This document shows positions 1-64,000 of a DNA stretch of 64,000 nucleotides, in pieces (position 1 is the first letter of the stretch; each line of letters begins with the position of its first letter). Source of the DNA: Crossaster papposus (lineage: Eukaryota; Echinodermata; Asteroidea; Velatida; Solasteridae). The DNA is taken from the NCBI GenBank assembly GCA_037893245.1, contig JBAIAA010000746.1, positions 496,001 to 560,000 of the forward strand. Direction: 5' to 3'. Made by a program: the position numbers and the translations under genes. Below the pieces are notes generated by a model. It was not told where the DNA came from. It searched no databases and saw nothing but the letters and a program-made list of their open reading frames with translations.

Positions 1-2551
1 ACAGTTGCGACCCAGGTAACAATTCGAGAAGTTGACGGCTGACTAATTCCACTTAAATCTCCATTTGTTAATTGGAAAGAACCTTCGGCCAAAAATCGGA
101 GGGCTGTTATGATCTGCGTGGCGGGTATTGCATGCGACCTCTGTGTCGGATGTTCAACTTGATCACGGATTAAATCTTTCACCTCCAACAGTACATGCCT
201 TGGCATTCGATACCTATTTATCAGTTCCACATCGTCGTAAATGTCCAGTGGCTGTAACCTATCACGAAATACTCGTTGGCGGCGAAGAGTGCGCCTGTTT
301 TCCTTCTCCAGCAGAACCACAAACACTGCAGCCATTTCATTTTAGCGCTATGCGGAGATCCGTAAGCTTTTACGGGAACGCTGGAGTTCCCGCAAAACAA
401 TTGCCCTTTTACGGACGTGTTCTGCGGATTCGCTATTATGCGGATACTTCGTGAATATGGCGCAAACCATAACGGAGGCTTAACGGATCCGTTAAAGCGT
501 GCGGATGCTTTGTGAATAAGGTCCCAGACCATTCCAGAGCCGGGGGTTGGTAGCGTAAAGCTTGCCCCGAATCACGTGATATAGCAACAATGTCTTTGGT
601 CTGGAGAATTTAAATGTAAACTGTGCCAAGCTGTGTGAACAAGTCAGTGTACCAGATATTATTCAAATTCCACACACAAATGGCCAATTAGGCTCCGTTT
701 AAGTTGTCAGAATAAAACATGACCTAGCGTAAGTTCCATACATGTAGTCCATGTAGTCTCTCGAGCCATGACCACACATCCAGCCCCCCTGCCTTAGTCA
801 CTGAGTCCAGTACTAGGGAGCACCGGTGTGTGGAATTAAAGAGAGCCCCGAGCGCCTGATGGTAAACTGCCCCAAAACGGTACACTGACAGCTCAAGCTG
901 GACAAGACTTTATGGTATTCACATGTGATCAGCAGCTGTACAGAGTTTCTCTGAAGGTAATTTGGGCACAGTATCCAGAAAGATTTAGTAATGTAGTACT
1001 CCGTCTCAGGGGCATGCACATGTTGATGAGTTTTGTTGGCTCAGCTGGAACCCTTATGGCAGAGACCGGGTTAACATTTAGAGGGACTGCTAAGATGCTA
1101 ATTAGAAAGAAATTTCAACAGAATGTTAGAGTCCTTCGCATGGTTGCAGAGGAAGTTGAAGAAGACAGTTGTGGAAAATAACATTCAGTGTATAGTTGAC
1201 TTGACTGCTATTCTTGAATACCTGGCCAGCAAAAGTAAAACTGCCAAGTTGTAGATATATTGTCTCATCAAACCGGTCTTCATCATGATGATCAACATCA
1301 AAGCTAAGAGAGATGCAGGGTGGTTACTACATCTTCAAGCTATTAACCATGTGCTACCATACTTCTTTGCAGCTGGGCATGTTAATTATGCTAGGCATGG
1401 ATTGTACGATCTGAGAGACATGGAGTCATTGCCATCAACTATTATGAGCCATCAATGTCCATCAACTCAAAAAGCAGAGTTCATCAGCTAGGACAACACA
1501 TGCAACTCCCTCCAATGAACGTCATCCTGACAGTTCCAGCAAACAAGAAGCAGCTCATATCTGCAATTTGTGAGGCTCTTATCTAAGATAAGCAATTTCA
1601 TCAACACCACACTCAGTTAAACAGATTAGTCATCACAGGTGAGAATGACACACCGGTGTAGAAAGACACAAAGGTGTAGTCATTGACAGAGAAGATATGC
1701 GTACTTCACATGAAGAGGCAGATAACATTCTTGTTCAGCAAATTAATGGTGATGGTCGTAAAGGCAGAGCAAGTCGGCATATCAGTTTTGTCAGATGACA
1801 CAGATGTTTTTGTTCTGTTATCGCCCCCCTACCTAAAGGAGGAGCCAACCTCTCTGGTGGTGATGGAATCCCAGTTCAGGAATTAAAGAGCAGTTTCAGA
1901 CATTCGTGAGACTGTGGATGCTTACAAGTCTTACAAGTTGTTCCGGGGTTTTTAGCCGCTCACTGATGCACTCTCAGGATGTGACACAGTTGCTTGCTGT
2001 TCTGGCATTGGTAAGAAAACTGCTGTAAAAATGCTTCACCAGGAACATTCCTTGTCTTCACGAGTGCCTGCTACGGGTATTCCAACTGTGGAAGTGTTAT
2101 CAGAAACTTGTCAGAAGTAATGGGCAAAGAAGACTTGCAAAGGCTCGACATCCATTCCAAAGCTTTGCAGTTTGCCTTCAAACAACAGAAGCTTTCTAGG
2201 AAAATGCCAACAGGGATCATCTCCAAGCATGCATCTGAAAGGCAGCACTTGATGCAGACCCACCTCCCCTTAGACCCTTGGAGTATGGATTCACTTGCGA
2301 TGATCGAGCGTGCCAGATCTATGGTTTCCACCACTGTACCTGACAATGTTAAACTTGCACGCGCCACTGTGCTGAAATTAATCAAGTGTTCCTGTGTGAG
2401 TGACACACCTTGCAAGTTGATGAGATGTGGATGCAACAAAGCAAGGCTGCCATGCACCATCTTCTGTTACTGCCAAGGAGAAGCTACATGCTGCAATATG
2501 AACTCACCAAACACACTTGTAGATTTGGACGAAGACAACAATGATGAATAA
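1..2551 (+). pseudogene. Decayed PIN-like/CXC mobile-element protein, 3' part
   Basis: No single frame survives, but conserved blocks appear in the expected order. At 912-1,080 lies a VFTCDQQLYR...GGMH-like block (here LRGMHMLMSF). At 1,690-1,830 are EEADNI and DDTDVFVLL, the acidic motifs of a PIN/FEN1-like nuclease. At 1,955-2,040 is GCDTV followed by GIGKKTA, which resembles the helix-hairpin-helix of FEN1-type nucleases. The last block (2,108-2,551) is open to its stop and carries a CXC domain, CSC-x6-C-x4-CGC-x7-C-x4-C-x-C, then an acidic tail. I recognise the family from its many copies in marine-invertebrate genomes but know no settled name. It matches the gene at 12,342-16,852 block for block, and that gene lacks the CXC tail. 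Several frame changes and stops indicate an old dead copy. Its 5' end may lie beyond the window. Assignment of 1-880 is weak. Confidence 0.6.
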
Positions 2552-2691
2552 GTTTAAATTGAATGTTGCAATTATGTGCATTTCCCGGATATGTAAGAGG
2601 TTGTTTTTTATCAGTTCTCCTTATAATTTAGCTTACATTATTGAAGACAATGATTATAGATTGTGTGTTTTGTAAAGGCCAATTTTATTTG
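2552..2691. other. Short AT-rich flank between pseudogene and LTR element
   Basis: This is the 3' flank of the decayed PIN-like copy. It ends in TTTG (2,688-2,691), the left half of the target duplication of the LTR element that follows. No gene is seen. Confidence 0.5.
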
Positions 2692-3456
2692 TGTTACGAA
2701 CCCGTTTAATCCTCTAATCCGTTGGAGTATGTCCTCCCCGCACTAAACATTTGGAATGTTTGAATGTTCGGATTAGTGGCTATGCGCGAGTAAACGCTAC
2801 CCTATAAAAGGACTAACAACCTTTTATTCGCCCTCAGTCAGTGTCCGTGTACATGGACTCGTTATGTGCGACTTTTAGTAGCGCAGCGTTGGGCCAGCAT
2901 CTCGTCAGGCAACCGCCTTCGTCATCGCTGGATCGTGGCCGAGGTTGATGGTGCTAGCTGGGCGGACTACCGGACTGTCGTGGCCCTATTGGCTGAAGTC
3001 TCCGGGGTTCAACGCTGACCTACCTGACTTGGCTGATCCGGTGCAGCGTGCAGAGATGCTTGGCCCGACCGCTGCGCTATACCATTACGAGCACTGGCTG
3101 GGCGGGGCCTGTCCTGTGGGTTCCTTATTAAGGTATTCGGCCGAATATAATTTGCTGTATACTTTTGCTTAATAACCAATTTGCCGGCTTCTTAATTACT
3201 GTATTATTGTCTCTTTGTGTATTTTGTGCTTAATTGATAATTCATTTGCTTTGCATGTATATAATGCCCTAATGCTTTGTTTATTTCTGCTTAAGGTTTA
3301 AGTTGCAAACTAACTGAAACGATGTATGCTGTAATGTTGATTAATTTGGCGAATTAATTAAAATTTGTTAACTATATTTGATTGGCGTGATATTTGCCCC
3401 TTTTTAAAAAGTCATGATTCCCGTTTTCTTCTGCCGTGCGCTTGCCGTACGTAACA
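2692..3456 (+). repeat. 5' LTR of Gmr1-like element
   Basis: It is repeated at 22,069-22,842 with only a handful of substitutions and two small indels. It starts TGTTACG and ends CGTAACA. A TATAAAAG box lies near 2,812, as expected for the LTR promoter. Confidence 0.9.
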
Positions 3457-3459
3457 GAA

Positions 3460-3477
3460 TTGGGGCTTGTCCGGGAA
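3460..3477 (+). other. Primer-binding site, tRNA-Pro type
   Basis: TTGGGGCTTGTCCGGGAA lies three bases past the 5' LTR. It differs at only three of 18 positions from the tRNA-Pro primer site used by murine leukaemia virus (TGGGGGCTCGTCCGGGAT). Confidence 0.7.
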
Positions 3478-3571
3478 ACGAGCAAATATACAAGCTAAGA
3501 AATTGCATACAGTTGGGTAAATTATTACCTTTCATTGTTCCTCAGTTGGTTTGCATACTTTAAACTGAATC

Positions 3572-4120
3572 ATGACGAGCACATTTGATCTTGGTAGTTT
3601 TGTAGCTAGCTTTGAAGCCTCTCCTTCAGAGAGTAAGCTAGATACATTGAAACGTACTGAATTGTTTGACCTAGCTAAGCATCACAAAGTTTCTGTACTT
3701 TCTAGTATGAAAAAAGAAGACTTGAAGGCAGTTTTTGTAGAGTTCTTTGTAGATGAAGGTATTTTGGAATCGCACATGCCAGAGCCTAGTCTTTATACAG
3801 AGGAGGCTGCTATTAGACTTAAAGAACTCGAGTTGGAAATTCAAATCGAGCAAAGAAAAAAAGCCGAAATTGAATTAGGATTAGCTAAGTTAAAGCAAAG
3901 TAGTACACCGCATACCACTGCGTTTGATCCGAGCAAACATATCCGTTTAGTGCCACCATTCCAAGATAAAGAAGTAGACAAGTATTTCGGGCATTTTGAA
4001 AAAGTAGCAGATAGGCTTCAATTGCCCTCAGATATGCGTACTTTGATGCTGCAAAGTGTCTTGACTGGTAAAGCTCAAGAGGTGTATTCAGCACTCCCTG
4101 TTGAACAAAGTAAAGACTAG
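3572..4120 (+). CDS. Gag, N-terminal part (Gmr1-like element)
   Basis: About 180 residues. An N-terminal charged region and a Glu/Lys-rich coiled-coil-like stretch (around residues 75-110) precede the start of a capsid-type helical domain (LVPPFQDKEVDKYFGHFEKV, around residue 126). The first ATG after the leader is used. The frame stops at the edge of the 13.5-kb transposon, so the stop comes from the insertion. The rest of the capsid and the zinc knuckle lie at 17,627-18,310. In this family gag packages the RNA into a cytoplasmic particle. Confidence 0.7.
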   Translation: MTSTFDLGSFVASFEASPSESKLDTLKRTELFDLAKHHKVSVLSSMKKEDLKAVFVEFFVDEGILESHMPEPSLYTEEAAIRLKELELEIQIEQRKKAEIELGLAKLKQSSTPHTTAFDPSKHIRLVPPFQDKEVDKYFGHFEKVADRLQLPSDMRTLMLQSVLTGKAQEVYSALPVEQSKD

Positions 4121-4724
4121 TAAGGGATGAACGCTAATGTCCCGTGACCAAATCTTGGCAACAAAGGTTTGAAAGTGTTTTGGGCATTCCTGAAGGGTAC
4201 TGAACAAATTTGGCTTGGGCTGCCCTCTTCAAAGTTCCGGGCATTTTTGTTAGGGGTCAATTAAGGTCAAACAAGGGTCAAATTTGAAATATATCCCAAT
4301 CTGTTCATGAAGCATATCAAATTAATCGTCTGGTCATCAGAAATCCAAAAATATATAGTTTGCCCTATCTGTGACCTTTCGTTACAGCGCTATGGGGGAA
4401 AACGTGACAAAGGTCAACGCACTTTGATATGGCGGTCAAGTTGACTAAATTGTCCGATTCCAATGATTTTGGTGTGTAATTATAGGTTTCCTGACATGAC
4501 AAATTCAACTGAACAACTTTTAAAAATCCAAGAGGTCCCCTTGACCTTGAAATTCAAAATGGCTGCCAAAATGAACGTATTTTTCCAATTTTCCCATTCC
4601 CAAGACCATAAAGGCTTAAGTCAAAAACAATCCCAATTGGATTTATAGCCCAATTCCACAAAGTTTTAACTCAATGAAACAGGTTTTAGTATAGTTACCA
4701 ATGTTACCACCTGAAAGACTCAGC
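4120..4724 (+). repeat. Left TIR of 13.5-kb transposon
   Basis: It is the reverse complement of 17,018-17,622 with a few substitutions and small indels. The outer 30 bases are identical on both sides. The match ends around TTACCACCTGAAAGACTCA. A short open frame in the TIR occurs in both copies and is not regarded as coding. Confidence 0.88.
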
Positions 4725-5801
4725 TCAGACTTAGGTCTTTCTGGCTTGGTAACTGATTTGCTAATAGTGAGATATGGTTTTCTGGCCTACCCAATTGCCA
4801 GAATGTATGCCATAAAGACTACATAATTCCCCTTCATTCTTAGTTATTTAGACTTGTACCCTCAAATAAAATGATACCTAGGCAATAGGCATGGCAACAT
4901 GGTAAACATTCCACAGAGATGAGTGGTTTCAGTAATACTATCGCCACTTGTGAACCCTAATCACTTTAACACTTGACTTCTTGACATGTGACCTTCTTTC
5001 TATTAAAATACAATAAACCAAAGTTAAGATGATTTAAAAGTGTGTCATTTGCATGTTTGGTGGTTTAAAAACCCATTTAAAAACCCTTGCTCCTACATGG
5101 GCTTATCATAATAACTTGTTTTTCTGAAGTGAACATTTTTTCTAGTGAAGACTGAGAGGAGTGAGAGGTGGAACTGTGTTATCAATGGTTATGACTATAC
5201 TTCCCCTCTAAATTGAGTTACTGAATATTCCAGCTTATCTCAGCTACTACAGAAGTCTTAAGGTGAGTGTTTCATATTATTAATACTGTAAATGTACTAT
5301 ACTTCAACATGCGGGTGGGCCTATTTGGTGCAATACACTAATACAGTGAAAGATCTAATGTATGCCTATTTAAAATCAATTTACACAAAATGAGGAAGTG
5401 TTTATTAGTATCATTACGAATAAGTTTTATTGTATGACTATTGACTAATTGACTATGATCATACAAATGATCTTACCTAAATGAAAAACTTTGCCAACAT
5501 GAACTTGCCTAACAGAAAATCTATGCTAAAATGATCTTGCCTAACATGATCTTGTTTGCTACCCCACTATCTACCATTTGCAGCTATCAAGACCCTTCTG
5601 TACAGCGATCACCTCTGCTTAGCTACCTTTCAAGACTCTTACCTGGAATCACCCGCACTATAGCTTTAGTTTCAGGACATTGCTTGCAATCACCACTACT
5701 TTAGCTAGTTTCAAGAAACACCCTTTGTCCCTGCCAACCCCTCTATCTGCCGAGTATCTAGACCCCTGTGAGCCTGCAATCTACCCATCACCTAGCTATA
5801 T
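4725..5801 (+). other. Untranslated leader region of the 13.5-kb transposon
   Basis: No coding frame. Repeated short phrases (TGATCTTGCCTAACATGA near 5,500; ATCAAGACCCTTCTGT near 5,587) recur just before the gene start at 12,315-12,330, showing that the two sides were contiguous before the LTR element landed. A good splice-donor match (AAG/GTGAGTG at about 5,261) could end a 5' leader exon, but that is inference. Confidence 0.4.
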
Positions 5802-6092
5802 TGTAACGTAGATTTTGCCTGGGGTCGATACAACACACAAGAAGGAATCTGGACTCAGTGTTCCGTGATTTCCGGTGAATATACCTGCCGTTTTATTGTG
5901 GACTCTCGCCTACAAAACACTGCCATGAAGTACGCACAATCACGCGGTCTCTAAAACTGGTCAGAACTGGTTCGGCGTATGCGCGATCCAAAGACGGGTT
6001 TCCGGGGCGCACCAGCAGGAGCCACCAGGGCGATCCCACCATCGTGGAATCGCTCCAGCGCCCTCTACCGTCCAACCGGCACGGACGCTACA
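5802..6092 (-). repeat. 3' LTR of gag-only element
   Basis: Direct repeat of 11,981-12,271. A polypurine tract (minus strand GTGGGGGGCTG) abuts its start at 6,093-6,103, which sets the element's orientation. Confidence 0.88.
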
Positions 6093-6207
6093 CAGCCCCC
6101 CACGAAGACCTTGTTTGCCCCCAAACAAGACTATGGGCGCTGCTGCCGCACCCCGGCCAACCGCCCCGGAAAGCGCATAACGCCAACAATTAGATAACAA
6201 CAAAAGT

Positions 6208-9200
6208 TTAAAGTTCCCGTCTAGGAGGTGGGAGGTGGCCGCCGCATGACGCCGTCCCTGTCCAAACGCATCCAGGTCCCGTCCGGTAGCTCCACCCGAC
6301 ACCCGGCCGGCAAGACTCAGGGCTGCCCACGCCATTGGAGCTCCGTCTGCGTCCCTCCTTCCGCCCGAGCTGGCGGGAAGGGTCTGGCGGTGCTGCTTCC
6401 TTCTGGGTGGCGAGAGCGGTGTCCGTGTCCCCGTTGTCCTGACCAACGGCCCGGGGGCGCCGAGGTAGCCTCTCCTGGTCCTGGCTTGGCTGGCTGGCCG
6501 ACTCGTCCTGTTTCGTGCGAGGAGGCCGGGAGGGCCGCTCCGAGTGGAGGTGGTTCCCCGGCTCTCCCGCTGGAACTGGGCCCCGTCGTTTCTTGGTCGG
6601 GGGCGGTGACGCGGGACTGGCAGCGGCTGGGTGATCCCGCCTGCCGTGGGAAAGGTCGGGGCTCTCCTGTCGGGAGAGGCGAGGCGGAGAAGGTCCTCGG
6701 CCGGCGGGATTGATGAGCTCTATCTCGTCGTCGCTGGGATGAATCTTTAGGGCGTCCATCTCCGCCATCACCCCGGCCACCAGCCCCTCCCGGCAGTACC
6801 GATGGTGACGTCCCCGGATATCGTCTCGGTAGAACCGCACTCCGCAGCCCCGTTCGCACGCGTACGGGCGTTCCGCGTGGAGCTTCTCGCACGCAGTGCG
6901 GATGTGTCTGCGGCGGTTGCTGCTGCGGGTGAAAGCCTTCCCACAGTGGGGGCACATCACGGGAGCCCTCCTGCGGGGGAAAGGAAGTTTGGTTAACGCA
7001 AGACAATATCGGCTAGGCCGGACTACCTTCCGGCCGGCGCGAGTATACCTCCCGGCGTCTGGTTCCGTCGGTGGAGAAGGTGGCCGATCGCACCCCGCCT
7101 CGTGCTCGCCTAGCCCTGGACCCGGTTTTGCACCCGTCTCAACCTGCCCTTTTGGGGCGGCATCCGCCTCCGCCTCCGTCAATGCCGGTGGTAGTTCCTC
7201 CTCGTCCGTCTGGTCACCCATGTCCCCTTGCGGGGCTGGCCTGGCTTGACCCGTCGGTCCGGGAACATGCGGTCTCAGCACTCCTTCGGCCCCAGGCTGG
7301 GGCGGCGGGGGGCTGGCTCTTCCCCTCCGGCGGGGGCAGTCTCTCCTGAAGTGGCCAAACTCATGGCACCTGTAGCACTCCACCTGAGCCGGCGCGTTAG
7401 GTTTGTACTCCACCTGGGGAACCGACTCAGGCTCTGCAGCAGAAACTGGAGGAAGCTTCCCTACCGACATCACGTCTCTGGCTCCGGCCTTCCCCTTCCG
7501 GCTATACTCCTGTGACTTCATGAACGCCTCCATCTCGGTTGCGAGCGTGATGGCTTCGGTCAGGGTTGCCGCCTTCCGGGAGAGCAGGTGACGCTGCAGC
7601 TGTTCCTCCCCCAAGGCCCTCCGGAACGCCTCTACGCCCAAGTCCTTCCGGGCCTGCGCAGGGAACCTTGGGTAGCTTTTCAACACCAGCCGCCGAATGG
7701 ATTTTCCCAAGCTGCTGAGCGACTCGTCGCGGCCCCTCGTCCGCATGGACAATTTGGCCCGATGTAGTAGGACCTGCGCCGTCACGCCGAAGCGGTGCTC
7801 CATGTTTTCCAAGATGAAGGAGTATTCCCCCCGTGCCTCTGGCGCCATATCTGCCAGTGCTTCCAGAGCTGTGCTCTTCAGGTGAGCCGCCAGATACATC
7901 GCCTTCTCGGACTCACTCCAATGGTTGACCGCCGCGACGCTCTCAAAATGGATCAAGTAGTCCGACCAAGACGAGACCCCATCAAACCTATACGGGAGCA
8001 TCAACGGTCTCCGGCCTCCCGTTTCCATTGGTTCCTGTGTGCGGAGCAGTGTTGGCGGCTCCGCTCCATTGACTTGTGTGCGGAGCAGCGTTGACGGCTC
8101 CGCTCCATTGGCTTGTGCGCGGAGCAACTCCGCTCCATTGACTCCCATGCGGAGCAGCGTTGACGGCTCCGCTCCATTGGCTTGTGTGCGGAGCAGCTCT
8201 GCTCCATTGACTCCCATGCGGAGCAGTGCCGACGGCTCCGCTCCATTGGTTTGTGCGCGGAGCAGCTCTGCTCCATTGACTCCCATGTATCCAAGAGATT
8301 CGCCACTGGACGCAACAGAACTTCCTGAAGTTAAATGACGACAAGACAGAGTTCCTTTTATTTGGATCACGTCAACAATTATCAAAAGTTTCAGTGCCAT
8401 ACATTTCCATCGGTGATGCTCAGATAGCTCCCTCGTTGCAGGCTCGGAACTTGGGTGTTATTTTTGATTCGTCAATGACACTTCAACCACACATCAACAA
8501 CGTCATTCGTCTCTCAACATTTCACATCAGGAACATCGGTAAAATACGCAAGTTTTTGGACAAGAGCGCTACAGAAAAAGTAATTCATGCATTTGTCACT
8601 TCTCGCCTTGACAACGGCAATGCCCTTTTCTATGGTCTTCCGCATAACCAGATTGCTCGTCTCCAACGCCTCCAAAACACCGCAGCCCGCATGGTTACAC
8701 TCTCAAAAAAATCCTGTTCCATCACCCCCATCCTGGAACAACTTCATTGGCTCCCTGTCTCTCAACGAATAATCTTCAAGCTTATGCTAATTGTCCACAA
8801 AGCACTCAATGGCAAGGCTCCCCATTACATCTCAGAACTTCTTCAAGTTTACACTCCATCAAGGAACCTACGATCCAGCAACATGCTTCTCCTCAAAGAA
8901 TCCAAGTCACGACACTCGTGGGGCGACAGACGTTTTTCTGCAGCTGCACCACACATCTGGAACTCTTTACCGCTTAATCTTAGATCTTGTCTGTGTACAA
9001 CAAAATTCAAATCACTTCTCAAAACTTATCTCATGTCTCAGGTTTTCAAGAACTAATTTATTTGTTCCTCTCATTTGTTACTGTTTCTTTCAAGTTAAAT
9101 ATTACTTTGTTTGTTTTTTAGGGTCTCTGCGCCTTGAACACCCAGCAGGGTGGATATGTGCGCATTACAAATCTTATTATTATTATTATTATTATGCGGA

Positions 9201-9893
9201 GCAGTGCCGACGGCTCCGCTCCGTTGGTTTGTGTGCGGAGCAGCTCGGCTCCATTGACTCCCATGCGGAGCAGTGCCGACTATGCGCTGTAGGTGTCCTG
9301 GCGATGCCCCGCCCCCGCTGCTCTGACGTGTCCAGACGAGGCCCCGCCCCCGCCGCATCAACGGCCACAGCTTGGGATCGCCCCGTGCGGAACGAACCGT
9401 CTGCCGCGCCGCCGTCTACAGCACGGGCCGGGCCCCCTACGGACTCGATATAATTTGTATAGAACAACTGAGGGATGTCCCGATGAGGCCCCGCCCCCGC
9501 TGCATCGACGGGCACAGCTCGGAATTGCTCCGCGTGGAACAAAACGTCAGCCGCGCCGCCGTCTACAGCACGGGTCGGGCCCCCCACGGACTCGGTAGCG
9601 ACCCCAGACAATTTATGGGGAAGGGCGCCCTCACTCCGAATCGGAGTGGACGCACCGTCGCCCCCCAACCATTGGGACATGTCTCTAAATTCCCCGCTAT
9701 CATTTCCCAATTCCTCCCCCAGGAAACACCCTGACTCCCAGGAAACCACAGCCCCCCGAGAGCTCTTCGGTAAATCCTTAAAGAAGGCCTCTAATTCCTC
9801 CGGTGTGATGCACGGAGTGCCTGCATAATGAAAACTTTTGGCCCAAAACGGGCATAAGGTCCGTGTGTGTGTGTGCCACGGAAGTTGTTGCAA
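6208..9893 (-). CDS. Gag-like protein with CCHC and C2H2-type zinc fingers, interrupted
   Basis: Minus-strand coding sequence on both sides of the LINE at 8,288-9,193. The 5' side (9,893-9,192) is an Ala/Gly-rich region of unknown role. Next come tandem NGAE-type repeats, then a retroelement gag capsid domain (PYRFDGVSSWSDYLIHFESV onward, encoded from about 8,000 down to 7,500). A CCHC knuckle (CYRCHEFGHFRRDC) is encoded near 7,375. After a Pro-rich linker there is a C2H2 finger (CPHCGKAFTRSSNRRRHIRTAC) near 6,950 and a second Cys/His pair (CERGCGVRF...HHRYC). The last 170 residues are basic and low-complexity. A short N-terminal piece may lie at about 11,820-11,940. Extra C2H2-type fingers after a gag knuckle are unusual. 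GC content is far above the surroundings. Confidence 0.62.
8037..8285 (-). repeat. In-frame minisatellite inside gag
   Basis: Imperfect tandem units built on CGGAGCAG...GACGGCTCCGCTCCATTG encode LLR-x-NGAEP type repeats. The array resumes at 9,194-9,290 on the other side of the LINE, so the LINE landed inside it. Confidence 0.75.
8288..9193 (+). mobile_element. 5'-truncated LINE (CR1/L2-like), 3' end
   Basis: An open frame from 8,289 to 9,056 encodes the region after the polymerase core of a CR1/L2/Jockey-type reverse transcriptase: LNDDKTEFLLFGS, LGVIFDSSM, SRLDNGNALFYGLP, RLQRLQNTAARM, LHWLPVSQRI, and a closing WNSLPLNLR...FKSLLKTYL. The 3' UTR ends in ATT repeats (9,175-9,193), the microsatellite tail typical of L2/CR1-type LINEs. 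It interrupts the gag minisatellite; flanks join as ...CCCATG/CGGAGCAG, with at most ATG duplicated. The coding part is intact but only a C-terminal fragment. Confidence 0.82.
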
Positions 9894-10108
9894 ATTGACC
9901 TAACAATTAGCATACCACACACAACATAGGCCGCGAAGGGAACGTGGCTCGTGTTGGACCCGTCCATTGCAGATTATGGGGTAGAAGGTTATAAATGTAG
10001 GGGCACCCAGGTTTTCTAATCATGCACAGAATTAGTGCAGCACACTTTTCAAGTTTTATAACAACACGCAGGAAAATATATAATATAAATGACACAGACA
10101 AGTCAGGT

Positions 10109-10518
10109 TTTTTTTGACAAACGATAAACTTGAATATTTATTTTGTAAAAATGGGAAAATTTATATTTAAACAGTAGCACAAAACACATTTGTTATTATA
10201 AAAGCCCCAAAGAGCTGCAATGATATGAGGCTTCCGAATGAAGGTAGTGAATAACATTTAGCATCCTGATTTTTTGTCTCATTATAGTACATTTGCACAT
10301 TCATCGTAACGCTTGTCCCAGCCAATGTAATGAACTAAGCCATACACGGTGTCATGTTCGGTTTTGAAATCCAAAATGTTCAGAGGGTACAGCTTGCTGG
10401 TTGACCAGTTTGTGGCCGTTTGACGCTCTCGGTGGAATGCTGGTCCCTCTGCTAATGCCTTGTAGCCAACTCTACGTTGGCACCTTTTTTTCGCCGGTCT
10501 GCCATACAAGTCACCTTG
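10109..10518 (-). pseudogene. Captured 3'-terminal exon with chromo-barrel/Tudor-knot-like end
   Basis: On the minus strand a pyrimidine-rich tract ending TTGTTCAAG (about 10,519-10,540) looks like a 3' splice site. The following frame reads ...WSTSKLYPLNILDF...VHYIGWDKRYDE and stops at 10,282. The SKLYPLNI and VHYIGWDKRYDE blocks resemble chromo-barrel or Tudor-knot domains (MRG15/MSL3/ARID4 type). About 150 bp downstream are an AATAAA signal (near 10,136) and a short A-tract (10,108-10,115). This looks like the last exon of a host chromatin-protein gene carried inside the gag-only LTR element. The resemblance rests on about 35 residues, so the family call is tentative. Confidence 0.35.
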
Positions 10519-11819
10519 AACAAAAACAAACAAAAAATGGGAGAAATCATTACACCCGTGTAGGAAATTTATCAGTGTTGTTGACTCAAATTGGTGACTA
10601 GACTAAATTAATCTTGAATCCGATTTTATTGAAATCGATTTCGACTTGTCTTGACTTGCATGGACTTGTATGGAAATGAAGACTTGGGTCACTCGACTCG
10701 ACTCAGTAAAACAAAATGTTGGTTACACTAAAATTATTTTAATAATTTTCTTTGTTTAGGCCCAGAACGCCTAAACTAAAACTAAAGTTGGAAAAAATGT
10801 GGAAATAAAATCTGGAAAACACCGCCATTATGCAAAGATGCATGTACTAAATTATATCAACACAGTTCTGCAAACATGACTTTGAACAAGAAATTATTTA
10901 GGTCCTAATCAGGGCTTTTCAGTTGACTGTATGTAAATTAAAACGCCATGGTTTTTTAATATCCGAGCTCATTTTGACAACAAGAACCTGAATTCTATGC
11001 ATGCACATTCTCATGCATTGGCAGTACAGTCAGCATTGGCATACACATACCCGGTTGCTAGTGGAACAGTCCAAAATCCCACGATGTCTCAGAATTCAGG
11101 CGATGACGATCTAAAAAACTCTCTCAAATAGATTCTTCTCCTTTGTCAAAATCACTCTGGTCACGTTTACATTATTCCAAATGAACACAATATACCAGAG
11201 AAGCTATCACAGTCGATATGGTGGTAAAACGAGGGTACAAATCAGCAGATAATGCTCAGCTTGGACAGCGCAACATTCACCAGCAAGCAGAATAAGGTCA
11301 ATTGTTGCGCAACACAACGCGGGCTTTAGGTCACGTGGCCACATAGCGGTCGGCCTTTGTAACAATTCTGTTTATTGGAAGAAAACTTAGAAGAAAAAAT
11401 GATCACTGGATTTCTGACCAATCACCATGGATCTTATATGAGTGGACGGGGAATTTCATCTACTTTCCAAAACCGTTCACCCCTTTGCGACATGACGTCG
11501 ATTTATCCGGTCACGTCCGGATAAACAACGCGGGTAGCAAATTTAGGGTCAAATTTCTGTTCTCTCCATAGACAATTGCATCGAATGCCCAAGTTTGAAA
11601 GAAAAATGATCACTGGTTTTGTGACTTTACTTAGTAAAACATACATGATCATGAAGCTAGAATAATGAACTTTAAGAATCTGTTCACCCCTTTTTGCGGC
11701 GATCACCCGTTCTAAAGATACCTGTGTTTTAGTCGAAAAAAACCTGCTAAAAACTTGACGATTTACGTGTTAAAGCCTCTGTGGACGTTTCCGGGCGAGC
11801 AGATGCGCGCTAGTTTTCA
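10519..11819 (-). other. Non-coding sequence between captured exon and 5' end of gag-only element
   Basis: No supportable frame. GACTT/GGACTTG-rich short repeats lie at 10,640-10,700. A pair of diverged direct repeats (GATCACTGG...GTTCACCCCTTT) lies at 11,401-11,490 and 11,608-11,700. It may be intron and upstream sequence of the captured gene, or a further insertion into gag. Confidence 0.35.
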
Positions 11820-11962
11820 TTATGAATGTTCTCTAGACTGGTCCCCGTTCCCCGGGCCCATACCCTGGCCTGCCCTCTCGTCGTGGGGCGAGTTGGCTGC
11901 CATGCCATCGTGGTTTTGCGAAAACATGAACACTTCACCTGGTCTTTTTTCGTCTTCCTGTA

Positions 11963-11980
11963 TCCCACCGCTGCCACCAA
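11963..11980 (-). other. Primer-binding site, tRNA-Leu type
   Basis: The minus strand reads TGGTGGCAGCGGTGGGAT, matching 16 of 18 positions of the complement of a eukaryotic tRNA-Leu 3' end (TGGTGTCAGGAGTGGGAT). It directly follows the LTR. Confidence 0.65.
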
Positions 11981-12271
11981 TGTAACGTAGATTTTGCCTG
12001 GGGTCGATACAACACACAAGAAGGAATCTGGACTCAGTGTTCCGTGATTTCCGGTGAATATACCTGCCGTTTTATTGTGGACTCTCGCCTACAAAACACT
12101 GCCATGAAGTACGCACAATCACGCGGTCTCTAAAACTGGTCAGAACTGGTTCGGCGTATGCGCGATCCAAAGATGGGTTTCCGGGGCGCACCAGCAGGAG
12201 CCACCAGGGCGATCCCACCACCGTGGAATCGCTCCAGCGCCCTCTACCGTCCAACCGGCACGGACGCTACA
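11981..12271 (-). repeat. 5' LTR of gag-only element
   Basis: Near-identical partner of 5,802-6,092, with the primer site immediately inside at 11,963-11,980. Confidence 0.88.
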
Positions 12272-12341
12272 ATATTATCAAACATGGTATTTGCCTACCA
12301 TCAACCTGTGCCTACCTAGTATCAAGACCCTTCTGTGAACG

Positions 12342-15300
12342 ATGTCAAGGGCTGTACTGAGTCCGGATTCCAAATTAACCAGAAAAAGGGGACGTGATAC
12401 GATAACTGAACTGTGCATCTTATGTAATGAAGAATGTGACAATGATAAGAGCAATCTTTCAAATGATGCATGGGAGCGCATGAAGGCCAAAGCACACGAT
12501 TGGAGCGGGCTGCACAAATTTGGATCTGTTTACGATACAGTCGATTGGGATGCTGGACCCAAAGGTGTGTATTTTCACAAGAGCTGCAGGACCGCATTGG
12601 CTGCTCAACGTGGGCTTCAGCAAGCGTTAAAGAAGAAAGAGAAAGAACAGGAAAAAAATACACAAAACACTCGAGACCATGAAGAACCAGGACCATCTGT
12701 ACCTCGACCTTTGCGTAGCAAAGTTCTTATTCAGGATAAGAATCGATGCGTTTGGTGTATGAAAGCAGACGACAAACGACACCATCAACCCTTGTGTTTT
12801 ATCCAGCAGTGCAATGCGTGGAATTCCTTCAAGGCACACACAGTATACCTAGAAGACGCTCAGATGCGAGACAGAATTGTGTCCATTATAGATACAACAT
12901 CTGACCCCTTCGCTACCGAAATTCGATATCATCGATCATGTTGGATGAAGTATGTAAACGCCCATTACAAGCAACACGAATCTAATGAGAACCACATACA
13001 TTTGCAAAACGTGAGACTTACAGAAGTAAGAGAGATGTTCTTCACGCATGTCCGCACTGTCATATTCGAAAGGAACGAGCCAAGGACTTTGCAGGGACTT
13101 TTAGTTGATTATAACCAGTTGAGTACAAACTTTGGGTTTGATAGTATAACGAAAACAAGTACAATAAAGCAAATGCTTCAGAATGAATTCAAAGACAAAA
13201 TTGGATTCCATGATCGTTTCCACAAGAACCAAAGCACACTTGTCTATAATACATCCACTGGTGGAAGTTATATTGAAGCAGCAATTTATTCCTGGGGAAT
13301 AAGTGATGAGCAGTTACTGAACAATGTCGCACGACGCCTAAAGGAGAAGTTGACAGGAGACCTGGGTATGTCATGGCCACCCTATGTTGATGAGCTTGAA
13401 GATATCGTAGAACCCAATGTACTTTTGCGTCAGCTTCTAACATGGCTCAAGGATCCTACTACTACAGACTTTACGGAACCATGCAATGATCCTCAAATTG
13501 CTGCACTGTCTTCACTATTGCTTTCATTCATCACTGGCAAGCGCTCTTCATTCCAAGCAAGTTTATCGGTGACACTTCATGGATTAACTAGGAGTCGTGA
13601 GATCGTAGATATCTTGAAGAAGTTTGCTCTTGGAATAAGCTACCAAGATGTGCTTAATCTGTATGACGCATGGGCCATGCATGACATTGAGGCAAACACT
13701 ACCTGTCCAGATGACTTAGCAGATGGTTTCCCAGGAACTGGCATCCTAGATAATGACGACTTCCAAGACGATACTTTGACAGGGGCAAATACATCTCATC
13801 GAACTAATGTCATGTTTGTTCAACCTGATGATGTTATGGTAACAGACACAGCAGAAGATCGCCCAATACTAAACATGGCCAAGTCTGATGATATGAAAAA
13901 TGTCAGTACCTTGCAGCACAAAGTTCTTCCTTACAAAACGATGAAACGCGGGCAGCCAGGCATTCGTAAAGAAGTAGACATCTCACTTCAGACCACTGAT
14001 GAGCAACGAAAGCGTGGTGTAATGCACACGTTGGCCCGAATGGATATTGCAGGAAATAATGTACCAGCACATGAGCAGAAGATCGGAAGCTTCGCTGGGT
14101 TTCAAGCCAATATTCATGAGTTTGTGGTGAAGAGTACAGCGTACTATTTTCTGACATTCCCGAAACCACCGCATAAGTCAGTTGTTCACGAGGTGACCAG
14201 CCCGTGTACACCTTAATTGTTCAACTGAAGAACGAGAATGCTGGGAAATTTGACCTCATCCTTCCATTCTTAGGTCCATTCCATGCTCACCTTTCATTCA
14301 TAACAGCAATCAACAAGCGATTCAAAGGATCAGGCTTATCTGAAATTCTTGTAGCGGCTGATATTATTTCAGAGGGCTCAGTTGATCAGGCACTTCGTGG
14401 AAAGCACTACAAGAGAAGTATCAGATGTCTGACCCTGATGTATGAGGTACTTGTTCGCAGAATTATTCGTCAAGAGTTCACTGAGGGGCTACAGTTGCCA
14501 TCTGAACTCAAGAGCAAGTTGCAACGACTTAGAAGTCCATCCACCAGTACGCAAGAACAATTGCAAGCTACTGCAGCTGACCTCCAGACTGACGCAGAGT
14601 TTTCTTCCTTCGTAGAAAGGGCATTTGAGAGTGCCGAGAAGTCAGATAGCCCTATGGCAAGGTTCTGGTTGAGCTTCATGCAAATGGTCGAAATATTGAT
14701 CATGAACATATACGCCTTGAGGACTCAGGATTGGGACTCATTTAAGGCATCCCTTAGAATGATGTTGCCATGGATGCGTATATACGACAATGACAAGTAC
14801 AGCAAGTGGCTTCTAGAATTCTGGCTTGAAATCAGCAGTCTCCCTGAGGAAAAGGAGAAGTACATGCAGGATGGATTATTTGCCCAATCAATGACAGGGA
14901 AACCATACTCATGTTTGCCTCTAGATCTCTGGATAGAAATGACCATGAATAAGGGTTCCAAGATGAAAGCCGGTTGGAAGAGCATCCTGAAGAATGAAAA
15001 GATGTTGTTGACCCATACAAGAACTGTTAACTTTGTAAATAGAGTGAGAGGCTCCTTGCATACATTGGCAAACCTGCATGAATCTTCAGAAGGTCACCGA
15101 GAGAACTCCACCACCAGGATGTTAAAGGATGAGCAAGGGGTGCAGGACTTGGACAACTGCATCACTGAATTTGATTGCGATCCGTTTGATCTTACCAACC
15201 CTACTCTGAGATCTCTACAGTCTGGAATGGTCGCATCAGATCAACTTATAGAAGATTTCACCACTGCTCATGATGACGGGGAGTGTCTAGTTCAGTCTTT

Positions 15301-16852
15301 CTTCAAGGAGCGGATGTTTTCCAGTGAAAAGCAGTTTGATGCTACAATCCACAGAAATACAAGACATAGCTTCAGCAAACCACCTGTAATCAAGGATGCA
15401 TCCAAACCCAAACAAACAAAGACAGATGCAATGGAGAACAAAGCGATGGCAGAGATTATTTCTCTCGCTCAAAATTGTGAGGCAGGGCTTGTACTATCTG
15501 AAGTGATGGAGTACCGTGTCACAGATGAATGTCTTCCAATATTCAACGTCAATGGAACAATGCGGAAGGGAATCAAATCCAAGCTAGTGGACAAGCTCGA
15601 CCTATTGGAACTGAAGCCACTGGGTAGCTACATTGCCCTAGTAGATATGGGCTTTGTTTGGAGACTCGCAACCCCATCTCCTGAAGATAGAGAGAAAAAT
15701 GACGAGACACACTTTTCGTGGGGTGATTATGCCAACAAGGTTTTTAATCTTGTTCTTTCTTGACATCCAAAAGCATCAAAGATCATCTTCGTGAATGATC
15801 CATATGACCTGGATATCAGTATCAAAGACAGTAAACATGAACGACGCACAGGAGAAATGGCTTTCACTGGTGGAACACGAAATGTTTACATCAAGAGAGA
15901 TGACAAGTTACCAGCTTCTAAGCACTTCAATAGCTTCTTCAAAAACCCAGGAAACAAAATCCGCTTGCAGCAATTTCTGAAAACCGAGTTCAAGACCCTG
16001 TCGCTCCAACATCCAGATACAACCTTTGTTTACTCTGTGAGGGATCACTGTTGTGATTTGTCCACTGATGAGGTGATTGGATAATACACGTGTCACCATA
16101 TAGAGGCAGACACAATCCTTCTGTTCATCTATTCGCAGCTAAGGAAGACGGGAGTAGAAGATACCGTTGTCATCGATGCAGAAGATACCGATGTGGTAAT
16201 CCTAGCTTCATACGCAGCCCATCATATTGAAGGAGCATTGGGCATCAAACGAAAGAAGACTGTGTTGGATTGCAAGGCACTGTGCGATGCAGACATTGCC
16301 AATGTGATAATACCATTCCATGTCCACACTGGTGCAGATGCTGTCTCCAGCTTCTACGGCCATGGAAAGCACTCCGTATTTGATAGCAGAATGAAGTCAG
16401 AGGAAGCGAAGAAGTTATTGTCAGGACTCGGGAGAAGTGTCCCAGTGACAACAGACACATTAACCGACATGGAGAAGTTCACCATGAAATATATATACAA
16501 AGACAAGACGAGTGAGACACTTGGAACAGCTCGGGCATCCAAGTGGGAAGCAATGAAGCGGAAGTCAACTCTGAGGATTCCTCCTGATAGTGATTCCCAT
16601 AACTTGAAGGTTACCAGAGCCAACTATCAGGTATTCATCTTCTTGAACTTTATGCATCCAGATGCGCCACCATCACCTCTGCAACATGGCTGGAGTATAA
16701 CAGAGGGCATCTGCTCGCCTACACGATACACACGGCCAGCTCTACCCACATGTCTATCACAGCATCTTATCACAACAATCACAGACGATAGCGACTCCGA
16801 GTCTGACTCTGACGCTGATTCAGATATAAGTGAATCTGATGGAGATGAGTAG
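12342..16852 (+). pseudogene. PIN/FEN1-like nuclease protein of the 13.5-kb transposon
   Basis: One long coding region. 12,342-14,216 is open and starts MSRAVLSPDSK. The frame shifts by one at about 14,204-14,216 and then stays in a single frame to 16,852, with two in-frame stops (15,761-15,763 and 16,082-16,084). Order: a Cys-rich N-terminus (CILCNEEC...FHKSC, then CVWCMKADD...CFIQQC...YHRSCW) that looks zinc-binding; a helical middle; a GPFHAHLSF block; VNDPYDLDISIKDS; then HIEADTILLF, EDTDVVIL and HTGADAVSSFYGHGK, the acidic motifs of a PIN/FEN1-like nuclease; and a Ser/Asp acidic tail. It lacks the CXC tail seen at 2,400-2,500. As the transposon's only gene it is the candidate transposase, which is inference. 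Total length is about 1,500 residues. Confidence 0.7.
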
Positions 16853-17017
16853 AACATTTTCCAAATAGTTTTGTCTTAGACACTCACCGTCAACATGTTA
16901 TTTCGAACTTGAATCTAAATGTAACATTTGAACCTGATTTCTGATGCACTCATTATAGTCAACATGGAAAGAATATGTGCATTTTGGCAGCCATTTTGAA
17001 TTTCAAGGGGACCTCTT

Positions 17018-17622
17018 GCGAGTTGAGTCTTTCAGGCGGTAACCATGGTAACTATACTAAAACCTGTTTCATTGAGTTAAGACTTTGTGGAATTGGGCTA
17101 TAACTCCAATTGTGATTGTTTTTGAGTTAAGTCTTTATGGTCTTGGGAATGGGAAAATGGGAAAAATACGTTCATTTTGGCAGCCATTTTGAATTTCAAG
17201 GTCAAGGGGACCTCTTGGATTTTTAAAAGTTGTTCAGTTGAATTTGTCATGTCAGGAAACCTATAATTACACACCAAAATCATTGAAATCAGACAATCTT
17301 AACCATTTAGTCAACTTGACCGCCATATCAAAGTGCGTTGACCTTTGTCACGTTTTCCCACCTAGCGCTGTAACGAAAGGTCACAGATAGGGCAAACTAT
17401 ATATTTTTGGATTTCTGATGACCAGACGATTAATTTAATATGCTTCATGAACAGATTGGGATAAATTTCAATTGACCTTAATTGACCCCTAACAAAAATG
17501 CCCGGAACTTTGAAGAGGGCAGCCCAAGCCAAATTTGTTCAGTACCCTTCAGGGATGCCCAAAACACTTTCAAACCTTTGTTGCCAATATTTGGTCACGG
17601 GACATTAGCGTTCATCCCTTAC
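17018..17622 (-). repeat. Right TIR of 13.5-kb transposon
   Basis: Inverted partner of 4,120-4,724. Just inside it, a fragment of the same TIR sequence (around 16,975-17,015, CATTTTGGCAGCCATTTTGA) is repeated again, a small internal duplication at the inner edge. Confidence 0.88.
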
Positions 17623-17626
17623 TAAT

Positions 17627-18310
17627 AAGCTAGTTAAGTCAGCTATTCTAAAAGCCTATGAGCAGGTACCTGAGGCATACCGGCAGAAATTTAGAAATGT
17701 AGAAAAACAGGACAGGCAAAGTTATATTGAGTTCTCACGTGAGAAAGACATTTTCTTTGATAGATGGTGTAACTCCTGTAGTGTAGGCAAAGATTTTGCT
17801 AAGTTACGGCAGGTCATGCTCTTGGAGGACTTCAAAGGTTGTGTCCCAGATAATGTTAAAACGCATTTAGAGGAGCAACAAGTTAAGGAGTTACATCAGG
17901 CAGCTGTATTAGCTGATGATTATGTGTTAACACACAAATCTAATTTTACTAAGGGTAGTAATTACCATAGTAACCGTCGGGTTCGTAATAGTCCTCCACG
18001 TTTTCCTAAGTCAGTAGATTCTGACAAACCCGACAGTTCAGGGATTAGTGCAAAGAGCAGATCTGGTACGTATAAGCCAACCGTGACTTGTTCATTTTGT
18101 AAGAAAATGGGCCATATAAAGTCCAATTGTTTTGCTTACTTGAGGAAATTCCAGGCTAGCGGTGCTAGTGGTAAGCCGGTTGCATTTACCAAGTATACCC
18201 AGCACGATATGTGGCAGAGGGGTACCCCCCTCTTATCCCTACACTTTATATGCAGTCAACACTATTGTAACCTAACCCATCCCCCCTTGAAACCTAAAAG
18301 GAATTCCTGA
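17627..18310 (+). CDS. Gag, C-terminal part with zinc knuckle (Gmr1-like element)
   Basis: Coding sequence resumes right after the transposon with capsid helices (LVKSAILKAYEQVPEAYR, then FDRWCNS and LRQVMLLEDFKGCVPDNV). A basic linker leads to a CCHC knuckle, CSFCKKMGHIKSNC (about 18,091-18,132), which binds RNA during packaging. It belongs with the piece at 3,572-4,120. Confidence 0.72.
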   Translation, partial: KLVKSAILKAYEQVPEAYRQKFRNVEKQDRQSYIEFSREKDIFFDRWCNSCSVGKDFAKLRQVMLLEDFKGCVPDNVKTHLEEQQVKELHQAAVLADDYVLTHKSNFTKGSNYHSNRRVRNSPPRFPKSVDSDKPDSSGISAKSRSGTYKPTVTCSFCKKMGHIKSNCFAYLRKFQASGASGKPVAFTKYTQHDMWQRGTPLLSLHFICSQHYCNLTHPPLKPKRNS

Positions 18311-18438
18311 GATTCCGGGAACACAATGGTCAACACAAAAGAGGGGGGGTTTTCTCTGCCACATATCGTGCTTCATAATATGTTACCAAGAGTGTTCCAT
18401 GTTCCACATTCCCTGAGATTAGTGAAGTCAAAGGCTCT

Positions 18439-21400
18439 TTGTCTGGCATAAGTAAGGATTACTTGCCCTTTATCACAAAGGGATTTATTTCACTTGGTGA
18501 AAGTGAATTAGACATGCCACATCCAGTTGTAATACTTAGGGACACAGGGGCTTCGCAGTCCTTGCTCCTTAAAGGTGTAGTTCCCGTCAAAAATAAATCT
18601 TATGCAGGAACTAATGTTATGGTAACTGGTGTTGGTAATGATCACATTGATGTGCCTCTGCATTATGTTAACTTACAGTCGGACTTAGTTTCGGGGCCTG
18701 TGACGATAGGGGTAACCCCAAGTTTACCGAAGGGATTAGAAGGTGTAACCTTACTCCTAGGTAATGATATTGCTGGTCGCAAAGTTATTGTTGAACCAGT
18801 AATGGATAAATTTGCGAGTAGTGAAAATTACACTGCTCAGCTGGAGGAAGATTTCCCGGGTATCTTTCCTTCATGTGTGACCACTAGATCAATGACTAGT
18901 AAGAGTAAACTAACTAGGTCAGAGTCAGTAGGTCAAAGTGATGGCATTGATTTATATGATACATTCATGGCTGAATCTTCTATGCCATTTCAGGAAAATT
19001 CCCCTAATCATGTTCAGTCGCATATCACTAGTGATCTTTTTATCAGTAGAGAGGATTTAATAGCTGAACAAGGGAAGGATCCTACATTGCTTAGTATAAG
19101 TAGAACGGCCCTAAGTGAATCAGAAGCTTCCAAGGTGCCCGTCTGTTATTATATTAGTAATGACATACTTATGCGAAAGTGGAGACCCCCATACGTCTCC
19201 GCTGATGAAGAGTGGAAGGTTGTTAATCAGGTGATTGTACCTAAACCCTATCAAAATCACATCATTAATTTAGCACACGACATCCCTATGGCTGGACACT
19301 TGGGTGTGACAAAAACGTGTGATCGTATTTTGCAGCATTTTTATTGGCCTAATCTTAGACGATCAGTTGGCGATTACTGTAAAACTTGTCATACGTGTCA
19401 GATAGTTGGTAAGCCTAACCAGGACCCACCTAAAGCACCTTTAAGGCCTATACCCGTTTTAGATGAACCGTTTAGCAGAGTCATTGTTGATTGCGTGGGA
19501 CCATTACCCAAGGCAAAGTCGGGGCACCAGTACATACTAACTATCATGTGTTCTTCCACTAGATATGTTGAAGCTGTTCCTTTACGGTCGATAAAAGCCA
19601 AACCTGTAAGTGAAGCACTGATCTCATTTTTTACTCGTTTTGGTCTTCCCAAAGTAGTTCAAAGTGACCAAGGAACAAACTTCACGTCTAAATTGTTCCG
19701 AGATCAACTTCGTATCCTAGGCATTGCTATTGTAACCTCTAGTGCCTATCATCCTCAAAGCCAGGGTGCACTCGAGCGATTTCACCAGACTATGAAATCC
19801 ATGATCAAAGCCTATTGTGTGGAACATAATAAGGATTGGAATGAGGGACTTCCTTTACTCCTCTTTGCTATTCGTGAGGTACCTAACGAGTCCCTAGGCT
19901 TTAGCCCATTTGAGCTAGTTTTTGGACGCAATGTCAGAGGTCCATTGGCTCTAGTGAAGGAAAAGTGGCTGGGAGATGTTCAAACTGCTGACAGTGTTCT
20001 GTGCTATGTTGGCAAACTAAAACAGCGTTTGAAGAATGCTTGTGAACTTGCACAAAATCACCTTCAGGGAGTTCAGAAAGAAATGAAAGTCTGGTATGAT
20101 CGTAAAGCTCGAGACCGTAGTTTTGCACCAGGTGACCAAGTACTTGTATTGTTACCATTACTGGGTCAGCCTCTCCAGGCCCGTTATAGTGGACCCTATG
20201 TAATCGAAAGTAAAGTAAGTAATTTGGATTACGTAGTTAAAACTCCTGATAGGCGAAAGAAAAGACAATTGTGCCATGTTAATATGCTCAAACGCTATCA
20301 TGTTCGACTATCATCAGAAACTAAAACTGAGACAGTAGTTGTAAGTACATTAAATTCTGATGAGATAGATGACATTCATGTGCCAGGTGACAATATCAAG
20401 CTTGATAACTCGCATATTTTGGCAAATCTAGATGTGAAATTACAACATCTAACTCCAGACCAGAAATCAGAAATGAAAAATGTGTTGATTCAGAATAAGC
20501 AATTGTTTTCTGATGTGCCGACAAAAACTGATGTTGCAAAACATGATGTGGATGTTGGAAATTCCACACCGGTCAAGCAGCATTCTTATAGATGTAGTCC
20601 GGTTAAGCAATCCCTTATGCACAAAGAAATTCAGTACATGAAAGATAATGGTATAATCGAGGAGAGTAACGAGGAATGTATCTTGGTTCCTAAGTCGGAT
20701 GGGTCTGTGCGGTTTTGTACTGACTTTAGAAAAGTTAATTCTGTAACTAAACCCGACACTTATCCACTTCCAAGAGTCGATGATTATATAGATAACATCG
20801 GTGGATATGATTTACTAAAGGGATACTGGCAGGTGCCTCTAACATCTCGTGCAAAAGAGATATCCGCCTTTGTAACCCCACGGGGTTTGTACCAATATAA
20901 AGTACTCCCTTTTGGCATGATGAATGCGCCTGCCACATTCCAGAGGATTATGAATCAAGTTACTGTAGGGTTAGAAAACACTGAAGTGTACATTGATGAC
21001 ATTGTTATATACAGTGATACCTGGGAACAACATATAGAGCGTACTCTAGCTGTGTTCGATAGACTTTCCCAAGCTAAATTAACAGTAAACTTGTCCAAGA
21101 GTCAGATTGGTAAAGCTAAGGTTACTTTTCTTGGCCATGAAATCGGCCAAGGGGAAGTTCAGCCAATTAACTCTAAGGTTGAAGCCATTGTTAACTTTCC
21201 TCAACCCCGAACAAAGAAGGAATTGATGCGTTTCCTTGGCATGGCTGGGTATTATAGGAAGTTTTGCCGTAATTTTTCGGACGTCGTTTCCTCACTGACA
21301 AACCTGCTTGCCAAAAATACAAAATTTGTGTGGAACGATGAGCGCAATCAGGCTTTTGAGAAAGTAAAGACCATGTTTGTTACCGCACCAATTCTTTCTG

Positions 21401-21795
21401 CTCCAGACTTTGATAAGCCATTTACACTTGTAACTGATGCTAGTGATGTTGGAGTAGGTTCAGTACTCATGCAGCAAGATGACTGTGGGATTATACACCC
21501 AGTGTGTTACTTTTCCAAAAAGTTGAACCGACATCAAATGAATTACTCCACAGTTGAGAAAGAAACGTTGGCATTAGTTTTGTCTTTACAACATTTCGAG
21601 GTGTATCTGGATCTATCATTAAAGCCGATTATTGTGTATACAGATCACAACCCCTTGACATTCCTTAACAAGATGAAAAACAAAAACCAGAGATTGTTAA
21701 GATGGAGTCTGGCTCTTCAGCCATTTACCATTGAAATCCGCCATATTAAGGGCAAAGATAATGTAATAGCAGACACTTTGTCCAGGTGTTACTGA
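18439..21795 (+). CDS. Pol polyprotein: protease-integrase-RT-RNase H (Gmr1-like order)
   Basis: One 1,118-residue frame. The aspartic protease motif DTGAS lies near residue 33. An HHCC integrase zinc domain (H...GHLG...CKTCHTC, about 285-325) precedes the DDE integrase core (VDCVGPLP, SDQGTNF, a Glu in QGALERFHQ; about 345-500) and a C-terminal integrase barrel (PGDQVLVLLP...GPYVI, about 555-600). Then comes the reverse transcriptase (about 690-900) with LLKGYWQVPL, FGMMNAPATFQ and the catalytic YIDD, and RNase H with TDAS and YTDHNPL, ending DTLSRC. Integrase before reverse transcriptase is the diagnostic oddity. The element's reverse transcription and integration machinery is therefore all on this one frame, which looks whole. 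Confidence 0.92.
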   Translation: MSGISKDYLPFITKGFISLGESELDMPHPVVILRDTGASQSLLLKGVVPVKNKSYAGTNVMVTGVGNDHIDVPLHYVNLQSDLVSGPVTIGVTPSLPKGLEGVTLLLGNDIAGRKVIVEPVMDKFASSENYTAQLEEDFPGIFPSCVTTRSMTSKSKLTRSESVGQSDGIDLYDTFMAESSMPFQENSPNHVQSHITSDLFISREDLIAEQGKDPTLLSISRTALSESEASKVPVCYYISNDILMRKWRPPYVSADEEWKVVNQVIVPKPYQNHIINLAHDIPMAGHLGVTKTCDRILQHFYWPNLRRSVGDYCKTCHTCQIVGKPNQDPPKAPLRPIPVLDEPFSRVIVDCVGPLPKAKSGHQYILTIMCSSTRYVEAVPLRSIKAKPVSEALISFFTRFGLPKVVQSDQGTNFTSKLFRDQLRILGIAIVTSSAYHPQSQGALERFHQTMKSMIKAYCVEHNKDWNEGLPLLLFAIREVPNESLGFSPFELVFGRNVRGPLALVKEKWLGDVQTADSVLCYVGKLKQRLKNACELAQNHLQGVQKEMKVWYDRKARDRSFAPGDQVLVLLPLLGQPLQARYSGPYVIESKVSNLDYVVKTPDRRKKRQLCHVNMLKRYHVRLSSETKTETVVVSTLNSDEIDDIHVPGDNIKLDNSHILANLDVKLQHLTPDQKSEMKNVLIQNKQLFSDVPTKTDVAKHDVDVGNSTPVKQHSYRCSPVKQSLMHKEIQYMKDNGIIEESNEECILVPKSDGSVRFCTDFRKVNSVTKPDTYPLPRVDDYIDNIGGYDLLKGYWQVPLTSRAKEISAFVTPRGLYQYKVLPFGMMNAPATFQRIMNQVTVGLENTEVYIDDIVIYSDTWEQHIERTLAVFDRLSQAKLTVNLSKSQIGKAKVTFLGHEIGQGEVQPINSKVEAIVNFPQPRTKKELMRFLGMAGYYRKFCRNFSDVVSSLTNLLAKNTKFVWNDERNQAFEKVKTMFVTAPILSAPDFDKPFTLVTDASDVGVGSVLMQQDDCGIIHPVCYFSKKLNRHQMNYSTVEKETLALVLSLQHFEVYLDLSLKPIIVYTDHNPLTFLNKMKNKNQRLLRWSLALQPFTIEIRHIKGKDNVIADTLSRCY

Positions 21796-22068
21796 TCTGA
21801 TATTATATTATGCCAACTACCTGTATAAATCTGCATGTTACTTTATGCCATTCAAGTGTTTAACTGGATTTCGCTGAATGTCATATCACACTTGAGTAAT
21901 AATTGTATTTGTAATTGTTTAATTGATAAGTAGTAAGTTTTAATAAGTATGTGAAGTTTATAACTTCGTAATAACGTATTTAAGGCTTACTCGCGTGCCA
22001 CTTGTTTAAAGAGAAAAAGAGGAAAAGTTTTCCTTGTTGTTCAAACTTTTTTTTTATGGAAGGGAGAG

Positions 22069-22842
22069 TGTTACGAACCCGTTTAATCCTCTAATCCGTT
22101 GGAGTATGTCCTCCCCGCACTAAACATTTAGAATGTTTGAATGTTCGGATTAGTGGCTATGCGCGAGTAAACGCTACCCTATAAAAGGACTAACAACCTT
22201 TTATTCGCCCTCAGTCAGTGTCCGTGTACATGGACTCGTTATGTGCGACTTTTAGTAGCGCAGCGTTGGGCCAGCATCTCGTCAGGCAACCGCCTTCGTC
22301 ATCGCTGGATCGTGGCCGAGGTTGAAGGTGCTAGCTGGGCGGACTACCGGACTGTCGTGGCCCTAGTATTGGCTGAAGTCTCCGGGGTTCAACGCTGACC
22401 TACCTGACTTGGCTGATCCGGTGCAGCGTGCAAAGCTAGAGATGCTTGGCCCGACCGCTGCGCTATACCATTACGAGCACTGGCTGGGCGGGGCCTGTCC
22501 TGTGGGTTCCTTATTAAGGTATTCGGCCGAATATAATTTGCTGTATACTTTTGCTTAATAACCAATTTGTCGGCTTCTTAATTACTGTATTATTGTCTCT
22601 TTGTGTATTTTGTGCTTAATTGATAATTCATTTGCTTTGCATGTATATAATGCCCTAATGCTTTGTTTATTTCTGCTTGAGGTTTAAGTTGCAAACTAAC
22701 TGAAACGCTGTATGCTGTAATGTTGATTAATTTGGCGAATTAATTAAAATTTGTTAACTATATTTGATTGGCGTGATATTTGCCCCTTTTTAAAAAGTCA
22801 TGATTCCCGTTTTCTTCTGCCGTGCGCTTGCCGTACGTAACA
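22069..22842 (+). repeat. 3' LTR of Gmr1-like element with polypurine tract
   Basis: Direct repeat of 2,692-3,456. A purine run GGAAGGGAGAG at 22,058-22,068 abuts it and would prime plus-strand synthesis. TTTG follows at 22,843. Confidence 0.9.
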
Positions 22843-23424
22843 TTTGTATGAATCATTTGTGCAGTCAAACTTCCTTTAATTTTCCTGTGATAAGAGAAAC
22901 ATTTAGTGGGATATTAAACAAAAATTGGAGTGGTGAAGTAAAAAAAAAAAAACAGTACGAAAAATAGTTTTTACTTTCAAAGTACAGTATACATGTATTT
23001 ATTCACTAAAAACCGTTCTACTTGTAATATTGTACTTGGACTGAGAAATATTTCAACAAACATTTCAATTCTAGTGAACATTCAACCTAATTAATTTATT
23101 AAAATAGTCCCCTCTCAAAATATGCACACGCAGAAACTCAATAGATTGTACCTCATCAACCCATTTGTGGTTCAATCATGCTTAAGTTAAAATCAACATA
23201 CTTATGACACTTCTTATATTTAATCTAAAAGGTTTGTCAGGTAACATTTAATTCAACACTTAGAGTCGTATATGGGGTGCGGCGTGTTGTTGTCGATATC
23301 GTTTCATGATCATGCGGAGTCCGATCCTCTTCGCGTTGTCAGCCAGTTGTATTAGTTTTCTTTATTACAATATAAGTGTAGCTGCCTATTTATGGGCCCT
23401 TCTATTCGTTCTGAAGTTCTAAAA
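22843..23424. other. AT-rich spacer between two LTR elements
   Basis: No gene or clear repeat seen. There is an A12 run at 22,940. This is the original right flank of the Gmr1-like insertion. Confidence 0.4.
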
Positions 23425-23765
23425 TGTATAACATATTGACGCGACAGGCATGACAGGACTGGGCCTATTCATGAAGTTTCCAACGCTGAAATCTTCCCCG
23501 GTTTTACTAACGTTAATACACAAACACAAGTTCACACAATATACAGTTCAACAAGGTCCATGTGTTCTATTAAATATCTCCACAACTGTAAATGCTCTTA
23601 CACTTACGAGATCCACACAGAGAAAGTCTAAAAAAGTTGAAAAAACTTAAGTCCTCCACGGTCCTGTCAAAATCGTGCCATGTGCCATCCCATCATAATA
23701 ACCACAATTTCTTCCAACAACAGAGGGCGCTATGACTATACTAGGGCACTGATTTGGCACTAACA
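23425..23765 (-). repeat. 3' LTR of BEL/Pao element
   Basis: Partner of 30,755-31,095. On the minus strand it starts TGTTAGTGCC. Its inner edge is fixed by the polypurine tract at 23,766-23,778; its outer edge (TATACA on the minus strand) is less certain and could lie 12 bases further in. Confidence 0.8.
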
Positions 23766-25413
23766 TCCCGGCCCCTTAATTGTACAATCTCCTGTGGTAC
23801 AATTACCTCTTTAGGCCCTTTTAAACATAATCTAATTCTAAGACAACTACTGGTACACTTGTTTGCTTACAACAATTTAACATTATAAACATGAACAACG
23901 TCTGGGCTTAACACTTTAAACAATGCAGTTTTACAAACAAGTCTGCAGAAACTCTAAACAACTTTTCCTTTAAGATTTGGAACTTAATTACCATTCTCTG
24001 GTGATAAACTTTTACTTAGACTAATGGCAAATCTGCATGAAACAAATGTCTAACCATGTGTAGTCTTTTGGCGTATTATAAAACTGAAATTTGTTTTCAA
24101 CAAATACAAACTTAGCAGATGTATATTATACTATTCAATACTTGTAACCACTGTATACTGAACATATTCTGAGAGGTTAATTTTGACATCATCTGTATGT
24201 CACAGGCTAACAAAATAGATGACTAAAATGATTATACCGATTACCCTTTTGCACTTTCATCTAACTTCATGGAACTGAAATTGAATGCACTTTAACTAAT
24301 AAACCAAATTTGATCATGATCATTTAAAATACAACTCCATAATCTACTTGTAATAAAGGGAACATATAGAAACTTTACAATGTGTACAACTTCCATTACT
24401 ACTAGATACATGTTCCTTTTTTCCAAGTAACAGTGACAACATAAATCTTGAAAATTCATCCTATTAACATTTGCCTTCGATATCAATTGTCTTAAGACAA
24501 AGAACTTTTAAATGGACAAAATCTTCGGTTTACATGCGTCCGAACTAAAATCACATGAATCATCAGCTCATTCACATACAACATTGTGCTAACAATTTTC
24601 ACTGTACAATTAGTCACATGTAGATTCAAATACCTTGTTAACAGTAGACATAACAGATTTTATGAAAATTTTGCAAAACATCTAGTAAAACTGAGCTCTG
24701 AATGATTAGACTATATATAGACACCTAAACAATCCTTTTAACCTTTCACATATTGCAAACTGCCAATGGGTTAAATTTTACCCGAATCAAAAACATAACT
24801 ATGACCACTCACTGACATTCAGTTTCTAACTTATATCTAAAATCAAGCAATATGATGTGTACTTACAACTCGTGATCATATAAACATATAAATCTACATG
24901 TCAAAGCACAGACACAACAATTCAACTTTGTAAAATTACAAAATAGCTGCAAATGTCACTGTTCAGAGTTTGCATTCCTCTCCAAGAACTTGAATGTCAA
25001 TTTCAAAGCTGAATGACACTAGAAACTTGATCCTTTGAAACAGGCTTTTGCAATGTCTTGTTCTCATTTTTGAATTGCGAACATAAATTTGACTCGCTGA
25101 GGGTTCCATTGCGGGATTTGTTTGCATGTTTCACACAAAGCTTAAAGGTCGAGGCGGCGCTTGGCTCGCACCTCATTTGAAATCACAACAAACTGCAGCC
25201 TTGGCATGAGCTTTGCAAATATCATCTTGCTTCAACTGCTCCTGGTAAGGTGTAACAACACCAAATAAACTGAGGCGGCGCTTGGCTCGCACCTCTCACA
25301 AACATATTTACAAAAGAGAAGGCTTTTCATCTTTGCTGTGAAAGTCTCCTGTAGACTCGAATCGGGATGCATGGGTTGCACAACTTTCAATACGTCTTGA
25401 CAAACAACTGCGT
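23766..25413 (-). other. Long 3' non-coding region of BEL/Pao element
   Basis: About 1.65 kb between the end of pol and the 3' LTR with no supportable frame. A 24-bp phrase containing GAGGCGGCGCTTGGCTCGCA occurs twice (25,149-25,172 and 25,270-25,293). No envelope-like frame is seen. Confidence 0.5.
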
Positions 25414-26871
25414 TCAAGAGTCCGCCTCCAAGAGCAAACATAACTTGGTGATCGGCCTGGTGTAGACATTCGTTCTGGTCTTCACCTCCACGCTTCGAAC
25501 TAATCTATCCTTGTCTGGCATGGTGCGTACCACTCTCCCAAGCAGCCAGAGATTCCTTGGCACGGACGTATCCACCACCAACACCAAATCTCCAACACAG
25601 ACGTTAGGTTGAGGACGCACCCACTTCTGTCTCTCCTGTAGCTGTGGTAAGTACTCTTTCACCCATCTGCGCCAAAATACATCAGACAGGTATTGGACTT
25701 GTCGCCATCTCCGGCGAGCGTAGATGTCAGTCTCCTGGGTGACTACTGGGGGTATCTGGGGGTAGAATTCAGTAGAAGCAAATGATTTGGGGTCAATGCT
25801 TCCAGGTCGTTCACATCATCAGAAACCCTGGTCAGGGGTCTGCTGTTGATGATACTCTCTACCTCACACAGTAGAGTATGCAAGCTCTCATTAGTCAGCG
25901 TCTGCTGCTTCATTAGGGAGAAAAGCACTTTTCTCACTGTTCTTATCTGTCTTTCCCATACCCCACCATGATGGGACGCTCCAGGTGGGTTGAAGGTCCA
26001 TTGAATGTTTCTCTGCAGTGAGGCGTTGTTCAGTTGAGCCTGGTTCCAGTTGTTGATTTCCTTTCTAAGTTCTCTTTCAGCACCCACGAGATTGGTGCCG
26101 TTGTCAGACCTCATCTCCTTCACATTTCCCCGTCGAGCAATGAATCGCCGGATAGCATCAATGCATGAGTCTGTGTCTAGAGAGTCAGCCTTTTCAATGT
26201 GTACAGCACGTAAAGCTAGACAGGTGAAGATCACACCATACCGCTTTAGCACACTTCGACCTCTTTTTACCTCTAGTGGTCCAAAGTAGTCCATTCCTAC
26301 TCTGGTGAAGGGGGGTTCATCAGGTTGAATTCTGTCTGAAGGATGGTCTGCCATCTTTTGCTCCATGACTTTGGCTCTATGGCGTCTGCACATCACACAT
26401 TTGCCAACTATTTTTCTGATGGCCGAGTTCGCACCAGACATCCAATATTTCTGTTGAAGTCGTGCAAGAATATGGTTCCGTCCGCTGTGCCCGGAGGTCT
26501 CGTGAATACGCCTGATGATCAAAGTTGACTTGACTGACTTTGGGAAGGATGATTGGGTGCTTAGCGTCAACTGGCAGTGAGGCCCTGCTCAACCTTCCTC
26601 CAACTCTTAAAAGCTCTCCATGTATAACTGGGTCAACTCTGTAGATGGAACTGGTTTTCTTCACTCCTCTAATCTTTGGTCTGCTACCTTCTCCATCTTC
26701 TTTATTCTGGGTTAGGGCTCTGATCTCCTCCTCGTATGCTTTGCTCTGAACATGCTGCAAGATTTTCTTCTCTGCTGCTTGTAGTTCCTTTAGAGTTAAT
26801 TCACCCTGCAGAGTTTGGTCAGCTTTCTGGGACATAAACTGGCATTTCCACCATCTTCTGAATCTTAGCAA
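25414..26871 (-). CDS. BEL/Pao pol, integrase and C-terminal domain
   Basis: Coding blocks in the order expected on the minus strand. A zinc-binding HHCC region (HETSGHSGRNHIL...CVMCRRHRAK) leads into the DDE core (VGMDYFGPLEV, RSDNGTNLVGA, a Glu in HHGGVWERQIRT), then a BEL-type region (SIINSRPLTRV) and a DUF5641-like domain (PNVCVGDLVLVVD...RPITKL, 25,414-25,662). It inserts the cDNA into the host chromosome. Together with 26,935-28,896 it makes up pol, which is broken in places. Confidence 0.82.
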
Positions 26872-26934
26872 CCAGCAAACTGCCTTTTTCAGTCGGACCC
26901 AGTCTGAGTAGTGCTCGATTATTTGATCAAGGCC

Positions 26935-28896
26935 CTAGTTTGCTGTCTCACTTGGCTTGATGGTGCAGGCAAGAACAGACTTCTTAATTTCAGGATCTGC
27001 CTCTGCTTCAACTGCACCTAGTAGCACTGGTGTTGTGGGCCATTTATCTTCTGGCTGAAGTAAGAACTCCGGGCCATTTGTCCAATTATCCATCTGCAGG
27101 AATTGCTCAACTTTCCTACCCCTTGAACATACATTAGCAGGATTGAGCGCTGACTCAATATGACGCCACTGCTTTGGGCTGGAGCCGTCAACAATTACTG
27201 CCAACCTGTTGGCAACGAATGTCTTGAATCTCGTTGTTCCATTGTTGATATACCGTAGCACAGACATGCTATCGGTCCAGAAATAAGTGTCTTCTATGTT
27301 GATCTCCAGCTCCTCCCTTATCATGTGGTCAACCCTCACTGCTACTGTAGCTGCTGTTAGCTCCATTCTTGGAATTGTCACCTGCTTGAGTGGAGCGACC
27401 CGTGATTTACTCATCAGGAATGAACACGTTACTTCTCCTTCATCATTCACCAACCTCAGATAGGATATGGTGCCATAGCCCAGCTCACTGGCATCAGCAA
27501 AGTGGTGCAAGGTGACTGACTTTGGATCTTCGAATCCATTGGGCTTCAAGCATCTCGCCATCTTAAACTTCGCCAGTTTTGGGAGCTCCAACTGCCAATT
27601 CTGCCATTTTCTACTCAGATCTGGTGGAATTTCTTCATCCCATCCTAACTTCATCCGACATGCAGCTTGCAATAATTGCTTGGCTGAGAGCACAACTGGC
27701 GAGACACATCCCAAGGGGTCAAAGACAGAACTGACGGTAGATAAAATACCTCTTCTCGTCGGGGCCTTATCTTTCACTTCTATTTTGTACCCGAACTCAT
27801 CATCTTCAATGGACCACATCATGCCAAGCGCTCTCTCGACAGGCATTTTCTCACCATCGATGTTCAAGTCTTTCAAGGTTTTGCCTCGTTCGTCTTTAGG
27901 AATGTTCTCCAGAACTTTCCTCTTGTTGCTCACCCACTTTGTGAGGTGGAATCCTCCGTCGCTGCATGTTTCAGTCAAGTTTTTGACAAGCTCAACTGCC
28001 TTTGACACTGTTGGGGTAGAGCACAAACAGTCGTCGACATAAAAATTGCGATGTATTATGTGGGCAATTTCTTCACTTCCTGCATGATCATCTGCTGTCT
28101 TCTTCAGAGCGTAGTTAGCACATGAAGGAGAGGAAACCGCACCAAAAACATGTACTTTCATTCGGTACTCTGTCAAGGGTTTCTTAATGTCGCCATTGTT
28201 CCACCACAACAGCCTCAATAGATCTCTGTCATCCCTTGGCACCAAGACTTGAGAAAACATGCCTTCAATGTCAGACATGAGAGCAACCTGGTCCTGCCTG
28301 AATCTTGTCAACACACCGACTAGGCTGTTGGTCAGGTCCGGCCCCTGTATCAACTGTTTATTGAGGGAGACACCTCTGTAGTCGGCTGTGCAGTCATACA
28401 CCACCCTCAGCTTGTTTTTCTGTGGATGTATGACGCCATGATGAGGAAGATACCATAATCTGCCATCATCCCTCTTGACCTCGCTGTCAGGAACTTTCTC
28501 CATGTAACCCTTGGTAAGCATGGACTCCATGTAGCCTCTATATTCCTTCTGGAATTCTGGTTGTCTCTGAAATTTTCTTTGCAGATGGGCCGCTCTCTGT
28601 TCCGCTTGTGGTCTGTTATTTGGCATTATAACTTCAGACTGCTTCAGTGGGAGTGCGATCTCGTAATGGTCGCCAACCATTTTGATGGAGTTCTCCACCT
28701 TCTGAGTAAAGATCAAATCCTGTATGGACTTCTCTGGCTTGTCTTCTATGATCCTTTCATTGAAGTCATGATTGAAAAGTTTCTCCAGTTGATCATCGAT
28801 GTCCGATTTGGTTCTCACTGTTACTTTATGTGAGATGATTCTGTGATGACCTTGAACTTTGAACCATAAACCTGCCAACCAAGAACTGACCGGCAA
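26935..28896 (-). CDS. BEL/Pao pol, reverse transcriptase and RNase H
   Basis: A 653-residue frame. The reverse transcriptase has [29 protein letters not shown] and the catalytic NFYVDDCL with YVDD, typical of BEL/Pao. RNase H follows with [10 protein letters not shown], an ELTAA glutamate and WTDSMSVL, giving the D-E-D set. It lies between the gag-protease frame and the integrase frame, in the same direction. Confidence 0.88.
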
Positions 28897-28966
28897 GCAA
28901 AGGGGCCACCGTCCTTGCTGTTTATCACTTCAAGTGGCTCCATTGCCTTGGGGACATCGTTTCCAA

Positions 28967-30589
28967 TCAACAGCCCCACCTCTTAACTTTGTCCAAGTAC
29001 GGCCATTCCTTTAAGTCATCCTTGGTGAGAATATCTTCTCTGGCTACCGGGATTTGTGTTTGGGTGTAGATTTCTGGTAGACTGATGACTGTTCGACTCT
29101 GTAGGTCCATTATCTCCAGATCTGACAACACACGGCCCTTCACCACCTTCTCATCAGTCAAGGTTTGTACTTGTATGTTGACTGCTTTGCCTTTCTCTCC
29201 AAGCCGGCTCACCACTGCATCAGCACAGAATACTACATTACTGCCGGTGTCCAAAAACGCATAGGTTTTGGTCTGCATTCCTGTCTTTCTTGACCTCAGG
29301 ATGACTGGAACCACCCCTGGGAGTGATTCTGCTGGACACATATTTATGGAGTTTGTTAAACCGCATTTAACATTGTCCTTTACCTCTGTCTCTTCAGTTA
29401 GCCAAATTTTCTTTCCATCGGGAGCACTGACCGGTGCAGTACCAGGTTGCTGGGAGCCTTTCCATTCTCTATGTAACACTGTAGGGTGCCACCGTCGACA
29501 AATGCTACACTTCTGTCTCTTCTTACAGTCTTTTACAAGGTGGAACGATGCTCGCAGGCACCCAAAGCACAACCCTTTAGCACGGCAGAACTCAATTCTC
29601 TCTTCATACGGCTTGCTGGCCAGTGCTGCACAGTTCTCTAAGCAATGGCTGGTATCATTGCAATAAATGCAGGGTCCACTGCCTCCATTGTGTTCTGGTT
29701 CAGCACTCACGGTTGTAGCGAAACTGCTGGCCGGTGTCTTGCATGTCATTGCTCTGGGGCTTGGCCTGTTGTTTCCTTTGGCCCGGTCGGTTGCCTTGGT
29801 TACATGTATGTCTCCATATATCGGGTTACATGCGATTCGTGCTTGTTTATTAATGAATTTAACAACATCATCAAAGGCAACACTTTTCTTCTTCTCTTCC
29901 TGGATATCATCAGCCTTATTTCTCCACCTGTCTCTGAGCTTGTACGGTAATTTTGCCGTGATCATCCGAATATTTTGGGAATGATTTATTTCCTGTTCCA
30001 TGCCGAGATCCTTGGCCAAGTTGTGCAGCTCAGTGACAAACACTGCACAGCGATGAAGCTCGTCTTTGTCCTCTGGCTTGATATCTGGCCATTCAACTGC
30101 CTTTGCCACCATGGTGTCAATAATGCGATGCTTGTCGCCGAATTTCTTCTTCAGCAGGATTTTAGCTTTAGCAAGAGCTTCTGCGGAGTCCTCACCATAC
30201 ATACAGCTTTTTACGATGGCATTCGCCTCGCCTCTGGTGTACTGCTCCAAGAAGTACAGTTTGTCCTTGTCATTGTTGGTCTTAGATTCAATGGTGTGCT
30301 CAAAGGCCCTCACAAATGCATGGTAATCAAGCGGGTTCCCATTGAATGGCTGTATTTGTCTTTGGGGAAGGGATGACCTCATGTGACATTCAACCAACAA
30401 CTTCATCAATTGGTTTTGTTGTTTCATCGATTCCCCCTGTTGTTGAAGAAAGGATGATAAGGCACTTTCTTCATTTGCTGCTCCACCTCCGGCAGCACCA
30501 CCCGCAACACCACCCGGACTGGCTCCAGGAGTCTGTAGCCATGGGTCATCCATGGACAATATGACCTGATCTGAATTAAGTTCATCCAT
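28967..30589 (-). CDS. BEL/Pao gag and protease
   Basis: A 540-residue frame from an ATG 165 bp inside the 5' LTR. The N-terminal half is a BEL-type capsid region ([20 protein letters not shown]). Cysteine knuckles follow ([42 protein letters not shown]), then an aspartic protease with [10 protein letters not shown] near residue 450. The intervening 30,590-30,754 is the untranslated leader. Confidence 0.85.
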
Positions 30590-30754
30590 TCTGACAATTT
30601 ATGCAGGGTAGGCCTATCATACATGTCATATCAATTCCCCAAATCAGTTCTGTGCAACTTATGCCATGGTCGATGCTCTAGATTATCACTGACTCAGTCT
30701 ATGGAACAGTTTAACTCCCGTTAACTGGACGGTTTTTTCAACATATTTCAACAA

Positions 30755-31095
30755 TGTATACATACCGACGCGACAGGCATGACAGGACTGGGCCTATTCA
30801 TGAAGTTTCCAACGCTGAAATCTTCTCCGGTTTTACTAACGTTAATACACAAACACAAGTTCACACAATATACAGTTCAACAAGGTCCATGTGTTCTATT
30901 AAATATCTCCACAACTGTAAATGCTCTTACACTCACGAGATCCACACAGAGAAAGTCTAAAAAAGGTTGAAAAAACTTAAGTCCTCCACGGTCCTGTCAA
31001 AATCGTGCCATGTGCCATCCCATCATAATAACCACAATTTCTTCCAACAACAGAGGGCGCTATGACTATACTAGGGCACTGATTTGGCACTAACA
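30755..31095 (-). repeat. 5' LTR of BEL/Pao element
   Basis: Near-identical to 23,425-23,765. It ends toward the gag leader at 30,755. No convincing tRNA-complementary primer site is seen just inside it. Confidence 0.8.
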
Positions 31096-32498
31096 ATAAG
31101 TGTTATTGTTAGACAGTAAGCTTACTTTACATAGTACTTATTAATTTGTTATTATACATAATATTATACTATACATTTCAACCAGGTAGGTCTAATGATA
31201 CGTATGATTTAACGTAAACGTTACTAAATGTGTACGTACTTAAATGGACGATCATATATTGGTGATTATGACGTGGTGGAAAATGGCTCTCCGCTTAAGA
31301 CGAGATTTCGGATACGACGAGGAAATTAACCAAGTCGGTAGCACCTCGTATTAACGAGAGTCGACTGCACATGTAATTTGATTGAAAACCTCAAGTTTGT
31401 GAGTTTTTAATGTCAAAACTGATTTGAACTTGTTCACGCCCTAGCCACACCCTAACTGCACATTACCCCTTTCATCCAATTTTAAATGGCTATAGTGTTT
31501 TATGCATCTCAACAGGTAAACGTGGGACATCTATATTAATTTTGTAAGTTTTTTGTTTGTTTTAACTGTAAATACACCATAGTGTATTGATAAAATATCA
31601 ATAAAGACATAAATAATTGATATCCAAAATTGCCCAACACTGAGATAGTGTCATCATTCATTTTTTTTCAAAAGTAGGGCCCCTTTGCTTATATTCTGCA
31701 ATTTATTGATTAAATGAAACCCTGAACTTTTTAAATAATAAATTAAAATAGGCTTTGAATTTGGATTCTGAAAATGAATTATATATTTAAAATTAATAGT
31801 GCAACAATGTGTGCAAAGATTATCAGTTGATTATTGAAATACAATGAGGAATAATCCTAATTATCTCCACTTAAGCATGCGCAATAATACTAATGAGTAC
31901 GGATTCCATGGGGTCTGAAATTCACGCTACACCAGTCTACTTAAGGCTAGTAAAGTCATTAGCGGTGAGGTTTGTTGTCTGTACAATTATTTCTTTTGAC
32001 TGGGTTTTTAGACAGGGTAGTAAGACGCAGTCTTCTAAATTATATTATAAAATACCGATATAGGTTAACTCGACAAGGTTAATCGTTATATTGATAGGTC
32101 ATCACACCAGCAGTTAACCATCAACCATAAATTCTAAAGAAACTGATCGTAATATTCACACTCTACCAAATTTAGTCTTTGATTTAAGTACGTTTCTCCA
32201 AATGAATTTTCATCTTTATAATTTTAACACATCTCTTACAAATTATACTTCCTTCTTGTAAAAATATAAATATGTAAATGTGAAATAGTGAAAGTTGCCA
32301 CCAAAATGGCTCTTTTATATGAGTGAGTTAATTCACGCTTTTCGAGTGGTTTGTTTTCCACTCTGTTAGAGTGACTCTGAAATTTTCATTTTTGGATTGG
32401 AATCTTTGTTATCAATTATGTAGAAAAGATATTCAAAAGCTGGTAATAATCTTACGCCGTATTTCAAGATATCACTTGTTTTATTGGTATTTGTGACT
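31096..32498. other. AT-rich intergenic region downstream of the TRIM gene
   Basis: No gene seen. A degenerate stretch at 31,255-31,370 (ACGAGGAAATTAACCAAGTCGG...TATTAACGAGAGTCGACTGC) looks like an old interspersed repeat. The rest is AT-rich and featureless. Confidence 0.4.
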
Positions 32499-32504
32499 TT
32501 TATT
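32499..32504 (-). terminator. Candidate poly(A) signal of TRIM gene
   Basis: The minus strand reads AATAAA about 87 bp past the stop codon at 32,591, a normal position for a short 3' UTR. Confidence 0.45.
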
Positions 32505-32590
32505 CGATTGTCAAACGAAGCTCTACATGTTTGTTTGTGTGGTTTTTTTCCATCAATGATAAAATTGGCATGTTTGCTTGCAATGTCGCA

Positions 32591-33210
32591 TCACACCTGG
32601 TGATACATCTTGACTGAGTGGTAGTCAGCCACTGCCAGCTGCCCATCTGATGTGAATGTGATTCCTTGGGGACATTGCAGACCCTGTGCAATGCACTTGA
32701 GAAATCCACCTTGAGAGTCATAGTGGTGGATATGACCCGTGTTAAAATCATTATGCATTGCAACATAGATACCCGAGCCATCAATGTACACACCGCGGCA
32801 GTACTTTACTGGTTGACCATTGATGGTGGGTTTGATGGTGCGCTGTGTAGTACCATTGCCATCAGCAACATTAACTGTCTCTGACTGTGAACTGATGACA
32901 ATTCTACTATTGCTGTCTACAGACAGATAGTCAGGTGAAACCTTGACTGGTATGGTACGTAGGAGCTCACCATCAATGGGGCTGTGTTCAGTCAACACCA
33001 GCCTCTCGATATCACCTACTACGATGGTACCATCATTCTTAACAGCTACACTACAGTGGGCAACTGTCGTCTCACCGTCCTCACTCGGTGGCACCGTTAG
33101 GAACTCGTAGGCCAGCGTGTCGTCGCTGTTGAACACCTTCACATGGGATGTGCCTAGCTCGACAACCACCAAACGATTGTTGGTGCGTGTAGCTGCGATG
33201 CCGCGTGCAT
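32591..33210 (-). CDS. TRIM2/3-like gene, last exon (NHL-type beta-propeller)
   Basis: A terminal coding exon of 620 bp. It follows a clear 3' splice site (minus strand GACTCCTACAG/ATGCACG) and ends at the stop codon TGA (32,591-32,593). It encodes repeating beta-propeller blades: ARGIAATRTNNRLVVVE...VKVFNSDD, VAVKNDGTIVVGDI, YLSVDSNSRIVISS, CRGVYIDGSGIYVAMH, QGITFTSDGQLAVADY. The spacing is that of NHL repeats in TRIM2/TRIM3/TRIM71-type ubiquitin ligases, where the propeller binds substrate or RNA. The entering phase (one base from the previous exon) fits the donors at 34,110, 34,387 and 34,624. Confidence 0.75.
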
Positions 33211-34110
33211 CTGTAGGAGTCATAATGGCAAAACAAACAAACGACCATTATGCAGTTATTGCACAATCCTTTCAACACAGACATTCTTGAAAGAGTAAAA
33301 CCTGCAGTAGAAAACAAATATTTGTCAAGGAATGCATTGTCAAGATTTGAAATACGTGCTTCAGAAATGAAGGCGTCTTATAAATTTTCTTGCATAATCT
33401 TGTTATATTTGATGTTTATATATTTACACCCAGACTGTGGGGCATAATCATATTCTGTGTGAATAATGGGCGATATAAATTTAACAAAAGGTCTTTCATG
33501 CCAACGAGTGATAAACATACACTGCAAATACTGTGTTTAGCGAGTAAACAATTTTCTAAACACTTTCTTGCTCTCAGTTTGTAAACGTGTTTAGCACGAG
33601 GATGGATAGTGTTTGGTCATTGAACATTGATGTTTAGGAATTGGACACGGGTGTAGCTGCTAAACATGTTAACGGTTGGCAAACAAAACGTGTAAACCTG
33701 CTTATACCGATGTTTAGGCGAAAATATGTCTTTAATCAAATCCACAGTATTAATGTTTTTCTCTGTAACTATCAGATGTATTTTTCTTGAACTGTCCATG
33801 TGTTGCAAAGAGCTTCAGAAATAAAGCAAATCAAATTACTGAGGTCAAATGTCCATTTTTAGTTTTTCCACTTTTGAAATTTTGCTTTCATGAAACATAC
33901 ATTGAGGTTGAAAAAGATTCCTATGCCATGGGTACCAACTTATTCAGTAGATCATTATTTTGTTTCAAATGTACAGTTTTTAGGGAGTTTGATTTACTTT
34001 TTTTTAAATTTAATTAAATTAAAAACAAAAATAATACAGAGAATATTAGTTAAGAGCGAAGGCAAATTGTTCAAATGCATAATTTCGCAGATTGTGTAAT
34101 TTCAACTCAC
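33211..34110 (-). other. Intron of TRIM gene
   Basis: About 900 bp of AT-rich sequence between the NHL exons, with GT-AG borders (donor GTGAGT, 34,105-34,110; acceptor at 33,211-33,212). No embedded gene is seen. Confidence 0.6.
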
Positions 34111-34790
34111 ATCTTTGCATCGGGATCGTGCTTTTCTGGTTACCATCAATGCCGCAGATTACAACTCGTTGGTTCCAGTAGTCAGTCACTGCAATCTCAT
34201 CAGGTTGACGAGAAGCAATGCCCCAAGCCCCATCAAACTCTTCTCCTTGACCGCTTCCCAGTCTACCAAACTCACCACACATCTCCCACTTGCCTTCAAA
34301 AACAAAAATAATACAGAGAATATTAGTTAAGAGCGAAGGCAAATTGTTCAAATGCATAATTTCGCAGATTGTGTAATTTCAACTCACATCTTTGCATCGG
34401 GATCGTGCTTTTCTGGTTACCATCAATGCCGCAGATTACAACTCGTTGGTTCCAGTAGTCAGTCACTGCAATCTCATCAGGTTGACGAGAAGCAATGCCC
34501 CAAGCCCCATCAAACTCTTCTCCCACTTGCCTTCAAAAACAAAAATAATACAGAGAATATTAGTTAAGAGCGAAGGCAAATTGTTCAAATGCATAATTTC
34601 GCAGATTGTGTAATTTCAACTCACATCTTTGCATCGGGATCGTGCTTTTCTGGTTACCATCAATGCCGCAGATTACAACTCGTTGGTTCCAGTAGTCAGT
34701 CACTGCAATCTCATGCCCCAAGCCCCATCAAACTCTTCTCCTTGACCGCTTCCCAGTCTACCAAACTCACCACACATCTCCCACTTGCCT
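34021..34790 (-). repeat. Tandem triplication of exon end plus intron start in TRIM gene
   Basis: Three head-to-tail copies of a unit of about 277 bp (34,021-34,297; 34,298-34,534; 34,535 to about 34,790). Each spans the first NHL blade (GKWEMCGEFGRLGSGQGEEF...), its GTGAGT donor and the start of the intron. The copy nearest the 5' end lacks about 20 bp and the middle one about 40 bp, both with microhomology at the edges, so only the third (34,111-34,293) keeps the full blade. At each new junction the intron's T-rich sequence makes an acceptor-like TTTTTGAAG/GCAAG before the exon copy. Confidence 0.8.
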
Positions 34791-35470
34791 TCTGCCACTA
34801 CCACCTCACCCAGACTGATGCCACCAACACCCTCACTCTGCTTGAACTTCAGAAATGCCAGCCTGTCATCAACTCTAGGAATAGCCTGAACAGCCAACAG
34901 TTTCAAGTCTTTGCTGATTGTAGGATAGAGTGACAGGAAGTCACTATTTGATGCAGTCCTTGTCACCTCTCTAGCTGTATCTAGTGAAAACCGAAACCTC
35001 TCCACAGCCAAGCTCGCGGTTTTCTCACATTCTTCTAGCTTCTGCTCACGATCCGTTTGGATGTGTTTGATATCGTCAAGGATGCGATTTTCCTGAGCCG
35101 TTACATCTGCTCGTATCTTAGCAGCTCTGTCTTGCACTTCTGTCTTGACCTTCTGAATTGTGAGATTTAAATCTTCTTTCAGTCCTAAGACTTTTTCTCG
35201 TGATTCCTGGATTGCCTTCATTGAGTTTTCAAGTGGAGACATCAATTCAGACAACGATTGCTTGTAAGTTGATGCTGCCTCATCTCCCTCAATGTACAAG
35301 TGCTCTGGCTTACAGTGGCCTACGACGGTACAATCTCGGCAGATCAACACTTCACATGTCGTACAAAAGAACCTTGCTGCTTCGCCCGCATGGATCGGAC
35401 ATTTCGGATGTTGTTTCGAATGTTTCTTTGTCAGTGTAACCTTCCCCTCTCGAATGTCCTTCAGTGGAGT
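34625..35470 (-). CDS. TRIM2/3-like gene, B-box2 / coiled-coil exon part
   Basis: Open on the minus strand from the edge of the 24.3-kb insertion (35,470). It encodes KDIREGKVTL, then B-box 2 (KCPIHAGEAARFFCTTCEVL, CRDC, GHCKPEH), then about 150 residues of heptad-rich coiled coil (SELMSPLENSMKAIQESREK...EECEKTASLAVERF), then the start of the NHL region (GKWEMCGEFG). It continues without a frame change from the RING/B-box1 part at 59,820-60,268: HKVT ends one side and PLKD begins the other, with one GAGT target copy left out. The coiled coil would drive dimerisation of the ligase. The 20-bp gap in the adjacent repeat copy shifts the frame near 34,715. Confidence 0.78.
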
Positions 35471-35562
35471 TGTTACGTCCCAACTATTGCGGCTTGCCCA
35501 ACTATAGTTGGGGTATGCCCAACTGTGTCGTTACAGTTGGGCATGCCCAACTTAAGTTGGGG
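35471..35562 (+). repeat. Left TIR of 24.3-kb element
   Basis: It matches the reverse complement of 59,707-59,819. It consists of the outer TGTTACGTCCCAACTAT followed by palindromic CCCAACTATAGTTGGG and CCCAACTG...CAGTTGGG units, each able to form a hairpin. The right TIR has one more palindrome unit. Confidence 0.88.
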
Positions 35563-35676
35563 AGAAACGCCACAGGGGGGCTCAATACTCGTGCATATCA
35601 TGCATAAAATTACAATAAATTATTGCTTGAACTTGATGTATAACATGTGCGCGATCTCATAGTGGTTTCTGCAGCC

Positions 35677-35913
35677 ATGGAAGAAGCATCTGACATTGAA
35701 GTGTTTGACAGATTTTGTACCGAACAGTTCAGTAACTCAAGGACAAGTCCTGTTTTCAGCAGAGAAAAATTGCAGATAATACTCAGATGTCTACAGCAGG
35801 GAAGCTTCGAATTAGAGCCGGAATCACAGCGTCGTTTACTCAAGCACTGTGTCGAAAAACACAGCCTTGTATGTGTCAACGTAGACGATGAAGACTACGT
35901 TGCTGTACGAGTC
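35677..35913 (+). CDS. Unrecognised element gene, exon 1
   Basis: It starts at ATG 35,677 (an in-frame ATG at 35,647 is also possible) and ends at a consensus donor GTC/GTAAGTTT. It encodes 79 residues beginning MEEASDIEVFDRF, with a helical SREKLQIILRCLQQ and RRLLKHCVEKH then VDDEDYVAVRV. The layout recalls the region ahead of the HHCC zinc domain in Ginger and KRBA2-type integrase-like transposases, but the resemblance is weak and no function is claimed. It lies just inside the left TIR, so the gene belongs to the element. Confidence 0.5.
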
Positions 35914-36359
35914 GTAAGTTTTTTGGAATATTGTTTTCTTCTTATTTAAAGTTGGTGCACGTGTGTCCGTGCTTTAGTTTTACTAGGGGTTGCACCCTGG
36001 AAAATAGATTTTCAAATTGAATTGATAATTTTCTAGCATTGCACATGTATTTGTTATGAGCTTTTGAATGAGACATCCCGTGAAAAATGAATGCTAATTT
36101 CAATGCACAATTTAAAATTTGGGCACACCGTAATTTGCGTTAATAATAAAGGTGATCACAAATTGACACCCTTCAACCCTTGTGCAAATTTGACTGGACC
36201 AGCTAGCTGCGAAGTTTTCACGGCGATTAAATATTGGCACATGCATGGTCTTTTCCGTCTAGAAACCTTCCACTATATATCCCTCGATCATATCTTTGAT
36301 ATTTTATGTTACAGGTGCAAAATCTGTATTAACATCTAATTTGTTATGACTTTTTTCAG

Positions 36360-36420
36360 TGCAACGTTCTATGAGGATGCAGAAAGAGTTGGCGGTGTTA
36401 TGCGAAAAGTCAATCACAAG
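36360..36420 (+). CDS. Unrecognised element gene, candidate exon 2
   Basis: A 61-bp exon between TTTTTTCAG and GTAATG. In the frame that fits the next exon it encodes ATFYEDAERVGGVMRKVNHK. Its entry phase does not match the end of exon 1, so a small exon between them is missed or the gene is damaged. Its donor opens a 19.7-kb intron that holds the 135-bp array and the 18.1-kb nested element. Confidence 0.4.
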
Positions 36421-36510
36421 GTAATGCCTGGAAATTTAATCATCAAATCTTCACAGTCAAACTTTAATTATACACCCCAACTACGGTAATGCCCAACTAT
36501 AGTTTGAACT

Positions 36511-36644
36511 GAGCTACTGGGTCGTAAGTCTCGCATATAGTTGGGGCATAGTCAAACACTACTTGGGACTGACAGACCATTTGTCCGTCAGTCCTAACTA
36601 TAGTTGGGCAGGTACAATAGGTGCTGCCCAACTATAGTTTGAAC
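36511..36644 (+). repeat. First unit of the 135-bp array, cut off by the 18.1-kb insertion
   Basis: One unit of the same 135-bp repeat that runs at 54,750-56,131, in the same orientation and exact phase. It ends in GTTTGAAC, the left copy of the target duplication. Confidence 0.88.
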
Positions 36645-36654
36645 GGAAACAGGT

Positions 36655-36835
36655 CAACTCGTACGCGAACCAACTCGTACGCGAGACAACTCGTACGCAG
36701 ATTGGTCAACTCGTACGCGGGTCAACTCGTACGCGGGCCAACTCGTACGCGGACCAACTCGTACGCGGGCCAACTCGTACGCGGGCCAACTCGTACGCCG
36801 ACCAACTCGTACGCGGACCAACTCGTACGCGAGCA
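36655..36835 (+). repeat. Left terminal 16-bp minisatellite
   Basis: About 11 copies of GGCCAACTCGTACGCG with GG/GA and C/T variants. Contiguous, without spacers, so not CRISPR-like. Confidence 0.88.
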
Positions 36836-37602
36836 GAAATCTGGGGCTGAAATTGAACGAGAACGCAGTTGTTCAAGTTTAACGAGGCTATTCGATATTA
36901 GAGTACCATATACCGTAAACGTGTATAGCTAGGGGTGTTTCATGAACTATAATTAAAAAACAATTTAAAAGTTAAAAACTAGTACAGTAGTGTTGAATTG
37001 TTGTGAGCGCAGATACTGGTTTTACATCTTGTTAATGCGTCCTACTTGTGTTTTTGAGGGGCAATTTTGCAGTTTGCATTTCAATTTTCTTTTAACAATG
37101 AACCTCATTCACCGGGGCTGGTTTGAAGTCGGCATCCATATTTAGCTAGCTCTGCCAATTTAGGATTTGCATTGTCAAACTGGATTCTGATGAGATGACG
37201 CTTCGCCCACGTACCGATCGGATCTCGTGAATGGTGGTACGGGTACGGTGCGTCCGGGCTGGTTTAGAAGTCAGAGCACCGCTATAGTTCTTTGTATCAT
37301 AACACAAAAGATCGATCAGACTTATCAACTGGCTGTCAATCAACTTTCATTATGATTTACAGGTGGCATTGATCAATTAAAAAAGCAGATACAAAGATAT
37401 CCGTGTATACCCTGGTGCATCCAAGACTATATATTCTATATTATTAGTATTGTTTTTCTTAATTTTCCTTGCCTTTTCCCAGTCCCGCTCTTCATTTTCA
37501 TTCCCATTTTTAATTCTATCCTTTAAGCTGTTCTATCCTTTAAACTCGATCCGAGTTGGGAGTAAACAACGGACAGAAACATCTACCAATATAAACACCA
37601 TC
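36836..37602. other. Non-repetitive stretch at left of 18.1-kb element
   Basis: AT-rich sequence without a supportable gene, leading to the histone-type stem-loop at 37,603. Confidence 0.4.
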
Positions 37603-37618
37603 GGCCCTTTTCAGGGCC
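37603..37618 (+). promoter_or_regulatory. Histone-type mRNA 3' stem-loop
   Basis: GGCCCTTTTCAGGGCCAC is a perfect match to the metazoan histone 3' stem-loop (6-bp stem, UUUC loop, ACCA-like tail). CCCAAAAGAGATAAAA follows 10 bases later, resembling the purine-rich histone downstream element that pairs with U7 snRNA. No histone coding sequence precedes it. Confidence 0.6.
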
Positions 37619-40329
37619 ACACAATTTCCCAAAAGAGATAAAATCAGTTGCATTTGAAAAAGAATTAAATAAAACTAAATAAAAAAAACATTAAATAACT
37701 AGACATGTGTTTGTGGACAAACACAGAGCTGTTTCGATTGTCTAACGTTACTTTCAATATATGTGTGTGTGGTGGTCTATGTGTGTGCCAAGTCTGAAGT
37801 CGATTGGATTTACACAAGTGCCAAATATATATTAGTTGAAAAAACGTGTACAAATCCTATGGGGAAATTTGAACCTTTAATGTGACGTCACATGATACCC
37901 GATGATGTCATCATGATGTCATCTTAATTTTCGTCTGTAACACATCCTGGAATACTTGCATACCAAGTTTGACCCCAATCGGACATGTACTTCTAGAGAT
38001 AGAGGGTCCTAAAAACTGGACCTTTAATGTGACGTCACATGACCCACGATGACGTCATCATGATGTAATTTTATTTTTCGTCTATAAAACATCCTGGAAT
38101 ACTTGCATACCAAGTTTGACCCCAATCGCACCTGTACTTCCAGAGATAGCGGGTCCTAAAAACTGAACCTTTAATCCCTTTAATGTGACGTCACATGACC
38201 CACGATGACGTCATCATGATGTCATTTTATTTTTCGTCTATAACACACCCTGGAATACTTGCATACCAAGTTTGACCCCAATCAGACCTGTACTTCCAGA
38301 GATAGCGGGTCCTAAAAACTGAACCTTTAATGTGACGTGCCGTGACCCCCCGATGACGTCATCATGAAGATTTTACCCTTGGCCCTCCTGGAGATGGTGG
38401 TCGAGGTGTGTGCTAAGTCTCAAGTCGATCAAGTCTACGAAAGTGTCAAAGTCAATAGTCTGAAGAAAAACGTGTACAAACCCTATGGGGAAAAAATTTG
38501 CACCTTTAACGTCACGTCACGTGACCTTGAATGATGCAATCGTACCGAATTTCTTCAAGAGCCATCTGTGGGTGGTGTTCTAAGTATATACCAAGTTTCA
38601 AGTCGGTCGGATATACCAAAGTGTCAAAGTCAAGAGTCTGAAAAAAACCGTGTACAAAACCTATGGGAAAAATTTACCTTTAACATGACGTCACGTGACC
38701 TTGAATGACGTAATCGCTACGAATTTCTTCTAGGACCGTCCTTGGGTGGTTGTCTAAATATATGCCAAGTCTCAAGTCGATCGGATTTACAAAAGTGTCA
38801 AAGTGCTATGCCAGAAAAAACGTGTACAAATCCTATGGGAAAAAGTCTGAAGAAAAAAAAGAAAAACTAGACATGTGTTTGTGGACAAACACAGAGCTGT
38901 TTCGAGTGTCTAAAATTACTTTCAATATGTATGTGGTAATCTTTTGTGTGTGCCAAGTCTCAAGTCGATCAGATTTACTAAAGTGTCAAAGTCAATAGTC
39001 TAAAGAAAAACGTGTACAAAACCTATGGGGGAAAATTGAACCTTTAACGTGACACCCCGTAACCTTGAATGACGTAATCGTGCCAAATTTCTCCTACGAC
39101 CGTCTGTGGATGGTGGTCTATGTGTGTGCCAAGTCTCAAGTCGATCGGATTAACTAAGTGTCAAAGTCAAGAGTCTAAAGAGAAACGTGTACAAAACCTA
39201 TGGGGGACAAATTAAACGTTTAACTTGACGTCACGTGACCTTGAATGACGCAATCGTGCTGAATTTCTTTCAGAAACATCTGGTGGTGGTGTTCTGAGTG
39301 TATGGCAAGTTTCAAGTCGGTCGGATTGACCAAAGTGTCAAATTCAATAGTCTGAAGAAAAACGTGTACAAAACCTATGGGGAAAATTTCACCTTTAACG
39401 CTAAGTCACGTGACCTTGAATGACGTAATCGCGACGAATTTCTTCTAGGACCGTCCTTGGGTGGTTGTCTAAGTGTATGCCAAGTCTCAAGTCCATCGGA
39501 TTTACCAAAGTGTCAAAGTGTATTGTCTGAACAAACGTGTACAAATCCTATGGAGAACAAAAGGCAAAAAAAAAAAAAACTAGACATGTGTTTGTGGACA
39601 AACACAGAGCTGTTTCGAGTGTCTAAAATTACTTTCAATATGTGTGTGGTGGTCTTTTGTGTGTGCCAAGTCTCAAGTCGATCAAATTTACTAAAGTGTC
39701 AAAGGCAATAGTCCAAAGAAAAACGTGTACAAAACCTATGGGAAAAAAATATAAACTTTAGCGTGACGCCCCGTGACCTTGAATGACGTAATCGTGCCGA
39801 ATTTCTTCTAGGGCCGTCTGTTGATGGTGGTCTAAGTGTGTGCCAAGTCTCAAGTCGATCGGATTTACTAAAGTGTCAAAGTCAATAGTCTAAAGAAAAA
39901 CGTGTACAAAACCAATGGGAGAAAAATGTGAACCTTTAATGTGACGTCACGTGACCTTGAATGAGGCAATTGTGCCAAATTTCTTTCAGAAACATCTGGG
40001 AGTGGTGTTCTAAGTGTATGCCAAGTTTCAAGTCGGTCGGATTTACCGAAGTGCCAAAGTCAATAGTCTGAAGAAAAACGTGTACAAAACCTATGGGAAA
40101 ATGTTCACCTGTAACGTGAGGTCACGTGACCTTGAATGACGTAATCGTGACAAATTTCTTCTAGGACCATCTGTGGGTGGTTGTCTAAATGTATGCCAAG
40201 TCTCAAGTCGATCGGATTTACCAAAGTGTCAAAGTGCTATGGCAGAAAAAACGTGTACAAATCCTATGGGAAGAAGTCTGAAAGTGGAAAAGAAAAAAAA
40301 GAAAGAAAAAAAACTTTAACGAAAACAAA

Positions 40330-40358
40330 AGCTGTTTCGGTGAAAAACCGAAACAGCT
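40330..40358 (+). repeat. A-tract hairpin (AGCTGTTTCGG type)
   Basis: An 11-bp perfect stem, AGCTGTTTCGG and CCGAAACAGCT, with a 7-base loop. It is preceded by CTTTAACGAAAACAAA and set in poly(A) on both sides. Other copies: 46,365-46,394; 46,421-46,450; 52,629-52,657; 52,697-52,726; 52,771-52,799; 52,839-52,867; 53,927-53,955; 53,979-54,007. Confidence 0.85.
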
Positions 40359-42892
40359 AAAAAAAAAAAAAAAAAAAACTAGACATGTGTTTGTGGACAA
40401 ACACAGAGCTGTTTCGAGTGTCTTTCAATATGTGTGTGATGGGCTTGTGTGTGTGCCAAGTCTCAAGTCGATCAGATTTACTAAAGTGTCAAAGGCAATA
40501 GTCTAAAGAAAAACGTGTACAAAACCTATGGGGAAAAAATAGAAACTTTAACGTGACGCCCCGTGACCTTGAAAGACGTAATCGTGCCGAATTTATTCTA
40601 GGGCCGTCTGTGGATGGTGGTCTAAGTGTGTGCCAAGTCTCAAGTCGATCAGATTTACTAAAGTGTCAAAGTCAATAGTCTAAAGAAAAACGTGTACAAA
40701 ACCAATGGGAGAAAAATGTGAACTTTTAATGTGACGTCACGTGACCTTGAATGACGCAATCGTGCCGAATTTCTTTCAGAAACATCTGGGGGTGGTGTTC
40801 TAAGTGTATGCCAAGTTTCAAGTCGGTCGGATTTACCGAAGTGCCAAAGTCAATAGTCTGAAGAAAAACGTGTACAAAACCTATGGGGAAATTTTCACCT
40901 TTAACGTGAGGTAACGTGACCTTGAACTACGTAATCGTGACAAATTTCTTTTAGGACCGTCCTTGGGTGGTTGTCTAAATGTATGCCAAGTTTCAAGTCG
41001 ATCGGATTTCCCAAAGTGTCAAAGTGCCCTGTCTGAACAAACGTGTGCAAATCCTATGAAGAAAAATCTGAAAAACAAAAAAAAACTAGACATGTGTTTG
41101 TGGACAAACACAGAGCTGTTTCGAGTGTCTAAAATTACTTTCAATATGTGTGTGGTGGTCTTTTGTGTGTGCCAAGTCTGAAGTCGATGGATTTACACAA
41201 GTGCCAAAGATATATTAGTTGAAAAAACGTGTACAAATCCTAATGCGACGTCACATGACACCCAATGATGTCATCATGATGTCATCTTAATTTTCGTCTG
41301 TAACACATCCTGGAATACTTGCGTACCAAGTTTGACCCCAATCGGACCTGTACTTCTAGAGATAGAGGGTCTTAACAACTACACCTTTAAGGTGACGCCA
41401 CATTACACCCGATGATGTCATCATGCCATCACCTCCATTTATATTTATAGCACATCCCGGAATACCTGTAAACCAAGTTTGAGCACAATCGGACCTGTAC
41501 TTCCAGAGATAGAGGGTCCAAAAAAATGCACCTTTAATGTGACGTCACATGACCCACGAAGACGTCATCATGACGATTTTTATCTTGGCCCTCCTGGGGA
41601 TGGTGATCGAAGTGTGTGCTAAGTCGGAAGTCGATCGGATTTACCAAAGTGTCAAAGTCAATAGTCTGAAGAAAAACGTGTACAAAACCTATGGGGAAAA
41701 AACTGCACCTTTAACGTGATGTCACGTGACCACGAATGACGTAATCGTGACGAATTTATTCTAGAATCATCTGTGGGTAGTATGCTAAGAGTAGCTAGCC
41801 AAGTCTGAAGTCGATCGGATTTACCAAAGTGCCAAATATATATCGGGTGAAAAAACGTGTACAAATCTTATGGGGAAAACTACACCTTTAATGTGACGTC
41901 ACACGACGTCGTTATGACGTCATTATGACGTCACCTTAATTTTCGTATATAACACATCCCGGAATACCTGTATACCAAGTTTGACACTAATCGGACTTGT
42001 ACTTCCAGAGATAGAGGGTCCTAAAAACTGACCTTTAATGTGACGTCACATGACCCCCGATGACGTCATCATGGCGATTTTCATATTGGCCCTTCTGAGG
42101 ATGGTGGTTGAGGTGTGCGCTAACTTTTAGGTCAATCGGATTTACTAAAGTGTCGAAGTCAATAGTCTTGATGAAAACGTGTACAAAACCTAAGGGGGAA
42201 AACTAAACCTTTAACGTGACGTCACGTGACCACGAATGACGTAATCGTGACGAATTTCTTCTAGAATCATCCGTGGGTAGTATGCTAAGAGTAGCTAGCC
42301 AAGTCTGAAGTCGATCGGATTTACCAAAGTGCCAAATATATATCGGGTGAAAAAACGTGTACAAATCGTATGGGGAAAACTACACCTTTAATGTGACGTC
42401 ACATGACGTCGTTATGACGTCATTATGACGTCACCTTAATTTTCGTATATAACACATCCCGGAATACCTGTATACCAAGTTTGACACTAATCGGACTTGT
42501 ACTTCCAGAGTTAGAGGCTCCTAAAAACTGAACCTTTAATGTGACGTCACATGACCCCCGATGACGTCATCATGGCGATTTTCATATTGGCCCTTCTGAG
42601 GATGGTGGTTGAGGTGTGCGCTAACTTTTAGGTCAATCGGATTTACTAAAGTGTCGAAGTCAATAGTCTTGATGAAAACGTGTACAAAACCTAAGCGGGA
42701 AAACTAAACCTTTAACGTGACGTCACGTGACCATGAATGACGTAATCGTGACGAATTTCTTCTAGAATCATCCGTGGGTAGTATGCTAAGAGTAGCTAGC
42801 CAAGTCTGAAGTCGATCGGATTTACCAAAGTGCCAAATATATATCGGGTGAAAAAACGTGTACAAATCGTATGGGGAAAACTACACCTTTAA

Positions 42893-43126
42893 CCAGTTCG
42901 CGCCGGATGACGTATATAAACGCAAAAATTTCCCCAAATTCAAAACGGATGACGAATAAACACGCCAAGTTCAAGTTCGGAAATGTATGTCAGCAGCGCG
43001 CAAGGCCGGAAATGCGTGGGTGTGCTACCCAGCACTATCGGCCTGAACACGCTTCGGATCGAGTTTCGTTAAAAATAATCCCGCCCGTCGGCTCGGCGAT
43101 GTTAAAATAATCCCGGCGCGAACTGG
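42893..43126. mobile_element. 234-bp TTAA MITE, copy 1
   Basis: Inverted ends CCAGTTCGCGCCGG and CCGGCGCGAACTGG with TTAA on both sides (42,889-42,892 and 43,127-43,130). TTAA targeting is typical of piggyBac and Kolobok elements. It sits in one of the 500-bp repeats and lengthens that unit from about 502 to 740 bp, exactly 234 plus the 4-bp duplication. Confidence 0.88.
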
Positions 43127-46100
43127 TTAATGTGACGTCACATGACGTCGTTATGACGTCGTTATGACGTCACCTTAATTTTCGTATATAACACATCCCG
43201 GAATACCTGTATACCAAGTTTGACACTAATCGGATTTGTACTTCCAGAGTTAGAGGCTCCTAAAAACTGAACCTTTAATGTGACGTCACATGACCCCCGA
43301 TGACGTCATCATGGCGATTTTCATATTGGCCCTTCTGAGGATGGTGGTTGAGGTGTGTGCTAACTTTTAGGTCAATCGGATTTACTAAAGTGTCAAAGTC
43401 AATAGTCTGGATGAAAACGTGTACAAAACCTATGGGGGAAAAATTGCACCTTTAACGTGACGTCACGTGACCATGAATGACGTAATCGCGACGAATTTCT
43501 TCTAGGACCGTCCTTGCGTGGTTGTCTAAATGTATGCCAAGTCTAAAGTCGATCGGATCTACCAAAGTGTCAAAGTGTATTGGCTGAACGAAACGTGTAC
43601 AAATCCTATGAGAAAAAGTCTGAAAGTGGAAAAAAAAAAAAAAAAAAAAAAATAGACATGTGTTTGTGGACAAACACAGAGCTGTTTCGAGTGTCTTACA
43701 TTACTTTCAATATGTGTGTGTGGTGGTCTATGTGTGTGCCAAGTCTCAAGTCGATCAAATTTACGAAAGTGTCAAAGTCAACAGTCTAAAGAAAAACGTG
43801 TACAAAACCTATGGGGGAAAATTGAACCTTTAACGTGACGCTCCGTGACCTTGAATGACGTAATCGTGCCGATTTTTTTCTAGGACCGTCTGTGGATGGT
43901 GGTCTAAGTGTGTGCTAAGTCTTAAGTCGATCGGATGTACTAAAGTGTCAAAGTCAATAGTCTAAACAAAAACGTGTACAAAACCAATGGGATAAAAATG
44001 TGCACCTTTAACGTGACGTCACGTGACGTTCAATGACGCAATCGTGCCAAATTTCTTTCAGGAACATCTGGGGGTGGTGTTCTAAGGGCATGCCAAGTTT
44101 CAAGTCGGTCGGATTTACCAAAGTTTCAAATTCAATAGTCTGAAGAAAAACGTGTACAAAACCTATGGGGAAAATTTCACCTTTAACGCGAAGTCACGTG
44201 ACCTTGAATGACGTAATCGCGACGAATTTCTTCTAGGACCGTCCTTGGGTGGTTGTCTAAGTGTATGCCATGTCTCAAGTCGATCGGATTTCCCAAAGTG
44301 TCAAAGTGTATTGTCTGAACAAACGTGTACAAATCCTATGAAGAACAAAAGGCAAAGAAAAAAAAAAAAAAACTAGACATGTGTTTGTGGACAAACACAG
44401 AGCTGTTTCGAGTGTCTTACATTATTTTCAATATGTGTGTGTGGTGGTCTATGTGTGTGCCAAGTCTCAAGTCGATCAAATTTACGAAAGTGTCAAAGTC
44501 AATAGTCTAAAGAAAAACGTGTACAAAACCTATGGGGGACAAATTGAACCTTTAACGTGACGTCACATGACCTTGAATGACGCAATCGTGCCGAATTTCT
44601 TCCAGAACCATTTATGAATGATGTTCTAAAGGTATGCCAAGTCTCAAGTCGATCGAATTTACTAAAGTGTCAAAGTCAACAGTCTAAACAAAAACGTGTA
44701 CAAAACCAATGGGAGAAAAATGTGCACCTTTAACGTCACGTGACTTTGAATGACGCAATCGTACCGAATTTCTTCAAGACGCATGTGTGGGTGGTGTTCT
44801 AAGTGTATACCAAGTTTCAAGTCGGTCGGATATACCAAAGTGTCAAAGTCAAGGGTCTGAAGGAAAACGTGTACAAAACCTATGGGGAAAATTTAACCTT
44901 TAACGCGAAGTCACGTGACCTTGAATGACGTAATCGCGACGAATTTCTTCTAGGACCGTCCTTGGGTGGTTGTCTAAATGTATGCCAAGTCTCAAGTAGA
45001 TCGGATTTACTAAAGTGTCAAAGTGCTATGCCAGAAAAAACGTGTACAAATCCTATGGGAAAAAGTCTGAAGAAAAAAAAGAAAAAAAAAAAGAAACTAG
45101 ACATGTGTTTGTGGACAAACACAGAGCTGTTTCGAATGTCTAAAATGACTTTCAATATGTGGGTGGTGGTCTAGTGTGTATCAAGTCTGAAATCGATCGG
45201 ATTTACCAAAGTGCCAAATATATATTGCTTGAAAAAAACGTGTACAAATGCTATTAAAAAAACTAAACCTTTAATGTGACGTCACATGACCCACGATGAC
45301 GTCATCATCACGAGTTTTGTCTTGGCCCTCCTGTGGATGGTGGTCGAAGTGTGTGCTAGGTATCAAGTCGATCAAATTTACGAAAGTGTCAAAGTCAATA
45401 GTCTAAAGAAAAACGTGTACAAAACCTATGGGGGAAAAATTGAACCTTTAACGTCATGTCACGTGACCTTGAATTACGCAATCGTGCCAAATTTCCTCCA
45501 GAACCATCTGTGGGTGGTGTTCTAAGTGTATGCTAAGTCTGGAGTCGAGTGAATTTACCAAAGTGTCAAAGTCAATAGTCTGAAGGAAAACGTGTACAAA
45601 ACCTATGGAGAAAACTACACCTTTAATGTGACGTCACATGACAACTGATGACGTCATCATGACGTCAACTTAATTTTCGTCTATAACACATTCTGGAATA
45701 CTTGCATACCAAGTTTGGCCCCAATCAGACATGTACTTCCAGAGATAGAGGGTCCTAACATCTGCCCCTTTAATGTGACGTCACATGACCCACGATTACG
45801 TCATCATGACGAATTTTCCTTGGCCCTCCTGGGGATTGTGGTCGAGATGTGTGCCAAGTCTCAAGTCGATCAAATTTACGAAAGTATCAAAGTCAATAGT
45901 CTAAAGAAAAACGTGTACAAAACCTATGGGGGAAAAATTGAACCTTTAACGTGACGTCACGTGACCTTGAATGACGCAATCGCGCCGAATTTCTTTCAGG
46001 AACTTCTGGGGGTGGTGTTCTAAGTGTATGCCAAGTTTCAAGTCGGTCAGATTTACTAAAGTTTCCAAGTCAATAGTCTGGAGGAAAACGTGTACAAAAC

Positions 46101-46296
46101 CTATGGGGACAAATTGCACCTTTAACGTGACGTCACGTGACCATGAATGACGTAATCGTTACGAATTTCTTCTAGGACCGTCCTTGGGTGGTTGTCTAAG
46201 TGTATGCCAAGTTTCAAGTCGATCGGATTTACCAAAGTGTCAAAGTGTATTGGCAGAAAAAACGTGTACAAATCCTATGGGAAAAAGTGACAAAAA

Positions 46297-46299
<3 letters not shown>

Positions 46300-46348
<49 letters not shown>

Positions 46349-46483
46349 CTTTAACGAAAACAAAAGCTGTTTCGGCTGAAAGGCCGAAACAGCTAAAAAA
46401 AAAACTTTAACGAAAACAAAAGCTGTTTCGGCTGAAATGCCGAAACAGCTAAAAAAAAAAAAAAAAAAAAAAAACAAACAAAC
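46300..46483 (+). repeat. Two tandem A-tract hairpins
   Basis: Hairpins at 46,365-46,394 and 46,421-46,450, each with CTTTAACGAAAACAAA in front, within long A runs. Loops read CTGAAAG and CTGAAAT while stems are unchanged. Confidence 0.85.
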
Positions 46484-47486
46484 TAGACATGTGTTTGTGG
46501 ACAAACACAGAGCTGTTTCGAGTGTCTTACATTACTTTCAATATGTGTGTGTGGTGGTCTATGTGTGTGCCAAGTCTCAAGTCGATCAAATTTACGAAAG
46601 TGTCAAAGTCAACAGTCTAAAGAAAAACGTGTACAAAACCTATGGGGAAAAATTGAACCTTTAACGTGACGCCCCGTGACCTTGAATGACGTAATCGTGC
46701 CGATTTTTTTCTAGGATTGTCTGTGGATGGTGGTCTAAGTGTGTGCCAAGTCTTAAGTCGATCGGATTTACTAAAGTGTCAAAGTCAATAGTCTAAAGAA
46801 AAACGTGTACAAAACCGTGACCTTGAATGACGTAATCGTGCCGATTTTTTTCTAGGACTGTCTGTGGATGGTGGTCTAAGTGTGTGCCAAGTCTTAAGTC
46901 GATCGGATTTACTAAAGTGTCAAAGTCAATAGTCTAAAGAAAAACGTGTACAAAACCAATGGGAGAAAAATGTGCACCTTTAACGTGACGCCACGTGACG
47001 TTCAATGAAGCAATCGTGCCTAATTTCTTTCAGGAACATCTGGGGGTGTTGTTCTAAAGGCATGCCAAGTTTCAAGTCGGTCGAATTTACCGAAGTGTCA
47101 AATTCAATAGTCTGAAGAAAAACGTGTACAAAACCTATGGGAAAAATTTCACCTTTAACGCAAAGTCACGTGACCTTGAATGACGTAATCGCAACGAATT
47201 TCTTCTAGGACCGTCCTTGGGTAGTTGTCTAAGTGTATGCCAAGTCTCAAGTCCATCGGATTTACCAAAGTGTCAAAGTGTATTGTCTGAATAAACGTGT
47301 GCAAATCCTATGGAGAAAAGTCTGAAAAAGGAGAAAAAAAAAAAAAAACTAGAGATATGTCTGTTCAAGGAACAGAGCATATGGCTTTTTCGCATTTTTT
47401 TTTTGTATTGTTCATTACATTTATGATTTCATTTAATAAATTTCTTTATTTAATTTTTTCAAAACTGCAAATTTTAAATTATTAAT

Positions 47487-48019
47487 TGGATTATATCTCT
47501 CGCGGTTAATTTTTAGAAATGTTTAAAGGTCTTTTAATTGTAATTTCCGGTCTAGTGACGTCATATTATTTTGTTTTTATCCGCCAACTTGTTCCTAACA
47601 AGATGCTGATTATAAATACCAATTATAAAGCGATTTGAGCAAACTGATCGCCACGAAAATGAACTGATTATTCATTTTAAACATTTTTCAACCTGCCACT
47701 AGAGGGCGTTATAACAATTTATGACGTCACCGGTAACTTTGTTTGTAGAGTGCAGGCTACCTAGAGACTATCATCGTTGAAAGTAAATTCATATCATTTT
47801 CAACTTTCAAATTATAAGGCACTTCCGGTTTGGACCGGAAGGAAGGGTCAAGTCATTTTGCATGTAATACGAATATGAAGACCCTGGATTATTCTATCAA
47901 TTCCCGTTAAAATCTAAATCAGATCTGTTACATTTGATTTGATATTGATTTTCAAAGATTAAATCTACAAATCATTAGTTGCTTGCAATCTGATACTTGA
48001 TGACGTCATCGTGACGTCA
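47487..48019 (+). repeat. 480-bp interspersed repeat, copy 1
   Basis: It starts ATTATATCTCTCGCGG, includes TCCGGTCTAGTGACGTCATA and CTAGAGGGCG, and ends near TTTTCAAAGATTAAATCTA. It recurs at 48,311-48,840 and 51,849-52,380, roughly 80-85% alike, in the same orientation. Confidence 0.75.
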
Positions 48020-48023
48020 TTAA

Positions 48024-48257
48024 CCAGTTCGCGCCGGATGACGAATATAAACGCAAAAATTTCCCCAAATTCAAAACGGATGACGAATATATACGCCAAG
48101 TTCAAGTTCGGAAATATATGTCAGCAGCGCGCAAGGCCGGAAATGCGTGGGTGTGCTACCCAGCACTATAGGCCTGAACACGCTTCGGATCGAGTTTCGT
48201 TAAAAATAATCCCGCCCGTCGGCTCGGCGATGTTAAAATAATCCCGGCGCGAACTGG
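48024..48257. mobile_element. 234-bp TTAA MITE, copy 2
   Basis: Same length and ends as 42,893-43,126 and about 97% identical. TTAA at 48,020-48,023 and 48,258-48,261. The open frame shared by both copies is not regarded as a gene. Confidence 0.88.
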
Positions 48258-48310
48258 TTAACATACAGCTCGAGAGCTGTCTGAACTTGTCTATTTAAAG
48301 CAAAAAAAAG

Positions 48311-48840
48311 AATTATATCTATCGCGTTGATTTTTCAGCAATTATTTAAGGTTTAAAGGTCTTTTCATTGTAACTTTCGGTCTAGTGACGTCATATTGTT
48401 TTGTCTTCGCCAACTTGTTCCTAACAAGATGTTGATTATATAAACCAGTTATACAGTGATTTGAGCAAACTTCGCAAAACAAATCAACTGGTTATTCATT
48501 GTTAACAGTTTTCAAACTGCCGCTAGAGGGCGCTGTAACATGTTATGGCGTTACCGGTATTTTTGTGTGAAAAGCACTACTAGCCAGAGACTAACATCGT
48601 TGAAACTATAAGTTCACATTATGGTCCACTTTTAAATTATAAGCCACTTCCGGTTTCGACCGGAAAGAAGGGTCACGGGATTTCACGCACACGAGATAAA
48701 ATGAAGATCATGGATTTAATATTATATCAATTCCCACAAACTTCAAGTTCCGATCATACGCGGTTGATTTTTTTATTAATTTTCAAACATTAAATCTATT
48801 GCACGTTTAAGACGACGTCACGTGACCCATGGTGACGTCA
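48311..48840 (+). repeat. 480-bp interspersed repeat, copy 2
   Basis: Same blocks as copy 1, ending in GACGTCACGTGACCCATGGT, a link to the type A/B satellite units. Confidence 0.75.
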
Positions 48841-48969
48841 TCACGACGCCTGTCCGCAAGGCACGAGTGCACTATAGAGTATTTACGGAGGTTAAGTTTG
48901 ATGGGAATACCAATTTGTTTTCTGTTAAAAGTACTTGTGCAAACGTTCGCGTACATCTATTATATGGTA

Positions 48970-51490
48970 CAGTCAGTCCGCAGCGCACTGAAAAGCCGTT
49001 TCTTTTATGTGCGATTTATGCATGGCACTTTGTGCGTGACCTCGTTTTTGAATACTTAATGAGCTGGCGACAACGCCTGGAATTTGGTCCGAAACATCCG
49101 TTTTATTCACTGGCTGTCAATATTATGTATATTTTCTTTTGGATAAGGAAACATTTTGTTATATTATCAAATCAGATTGGAATTTATATGACATTTAGAG
49201 GGTAAAATTTATAACGTAAAAAAAGCTCCCGAACCAACAAATTGACCTTTGAAAAAAGACGAATTTTGTCCATCTTCTGGCAGCGGCCATAACCCAATTT
49301 CACACTGATGTTAAAGATAATTTCATATTCTATCACAAAACTGTAGTTTTGGGGTTGATTTTAACTTAGTCCAGTCAGGGCGCAGAAAATTATAACGTTC
49401 TCAATAAATTAACAAACGGAACATCCCGCCATGACAGTCCATAGTCTTCCTGCGCCCTCATTGGTCGAAAATGACTTCATTGAAAAAGGCTTCGTGGTAA
49501 CGTGTAGTTCATGCACATTTCAATACGCAGTTGTTTTTTGTGTATTTTTTTAATTGTAAGCTCGAGCGAAAAGGATTTATCTGCTATTCAGGGTTTTTTT
49601 CTTTTTAACAGTGGACTGATTAAAAAATAATAATATTGCCTGCATAATACAATGTATACAGCCAAATAAACAAAAAACAAGCGACAAATGAAGTCGTTGT
49701 TTAAAATGTATTGACAACAATAACATTGAGAAATACAAATGTTTACAACAATTTATATCAGTTTCTGTATTGTGAGGTTGGTTTATAAAGGAAACTGCAC
49801 TTTTTATCTGAAACTTGAATTTTATCGCTTACATTAACATACCCTGTTGATGTTATATGGCTTGAATAAAATTGTTAAATTAAACCCTGAAATTGTTAAA
49901 ACTTATTCATCTTTGGCATAATGTTCAATGTGCAAACCATTGAGATTTATTATAAAAGTAAATAAAGCTTGTTTTATCTTTGCTTGATGTTTTTGGCATA
50001 GTTTCTTTGGCATTAAATTATTGTAAATATTAAATTACAATGTATGCCCGCTTCTAACATTGCAAAAACAAAATATTTTAAATAAGACATAAATTTTGCT
50101 AATATAAGTGTTAATGCACATAAATTATATCACTGATAATAGAAATAATACAATCTGCATTAATAAAGTTATATGCCGTTTGTGTCAAATTTACATTGTA
50201 GCTCAAAACTTTGTTGGCATAGTTTGGGGCATTATTCCTAGATGTTTTGACAAACTCACCCGACTCGGCCAGACTCGGTTTTGATCTGTTTTAGCTGCAT
50301 TGCGTTTGCACAACACTGACACAAAGTCATGTATATTATTTAAAACACTAAAATACAAAACCTTTAAATATACATGTACAAAGCACGTGCTGCATATCCA
50401 CCAGTACATTTAAATCTTCAACTATTTTCAACACTTCTTTGGAAACCCAACTCTAGATCATTTGTCCCAACATGAATCATTACAAATACAATGTCAGGCC
50501 ATGGAGGAATAAGAGCAGATGTCATGCTGATGAAGCAGATACTTTCTAAGGTCAGAAAATGTAGTACCGCGATGAGTCACTACCTGCAAATCAACCAACT
50601 TTAGTAGTGATGTTCTCTTTGAGATACTTTGTGAGAGAATATCCAAGGAGAAGAGTTGCATTTGGCCTTCTGTAGAGGCTCCCGACATGCTGGCAATGGC
50701 TGCGATGGCTGCGGTGGGCATGGTGGTGGGCATGGCCATGGTGGTGGACGAGTGCTACCTAGTATAAGAAACATATTGGAAGACAGAAATAGGAACTATG
50801 AAGTTTAGCACAATAATAGTAGTAACTAAATTTATTATTATTAAACAATTTGTTATAATTTTGAACAAAAACATAGGCCTTTTTATACATGAAAGAAACC
50901 TAACTTTATCATATAAATAAGGCTACTGTGCAATCACCATCGCATCTAGTGCATATCCAGCACATGTACACATGTGCTTGTGTGCATAATGAAATACACG
51001 TTCTGCGTATGTAAAGCCGAAAGACATGGCCGAAAAAGTTGAAATCGCGCGCACGAAAATCGTCGCAAAATACATGAACAAAATGTCGCCACAGGCTAAA
51101 TTGTATATCAAACGAAATATCATTGCTTCTTTTATCAATGTGTAGTGATCATTTTTGGTAATATTTGTTAGTCCAGTCAGGGCGCAGAAACTAAACACAC
51201 GACAAAAACATTTCTTGAAATTATACTCTAACTTCGAGTGAACAAAATTCTGCCAAAAACACACTGAATCTCGTCATATTTTATATCATTCGATTCAGAA
51301 AATCGTTCGCTTTCCACTTACCACGCCATCTTGGAAAATCACTGCTTCGGTTGCAACGTGTAGCTCGTGAAAACAAAGCGGTCGAACTCCTGCAATTACT
51401 CGCGTAAATCTCGTGGCCGATTTGCGACGCCGGCCCTGCAAATAAAGTTCGGGATATGACCTTATTAACGCGTGCGCTGCGGACTGACTG
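48970..51490. mobile_element. 2.5-kb TIR DNA transposon, non-autonomous
   Basis: Inverted ends CAGTCAGTCCGCAGCGCA at 48,970 and its complement ending at 51,490, with TGGTA on both sides (48,965-48,969 and 51,491-51,495). CAG ends with a 5-bp duplication would suit some hAT lineages, but no transposase is seen. A subterminal phrase GTCCAGTCAGGGCGCAGAAA occurs at 49,369 and 51,172. The interior is AT-rich apart from a captured coding fragment. Confidence 0.78.
50405..50583 (-). pseudogene. SGNH-hydrolase-like fragment inside the 2.5-kb transposon
   Basis: The minus strand has an acceptor-like TTGATTTGCAG, then VVTHRGTTFSDLRKYLLH, and in another frame PPWPDIVFVMIHVGTNDL. The RGTTFSDL and GTNDL pieces resemble blocks of SGNH/GDSL-type esterases (the latter the GxND block). 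The change of frame between them marks it as dead. It could come from a host gene or from a LINE ORF1 esterase domain. Confidence 0.4.
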
Positions 51491-51848
51491 TGGTACGTGT
51501 ATAATTCACGCGTAGTTCTGCGTTGCCGAAGGCACGTTTACCTACCTGCCATAAGCGGCGCCCTTCCTCGTGGCCTATGTTGATGACTCTCGTGTTTCAC
51601 ATGTCACCGTACAAATGGATACCAGTGTCCCGCCTTCCCTTCTCTATTGTACAATGTATGGAGCGTACTGACATCGTACGTGCAAGTACGCTTAATACAA
51701 TGTACACGTATACTGGGGCCTTGCAATCAAGGACAAAAAACATGAAATTTCAAGGGTGTCTCAGGGTATGTCCAAGTTCGCCTTTTGCTACAAAACACAG
51801 GGAAGTCTGAGAAGTACTTTTACATTAACCTTTAGAGCAAAAAACAAG

Positions 51849-52380
51849 ATTATATCTGTCTGGGTTAATTTTTTAGGAATTTTTTAAGGAAAAGAGGTAA
51901 TTTCATTATAACTTCCGGTCTGGTGACGTCATATTTTTTTCTTTCCGTCAACCTGTTCCTATCATGAAGCTGATTATATACATCAGTTATAAAGTGATTT
52001 GAACAAACTTCGCCACACACATCAACAGATTGTTCATTTCAAACATTTTTCAACCTGCCGCTAGAGGGCGCTAAAACAATTTATGATGTCACCGATCACT
52101 TTTTTGTAGAGCGCAGCCTAGCTAGAGACTAACATCGTTGAAAGTAAGTTCAAATCATTTTCCACTTTTAAATTATAAGCAACTTCCGGTTTGGACCGGA
52201 AGGAAGGGTCACGTGATTTTACGCACACGAGATAAAATGAAGACCCTTAATTATTCTATCGATTCCAACAAACATCTAGTTTCGGTCTTTCGCGGTTGAT
52301 TTTGTATTGATTTTCAAAGATTAAATTATTAAAACTTTAAGATGACGTCACATGTCACGTGGTGACGTCATAATGACATC
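51849..52380 (+). repeat. 480-bp interspersed repeat, copy 3
   Basis: Same blocks as copies 1 and 2, on the far side of the 2.5-kb TIR transposon. Confidence 0.75.
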
Positions 52381-52499
52381 CGAGTTTTAGGCACTAGCTC
52401 AGTATGAGTTCCGAGTATGTGCAAAGTTTCAATGACATTGAAGTCTGTTTAATGACAAAAGTGACCGCCAGAATGAAACGTGTACAAAGTCTATGCGAT

Positions 52500-52870
52500 T
52501 TATGGCACAAGAACAAGAAGAAGAAGAAGAAAAAATAAAACAAACAGAACGAAAAGAAAGGGTTTTTCGCTTTTAAGCGAAAAACCCAAAAAAAAAAAAA
52601 GAAAAAAAAAAACTTTAACGATTACAAAAGCTGTTTCGGTGAAAAACCGAAACAGCTAAAAAAAAAAAGAATAAAAAAAACTTTAACGAAAACAATAGCT
52701 GTTTCGGCTGAAATGCCGAAACAGCTAAAAAAAGAAAAAAAAGAAAAAAAAAAACTTTAACGAAAACAAAAGCTGTTTCGGTGAAAAACCGAAACAGCTA
52801 AAAAAAAAAAGAAAAAAAAAAACTTTAACGAAAACAAAAGCTGTTTCGGTGAAAAACCGAAACAGCTAAA
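52500..52870 (+). repeat. Cluster of five A-tract hairpins
   Basis: Four AGCTGTTTCGG/CCGAAACAGCT hairpins (52,629; 52,697; 52,771; 52,839) and one of different sequence, GGGTTTTTCGC/GCGAAAAACCC (52,560-52,587), separated by A/G-rich tracts. The last runs straight into TGTGTTTGTGGACAAACACA of the next satellite block. Confidence 0.85.
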
Positions 52871-53860
52871 AATGTGTTTGTGGACAAACACAGAGCTGTT
52901 TCGCATGTCTTAAATGACTTTCAATATTTGGGTGGTGGTCTAAGTGTCTGCCAAGTCTAAAGTCGATCGAATTTAGTGCCAAAGATATATTGGTTGAACA
53001 AAAACGTGTACAAATCCTATGGGCAAAATTAAACCTTTAATGTGACGTCACATGACACCCGATGATATCATCACAATGTCATCTTAATTTTCGTCTATAA
53101 CACATCCCGGAATACCTGAATACCAAGTTTGACCCTAATTGGACTTGTACTTCCAGAGATAGAGGGTCTTAAAAACTACACCTTTAATGTGACGTCACAT
53201 GACCCACGATGATGTCATCATGACGTCACCCTGATTTTCGTCTATAACACATCCTGGAATACTTGCATACCAAGTTTGACCCCAATCGGGCCTGTACTTC
53301 CAGAGATAGAGGGGCCTAACAACTGCACCTTTAATGTGACGTCACATGACCCACGATGACGTCATCATGACGATTTTTTCCTTGGCCCTCCTGGGGATGG
53401 TGGTTGAGGTGTGTGCTTAGTCTGAAGTCGATCAAATTTACGAAAGTGTCAAAGTTAATAGTCTAAAGAAAAACGTGTACAAAACCTATGGGGGAATAAT
53501 TTGCACATTTAACGTGACGTCACGTGACCTTGAAAGACGCAATCGTGCCGAATTTCTTTCAGAAACATCTGGGGCTGGTGTTCTAAGTGTATGCCAAGTT
53601 TAAAGTCGGTCGGATTTACCAAAGTGTCAAAATCAATAGTCTGAAGAAAAACGTGTACAAAACCTATGGGGAAAATTTTACCTTTAACATGACGTCACGT
53701 GACCTTGAATGACGTAATCGCGACGAATTTCTTCTAGGACCGTCCTTGGGTGGTTGTCTAAATGTATGCCAAGTATCAAGTCGATCGGATTTACCAAAGT
53801 GTCGAAGTGCTATGCCAGAAAAAACGTGTACAAATCCTATGGGAAAAAGTCTGAAAGAGG
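52868..53860 (+). repeat. Satellite-like array, second block
   Basis: Same type A and B units as 37,704-47,345, including TGACGTCACATGACCC and GACGTCACGTGACCTTGA, opening with the TGTGTTTGT hairpin at 52,873 and closing in an A-tract at 53,875-53,910. Confidence 0.85.
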
Positions 53861-53862
53861 AA

Positions 53863-53899
<37 letters not shown>

Positions 53900-53910
<11 letters not shown>

Positions 53911-54007
53911 CTTTAACGAAAACAAAAGCTGTTTCGGTGAAAAACCGAAACAGCTAAAAAAACTTTAACGATTACAAGAGCTGTTTCGGTGAAAAACCGA
54001 AACAGCT
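53900..54007 (+). repeat. Two A-tract hairpins at the array edge
   Basis: Hairpins at 53,927-53,955 and 53,979-54,007, the second followed by TAATAAAG. They sit directly before the cluster of histone-type stem-loops. Confidence 0.8.
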
Positions 54008-54044
54008 AATAAAGATTATTTCCCTCCGCCAAAGAAAAAAAACC

Positions 54045-54408
54045 GGTCCATTTCAGGGCCACTCATTAAAATAAAATTAAAGGAAATAAAAAAAATAAAC
54101 AAGATCCCTCCCCGCCCCCAACAAAAATGATCGGTCCCTTTTCAGGGCCACTTATTGAAATAAAAATAAATGAAACAAGATCCCTTCCCCATGCCTTACC
54201 AAAAATAAAACAGATTGATACAAAAAATGTAAAACATACAATCAAATAATGACATTTTTTTTTTAAACTACAACTTCGTTTCAAAACTAAAAAGAACATT
54301 ACAGAACATTACTTTATGATAACACGAAATTTTCATAAGAAATACAGGTATTAGTTACTTTGATTGGTTTAACTTTAACAAAACACGATCAGTCCTTTTC
54401 AGGGCCAC
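54045..54408 (+). promoter_or_regulatory. Three diverged histone-type 3' stem-loops
   Basis: GGTCCATTTCAGGGCCAC (54,045), GGTCCCTTTTCAGGGCCAC (54,133) and AGTCCTTTTCAGGGCCAC (54,391) all keep the 3' arm CAGGGCCAC while the 5' arm has drifted. The third is preceded by AACTTTAACAAAAC, nearly the AACTTTAACGAAAAC that precedes the A-tract hairpins. All point the same way as the perfect copy at 37,603. Confidence 0.5.
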
Positions 54409-54431
54409 ACATTATCCACTAACTATTCTCA

Positions 54432-54735
54432 CGCGTACGAGTTGGCCCGCGTACGAGTTGGCCCGCGTACGAGTTGGCCCGCGTACGAGTTGGCCCGCGT
54501 ACGAGTTGGCCCGCGTACGAGTTGGCCGGCGTACGAGTTGGCCGGCGTACGAGTTGGCCGGCGTACGAGTTGGCCGGCGTACGAGTTGGCCGGCGTACGA
54601 GTTGGCCGGCGTACGAGTTGGCCGGCGTACGAGTTGGCCGGCGTACGAGTTGGCCGGCGTACGAGTTGGCCGGCGTACGAGTTGGCCGGCGTACGAGTTG
54701 GTCGCGTACGAGTTGGCTCGCGTACGAGTTGACCT
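54432..54735 (-). repeat. Right terminal 16-bp minisatellite
   Basis: About 19 copies of the same 16-mer in the opposite orientation, more homogeneous than the left array. The open frames across it are a by-product of the 16-bp period. Confidence 0.9.
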
Positions 54736-54749
54736 GTATTCGTTTGAAC

Positions 54750-56131
54750 TGAGCTACAGGGTCGTAAATCTCGCATATAGTTGGGGCATAGTCAAACACT
54801 ACTTGGGACTGACAGACCATTTGTCCGTCAGTCCTAACTATAGTTGGGCAGGTACAATAGGTGCTGCCCAACTATAGTTTGAACTGCGCTACAGGGTCGT
54901 AAATCTCGCATATAGTTGGGGCATAGTCAAACACTACTTGGGACTGACAGACCATTTGTCCGTCAGTCCTAACTATAGTTGGGCAGGTACAATAGGTGCT
55001 GCCCAACTATAGTTTGAACTGAGCTACAGGGTCGTAAATCTCGCATATAGTTGGGGCATAGTCAAACACTACTTGGGACTGACAGACCATTTGTCCGTCA
55101 GTCCTAACTATAGTTGGGCAGGTACAATAGGTGCTGCCCAACTATAGTTTGAACTGAGCTACAGGGTCGTAAATCTCGCATATAGTTGGGGCATAGTCAA
55201 ACACTACTTGGGACTGACAGACCATTTGTCCGTCAGTCCTAACCATAGTTGGGCAGGTACAATAGGTGCTGCCCAACTATAGTTTGAACTGCGCTACAGG
55301 GTCGTAAATCTCGCATATAGTTGGGGCATAGTCAAACACTACTTGGGACTGACAGACCATTTGTCCGTCAGTCCTAACTATAGTTGGGCAGGTACAATAG
55401 GTGCTGCCCAACTATAGTTTGAACTGCGCTACAGGGTCGTAAATCTCGCATATAGTTGGGGCATAGTCAAACACTACTTGGGACTGACAGACCATTTGTC
55501 CGTCAGTCCTAACTATAGTTGGGCAGGTACAATAGGTGCTGCCCAACTATAGTTTGAACTGAGCTACAGGGTCGTAAATCTCGCATATAGTTGGGGCATA
55601 GTCAAACACTACTTGGGACTGACAGACCATTTGTCCGTCAGTCCTAACCATAGTTGGGCAGGTACAATAGGTGCTGCCCAACTATAGTTTGAACTGCGCT
55701 ACAGGGTCGTAAATCTCGCATATAGTTGGGGCATAGTCAAACACTACTTGGGACTGACAGACCATTTGTCCGTCAGTCCTAACTATAGTTGGGCAGGTAC
55801 AATAGGTGCTGCCCAACTATAGTTTGAACTGAGCTACAGGGTCGTAAATCTCGCATATAGTTGGGGCATAGTCAAACACTACTTGGGACTGACAGACCAT
55901 TTGTCCGTCAGTCCTAACTATAGTTGGGCAGGTACAATAGGTGCTGCCCAACTATAGTTTGAACTGAGCTACAGGGTCGTAAATCTCGCATATAGTTGGG
56001 GCATAGTCAAACACTACTTGGGACTGACAGACCATTTGTCCGTCAGTCCTAACCATAGTTGGGCAGGTACAATAGGTGCTGCCCAACTATAGTTTGAACT
56101 GCGCTACTGGGTCGTAAGTCTCGCATATAGT
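54750..56131 (+). repeat. 135-bp tandem array, ten units plus a partial
   Basis: The unit start GMGCTACAGGGTCG recurs every 135 bp from 54,751 to 56,101 with very few differences. Each unit holds three near-copies of the palindrome found in the element's TIRs (CAACTATAGTTGGG). The two outermost units (36,511 and 56,101) share a variant (CTGGGTCGTAAGTC) absent from inner units, as expected for array edges. Confidence 0.9.
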
Positions 56132-56157
56132 TTAAAATGTTTTTATTGCTTTTAAAG

Positions 56158-56265
56158 ACTCTACTAAAGCAGCTGAAAGAAGGCAAGCGTAAATCTTGGA
56201 GAACATCTTCACAACAAGCACGGGTCAATGTCAACAATCCAGGCATACTTTTCTCCCAGGATTTG
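56158..56265 (+). CDS. Unrecognised element gene, exon 3
   Basis: A 108-bp exon between TTGCTTTTAAAG and GTAAGT, phase 0 at both ends, encoding 36 residues with a basic KEGKRKSWR stretch and NNPGILFSQDL. It begins 27 bp after the 135-bp array. Clean splice signals on both sides and matching phases with exons 4 and 5 support a real gene. Confidence 0.5.
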
Positions 56266-56652
56266 GTAAGTTTAATCTTCCAACTATAAATCAGTATAAG
56301 TTCATTGGAAACATTTATCTACCAAATTGATGTGCTGTGTGTAGCAATTGAATTAGACAAGAAACAAAATTACTCTGACACATTTTATTTATTTGTATTG
56401 ATTATTATATGTTTTGTCCATTGGGTGTTTCATCTTCTTTTAAACCAGTGATCATTGCCCAGCTGGTATATTGCATTTCTTCGCCATGAAATATCTGCAG
56501 TGCAGTGGTAGGCTATATAGAACAGGAGTTCAAGAAAACGAATAGAGGACATGCAGTACACTGGACAATACATTTGCAAGAAATGCGTACATTATGAGAA
56601 TATCACATATTTTGTTCTTACAAAAGGAATTTCTGGTATCTTGTTCTTGCAG

Positions 56653-56733
56653 TACTTGCAACTCGCAGGAGAGGTCAGCACATGTCTGCCAGATGTTGAT
56701 AAGAACCTTATACTGGAGGGGTACACACCAGAG
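56653..56733 (+). CDS. Unrecognised element gene, exon 4
   Basis: An 81-bp exon between TTGTTCTTGCAG and GTAACG, phase 0 at both ends, encoding YLQLAGEVSTCLPDVDKN and ending in GYTPE. No domain recognised. Confidence 0.5.
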
Positions 56734-56806
56734 GTAACGAATTAAGCTTTCCAGTAGTATTGATGCTAGTTGATGCTAGTTTTAATTTATGGTTCTTGCA
56801 GTTTGA

Positions 56807-56939
56807 AGCCGGGTTCATATTGCATACGAATGCGAAGCGAATTTCGTGTGGCAATAATTTACTGAAGTTTAATTGTAACGTTCTCTGTAACCTTGACAAA
56901 TTTGCTTTGCATACGCATTCGCAAGTATGAACCAAGCTT
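56807..56939. mobile_element. Small inverted-repeat element (MITE-like)
   Basis: Arms of about 35 bp (GGGTTCATATTGCATACGAA against the complement of 56,895-56,934) around a 60-bp centre, in the intron between exons 4 and 5 of the element gene. Confidence 0.55.
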
Positions 56940-57243
56940 AAAATATAAAAAATACATAAAGGGCAGTTTATACATTTACTATCATTATTATTATTATTAC
57001 CCCCTTGACGCTGATATTATACACATAACTGCACAGCAGCCTTCGTCCAGTAGCTGCACTGCAAAATGGACTGAACAGGCAGCTGCCTCACTGGCCATGT
57101 TCTTAACAAAAATTACTCCAATTAATGAATTCTTTTTTATATTTTTGTTATTTTAAAATCGCTGTGATGACCTTTTGAGTTGTTGGTGCAAAACATTGTC
57201 AAATACCGAGGATTCAGTGTTGAAATGTTATTTTTGCTTTCAG

Positions 57244-57333
57244 ATTGCGCTAGCCATCATACAGTACAAAGAAAAGTTGAATCGTGTACAAGCTGAACTT
57301 CTGGTACAAGATGTTTGTGCATCATACTGTTGA
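57244..57333 (+). CDS. Unrecognised element gene, last exon
   Basis: It begins after TTTTTGCTTTCAG in phase 0, encodes IALAIIQYKEKLNRVQAELL and ends at TGA 57,331-57,333. The part that would hold a catalytic core is not seen among the exons found. Confidence 0.5.
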   Translation: MALAIIQYKEKLNRVQAELLVQDVCASYC

Positions 57334-57436
57334 GACTCCAGTCCATACAGTCAAAAGACAGAAATCCAGTTTTAAGTAATTTTTTTATAAAGTAAAAGTT
57401 TATACCAGAAATGTTTACCTGGAGACTAGAGGTTAT

Positions 57437-57826
57437 TATAACACCTCACCCACACATTCTGTGTCTTGATTGACCGAGAGCTAGTCACATGCTATTTGCT
57501 ATTTTTACTATCTTTCTGTGCACGGCCAAAAGTACTATATCATAGCAACCAAAGTACTATACCCGTAGCAACCAAAGTACTATACCCATGGTGCGGTATT
57601 TGTGTGCAAATGTATGCTGGTTTGAGCGTTGCGTGTAACGCATATTGTTCCAAAGAGCCAGCGCTACAGAGCTGGATTCAAACATTTCGTGAAGGGGTGG
57701 TTTAGAAAAGAGCAAAGATATTTCCCACCAATTTTGTATTTAAATCAAAGTTCATTTTAACTGTATTTAGATTTAAATAATTAAACAAAATTAAAACCAA
57801 GCAGAATCTGTGGGTGAGGTGTTATA
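57437..57826. mobile_element. MITE-like inverted repeat, 390 bp
   Basis: TATAACACCTCACCCACA at 57,437 and its complement ending at 57,826, about 25-bp arms with one mismatch. The interior is non-coding and includes ACCAAAGTACTATACCC repeats near 57,550. Confidence 0.6.
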
Positions 57827-57835
57827 AAACAAATA

Positions 57836-57975
57836 TTGAATGCTTTATCTTGTGGTGTAGTAAAACTAGCCTCCCTTGGTGATCCATGGAGCATTCCATT
57901 TTCCCGAGGCGAAAACAGAAGGCTCCATGGATCACCTCGGGAGGCTAGTTTTAATACACCACTCGAAGCATTCAA
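57836..57975. repeat. Long hairpin-forming palindrome
   Basis: Arms of about 55 bp (57,836-57,892 and 57,920-57,975), including ACTAGCCTCCC and GGTGATCCATGGAGC with complements GCTCCATGGATCACC and GGGAGGCTAGT, around a loop of about 27 bases. Confidence 0.75.
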
Positions 57976-58549
57976 TCTCTGTATAATATAAAACATACAA
58001 ACAACAATGGACGCGCTAATGCCCGAGTCAAAGGCGAGGACATCAACAATGTCCAGGCCCATGAGCCGGTTTTCAACATAATTTTAATACCGGCCAACTA
58101 CATATTTATTCCCATTCATACTTTTCTGGTAAACTAAGTCAAAACAAGTCAGAAATATTTTGTTTTCCTATTTTGTAAAAAAGAAAAAAAGAAAAAAAGA
58201 TCTTAGACAGCTAAAATACAACCTGACGGGCATTAATTTTATTAAATCATACGACTATAGGGTTGTCAGTCACAGATGTGGCTATAAATGTTAAAACCTT
58301 TAAACTTTATATGTGATTTTTAATTTATTTTTGTATGAGACAATTAATGCACCCATGCTGCTTGAAATTGTTATCCTTTTGCATCGGCTGACTAGATTTA
58401 TTTTCCTTTTGGGGTTGTTCCATATCGTTCTGACATTCTACACAATCTATATTTGTATGTGTTTTTTTTTACTACGTATTATGTTTTATATAATTTTATA
58501 ACCTTTAGAAAGATATATAGAAATATGCTCCCGCCAGCCAAAACTAATA

Positions 58550-58797
58550 TAATCGTAACCTTAGATCTGACAGCAAGTCTTGCTTTAGTCCAACCATGGT
58601 GCAATACTGTACATTGAAACCTTTTGGTTTTTGGACCGCCAGTTTCAATTTTAATGTGAAATAAGTAAACCAAATATAAAAGTTAGTTTTAGAGGCGAGA
58701 GGAAAACCCAATCCATATATTGGCCCAGGCTGGATTTGAACCTGGGTCACAGCGGTGGAAGGCGAGAAAAGAACCGCTACGCCAACCTGACAATGTT
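58550..58797 (-). mobile_element. tRNA-derived SINE
   Basis: The minus strand carries an RNA polymerase III A box (TGGCGTAGCGG) and B box (GGTTCAAATCC) in tRNA spacing, with CTCGCC...CACCGCTGTGACCC between them. The body then runs into an unrelated sequence (TTGGGTTTTCCTCTCGCC). The tRNA part does not fold well enough and lacks a clean 3' end for a working tRNA, so it is a SINE head. Confidence 0.7.
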
Positions 58798-59706
58798 ACC
58801 AACTGGTATGGTGCTTCTTTCACAAAAATAACATGGCACGTTTTTATATACACCTCTGGCTTTATAAATATCTTGCCGATTTCAACATTTTGAAATTAAT
58901 ATATTTTGAACCAATAACGTGCAGCTGTTTAGTTATTTTTTTGAATAAAAAGAAATAAATGACTCTTGCACATTGTACTTGTGTTTAAAATGTGTTATTT
59001 AAACCGTTGTCAACCACACCAACGCTAAGACCACACCACCCCAAAAAAAAAATAAAAAAAATAAAAAATTTATAAACCCAAAATTAAGTGGGAAAACCAT
59101 ATAGGGCCTACATGTACTATAATTTTATAAAAGAAATAACAAATATGAGAACCCCTCTCCCCCCCCCCCCCCCCCTTCCCCCTCTCTCCCCCTTTAAATA
59201 ATGGGAAACGATACCAGACAGCTGTATCTTGGGATGCCAATTAGATAATTATGGCCTCGGCATACCGAAATATCATTTATTCAGTGTTTTTTTTTTGGCA
59301 CATTCTTTACGAAACCCATCCGCAAAAGGCCATCCAATGAATGTTTTAACTTTGACCAGGCCTACCAAATTAACGGCGGGAGGGGAGGCAGTTCCAAGAG
59401 GAGTGATATTCAGAAATTGTGCTTGCCGCCGTCACTTCTATTCACTGTACAATTTCAACGGTCATCTCAGAGACCCTCCAATTGTCTATAACATTATATA
59501 CATATATTCGCTACCTATATCGAAATGCATTTATATATGCACAAGTTGTTTGTTCACCCTACAAGGCCAAATGGAATGTTCAAACAACATTTATCTGCTA
59601 TCCGATCCTCATTGTATTCGCTTATGCATAATGCATAACGTGTATACATAATCATAGCCCAAAGTATCTACGCGCATGCGCAACAACACACACCAACTCG
59701 CATATT
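58798..59706. other. Non-coding right part of the 24.3-kb element
   Basis: AT-rich, with A-rich sequence at 59,040-59,070 and an 18-base C run at 59,159-59,176. No supportable gene before the right TIR. Confidence 0.45.
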
Positions 59707-59819
59707 CCCCAACTATTGTTGGGCATGCCCAACTGTGCCATCACAGTTGGGCATGCCCCAACTATAGTTGGGCAAGCCCCAACTATAGTTGGGCAAGCCG
59801 CTATAGTTGGGACGTAACA
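59707..59819 (-). repeat. Right TIR of 24.3-kb element
   Basis: Inverted partner of 35,471-35,562, longer by about one 21-bp palindrome unit. Confidence 0.88.
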
Positions 59820-60268
59820 GAGTCACCTTGTGGTTTGAAGAGGAAGCAAATCGAAGATGCGGTTTGCTACAGGCTGAGCACACATTCTGGTCGCAGTCCA
59901 GACATCGATGAGTTGCCTCGTTTCTCCCCTCACAAATATCACAGAAAAGACCAGCATCACCCAAGCCCACTACCTTCTCCTGAAGTTCAATCTCCTCAAC
60001 CAGACTGATTAGATGAAAGTTGGTTTTGAGACCCTGCACCCCTGCCTCTGGAAGCTTCGTCTCCTGTCGACACACGGGGCAAGGAATCTTTGTACAGCCC
60101 TGGTGCTTCGTGCTGTAGTATTTCAGCAGACATTGTTCGCAGAAGTTGTGCAGGCATTCTAGTAACTTAGGCTGTTTGTATCTCTCCTGGCAAATGCAGC
60201 ACTCAAGATGTCTGCCGATTGTCTCTAGAGCTGAACTTACTGCAGGTCCAGTCGCCATTTTGTTTTGT
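59820..60268 (-). CDS. TRIM2/3-like gene, RING and B-box1 exon
   Basis: The start codon is at 60,258-60,256, ten bases after a strong 3' splice site (minus strand TTCTTTTTCCCAG). The protein opens MATGPAVSSALETIGRHLEC. A RING finger follows (C20, C23, C35, H37, C40, C43, C60, C63; C3HC4 type), the E2-binding module of a ubiquitin ligase. Next is B-box 1 (CDICEGRNEATHRCLDCDQNVC...H, about 103-140). Coding runs to HKVT and is then cut by the 24.3-kb insertion; the frame resumes at 35,470. TRIM2/3-like ligases with NHL repeats are greatly multiplied in lancelets and other invertebrate deuterostomes. As drawn, the intact product cannot be made unless the insertion is spliced out or absent from the other allele. 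Confidence 0.82.
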
Positions 60269-60371
60269 CTGGGAAAAAGAAGAAGAATGTGTTAATGTAT
60301 TTATTAATAGGAATCGACAGAGAACTCTAGATGTACGTGAATTTGAAAGAAGGGCAAACTCACACTCTTAC

Positions 60372-60420
60372 CAAAACTGCACATCCTCTTCATCCTCGTC
60401 ATCACTTTCATTTTATATGT
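60372..60420 (-). promoter_or_regulatory. Candidate 5' untranslated exon of TRIM gene
   Basis: The minus strand has a consensus donor, CAGTTTTG/GTAAGAGTG, at 60,371. A 100-bp intron to the acceptor at 60,269-60,270 would join it to the RING exon. The upstream limit is not visible. Confidence 0.35.
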
Positions 60421-61350
60421 GATTGGTTTTTACATTGCTATTTGCCAATCCAATCTGTTAATGAGAGGGCTGATAATTAGTAAGTAACTTAATAGAAGTA
60501 ACTTAATAATTACATCCCATCTTGCAGACACCGACAGCAAGTTGTTACCAAAATATTGAACTGCTATACATAATATTCAGGGAATATAAGATGTGGTTCG
60601 AGGTCATGTATCATGAATCTTTGACCTTTCATTTTCTCCACTGGTGTTATAGTCCATAGCAGGCATTAATGGGAAGACAGTCTAGATATAAAATTACGGT
60701 TTGGCAACAATTATTTGAGCACATTTGGTGTGTTACTCTAGATGCAGTAGCGACAAGCTACACATGTACATCACAAAATGTACAGATATGCAATAAACCA
60801 TGGAGAAATAATAAGGAATACATCTACACACTGGCAAAAGTATTACAGATTATACTAAGTAAAGTGCTGTCCAGATAATTATGTACAATTAAAATAAGCA
60901 CTTGTTAATGTTATCTTTTGAGCATTTTGGCATTGCCGGTATGGTACATGTACCTGCATCGATTATGAAAAAAACAGCGTCAAGTTGCAACATATTCTTT
61001 GCTATTTTTCAATTGATCGATATGCTTACTCACATTTTAAAAAAGTTGTCAGTTTGGATGCGCGTGAAATAAGCAAATCCTTTCAGTTTCAATCAGTTGT
61101 CCTCTATAATGCAGCGGTAACGCGGAAGTACAAGTACAATAAAGTCGACATGAAATGCAACATGAATAGCGCCCCCAAGATACGACACGCCCAGCGTTCT
61201 AACTATGGTCGTTTTCCAAACCCCAGCTCTAACTTAGGATCTTCGGGCTTCATCCTGCACCATTGACGAATTACTGCATGACGAAGCCAGGTCGGAGACG
61301 AAGCTGGGGCTTGGACAACGGCTCAAAGATATCGGATCCAATGATCACTA
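60421..61350. other. Upstream region of TRIM gene, no gene seen
   Basis: AT-rich sequence. The promoter of the TRIM gene would be expected here, but no core element is convincing. Confidence 0.4.
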
Positions 61351-62590
61351 TAGTCCAGGAAAAATAAGTTTTGACCTCAAACAAATTGCAACAAATTGTT
61401 TTTCACCACAGTGCACTTCTATAAGGTCCCTAGAATCTCAAACTAAAAATCTACAAAAATCCAAGTGGTGGAAATATGTCTAATTTGCATAAATCGTTAA
61501 TCCCTGCCGTGTAATATGTTTATTCCCATATTTGGGTATATATTTTATTTTTATTTTTTGAAAAGTTTATTTTGGTGATTCTACTTACATATCCTTACTT
61601 CAATAACATTTGCTAAAGCATACAAGTGACTGAATAATTATGAGAGCATAGTAATTATCCAAAATGACAAATTCGTGACCCTATAAATGTGCGCACATTA
61701 CACTGTCTCCAGATATCATCAAGTAGTCACTATTGGTGAGCTTCAAATTCACCAAGTTGCTTACTGGCACAGTTATCATATTAAAACCTTATGAAAAATC
61801 ATATGAACAATAATAACATTGTGATATTTAGCCCAGCAAACAAAAACTGGAGAAAAATGGTGTGTCTATAAATTGGGCTAAAAAGTAGTTAAAGGGTTGC
61901 CTAACATGGAAGACTTGAAAAAGTTCAAGGAAATACCCAAAATACATTTTAACGTAGATAGGATTATTGTTAGCAACAACAATCTCTAATTTGGGGGGGT
62001 TTCCTTAAACTTGTTCAAGTCTCTCACCTTAGGCAACCCTTCACCTACTTGTTAGCCTAATTTAGGGACACGTCATTTTTTCCAAGTTTTTGTTTGTTGG
62101 GCTAAATGTCACAATTTTATCATTGTTCATATGATTTTCCATAAGGTTTTTATAGGATAACTGTGCCAGTAAGCAACTTGGTGAATTTAAAGCACGTCAA
62201 TACTGGCTACTTGATGATATCTGGAGACAGTGTAATGTGCGCACATTTATAGGTTCACGAAGTTGTCATTTTGGATAATTACTATGTTCTCATAATTATT
62301 CAGTCACTTATATGCTTTAGCAAATGTTATTGAAGTAAGGTTATGTAAGTAGAATCACCAAAATAAACTTTAAAAAAAATAAAAATAAAAATACCCAAAT
62401 ATGGGAATAAACATATTACACGGCATGGATTAACGATTTATGCAAATTAGACATATTTCCACCACTTGGATTTTTGTAGATTTTTAGTATGAGATTCTAG
62501 GGACCTTACAGAAGTGCACTGTGGTGAAAAACAATTTGTTGCAATTTGTTTGAGGTCAACAAAAGAAAATTATGTATTTTGCCTGGACTA
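61351..62590. mobile_element. Foldback element, 1.24 kb
   Basis: Two inverted arms of about 600 bp meet near 61,970 and together cover the whole element. Ends are TAGTCCAGG and CCTGGACTA, with CTA on both sides (61,348-61,350 and 62,591-62,593). Arms are about 90-95% alike. There is no coding capacity, so it is a long-TIR MITE. The 3-bp duplication would suit Harbinger-type or similar transposases, but the ends alone do not prove it. Confidence 0.82.
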
Positions 62591-62593
62591 CTA

Positions 62594-62930
62594 TTGGGTA
62601 GGAGATGGGTACCGGGTAGGAGAGGGGATGGGGAATGGGGAGAGGATGGGGAGAGGATAGAGGTGGGATGGATGAGATGGAATGGGGGTGGGATGGAATA
62701 GGATGTGGGATGGATTGGACGGGGAATGGGATTAAATTGGGATGGAATGGAATGGGGGTGGGATGGGGGATGGAATGGGGGTGGGATGGGATATGGGATG
62801 GGGGTAGGCCGAGATGAGGGATGGGGGTGGGATGGGATGAGGGATGAAATAAGGGATGGGATGTGGGATGAGATGGGGGATGAGATGGAATGAAATGGGG
62901 GATGGGATGGAATGGTGGTTGGATGGGGTG
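62594..62930 (+). repeat. G-rich GGGATGG minisatellite
   Basis: Irregular repeats of GGGATGG, GGAATGGGG and GGTGGGAT, almost all purine on this strand, with many G3-4 runs that could form G-quadruplexes. The open frames on both strands are low-complexity by-products. Confidence 0.85.
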
Positions 62931-63363
62931 CCTACATACTCATGATAATACAGCATTGTATTAGCATCGATTGTAAAATCAATGTAATATTCGTGCATTT
63001 CGAATATTTACACTTCAGTCTTCTTAATTCTGTTTTGGTTGTTTCAAGATGTCTAGAAACACATCTGATCAGTTTCAAGAACGTTATTGTTTTATTCCTT
63101 ATAACTTGTGCATGTTACATTTAATGGAAATACAATTGTGGACGAAAATGTAAAAGTAAAAGGCTAAAGGTTAATAATGCCCTAAAGGTTAATAATTATT
63201 GCCACAAATCGTACAGATTCGCCTTGGATGCCCCGGAGTATCTGCCTTTTAAATTGATAAATGCCACATGTGAACCACAATGTTGGCTATTTCTACATCT
63301 AAATACTATTATTTACCCCGGAAAACGTGGTATGTTGGTTTGGGTTTTTTTGGGTTTTTTTGT

Positions 63364-63395
<32 letters not shown>

Positions 63396-64000
63396 GCGTA
63401 CGCATCCGTTGTTCCCTCCCCCTCCCCCTGCGTACATGCCTGAGTTATCTGGTAAAACGCGCAACACGTCACGTCAACGTTTCTAAAACCTAATGGGTTA
63501 ACCTTGCATTTTTATAAAAATTTGCTAAATTGTGACTTTAAAGTTAAAGCATTTCAAATAAATGTGAATCGGGGAAGGACTATTAAACACAACACAACAA
63601 AACGTCTTAGTAATATGTGCGCTTGGATTCCTTAGTATCGGTTTGAATGTTCTTCTTTGTGGCTCCTAACAAATAAAAAATAACAAAAAATAACAGAAGT
63701 AAGAAAAAGCAAATACGGTCTGAAAGACGTATGCAATTTGAAGACCAAATGTAGACCAACAAGAATTTTAATATAAAAACAGTCAGCATAATTAAGTTCA
63801 AAATTGCTGACCGAAATTGCAATCCACAAAGATGGTTGTCTCTTCCTTATTCCCATTTACAATTATTGTTTACACCCCAGCGAACTTGAAATTGACCAAA
63901 AATGATGCCAAAATATAGCAGTTTGTTGAATGGGCATTATGTTGACTCACAGATCAACACTCACAAAAAGCAGACAGCCGTGTACAATTTGAAGTAATCT
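62931..64000. other. Non-coding window end with poly(G) run
   Basis: No gene supported. A G run of about 31 bases at 63,364-63,394 is followed by a C-rich stretch. Run length in a single sequence is unreliable. Confidence 0.5.

Follow-up and report, generated by a model that had tools for sequence, protein, structure and literature searches.

A Crossaster papposus inverted-repeat transposon encoding a putative DDE-type transposase fused to a FEN1/XPG-like nuclease, probably a new family of a published group

RESULTS

The window analyzed here, a 64,000-nucleotide stretch of the Crossaster papposus genome, contains a transposon that spans positions 4118 to 17624 and carries terminal inverted repeats (TIRs) of about 600 bp at both edges. 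The left repeat (4118 to 4726, plus strand) has the terminus TAGTAAGGGATGAACGCT and the right repeat (17020 to 17624, minus strand) the terminus ...AGCGTTCATCCCTTACTA; the pair aligns in three gap-free stretches (278, 170, and 153 nt) at 96 to 99% complementarity, or at 94% over 612 columns when small gaps are allowed, and the element ends are TAGT...ACTA. The transposon splits the gag gene of a retrotransposon, the left part of which lies at 3569 to 4117 and the remainder, comprising gag with a SCAN match and then pol, at 17625 to 21795 (both on the plus strand). The 218 bp to the left of the element match 11 other places at 98 to 99%, and a comparison of empty and filled sites found gag to be uninterrupted through the insertion site in all six fetched copies of the target retrotransposon; an intact target duplication was not found at the flanks of the window copy, unlike those of most of its relatives. 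A separate LTR element nested at 5802 to 12271 (no strand assigned), with 291-bp LTRs that are 99% alike and ATAT on both sides, makes up about 6.5 of the element's 13.5 kb; it is not part of the transposon and is a later insertion. The window copy is a recent insertion of a cut-and-paste DNA transposon that took up the LTR element afterwards and whose gene is now broken, and the initial annotation was right to describe a recently moved TIR transposon, with near-identical repeats, that had entered a retrotransposon and carried a FEN1/XPG-like nuclease gene.

The broken gene occupies 12342 to 16852 on the plus strand as three open pieces: a frame running to 14216, a second at 14177 to 15763, and a third at 16085 to 16852. 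At about position 14192 it lacks 61 bp that are present in all four other copies (L011 to L014), and two in-frame stops lie downstream of this gap. An intron was considered as an explanation for the 61 bp and was rejected because the frame of L013 reads through them and on into the conserved VGDQPVY segment. The N terminus contains two Cys/His modules (12414 to 12944, plus strand) whose cysteines and histidines are conserved in homologues, the first formed by CILCNEEC (12414 to 12437) with HKSC (12570 to 12590) and the second by CVWC (12747 to 12764) with YHRSCW (12927 to 12944). The second open piece, also on the plus strand, matches Pfam DUF6589 at its residues 15 to 307 (E = 3.9e-14); the intact protein P0001, encoded at L042:2078-6757, also matches this family (7.5e-8).

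A genome search with the TIR gave at least 47 matches, and the gene was found at an identity of at least 98% at 10 loci, of which 9 were checked for TIRs; in all 9 it lay between inverted TIR copies, one side of L048 retaining only 92 bp of the repeat. Two of the checked loci, C382 and C55, look like a single site on two contigs. Elsewhere in the genome, related families carry the gene intact, with 1,559 codons and inverted repeats on either side: in family B, an element of 5.9 kb, three near-identical copies of this gene stand uninterrupted between TIRs. A sister lineage includes five genomic copies with 1,479-codon frames. Exact target duplications of 3 bp, varied in sequence, were present at 15 of 18 sites of the window element's family and at 6 of 10 sites in the related families. 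No separate conventional transposase was encountered among open reading frames of at least 130 aa in the 11 of 20 fetched TIR-matched copies that were scanned; a large open reading frame in L010, evaluated as such a candidate, is retrotransposon pol. Neither of the outcomes that the initial annotation had named as refuting its proposal, a conventional transposase within these TIRs or a gene mostly outside them, was thus seen in the copies and loci covered. The expectation that proteins of this type would be very numerous was borne out by 72 close homologues and 441 proteins of the sister type (120 among the matches listed).

Upstream of the nuclease, a putative DDE triad extends from 13749 to 14938 on the plus strand, inside or adjoining DUF6589, and comprises DNDDF (13749 to 13763), GDQPVY (14192 to 14209), and DLWIE (14924 to 14938), each of which falls on residues that vary little or not at all within the protein family. 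In an alignment of 66 sequences (A1), with conservation counted over the rows covering each residue, D501/D503 were retained in 56/56 rows, D679 in 63/64, and E921 in 66/66. The triad is also present in the sister-lineage protein P0074, at an identity of approximately 20% between lineages, and is invariant across 32 sister-lineage rows; in a profile comparison the two lineages align over the triad region with a P value of 2.7e-20. In the PDB, nothing related in sequence to the DDE region was recovered at an E value of 10 or better, and a literature search for DUF6589 found no named function. We regard the conserved D...D...E as a putative DDE-type transposase site, contrary to the initial annotation, which had reported no DDE signature in a gene that has all three motifs in conserved positions and matches DUF6589.

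C-terminal to the DDE-type region, and in one reading frame with it, lies a predicted FEN1/XPG-like nuclease domain (15638 to 16369, plus strand). The acidic motifs and the Cys-rich N-terminal modules noted at the outset are present, but the domain is longer than was then thought, with conserved aspartates farther upstream in DMG (15638 to 15661) and NDPYD (15788 to 15808); these are followed by EADT (16100 to 16114), DAEDTDV (16175 to 16195), HTGAD (16325 to 16339), and FYGHGK (16352 to 16369). The acids D1209, D1309, D1331, D1334, D1336, and D1385 are invariant in the covering rows of A1 and are likewise conserved in the sister lineage. When the two lineages were merged and compared with 121 bacterial and phage 5' nucleases, a match over 183 columns was obtained at a P value of 9.3e-5 (controls, 0.06 to 0.47), with an hhalign probability of 59%, whereas the window lineage's nuclease profile alone gave no match to these nucleases (P = 0.3 and 0.14). 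Exonuclease 1 accounted for the three best PDB matches of the sister profile, at E values of 0.065 to 0.71 that are not significant alone, and the window lineage's profile matched only a DnaA fragment (E = 0.063). A genome search with PF00867 yielded 21 matches, not one of which coincides with these elements; the one inspected is a host XPG-family gene. The element's nuclease resembles the FEN1/XPG/EXO1 5' nucleases in the order and spacing of its acidic motifs and in a final G-G-K/G-I-G segment, a likeness that emerges only when the sister lineage is added to the comparison, and differs from them in being fused behind a transposase domain.

DISCUSSION

AcademX, a lineage of the Academ superfamily, has a nuclease of XPG type. 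Academ and AcademX were reportedly defined by Kapitonov and Jurka in 2010 and by Kojima in 2020. We assign the element, at a probability of roughly three in four, to AcademX within this superfamily of DDE-type DNA transposons, the match being to the published description; it is probably a new family inside an already published transposon group. In the accessible part of PMC9587614, Academ is a DDD/E superfamily, and in that of PMC10045372, AcademX combines a nuclease with target duplications of 3 or 4 bp. The element has both features, encoding a nuclease that is FEN/XPG-like by its motifs and by the merged-lineage profile and generating 3-bp duplications, and no difference from AcademX was found in the available portion of its description; the length of family B is also near the mean for Academ elements in bivalves (5,565 bp). 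AcademH, which shares the superfamily in print, is described in the same portion of PMC10045372 as having a helicase in place of the nuclease and 9- to 10-bp duplications; it was rejected, as the duplications here are 3 bp and a Pfam scan of P0001 at E values of up to 10 contained no helicase match. Kolobok, given in the excerpt of PMC9587614 as having TTAA-specific 4-bp duplications, was rejected in view of 3-bp duplications of varied sequence. A literature search for XPG together with Academ found no relevant report among the papers listed.

The initial annotation had treated the nuclease as the only transposase candidate and had proposed a new class. On such a reading, a FEN/PIN-like nuclease would be the transposase, and the conserved region upstream would only bind DNA or aid assembly. 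Few if any of the covering rows depart from the nuclease acids, and the DDE region is recognized by sequence conservation; however, in each of the two lineages the protein also has a D...D...E triad that is equally conserved, and because of it we reject a transposase consisting solely of the nuclease. Short target duplications of fixed length, such as those found here, are usual for DDE enzymes, and the gene itself looks like a conventional transposase to which a nuclease has been added. The placement of Academ among DDD/E superfamilies (PMC9587614, accessible part) and the occurrence in AcademH of a helicase where AcademX has a nuclease (PMC10045372, accessible part) weigh further against the proposal, which we consider very improbable.

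An element that pairs a DDE transposase with a FEN-like nuclease could also lie outside Academ, in a separate superfamily as yet without a name. Such a reading draws on the likeness to Academ having come from a published description and not from a sequence alignment, on the absence of DUF6589 by name from the literature searched, and on the XPG type of the AcademX nuclease being general background knowledge. It appears unlikely to us, given the 5.9-kb length of family B and the agreement of the DDD/E assignment, the nuclease, and the 3- to 4-bp duplications with AcademX as far as PMC10045372 and PMC9587614 describe it in their accessible parts. Somewhat less unlikely, but still doubtful, is a nuclease that is a passenger or accessory dispensable for transposition: the superfamily does not always need a nuclease, since AcademH elements have a helicase instead (PMC10045372, in the part available), but here transposase and nuclease are read in a single frame, the nuclease acids show conservation both across the covering rows and in the sister lineage, and the same part of PMC10045372 ties the length of the target duplication in Academ to the accessory enzyme.

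With the element read as a member of AcademX, a single protein of about 1,500 residues would combine Cys/His modules, a DDE domain overlapping DUF6589, and a C-terminal FEN1/XPG-like nuclease. The Cys/His modules may bind the inverted repeats, and the DDE site would nick the 3' ends and join them to the target. We suggest tentatively that the FEN-like site might cut or trim the 5' nontransferred strand, either at the target or at the ends of the element; alternatively, it could trim flaps once strand transfer has taken place, or play an accessory role. It is conceivable, by analogy and at less than even odds, that two unrelated active sites operate in one polypeptide, with the DDE site cutting and joining the 3' ends and the FEN-like site cutting the other strand and setting the 3-bp duplication. 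In Tn7, TnsA partners TnsB, and the resemblance, at most a functional analogy, lies in the pairing of a DDE enzyme with another nuclease whose fold is different; the element differs in using one polypeptide and a FEN-like rather than a restriction enzyme-like nuclease, and we claim no kinship between the two systems.

In summary, the claim of a new class gives way to the question of why DDE transposons of this kind keep a conserved flap-type nuclease, and uninterrupted genes exist in this genome in both family B (three copies) and the sister lineage (five copies). If the two-site reading is true, these elements would be a single-chain, flap-nuclease counterpart in animals of the TnsA-TnsB pair of Tn7. 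Should the DDE region prove to have an RNase H fold, Pfam DUF6589, for which no function is listed, would be part of an Academ-type transposase domain, a useful annotation.

Results

Terminal repeats, copies, and insertion sites. The near-identical inverted repeats of about 600 bp recognized in the initial annotation were borne out: the left and right repeats of the window element, which terminate in TAGTAAGGGATGAACGCT at 4118 and AGCGTTCATCCCTTACTA at 17624, share three ungapped blocks (278, 170, and 153 nt) with a complementarity of 96 to 99% and, with small gaps, agree at 94% over 612 columns. They define a family represented by at least 47 matches across the host genome (1.02 Gb); the genome search scores the best candidates only, so all genomic counts are lower bounds. 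Parts of the window gene were present in 7 of 20 further repeat loci fetched beyond the window (L011, L012, L013, L014, L022, L023, and L027) and absent from the other 13. Ten loci carry the gene at ≥98% identity, and in all nine that were checked (every one except C704:676377) it lies between inverted copies of the window repeat rather than outside such a context, the copy on one side of L048 comprising only 92 bp. L022:99-3542 consists of two N-terminal transposon halves arranged head-to-head and is nearly palindromic.

The termini read TAGT...ACTA. Of the 18 sites counted for this family, 15 have an exact 3-bp target duplication, expected by chance at roughly 1 in 64 per site; the tally includes the window and takes into account that L015 and L016 are identical and that L012 and L013 appear to represent a single site present on two contigs. 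The duplication is absent from the window copy and L011, and the ends of L023 are damaged. In related families it was found at 6 of 10 sites (L044, L046, C646, C264, and the sister-lineage copies C606 and C437); it is absent from C431, and L042, L043, and L045 have damaged ends.

The element is flanked by the gag gene of a long terminal repeat (LTR) retrotransposon, and the 218 bp to its left match 11 other genomic places at 98 to 99%. All six retrotransposon copies fetched run uninterrupted across the site, reading GTAAAGAC-TAT-AAGCTAG in four and GTAAAGAC-TAT-CAGCTAG in two, against GTAAAGAC[element]ATAAGCTAG in the window. This comparison confirms the proposed insertion within a retrotransposon and shows that it is recent, yet the window copy has no clean target duplication. 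Relative to the empty site, a few target bases are missing and the termini at 4118 and 17624 are intact; L011:99/8607, which bears the gene, likewise has intact termini and no duplication. Either imprecise insertion or deletion at a later time may account for both copies.

The gag gene of the interrupted retrotransposon (3569-4117 and 17609-21795) matches SCAN (2.5e-12), and in pol the integrase domains precede reverse transcriptase, an order known from Gmr1-like Gypsy elements. A younger LTR element is nested in the transposon at 5802-12271, with LTRs of 291 bp, 99% alike, and ATAT on both sides; it is missing from L011, L022, and L027, where window position 5802 is joined to 12272, and when it is subtracted together with one ATAT, a transposon of about 7.0 kb is left. 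The nested element contains a 749-amino-acid frame (6208-8457, minus strand) with a weak CCHC zinc-knuckle match. Judged by their motifs, large minus-strand frames at 25743-30598 look like a BEL/Pao-type retrotransposon.

The gene and its relatives. The window gene is in three open pieces: at about 14192, all four copies compared (L011 to L014, perhaps three sites) have 61 bp that the window copy lacks, and two in-frame stops lie downstream. Family B, in the same genome, encodes a protein about 45% identical to that of the window; its 1,559-codon frame is uninterrupted in three copies that are nearly identical to one another, and is flanked by inverted repeats of about 490 bp, 98% alike. In family B copies L042 (near 7283) and L043 (near 7077) the genes are intact, one inverted repeat lacks its last bases, and the other end is complete. 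Another terminal sequence, TAGTTGGGTC, is common to C646, C431, and C264, in which broken relatives of the gene are flanked by inverted repeats that span 331 to 834 bp in the sequences fetched.

A search with the family B protein returned 73 proteins, comprising 72 close homologues (41 to 97% identical), many on contigs of only 4 to 7 kb, and the distant P0074, through which a sister lineage of 441 proteins was reached at an E value of 0.001 (120 of the 441 were listed). The host has five uninterrupted 1,479-codon sister genes, 45% identical to P0074 (C225:1532371, C248:2996636, C606:1047511, C437:91504, and C164:3369314); the C606 and C437 flanks agree at 99.8 to 99.9% within the element, and the inverted repeats of sister copies are shorter (151 bp, 84%), inside TAGT ends.

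Two sets of conserved acidic residues. The claim that the protein has no DDE signature did not survive alignment. In alignment A1 (66 rows, made up of the query and all 73 proteins except P0005, P0031, P0032, P0034, P0035, P0041, P0056, and P0074; counts refer to rows covering the column), a D...D...E triad is conserved: D501, N502, and D503 (56/56 each) in DNDDFxxDTLTGxxxHRTN, D679 (63/64) in VGDxPVY, and E921 (66/66) in LWIExTMNKGSK. D441/N442, D596, and E869 of P0074 align with it at about 20% identity and are invariant in 32 chosen sister rows, and the triad regions of the lineages match in profile comparison (P = 2.7e-20). Pfam DUF6589 matches window ORF2 (3.9e-14) and, in the intact family B protein P0001 (7.5e-8), residues 689 to 924, from just past D679 to just past E921; with E values up to 1 allowed, matches were obtained for 29 of the 32 proteins in set A3 and for 12 of 32 in sister set A5, with no match to P0009 and one below the curated cutoff to P0012. 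A PDB search with the triad region gave no sequence relative; from conservation and order, we infer a DDE transposase domain.

The motifs previously read as PIN/FEN1-like do belong to a predicted FEN-like domain, but they cover its C-terminal half only, and two further conserved aspartates lie upstream: D1158 (63/63), matched by eye to the sister YILDGG where MAFFT placed a gap, and D1209 (62/62), aligned with the aspartate of the sister VVFDG. The nuclease regions of the lineages match each other (P = 4.3e-22). When compared with a profile built from 121 sequences of Xni, T5 D15, and PolA, the merged lineages gave a P value of 9.3e-5 (183 columns, hhalign probability 59%, motif blocks in order) and the sister lineage 7.8e-4 (0.0073 against three 5' nucleases only), versus 0.06 to 0.47 for controls (DDE regions and reversed profiles); the window/family B lineage alone gave no match to the three sequences (P = 0.3) or the profile (P = 0.14). 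The best three PDB hits of the sister lineage were all Exonuclease 1 (E = 0.065, 0.068, and 0.71), none significant alone, with motifs aligned on motifs, and sister proteins P0145 and P0155 are named 5'-3' exonuclease in one source. The predicted FEN-like identity is thus good for the two lineages together and weaker for the window/family B lineage by itself.

Discussion

Common ends, target duplications, and protein order tie the two lineages into one superfamily. By comparison with published descriptions, the window element most probably represents an AcademX family: its putative DDE domain, predicted nuclease, and 3-bp duplications agree with the DDD/E transposase reported for Academ and with the nuclease and 3- to 4-bp duplications reported for AcademX, whose nuclease is of the XPG type. 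The AcademX and AcademH lineages were reportedly defined in Kojima 2020. Target duplications are described as 3 or 4 bp in AcademX and 9 or 10 bp in AcademH, a difference related there to the encoded helicase and nuclease (PMC10045372). PMC9587614 includes Academ in its list of 20 superfamilies whose transposase is of the DDD/E type. In PMC10294476, which draws its 17-superfamily list from Yuan and Wessler 2011 (reference 31 there), Academ is treated as DDE/D and averages 5,565 bp in a bivalve library. The founding report of Academ is in Repbase Reports 2010, as cited in PMC4455052. A search of the paper collection used here for the term DUF6589 returned no paper, so the link between DUF6589 and Academ is our own.

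The ends, the duplications, and the two conserved acidic-residue sets in one protein are firm. We suggest that the Cys/His modules would bind the repeats, that the putative DDE site would carry out strand transfer, and that the FEN-like site would process the 5' strand. A division of labor as in Tn7, by analogy, the trimming of flaps, and an accessory, dispensable function would each fit the FEN-like site.
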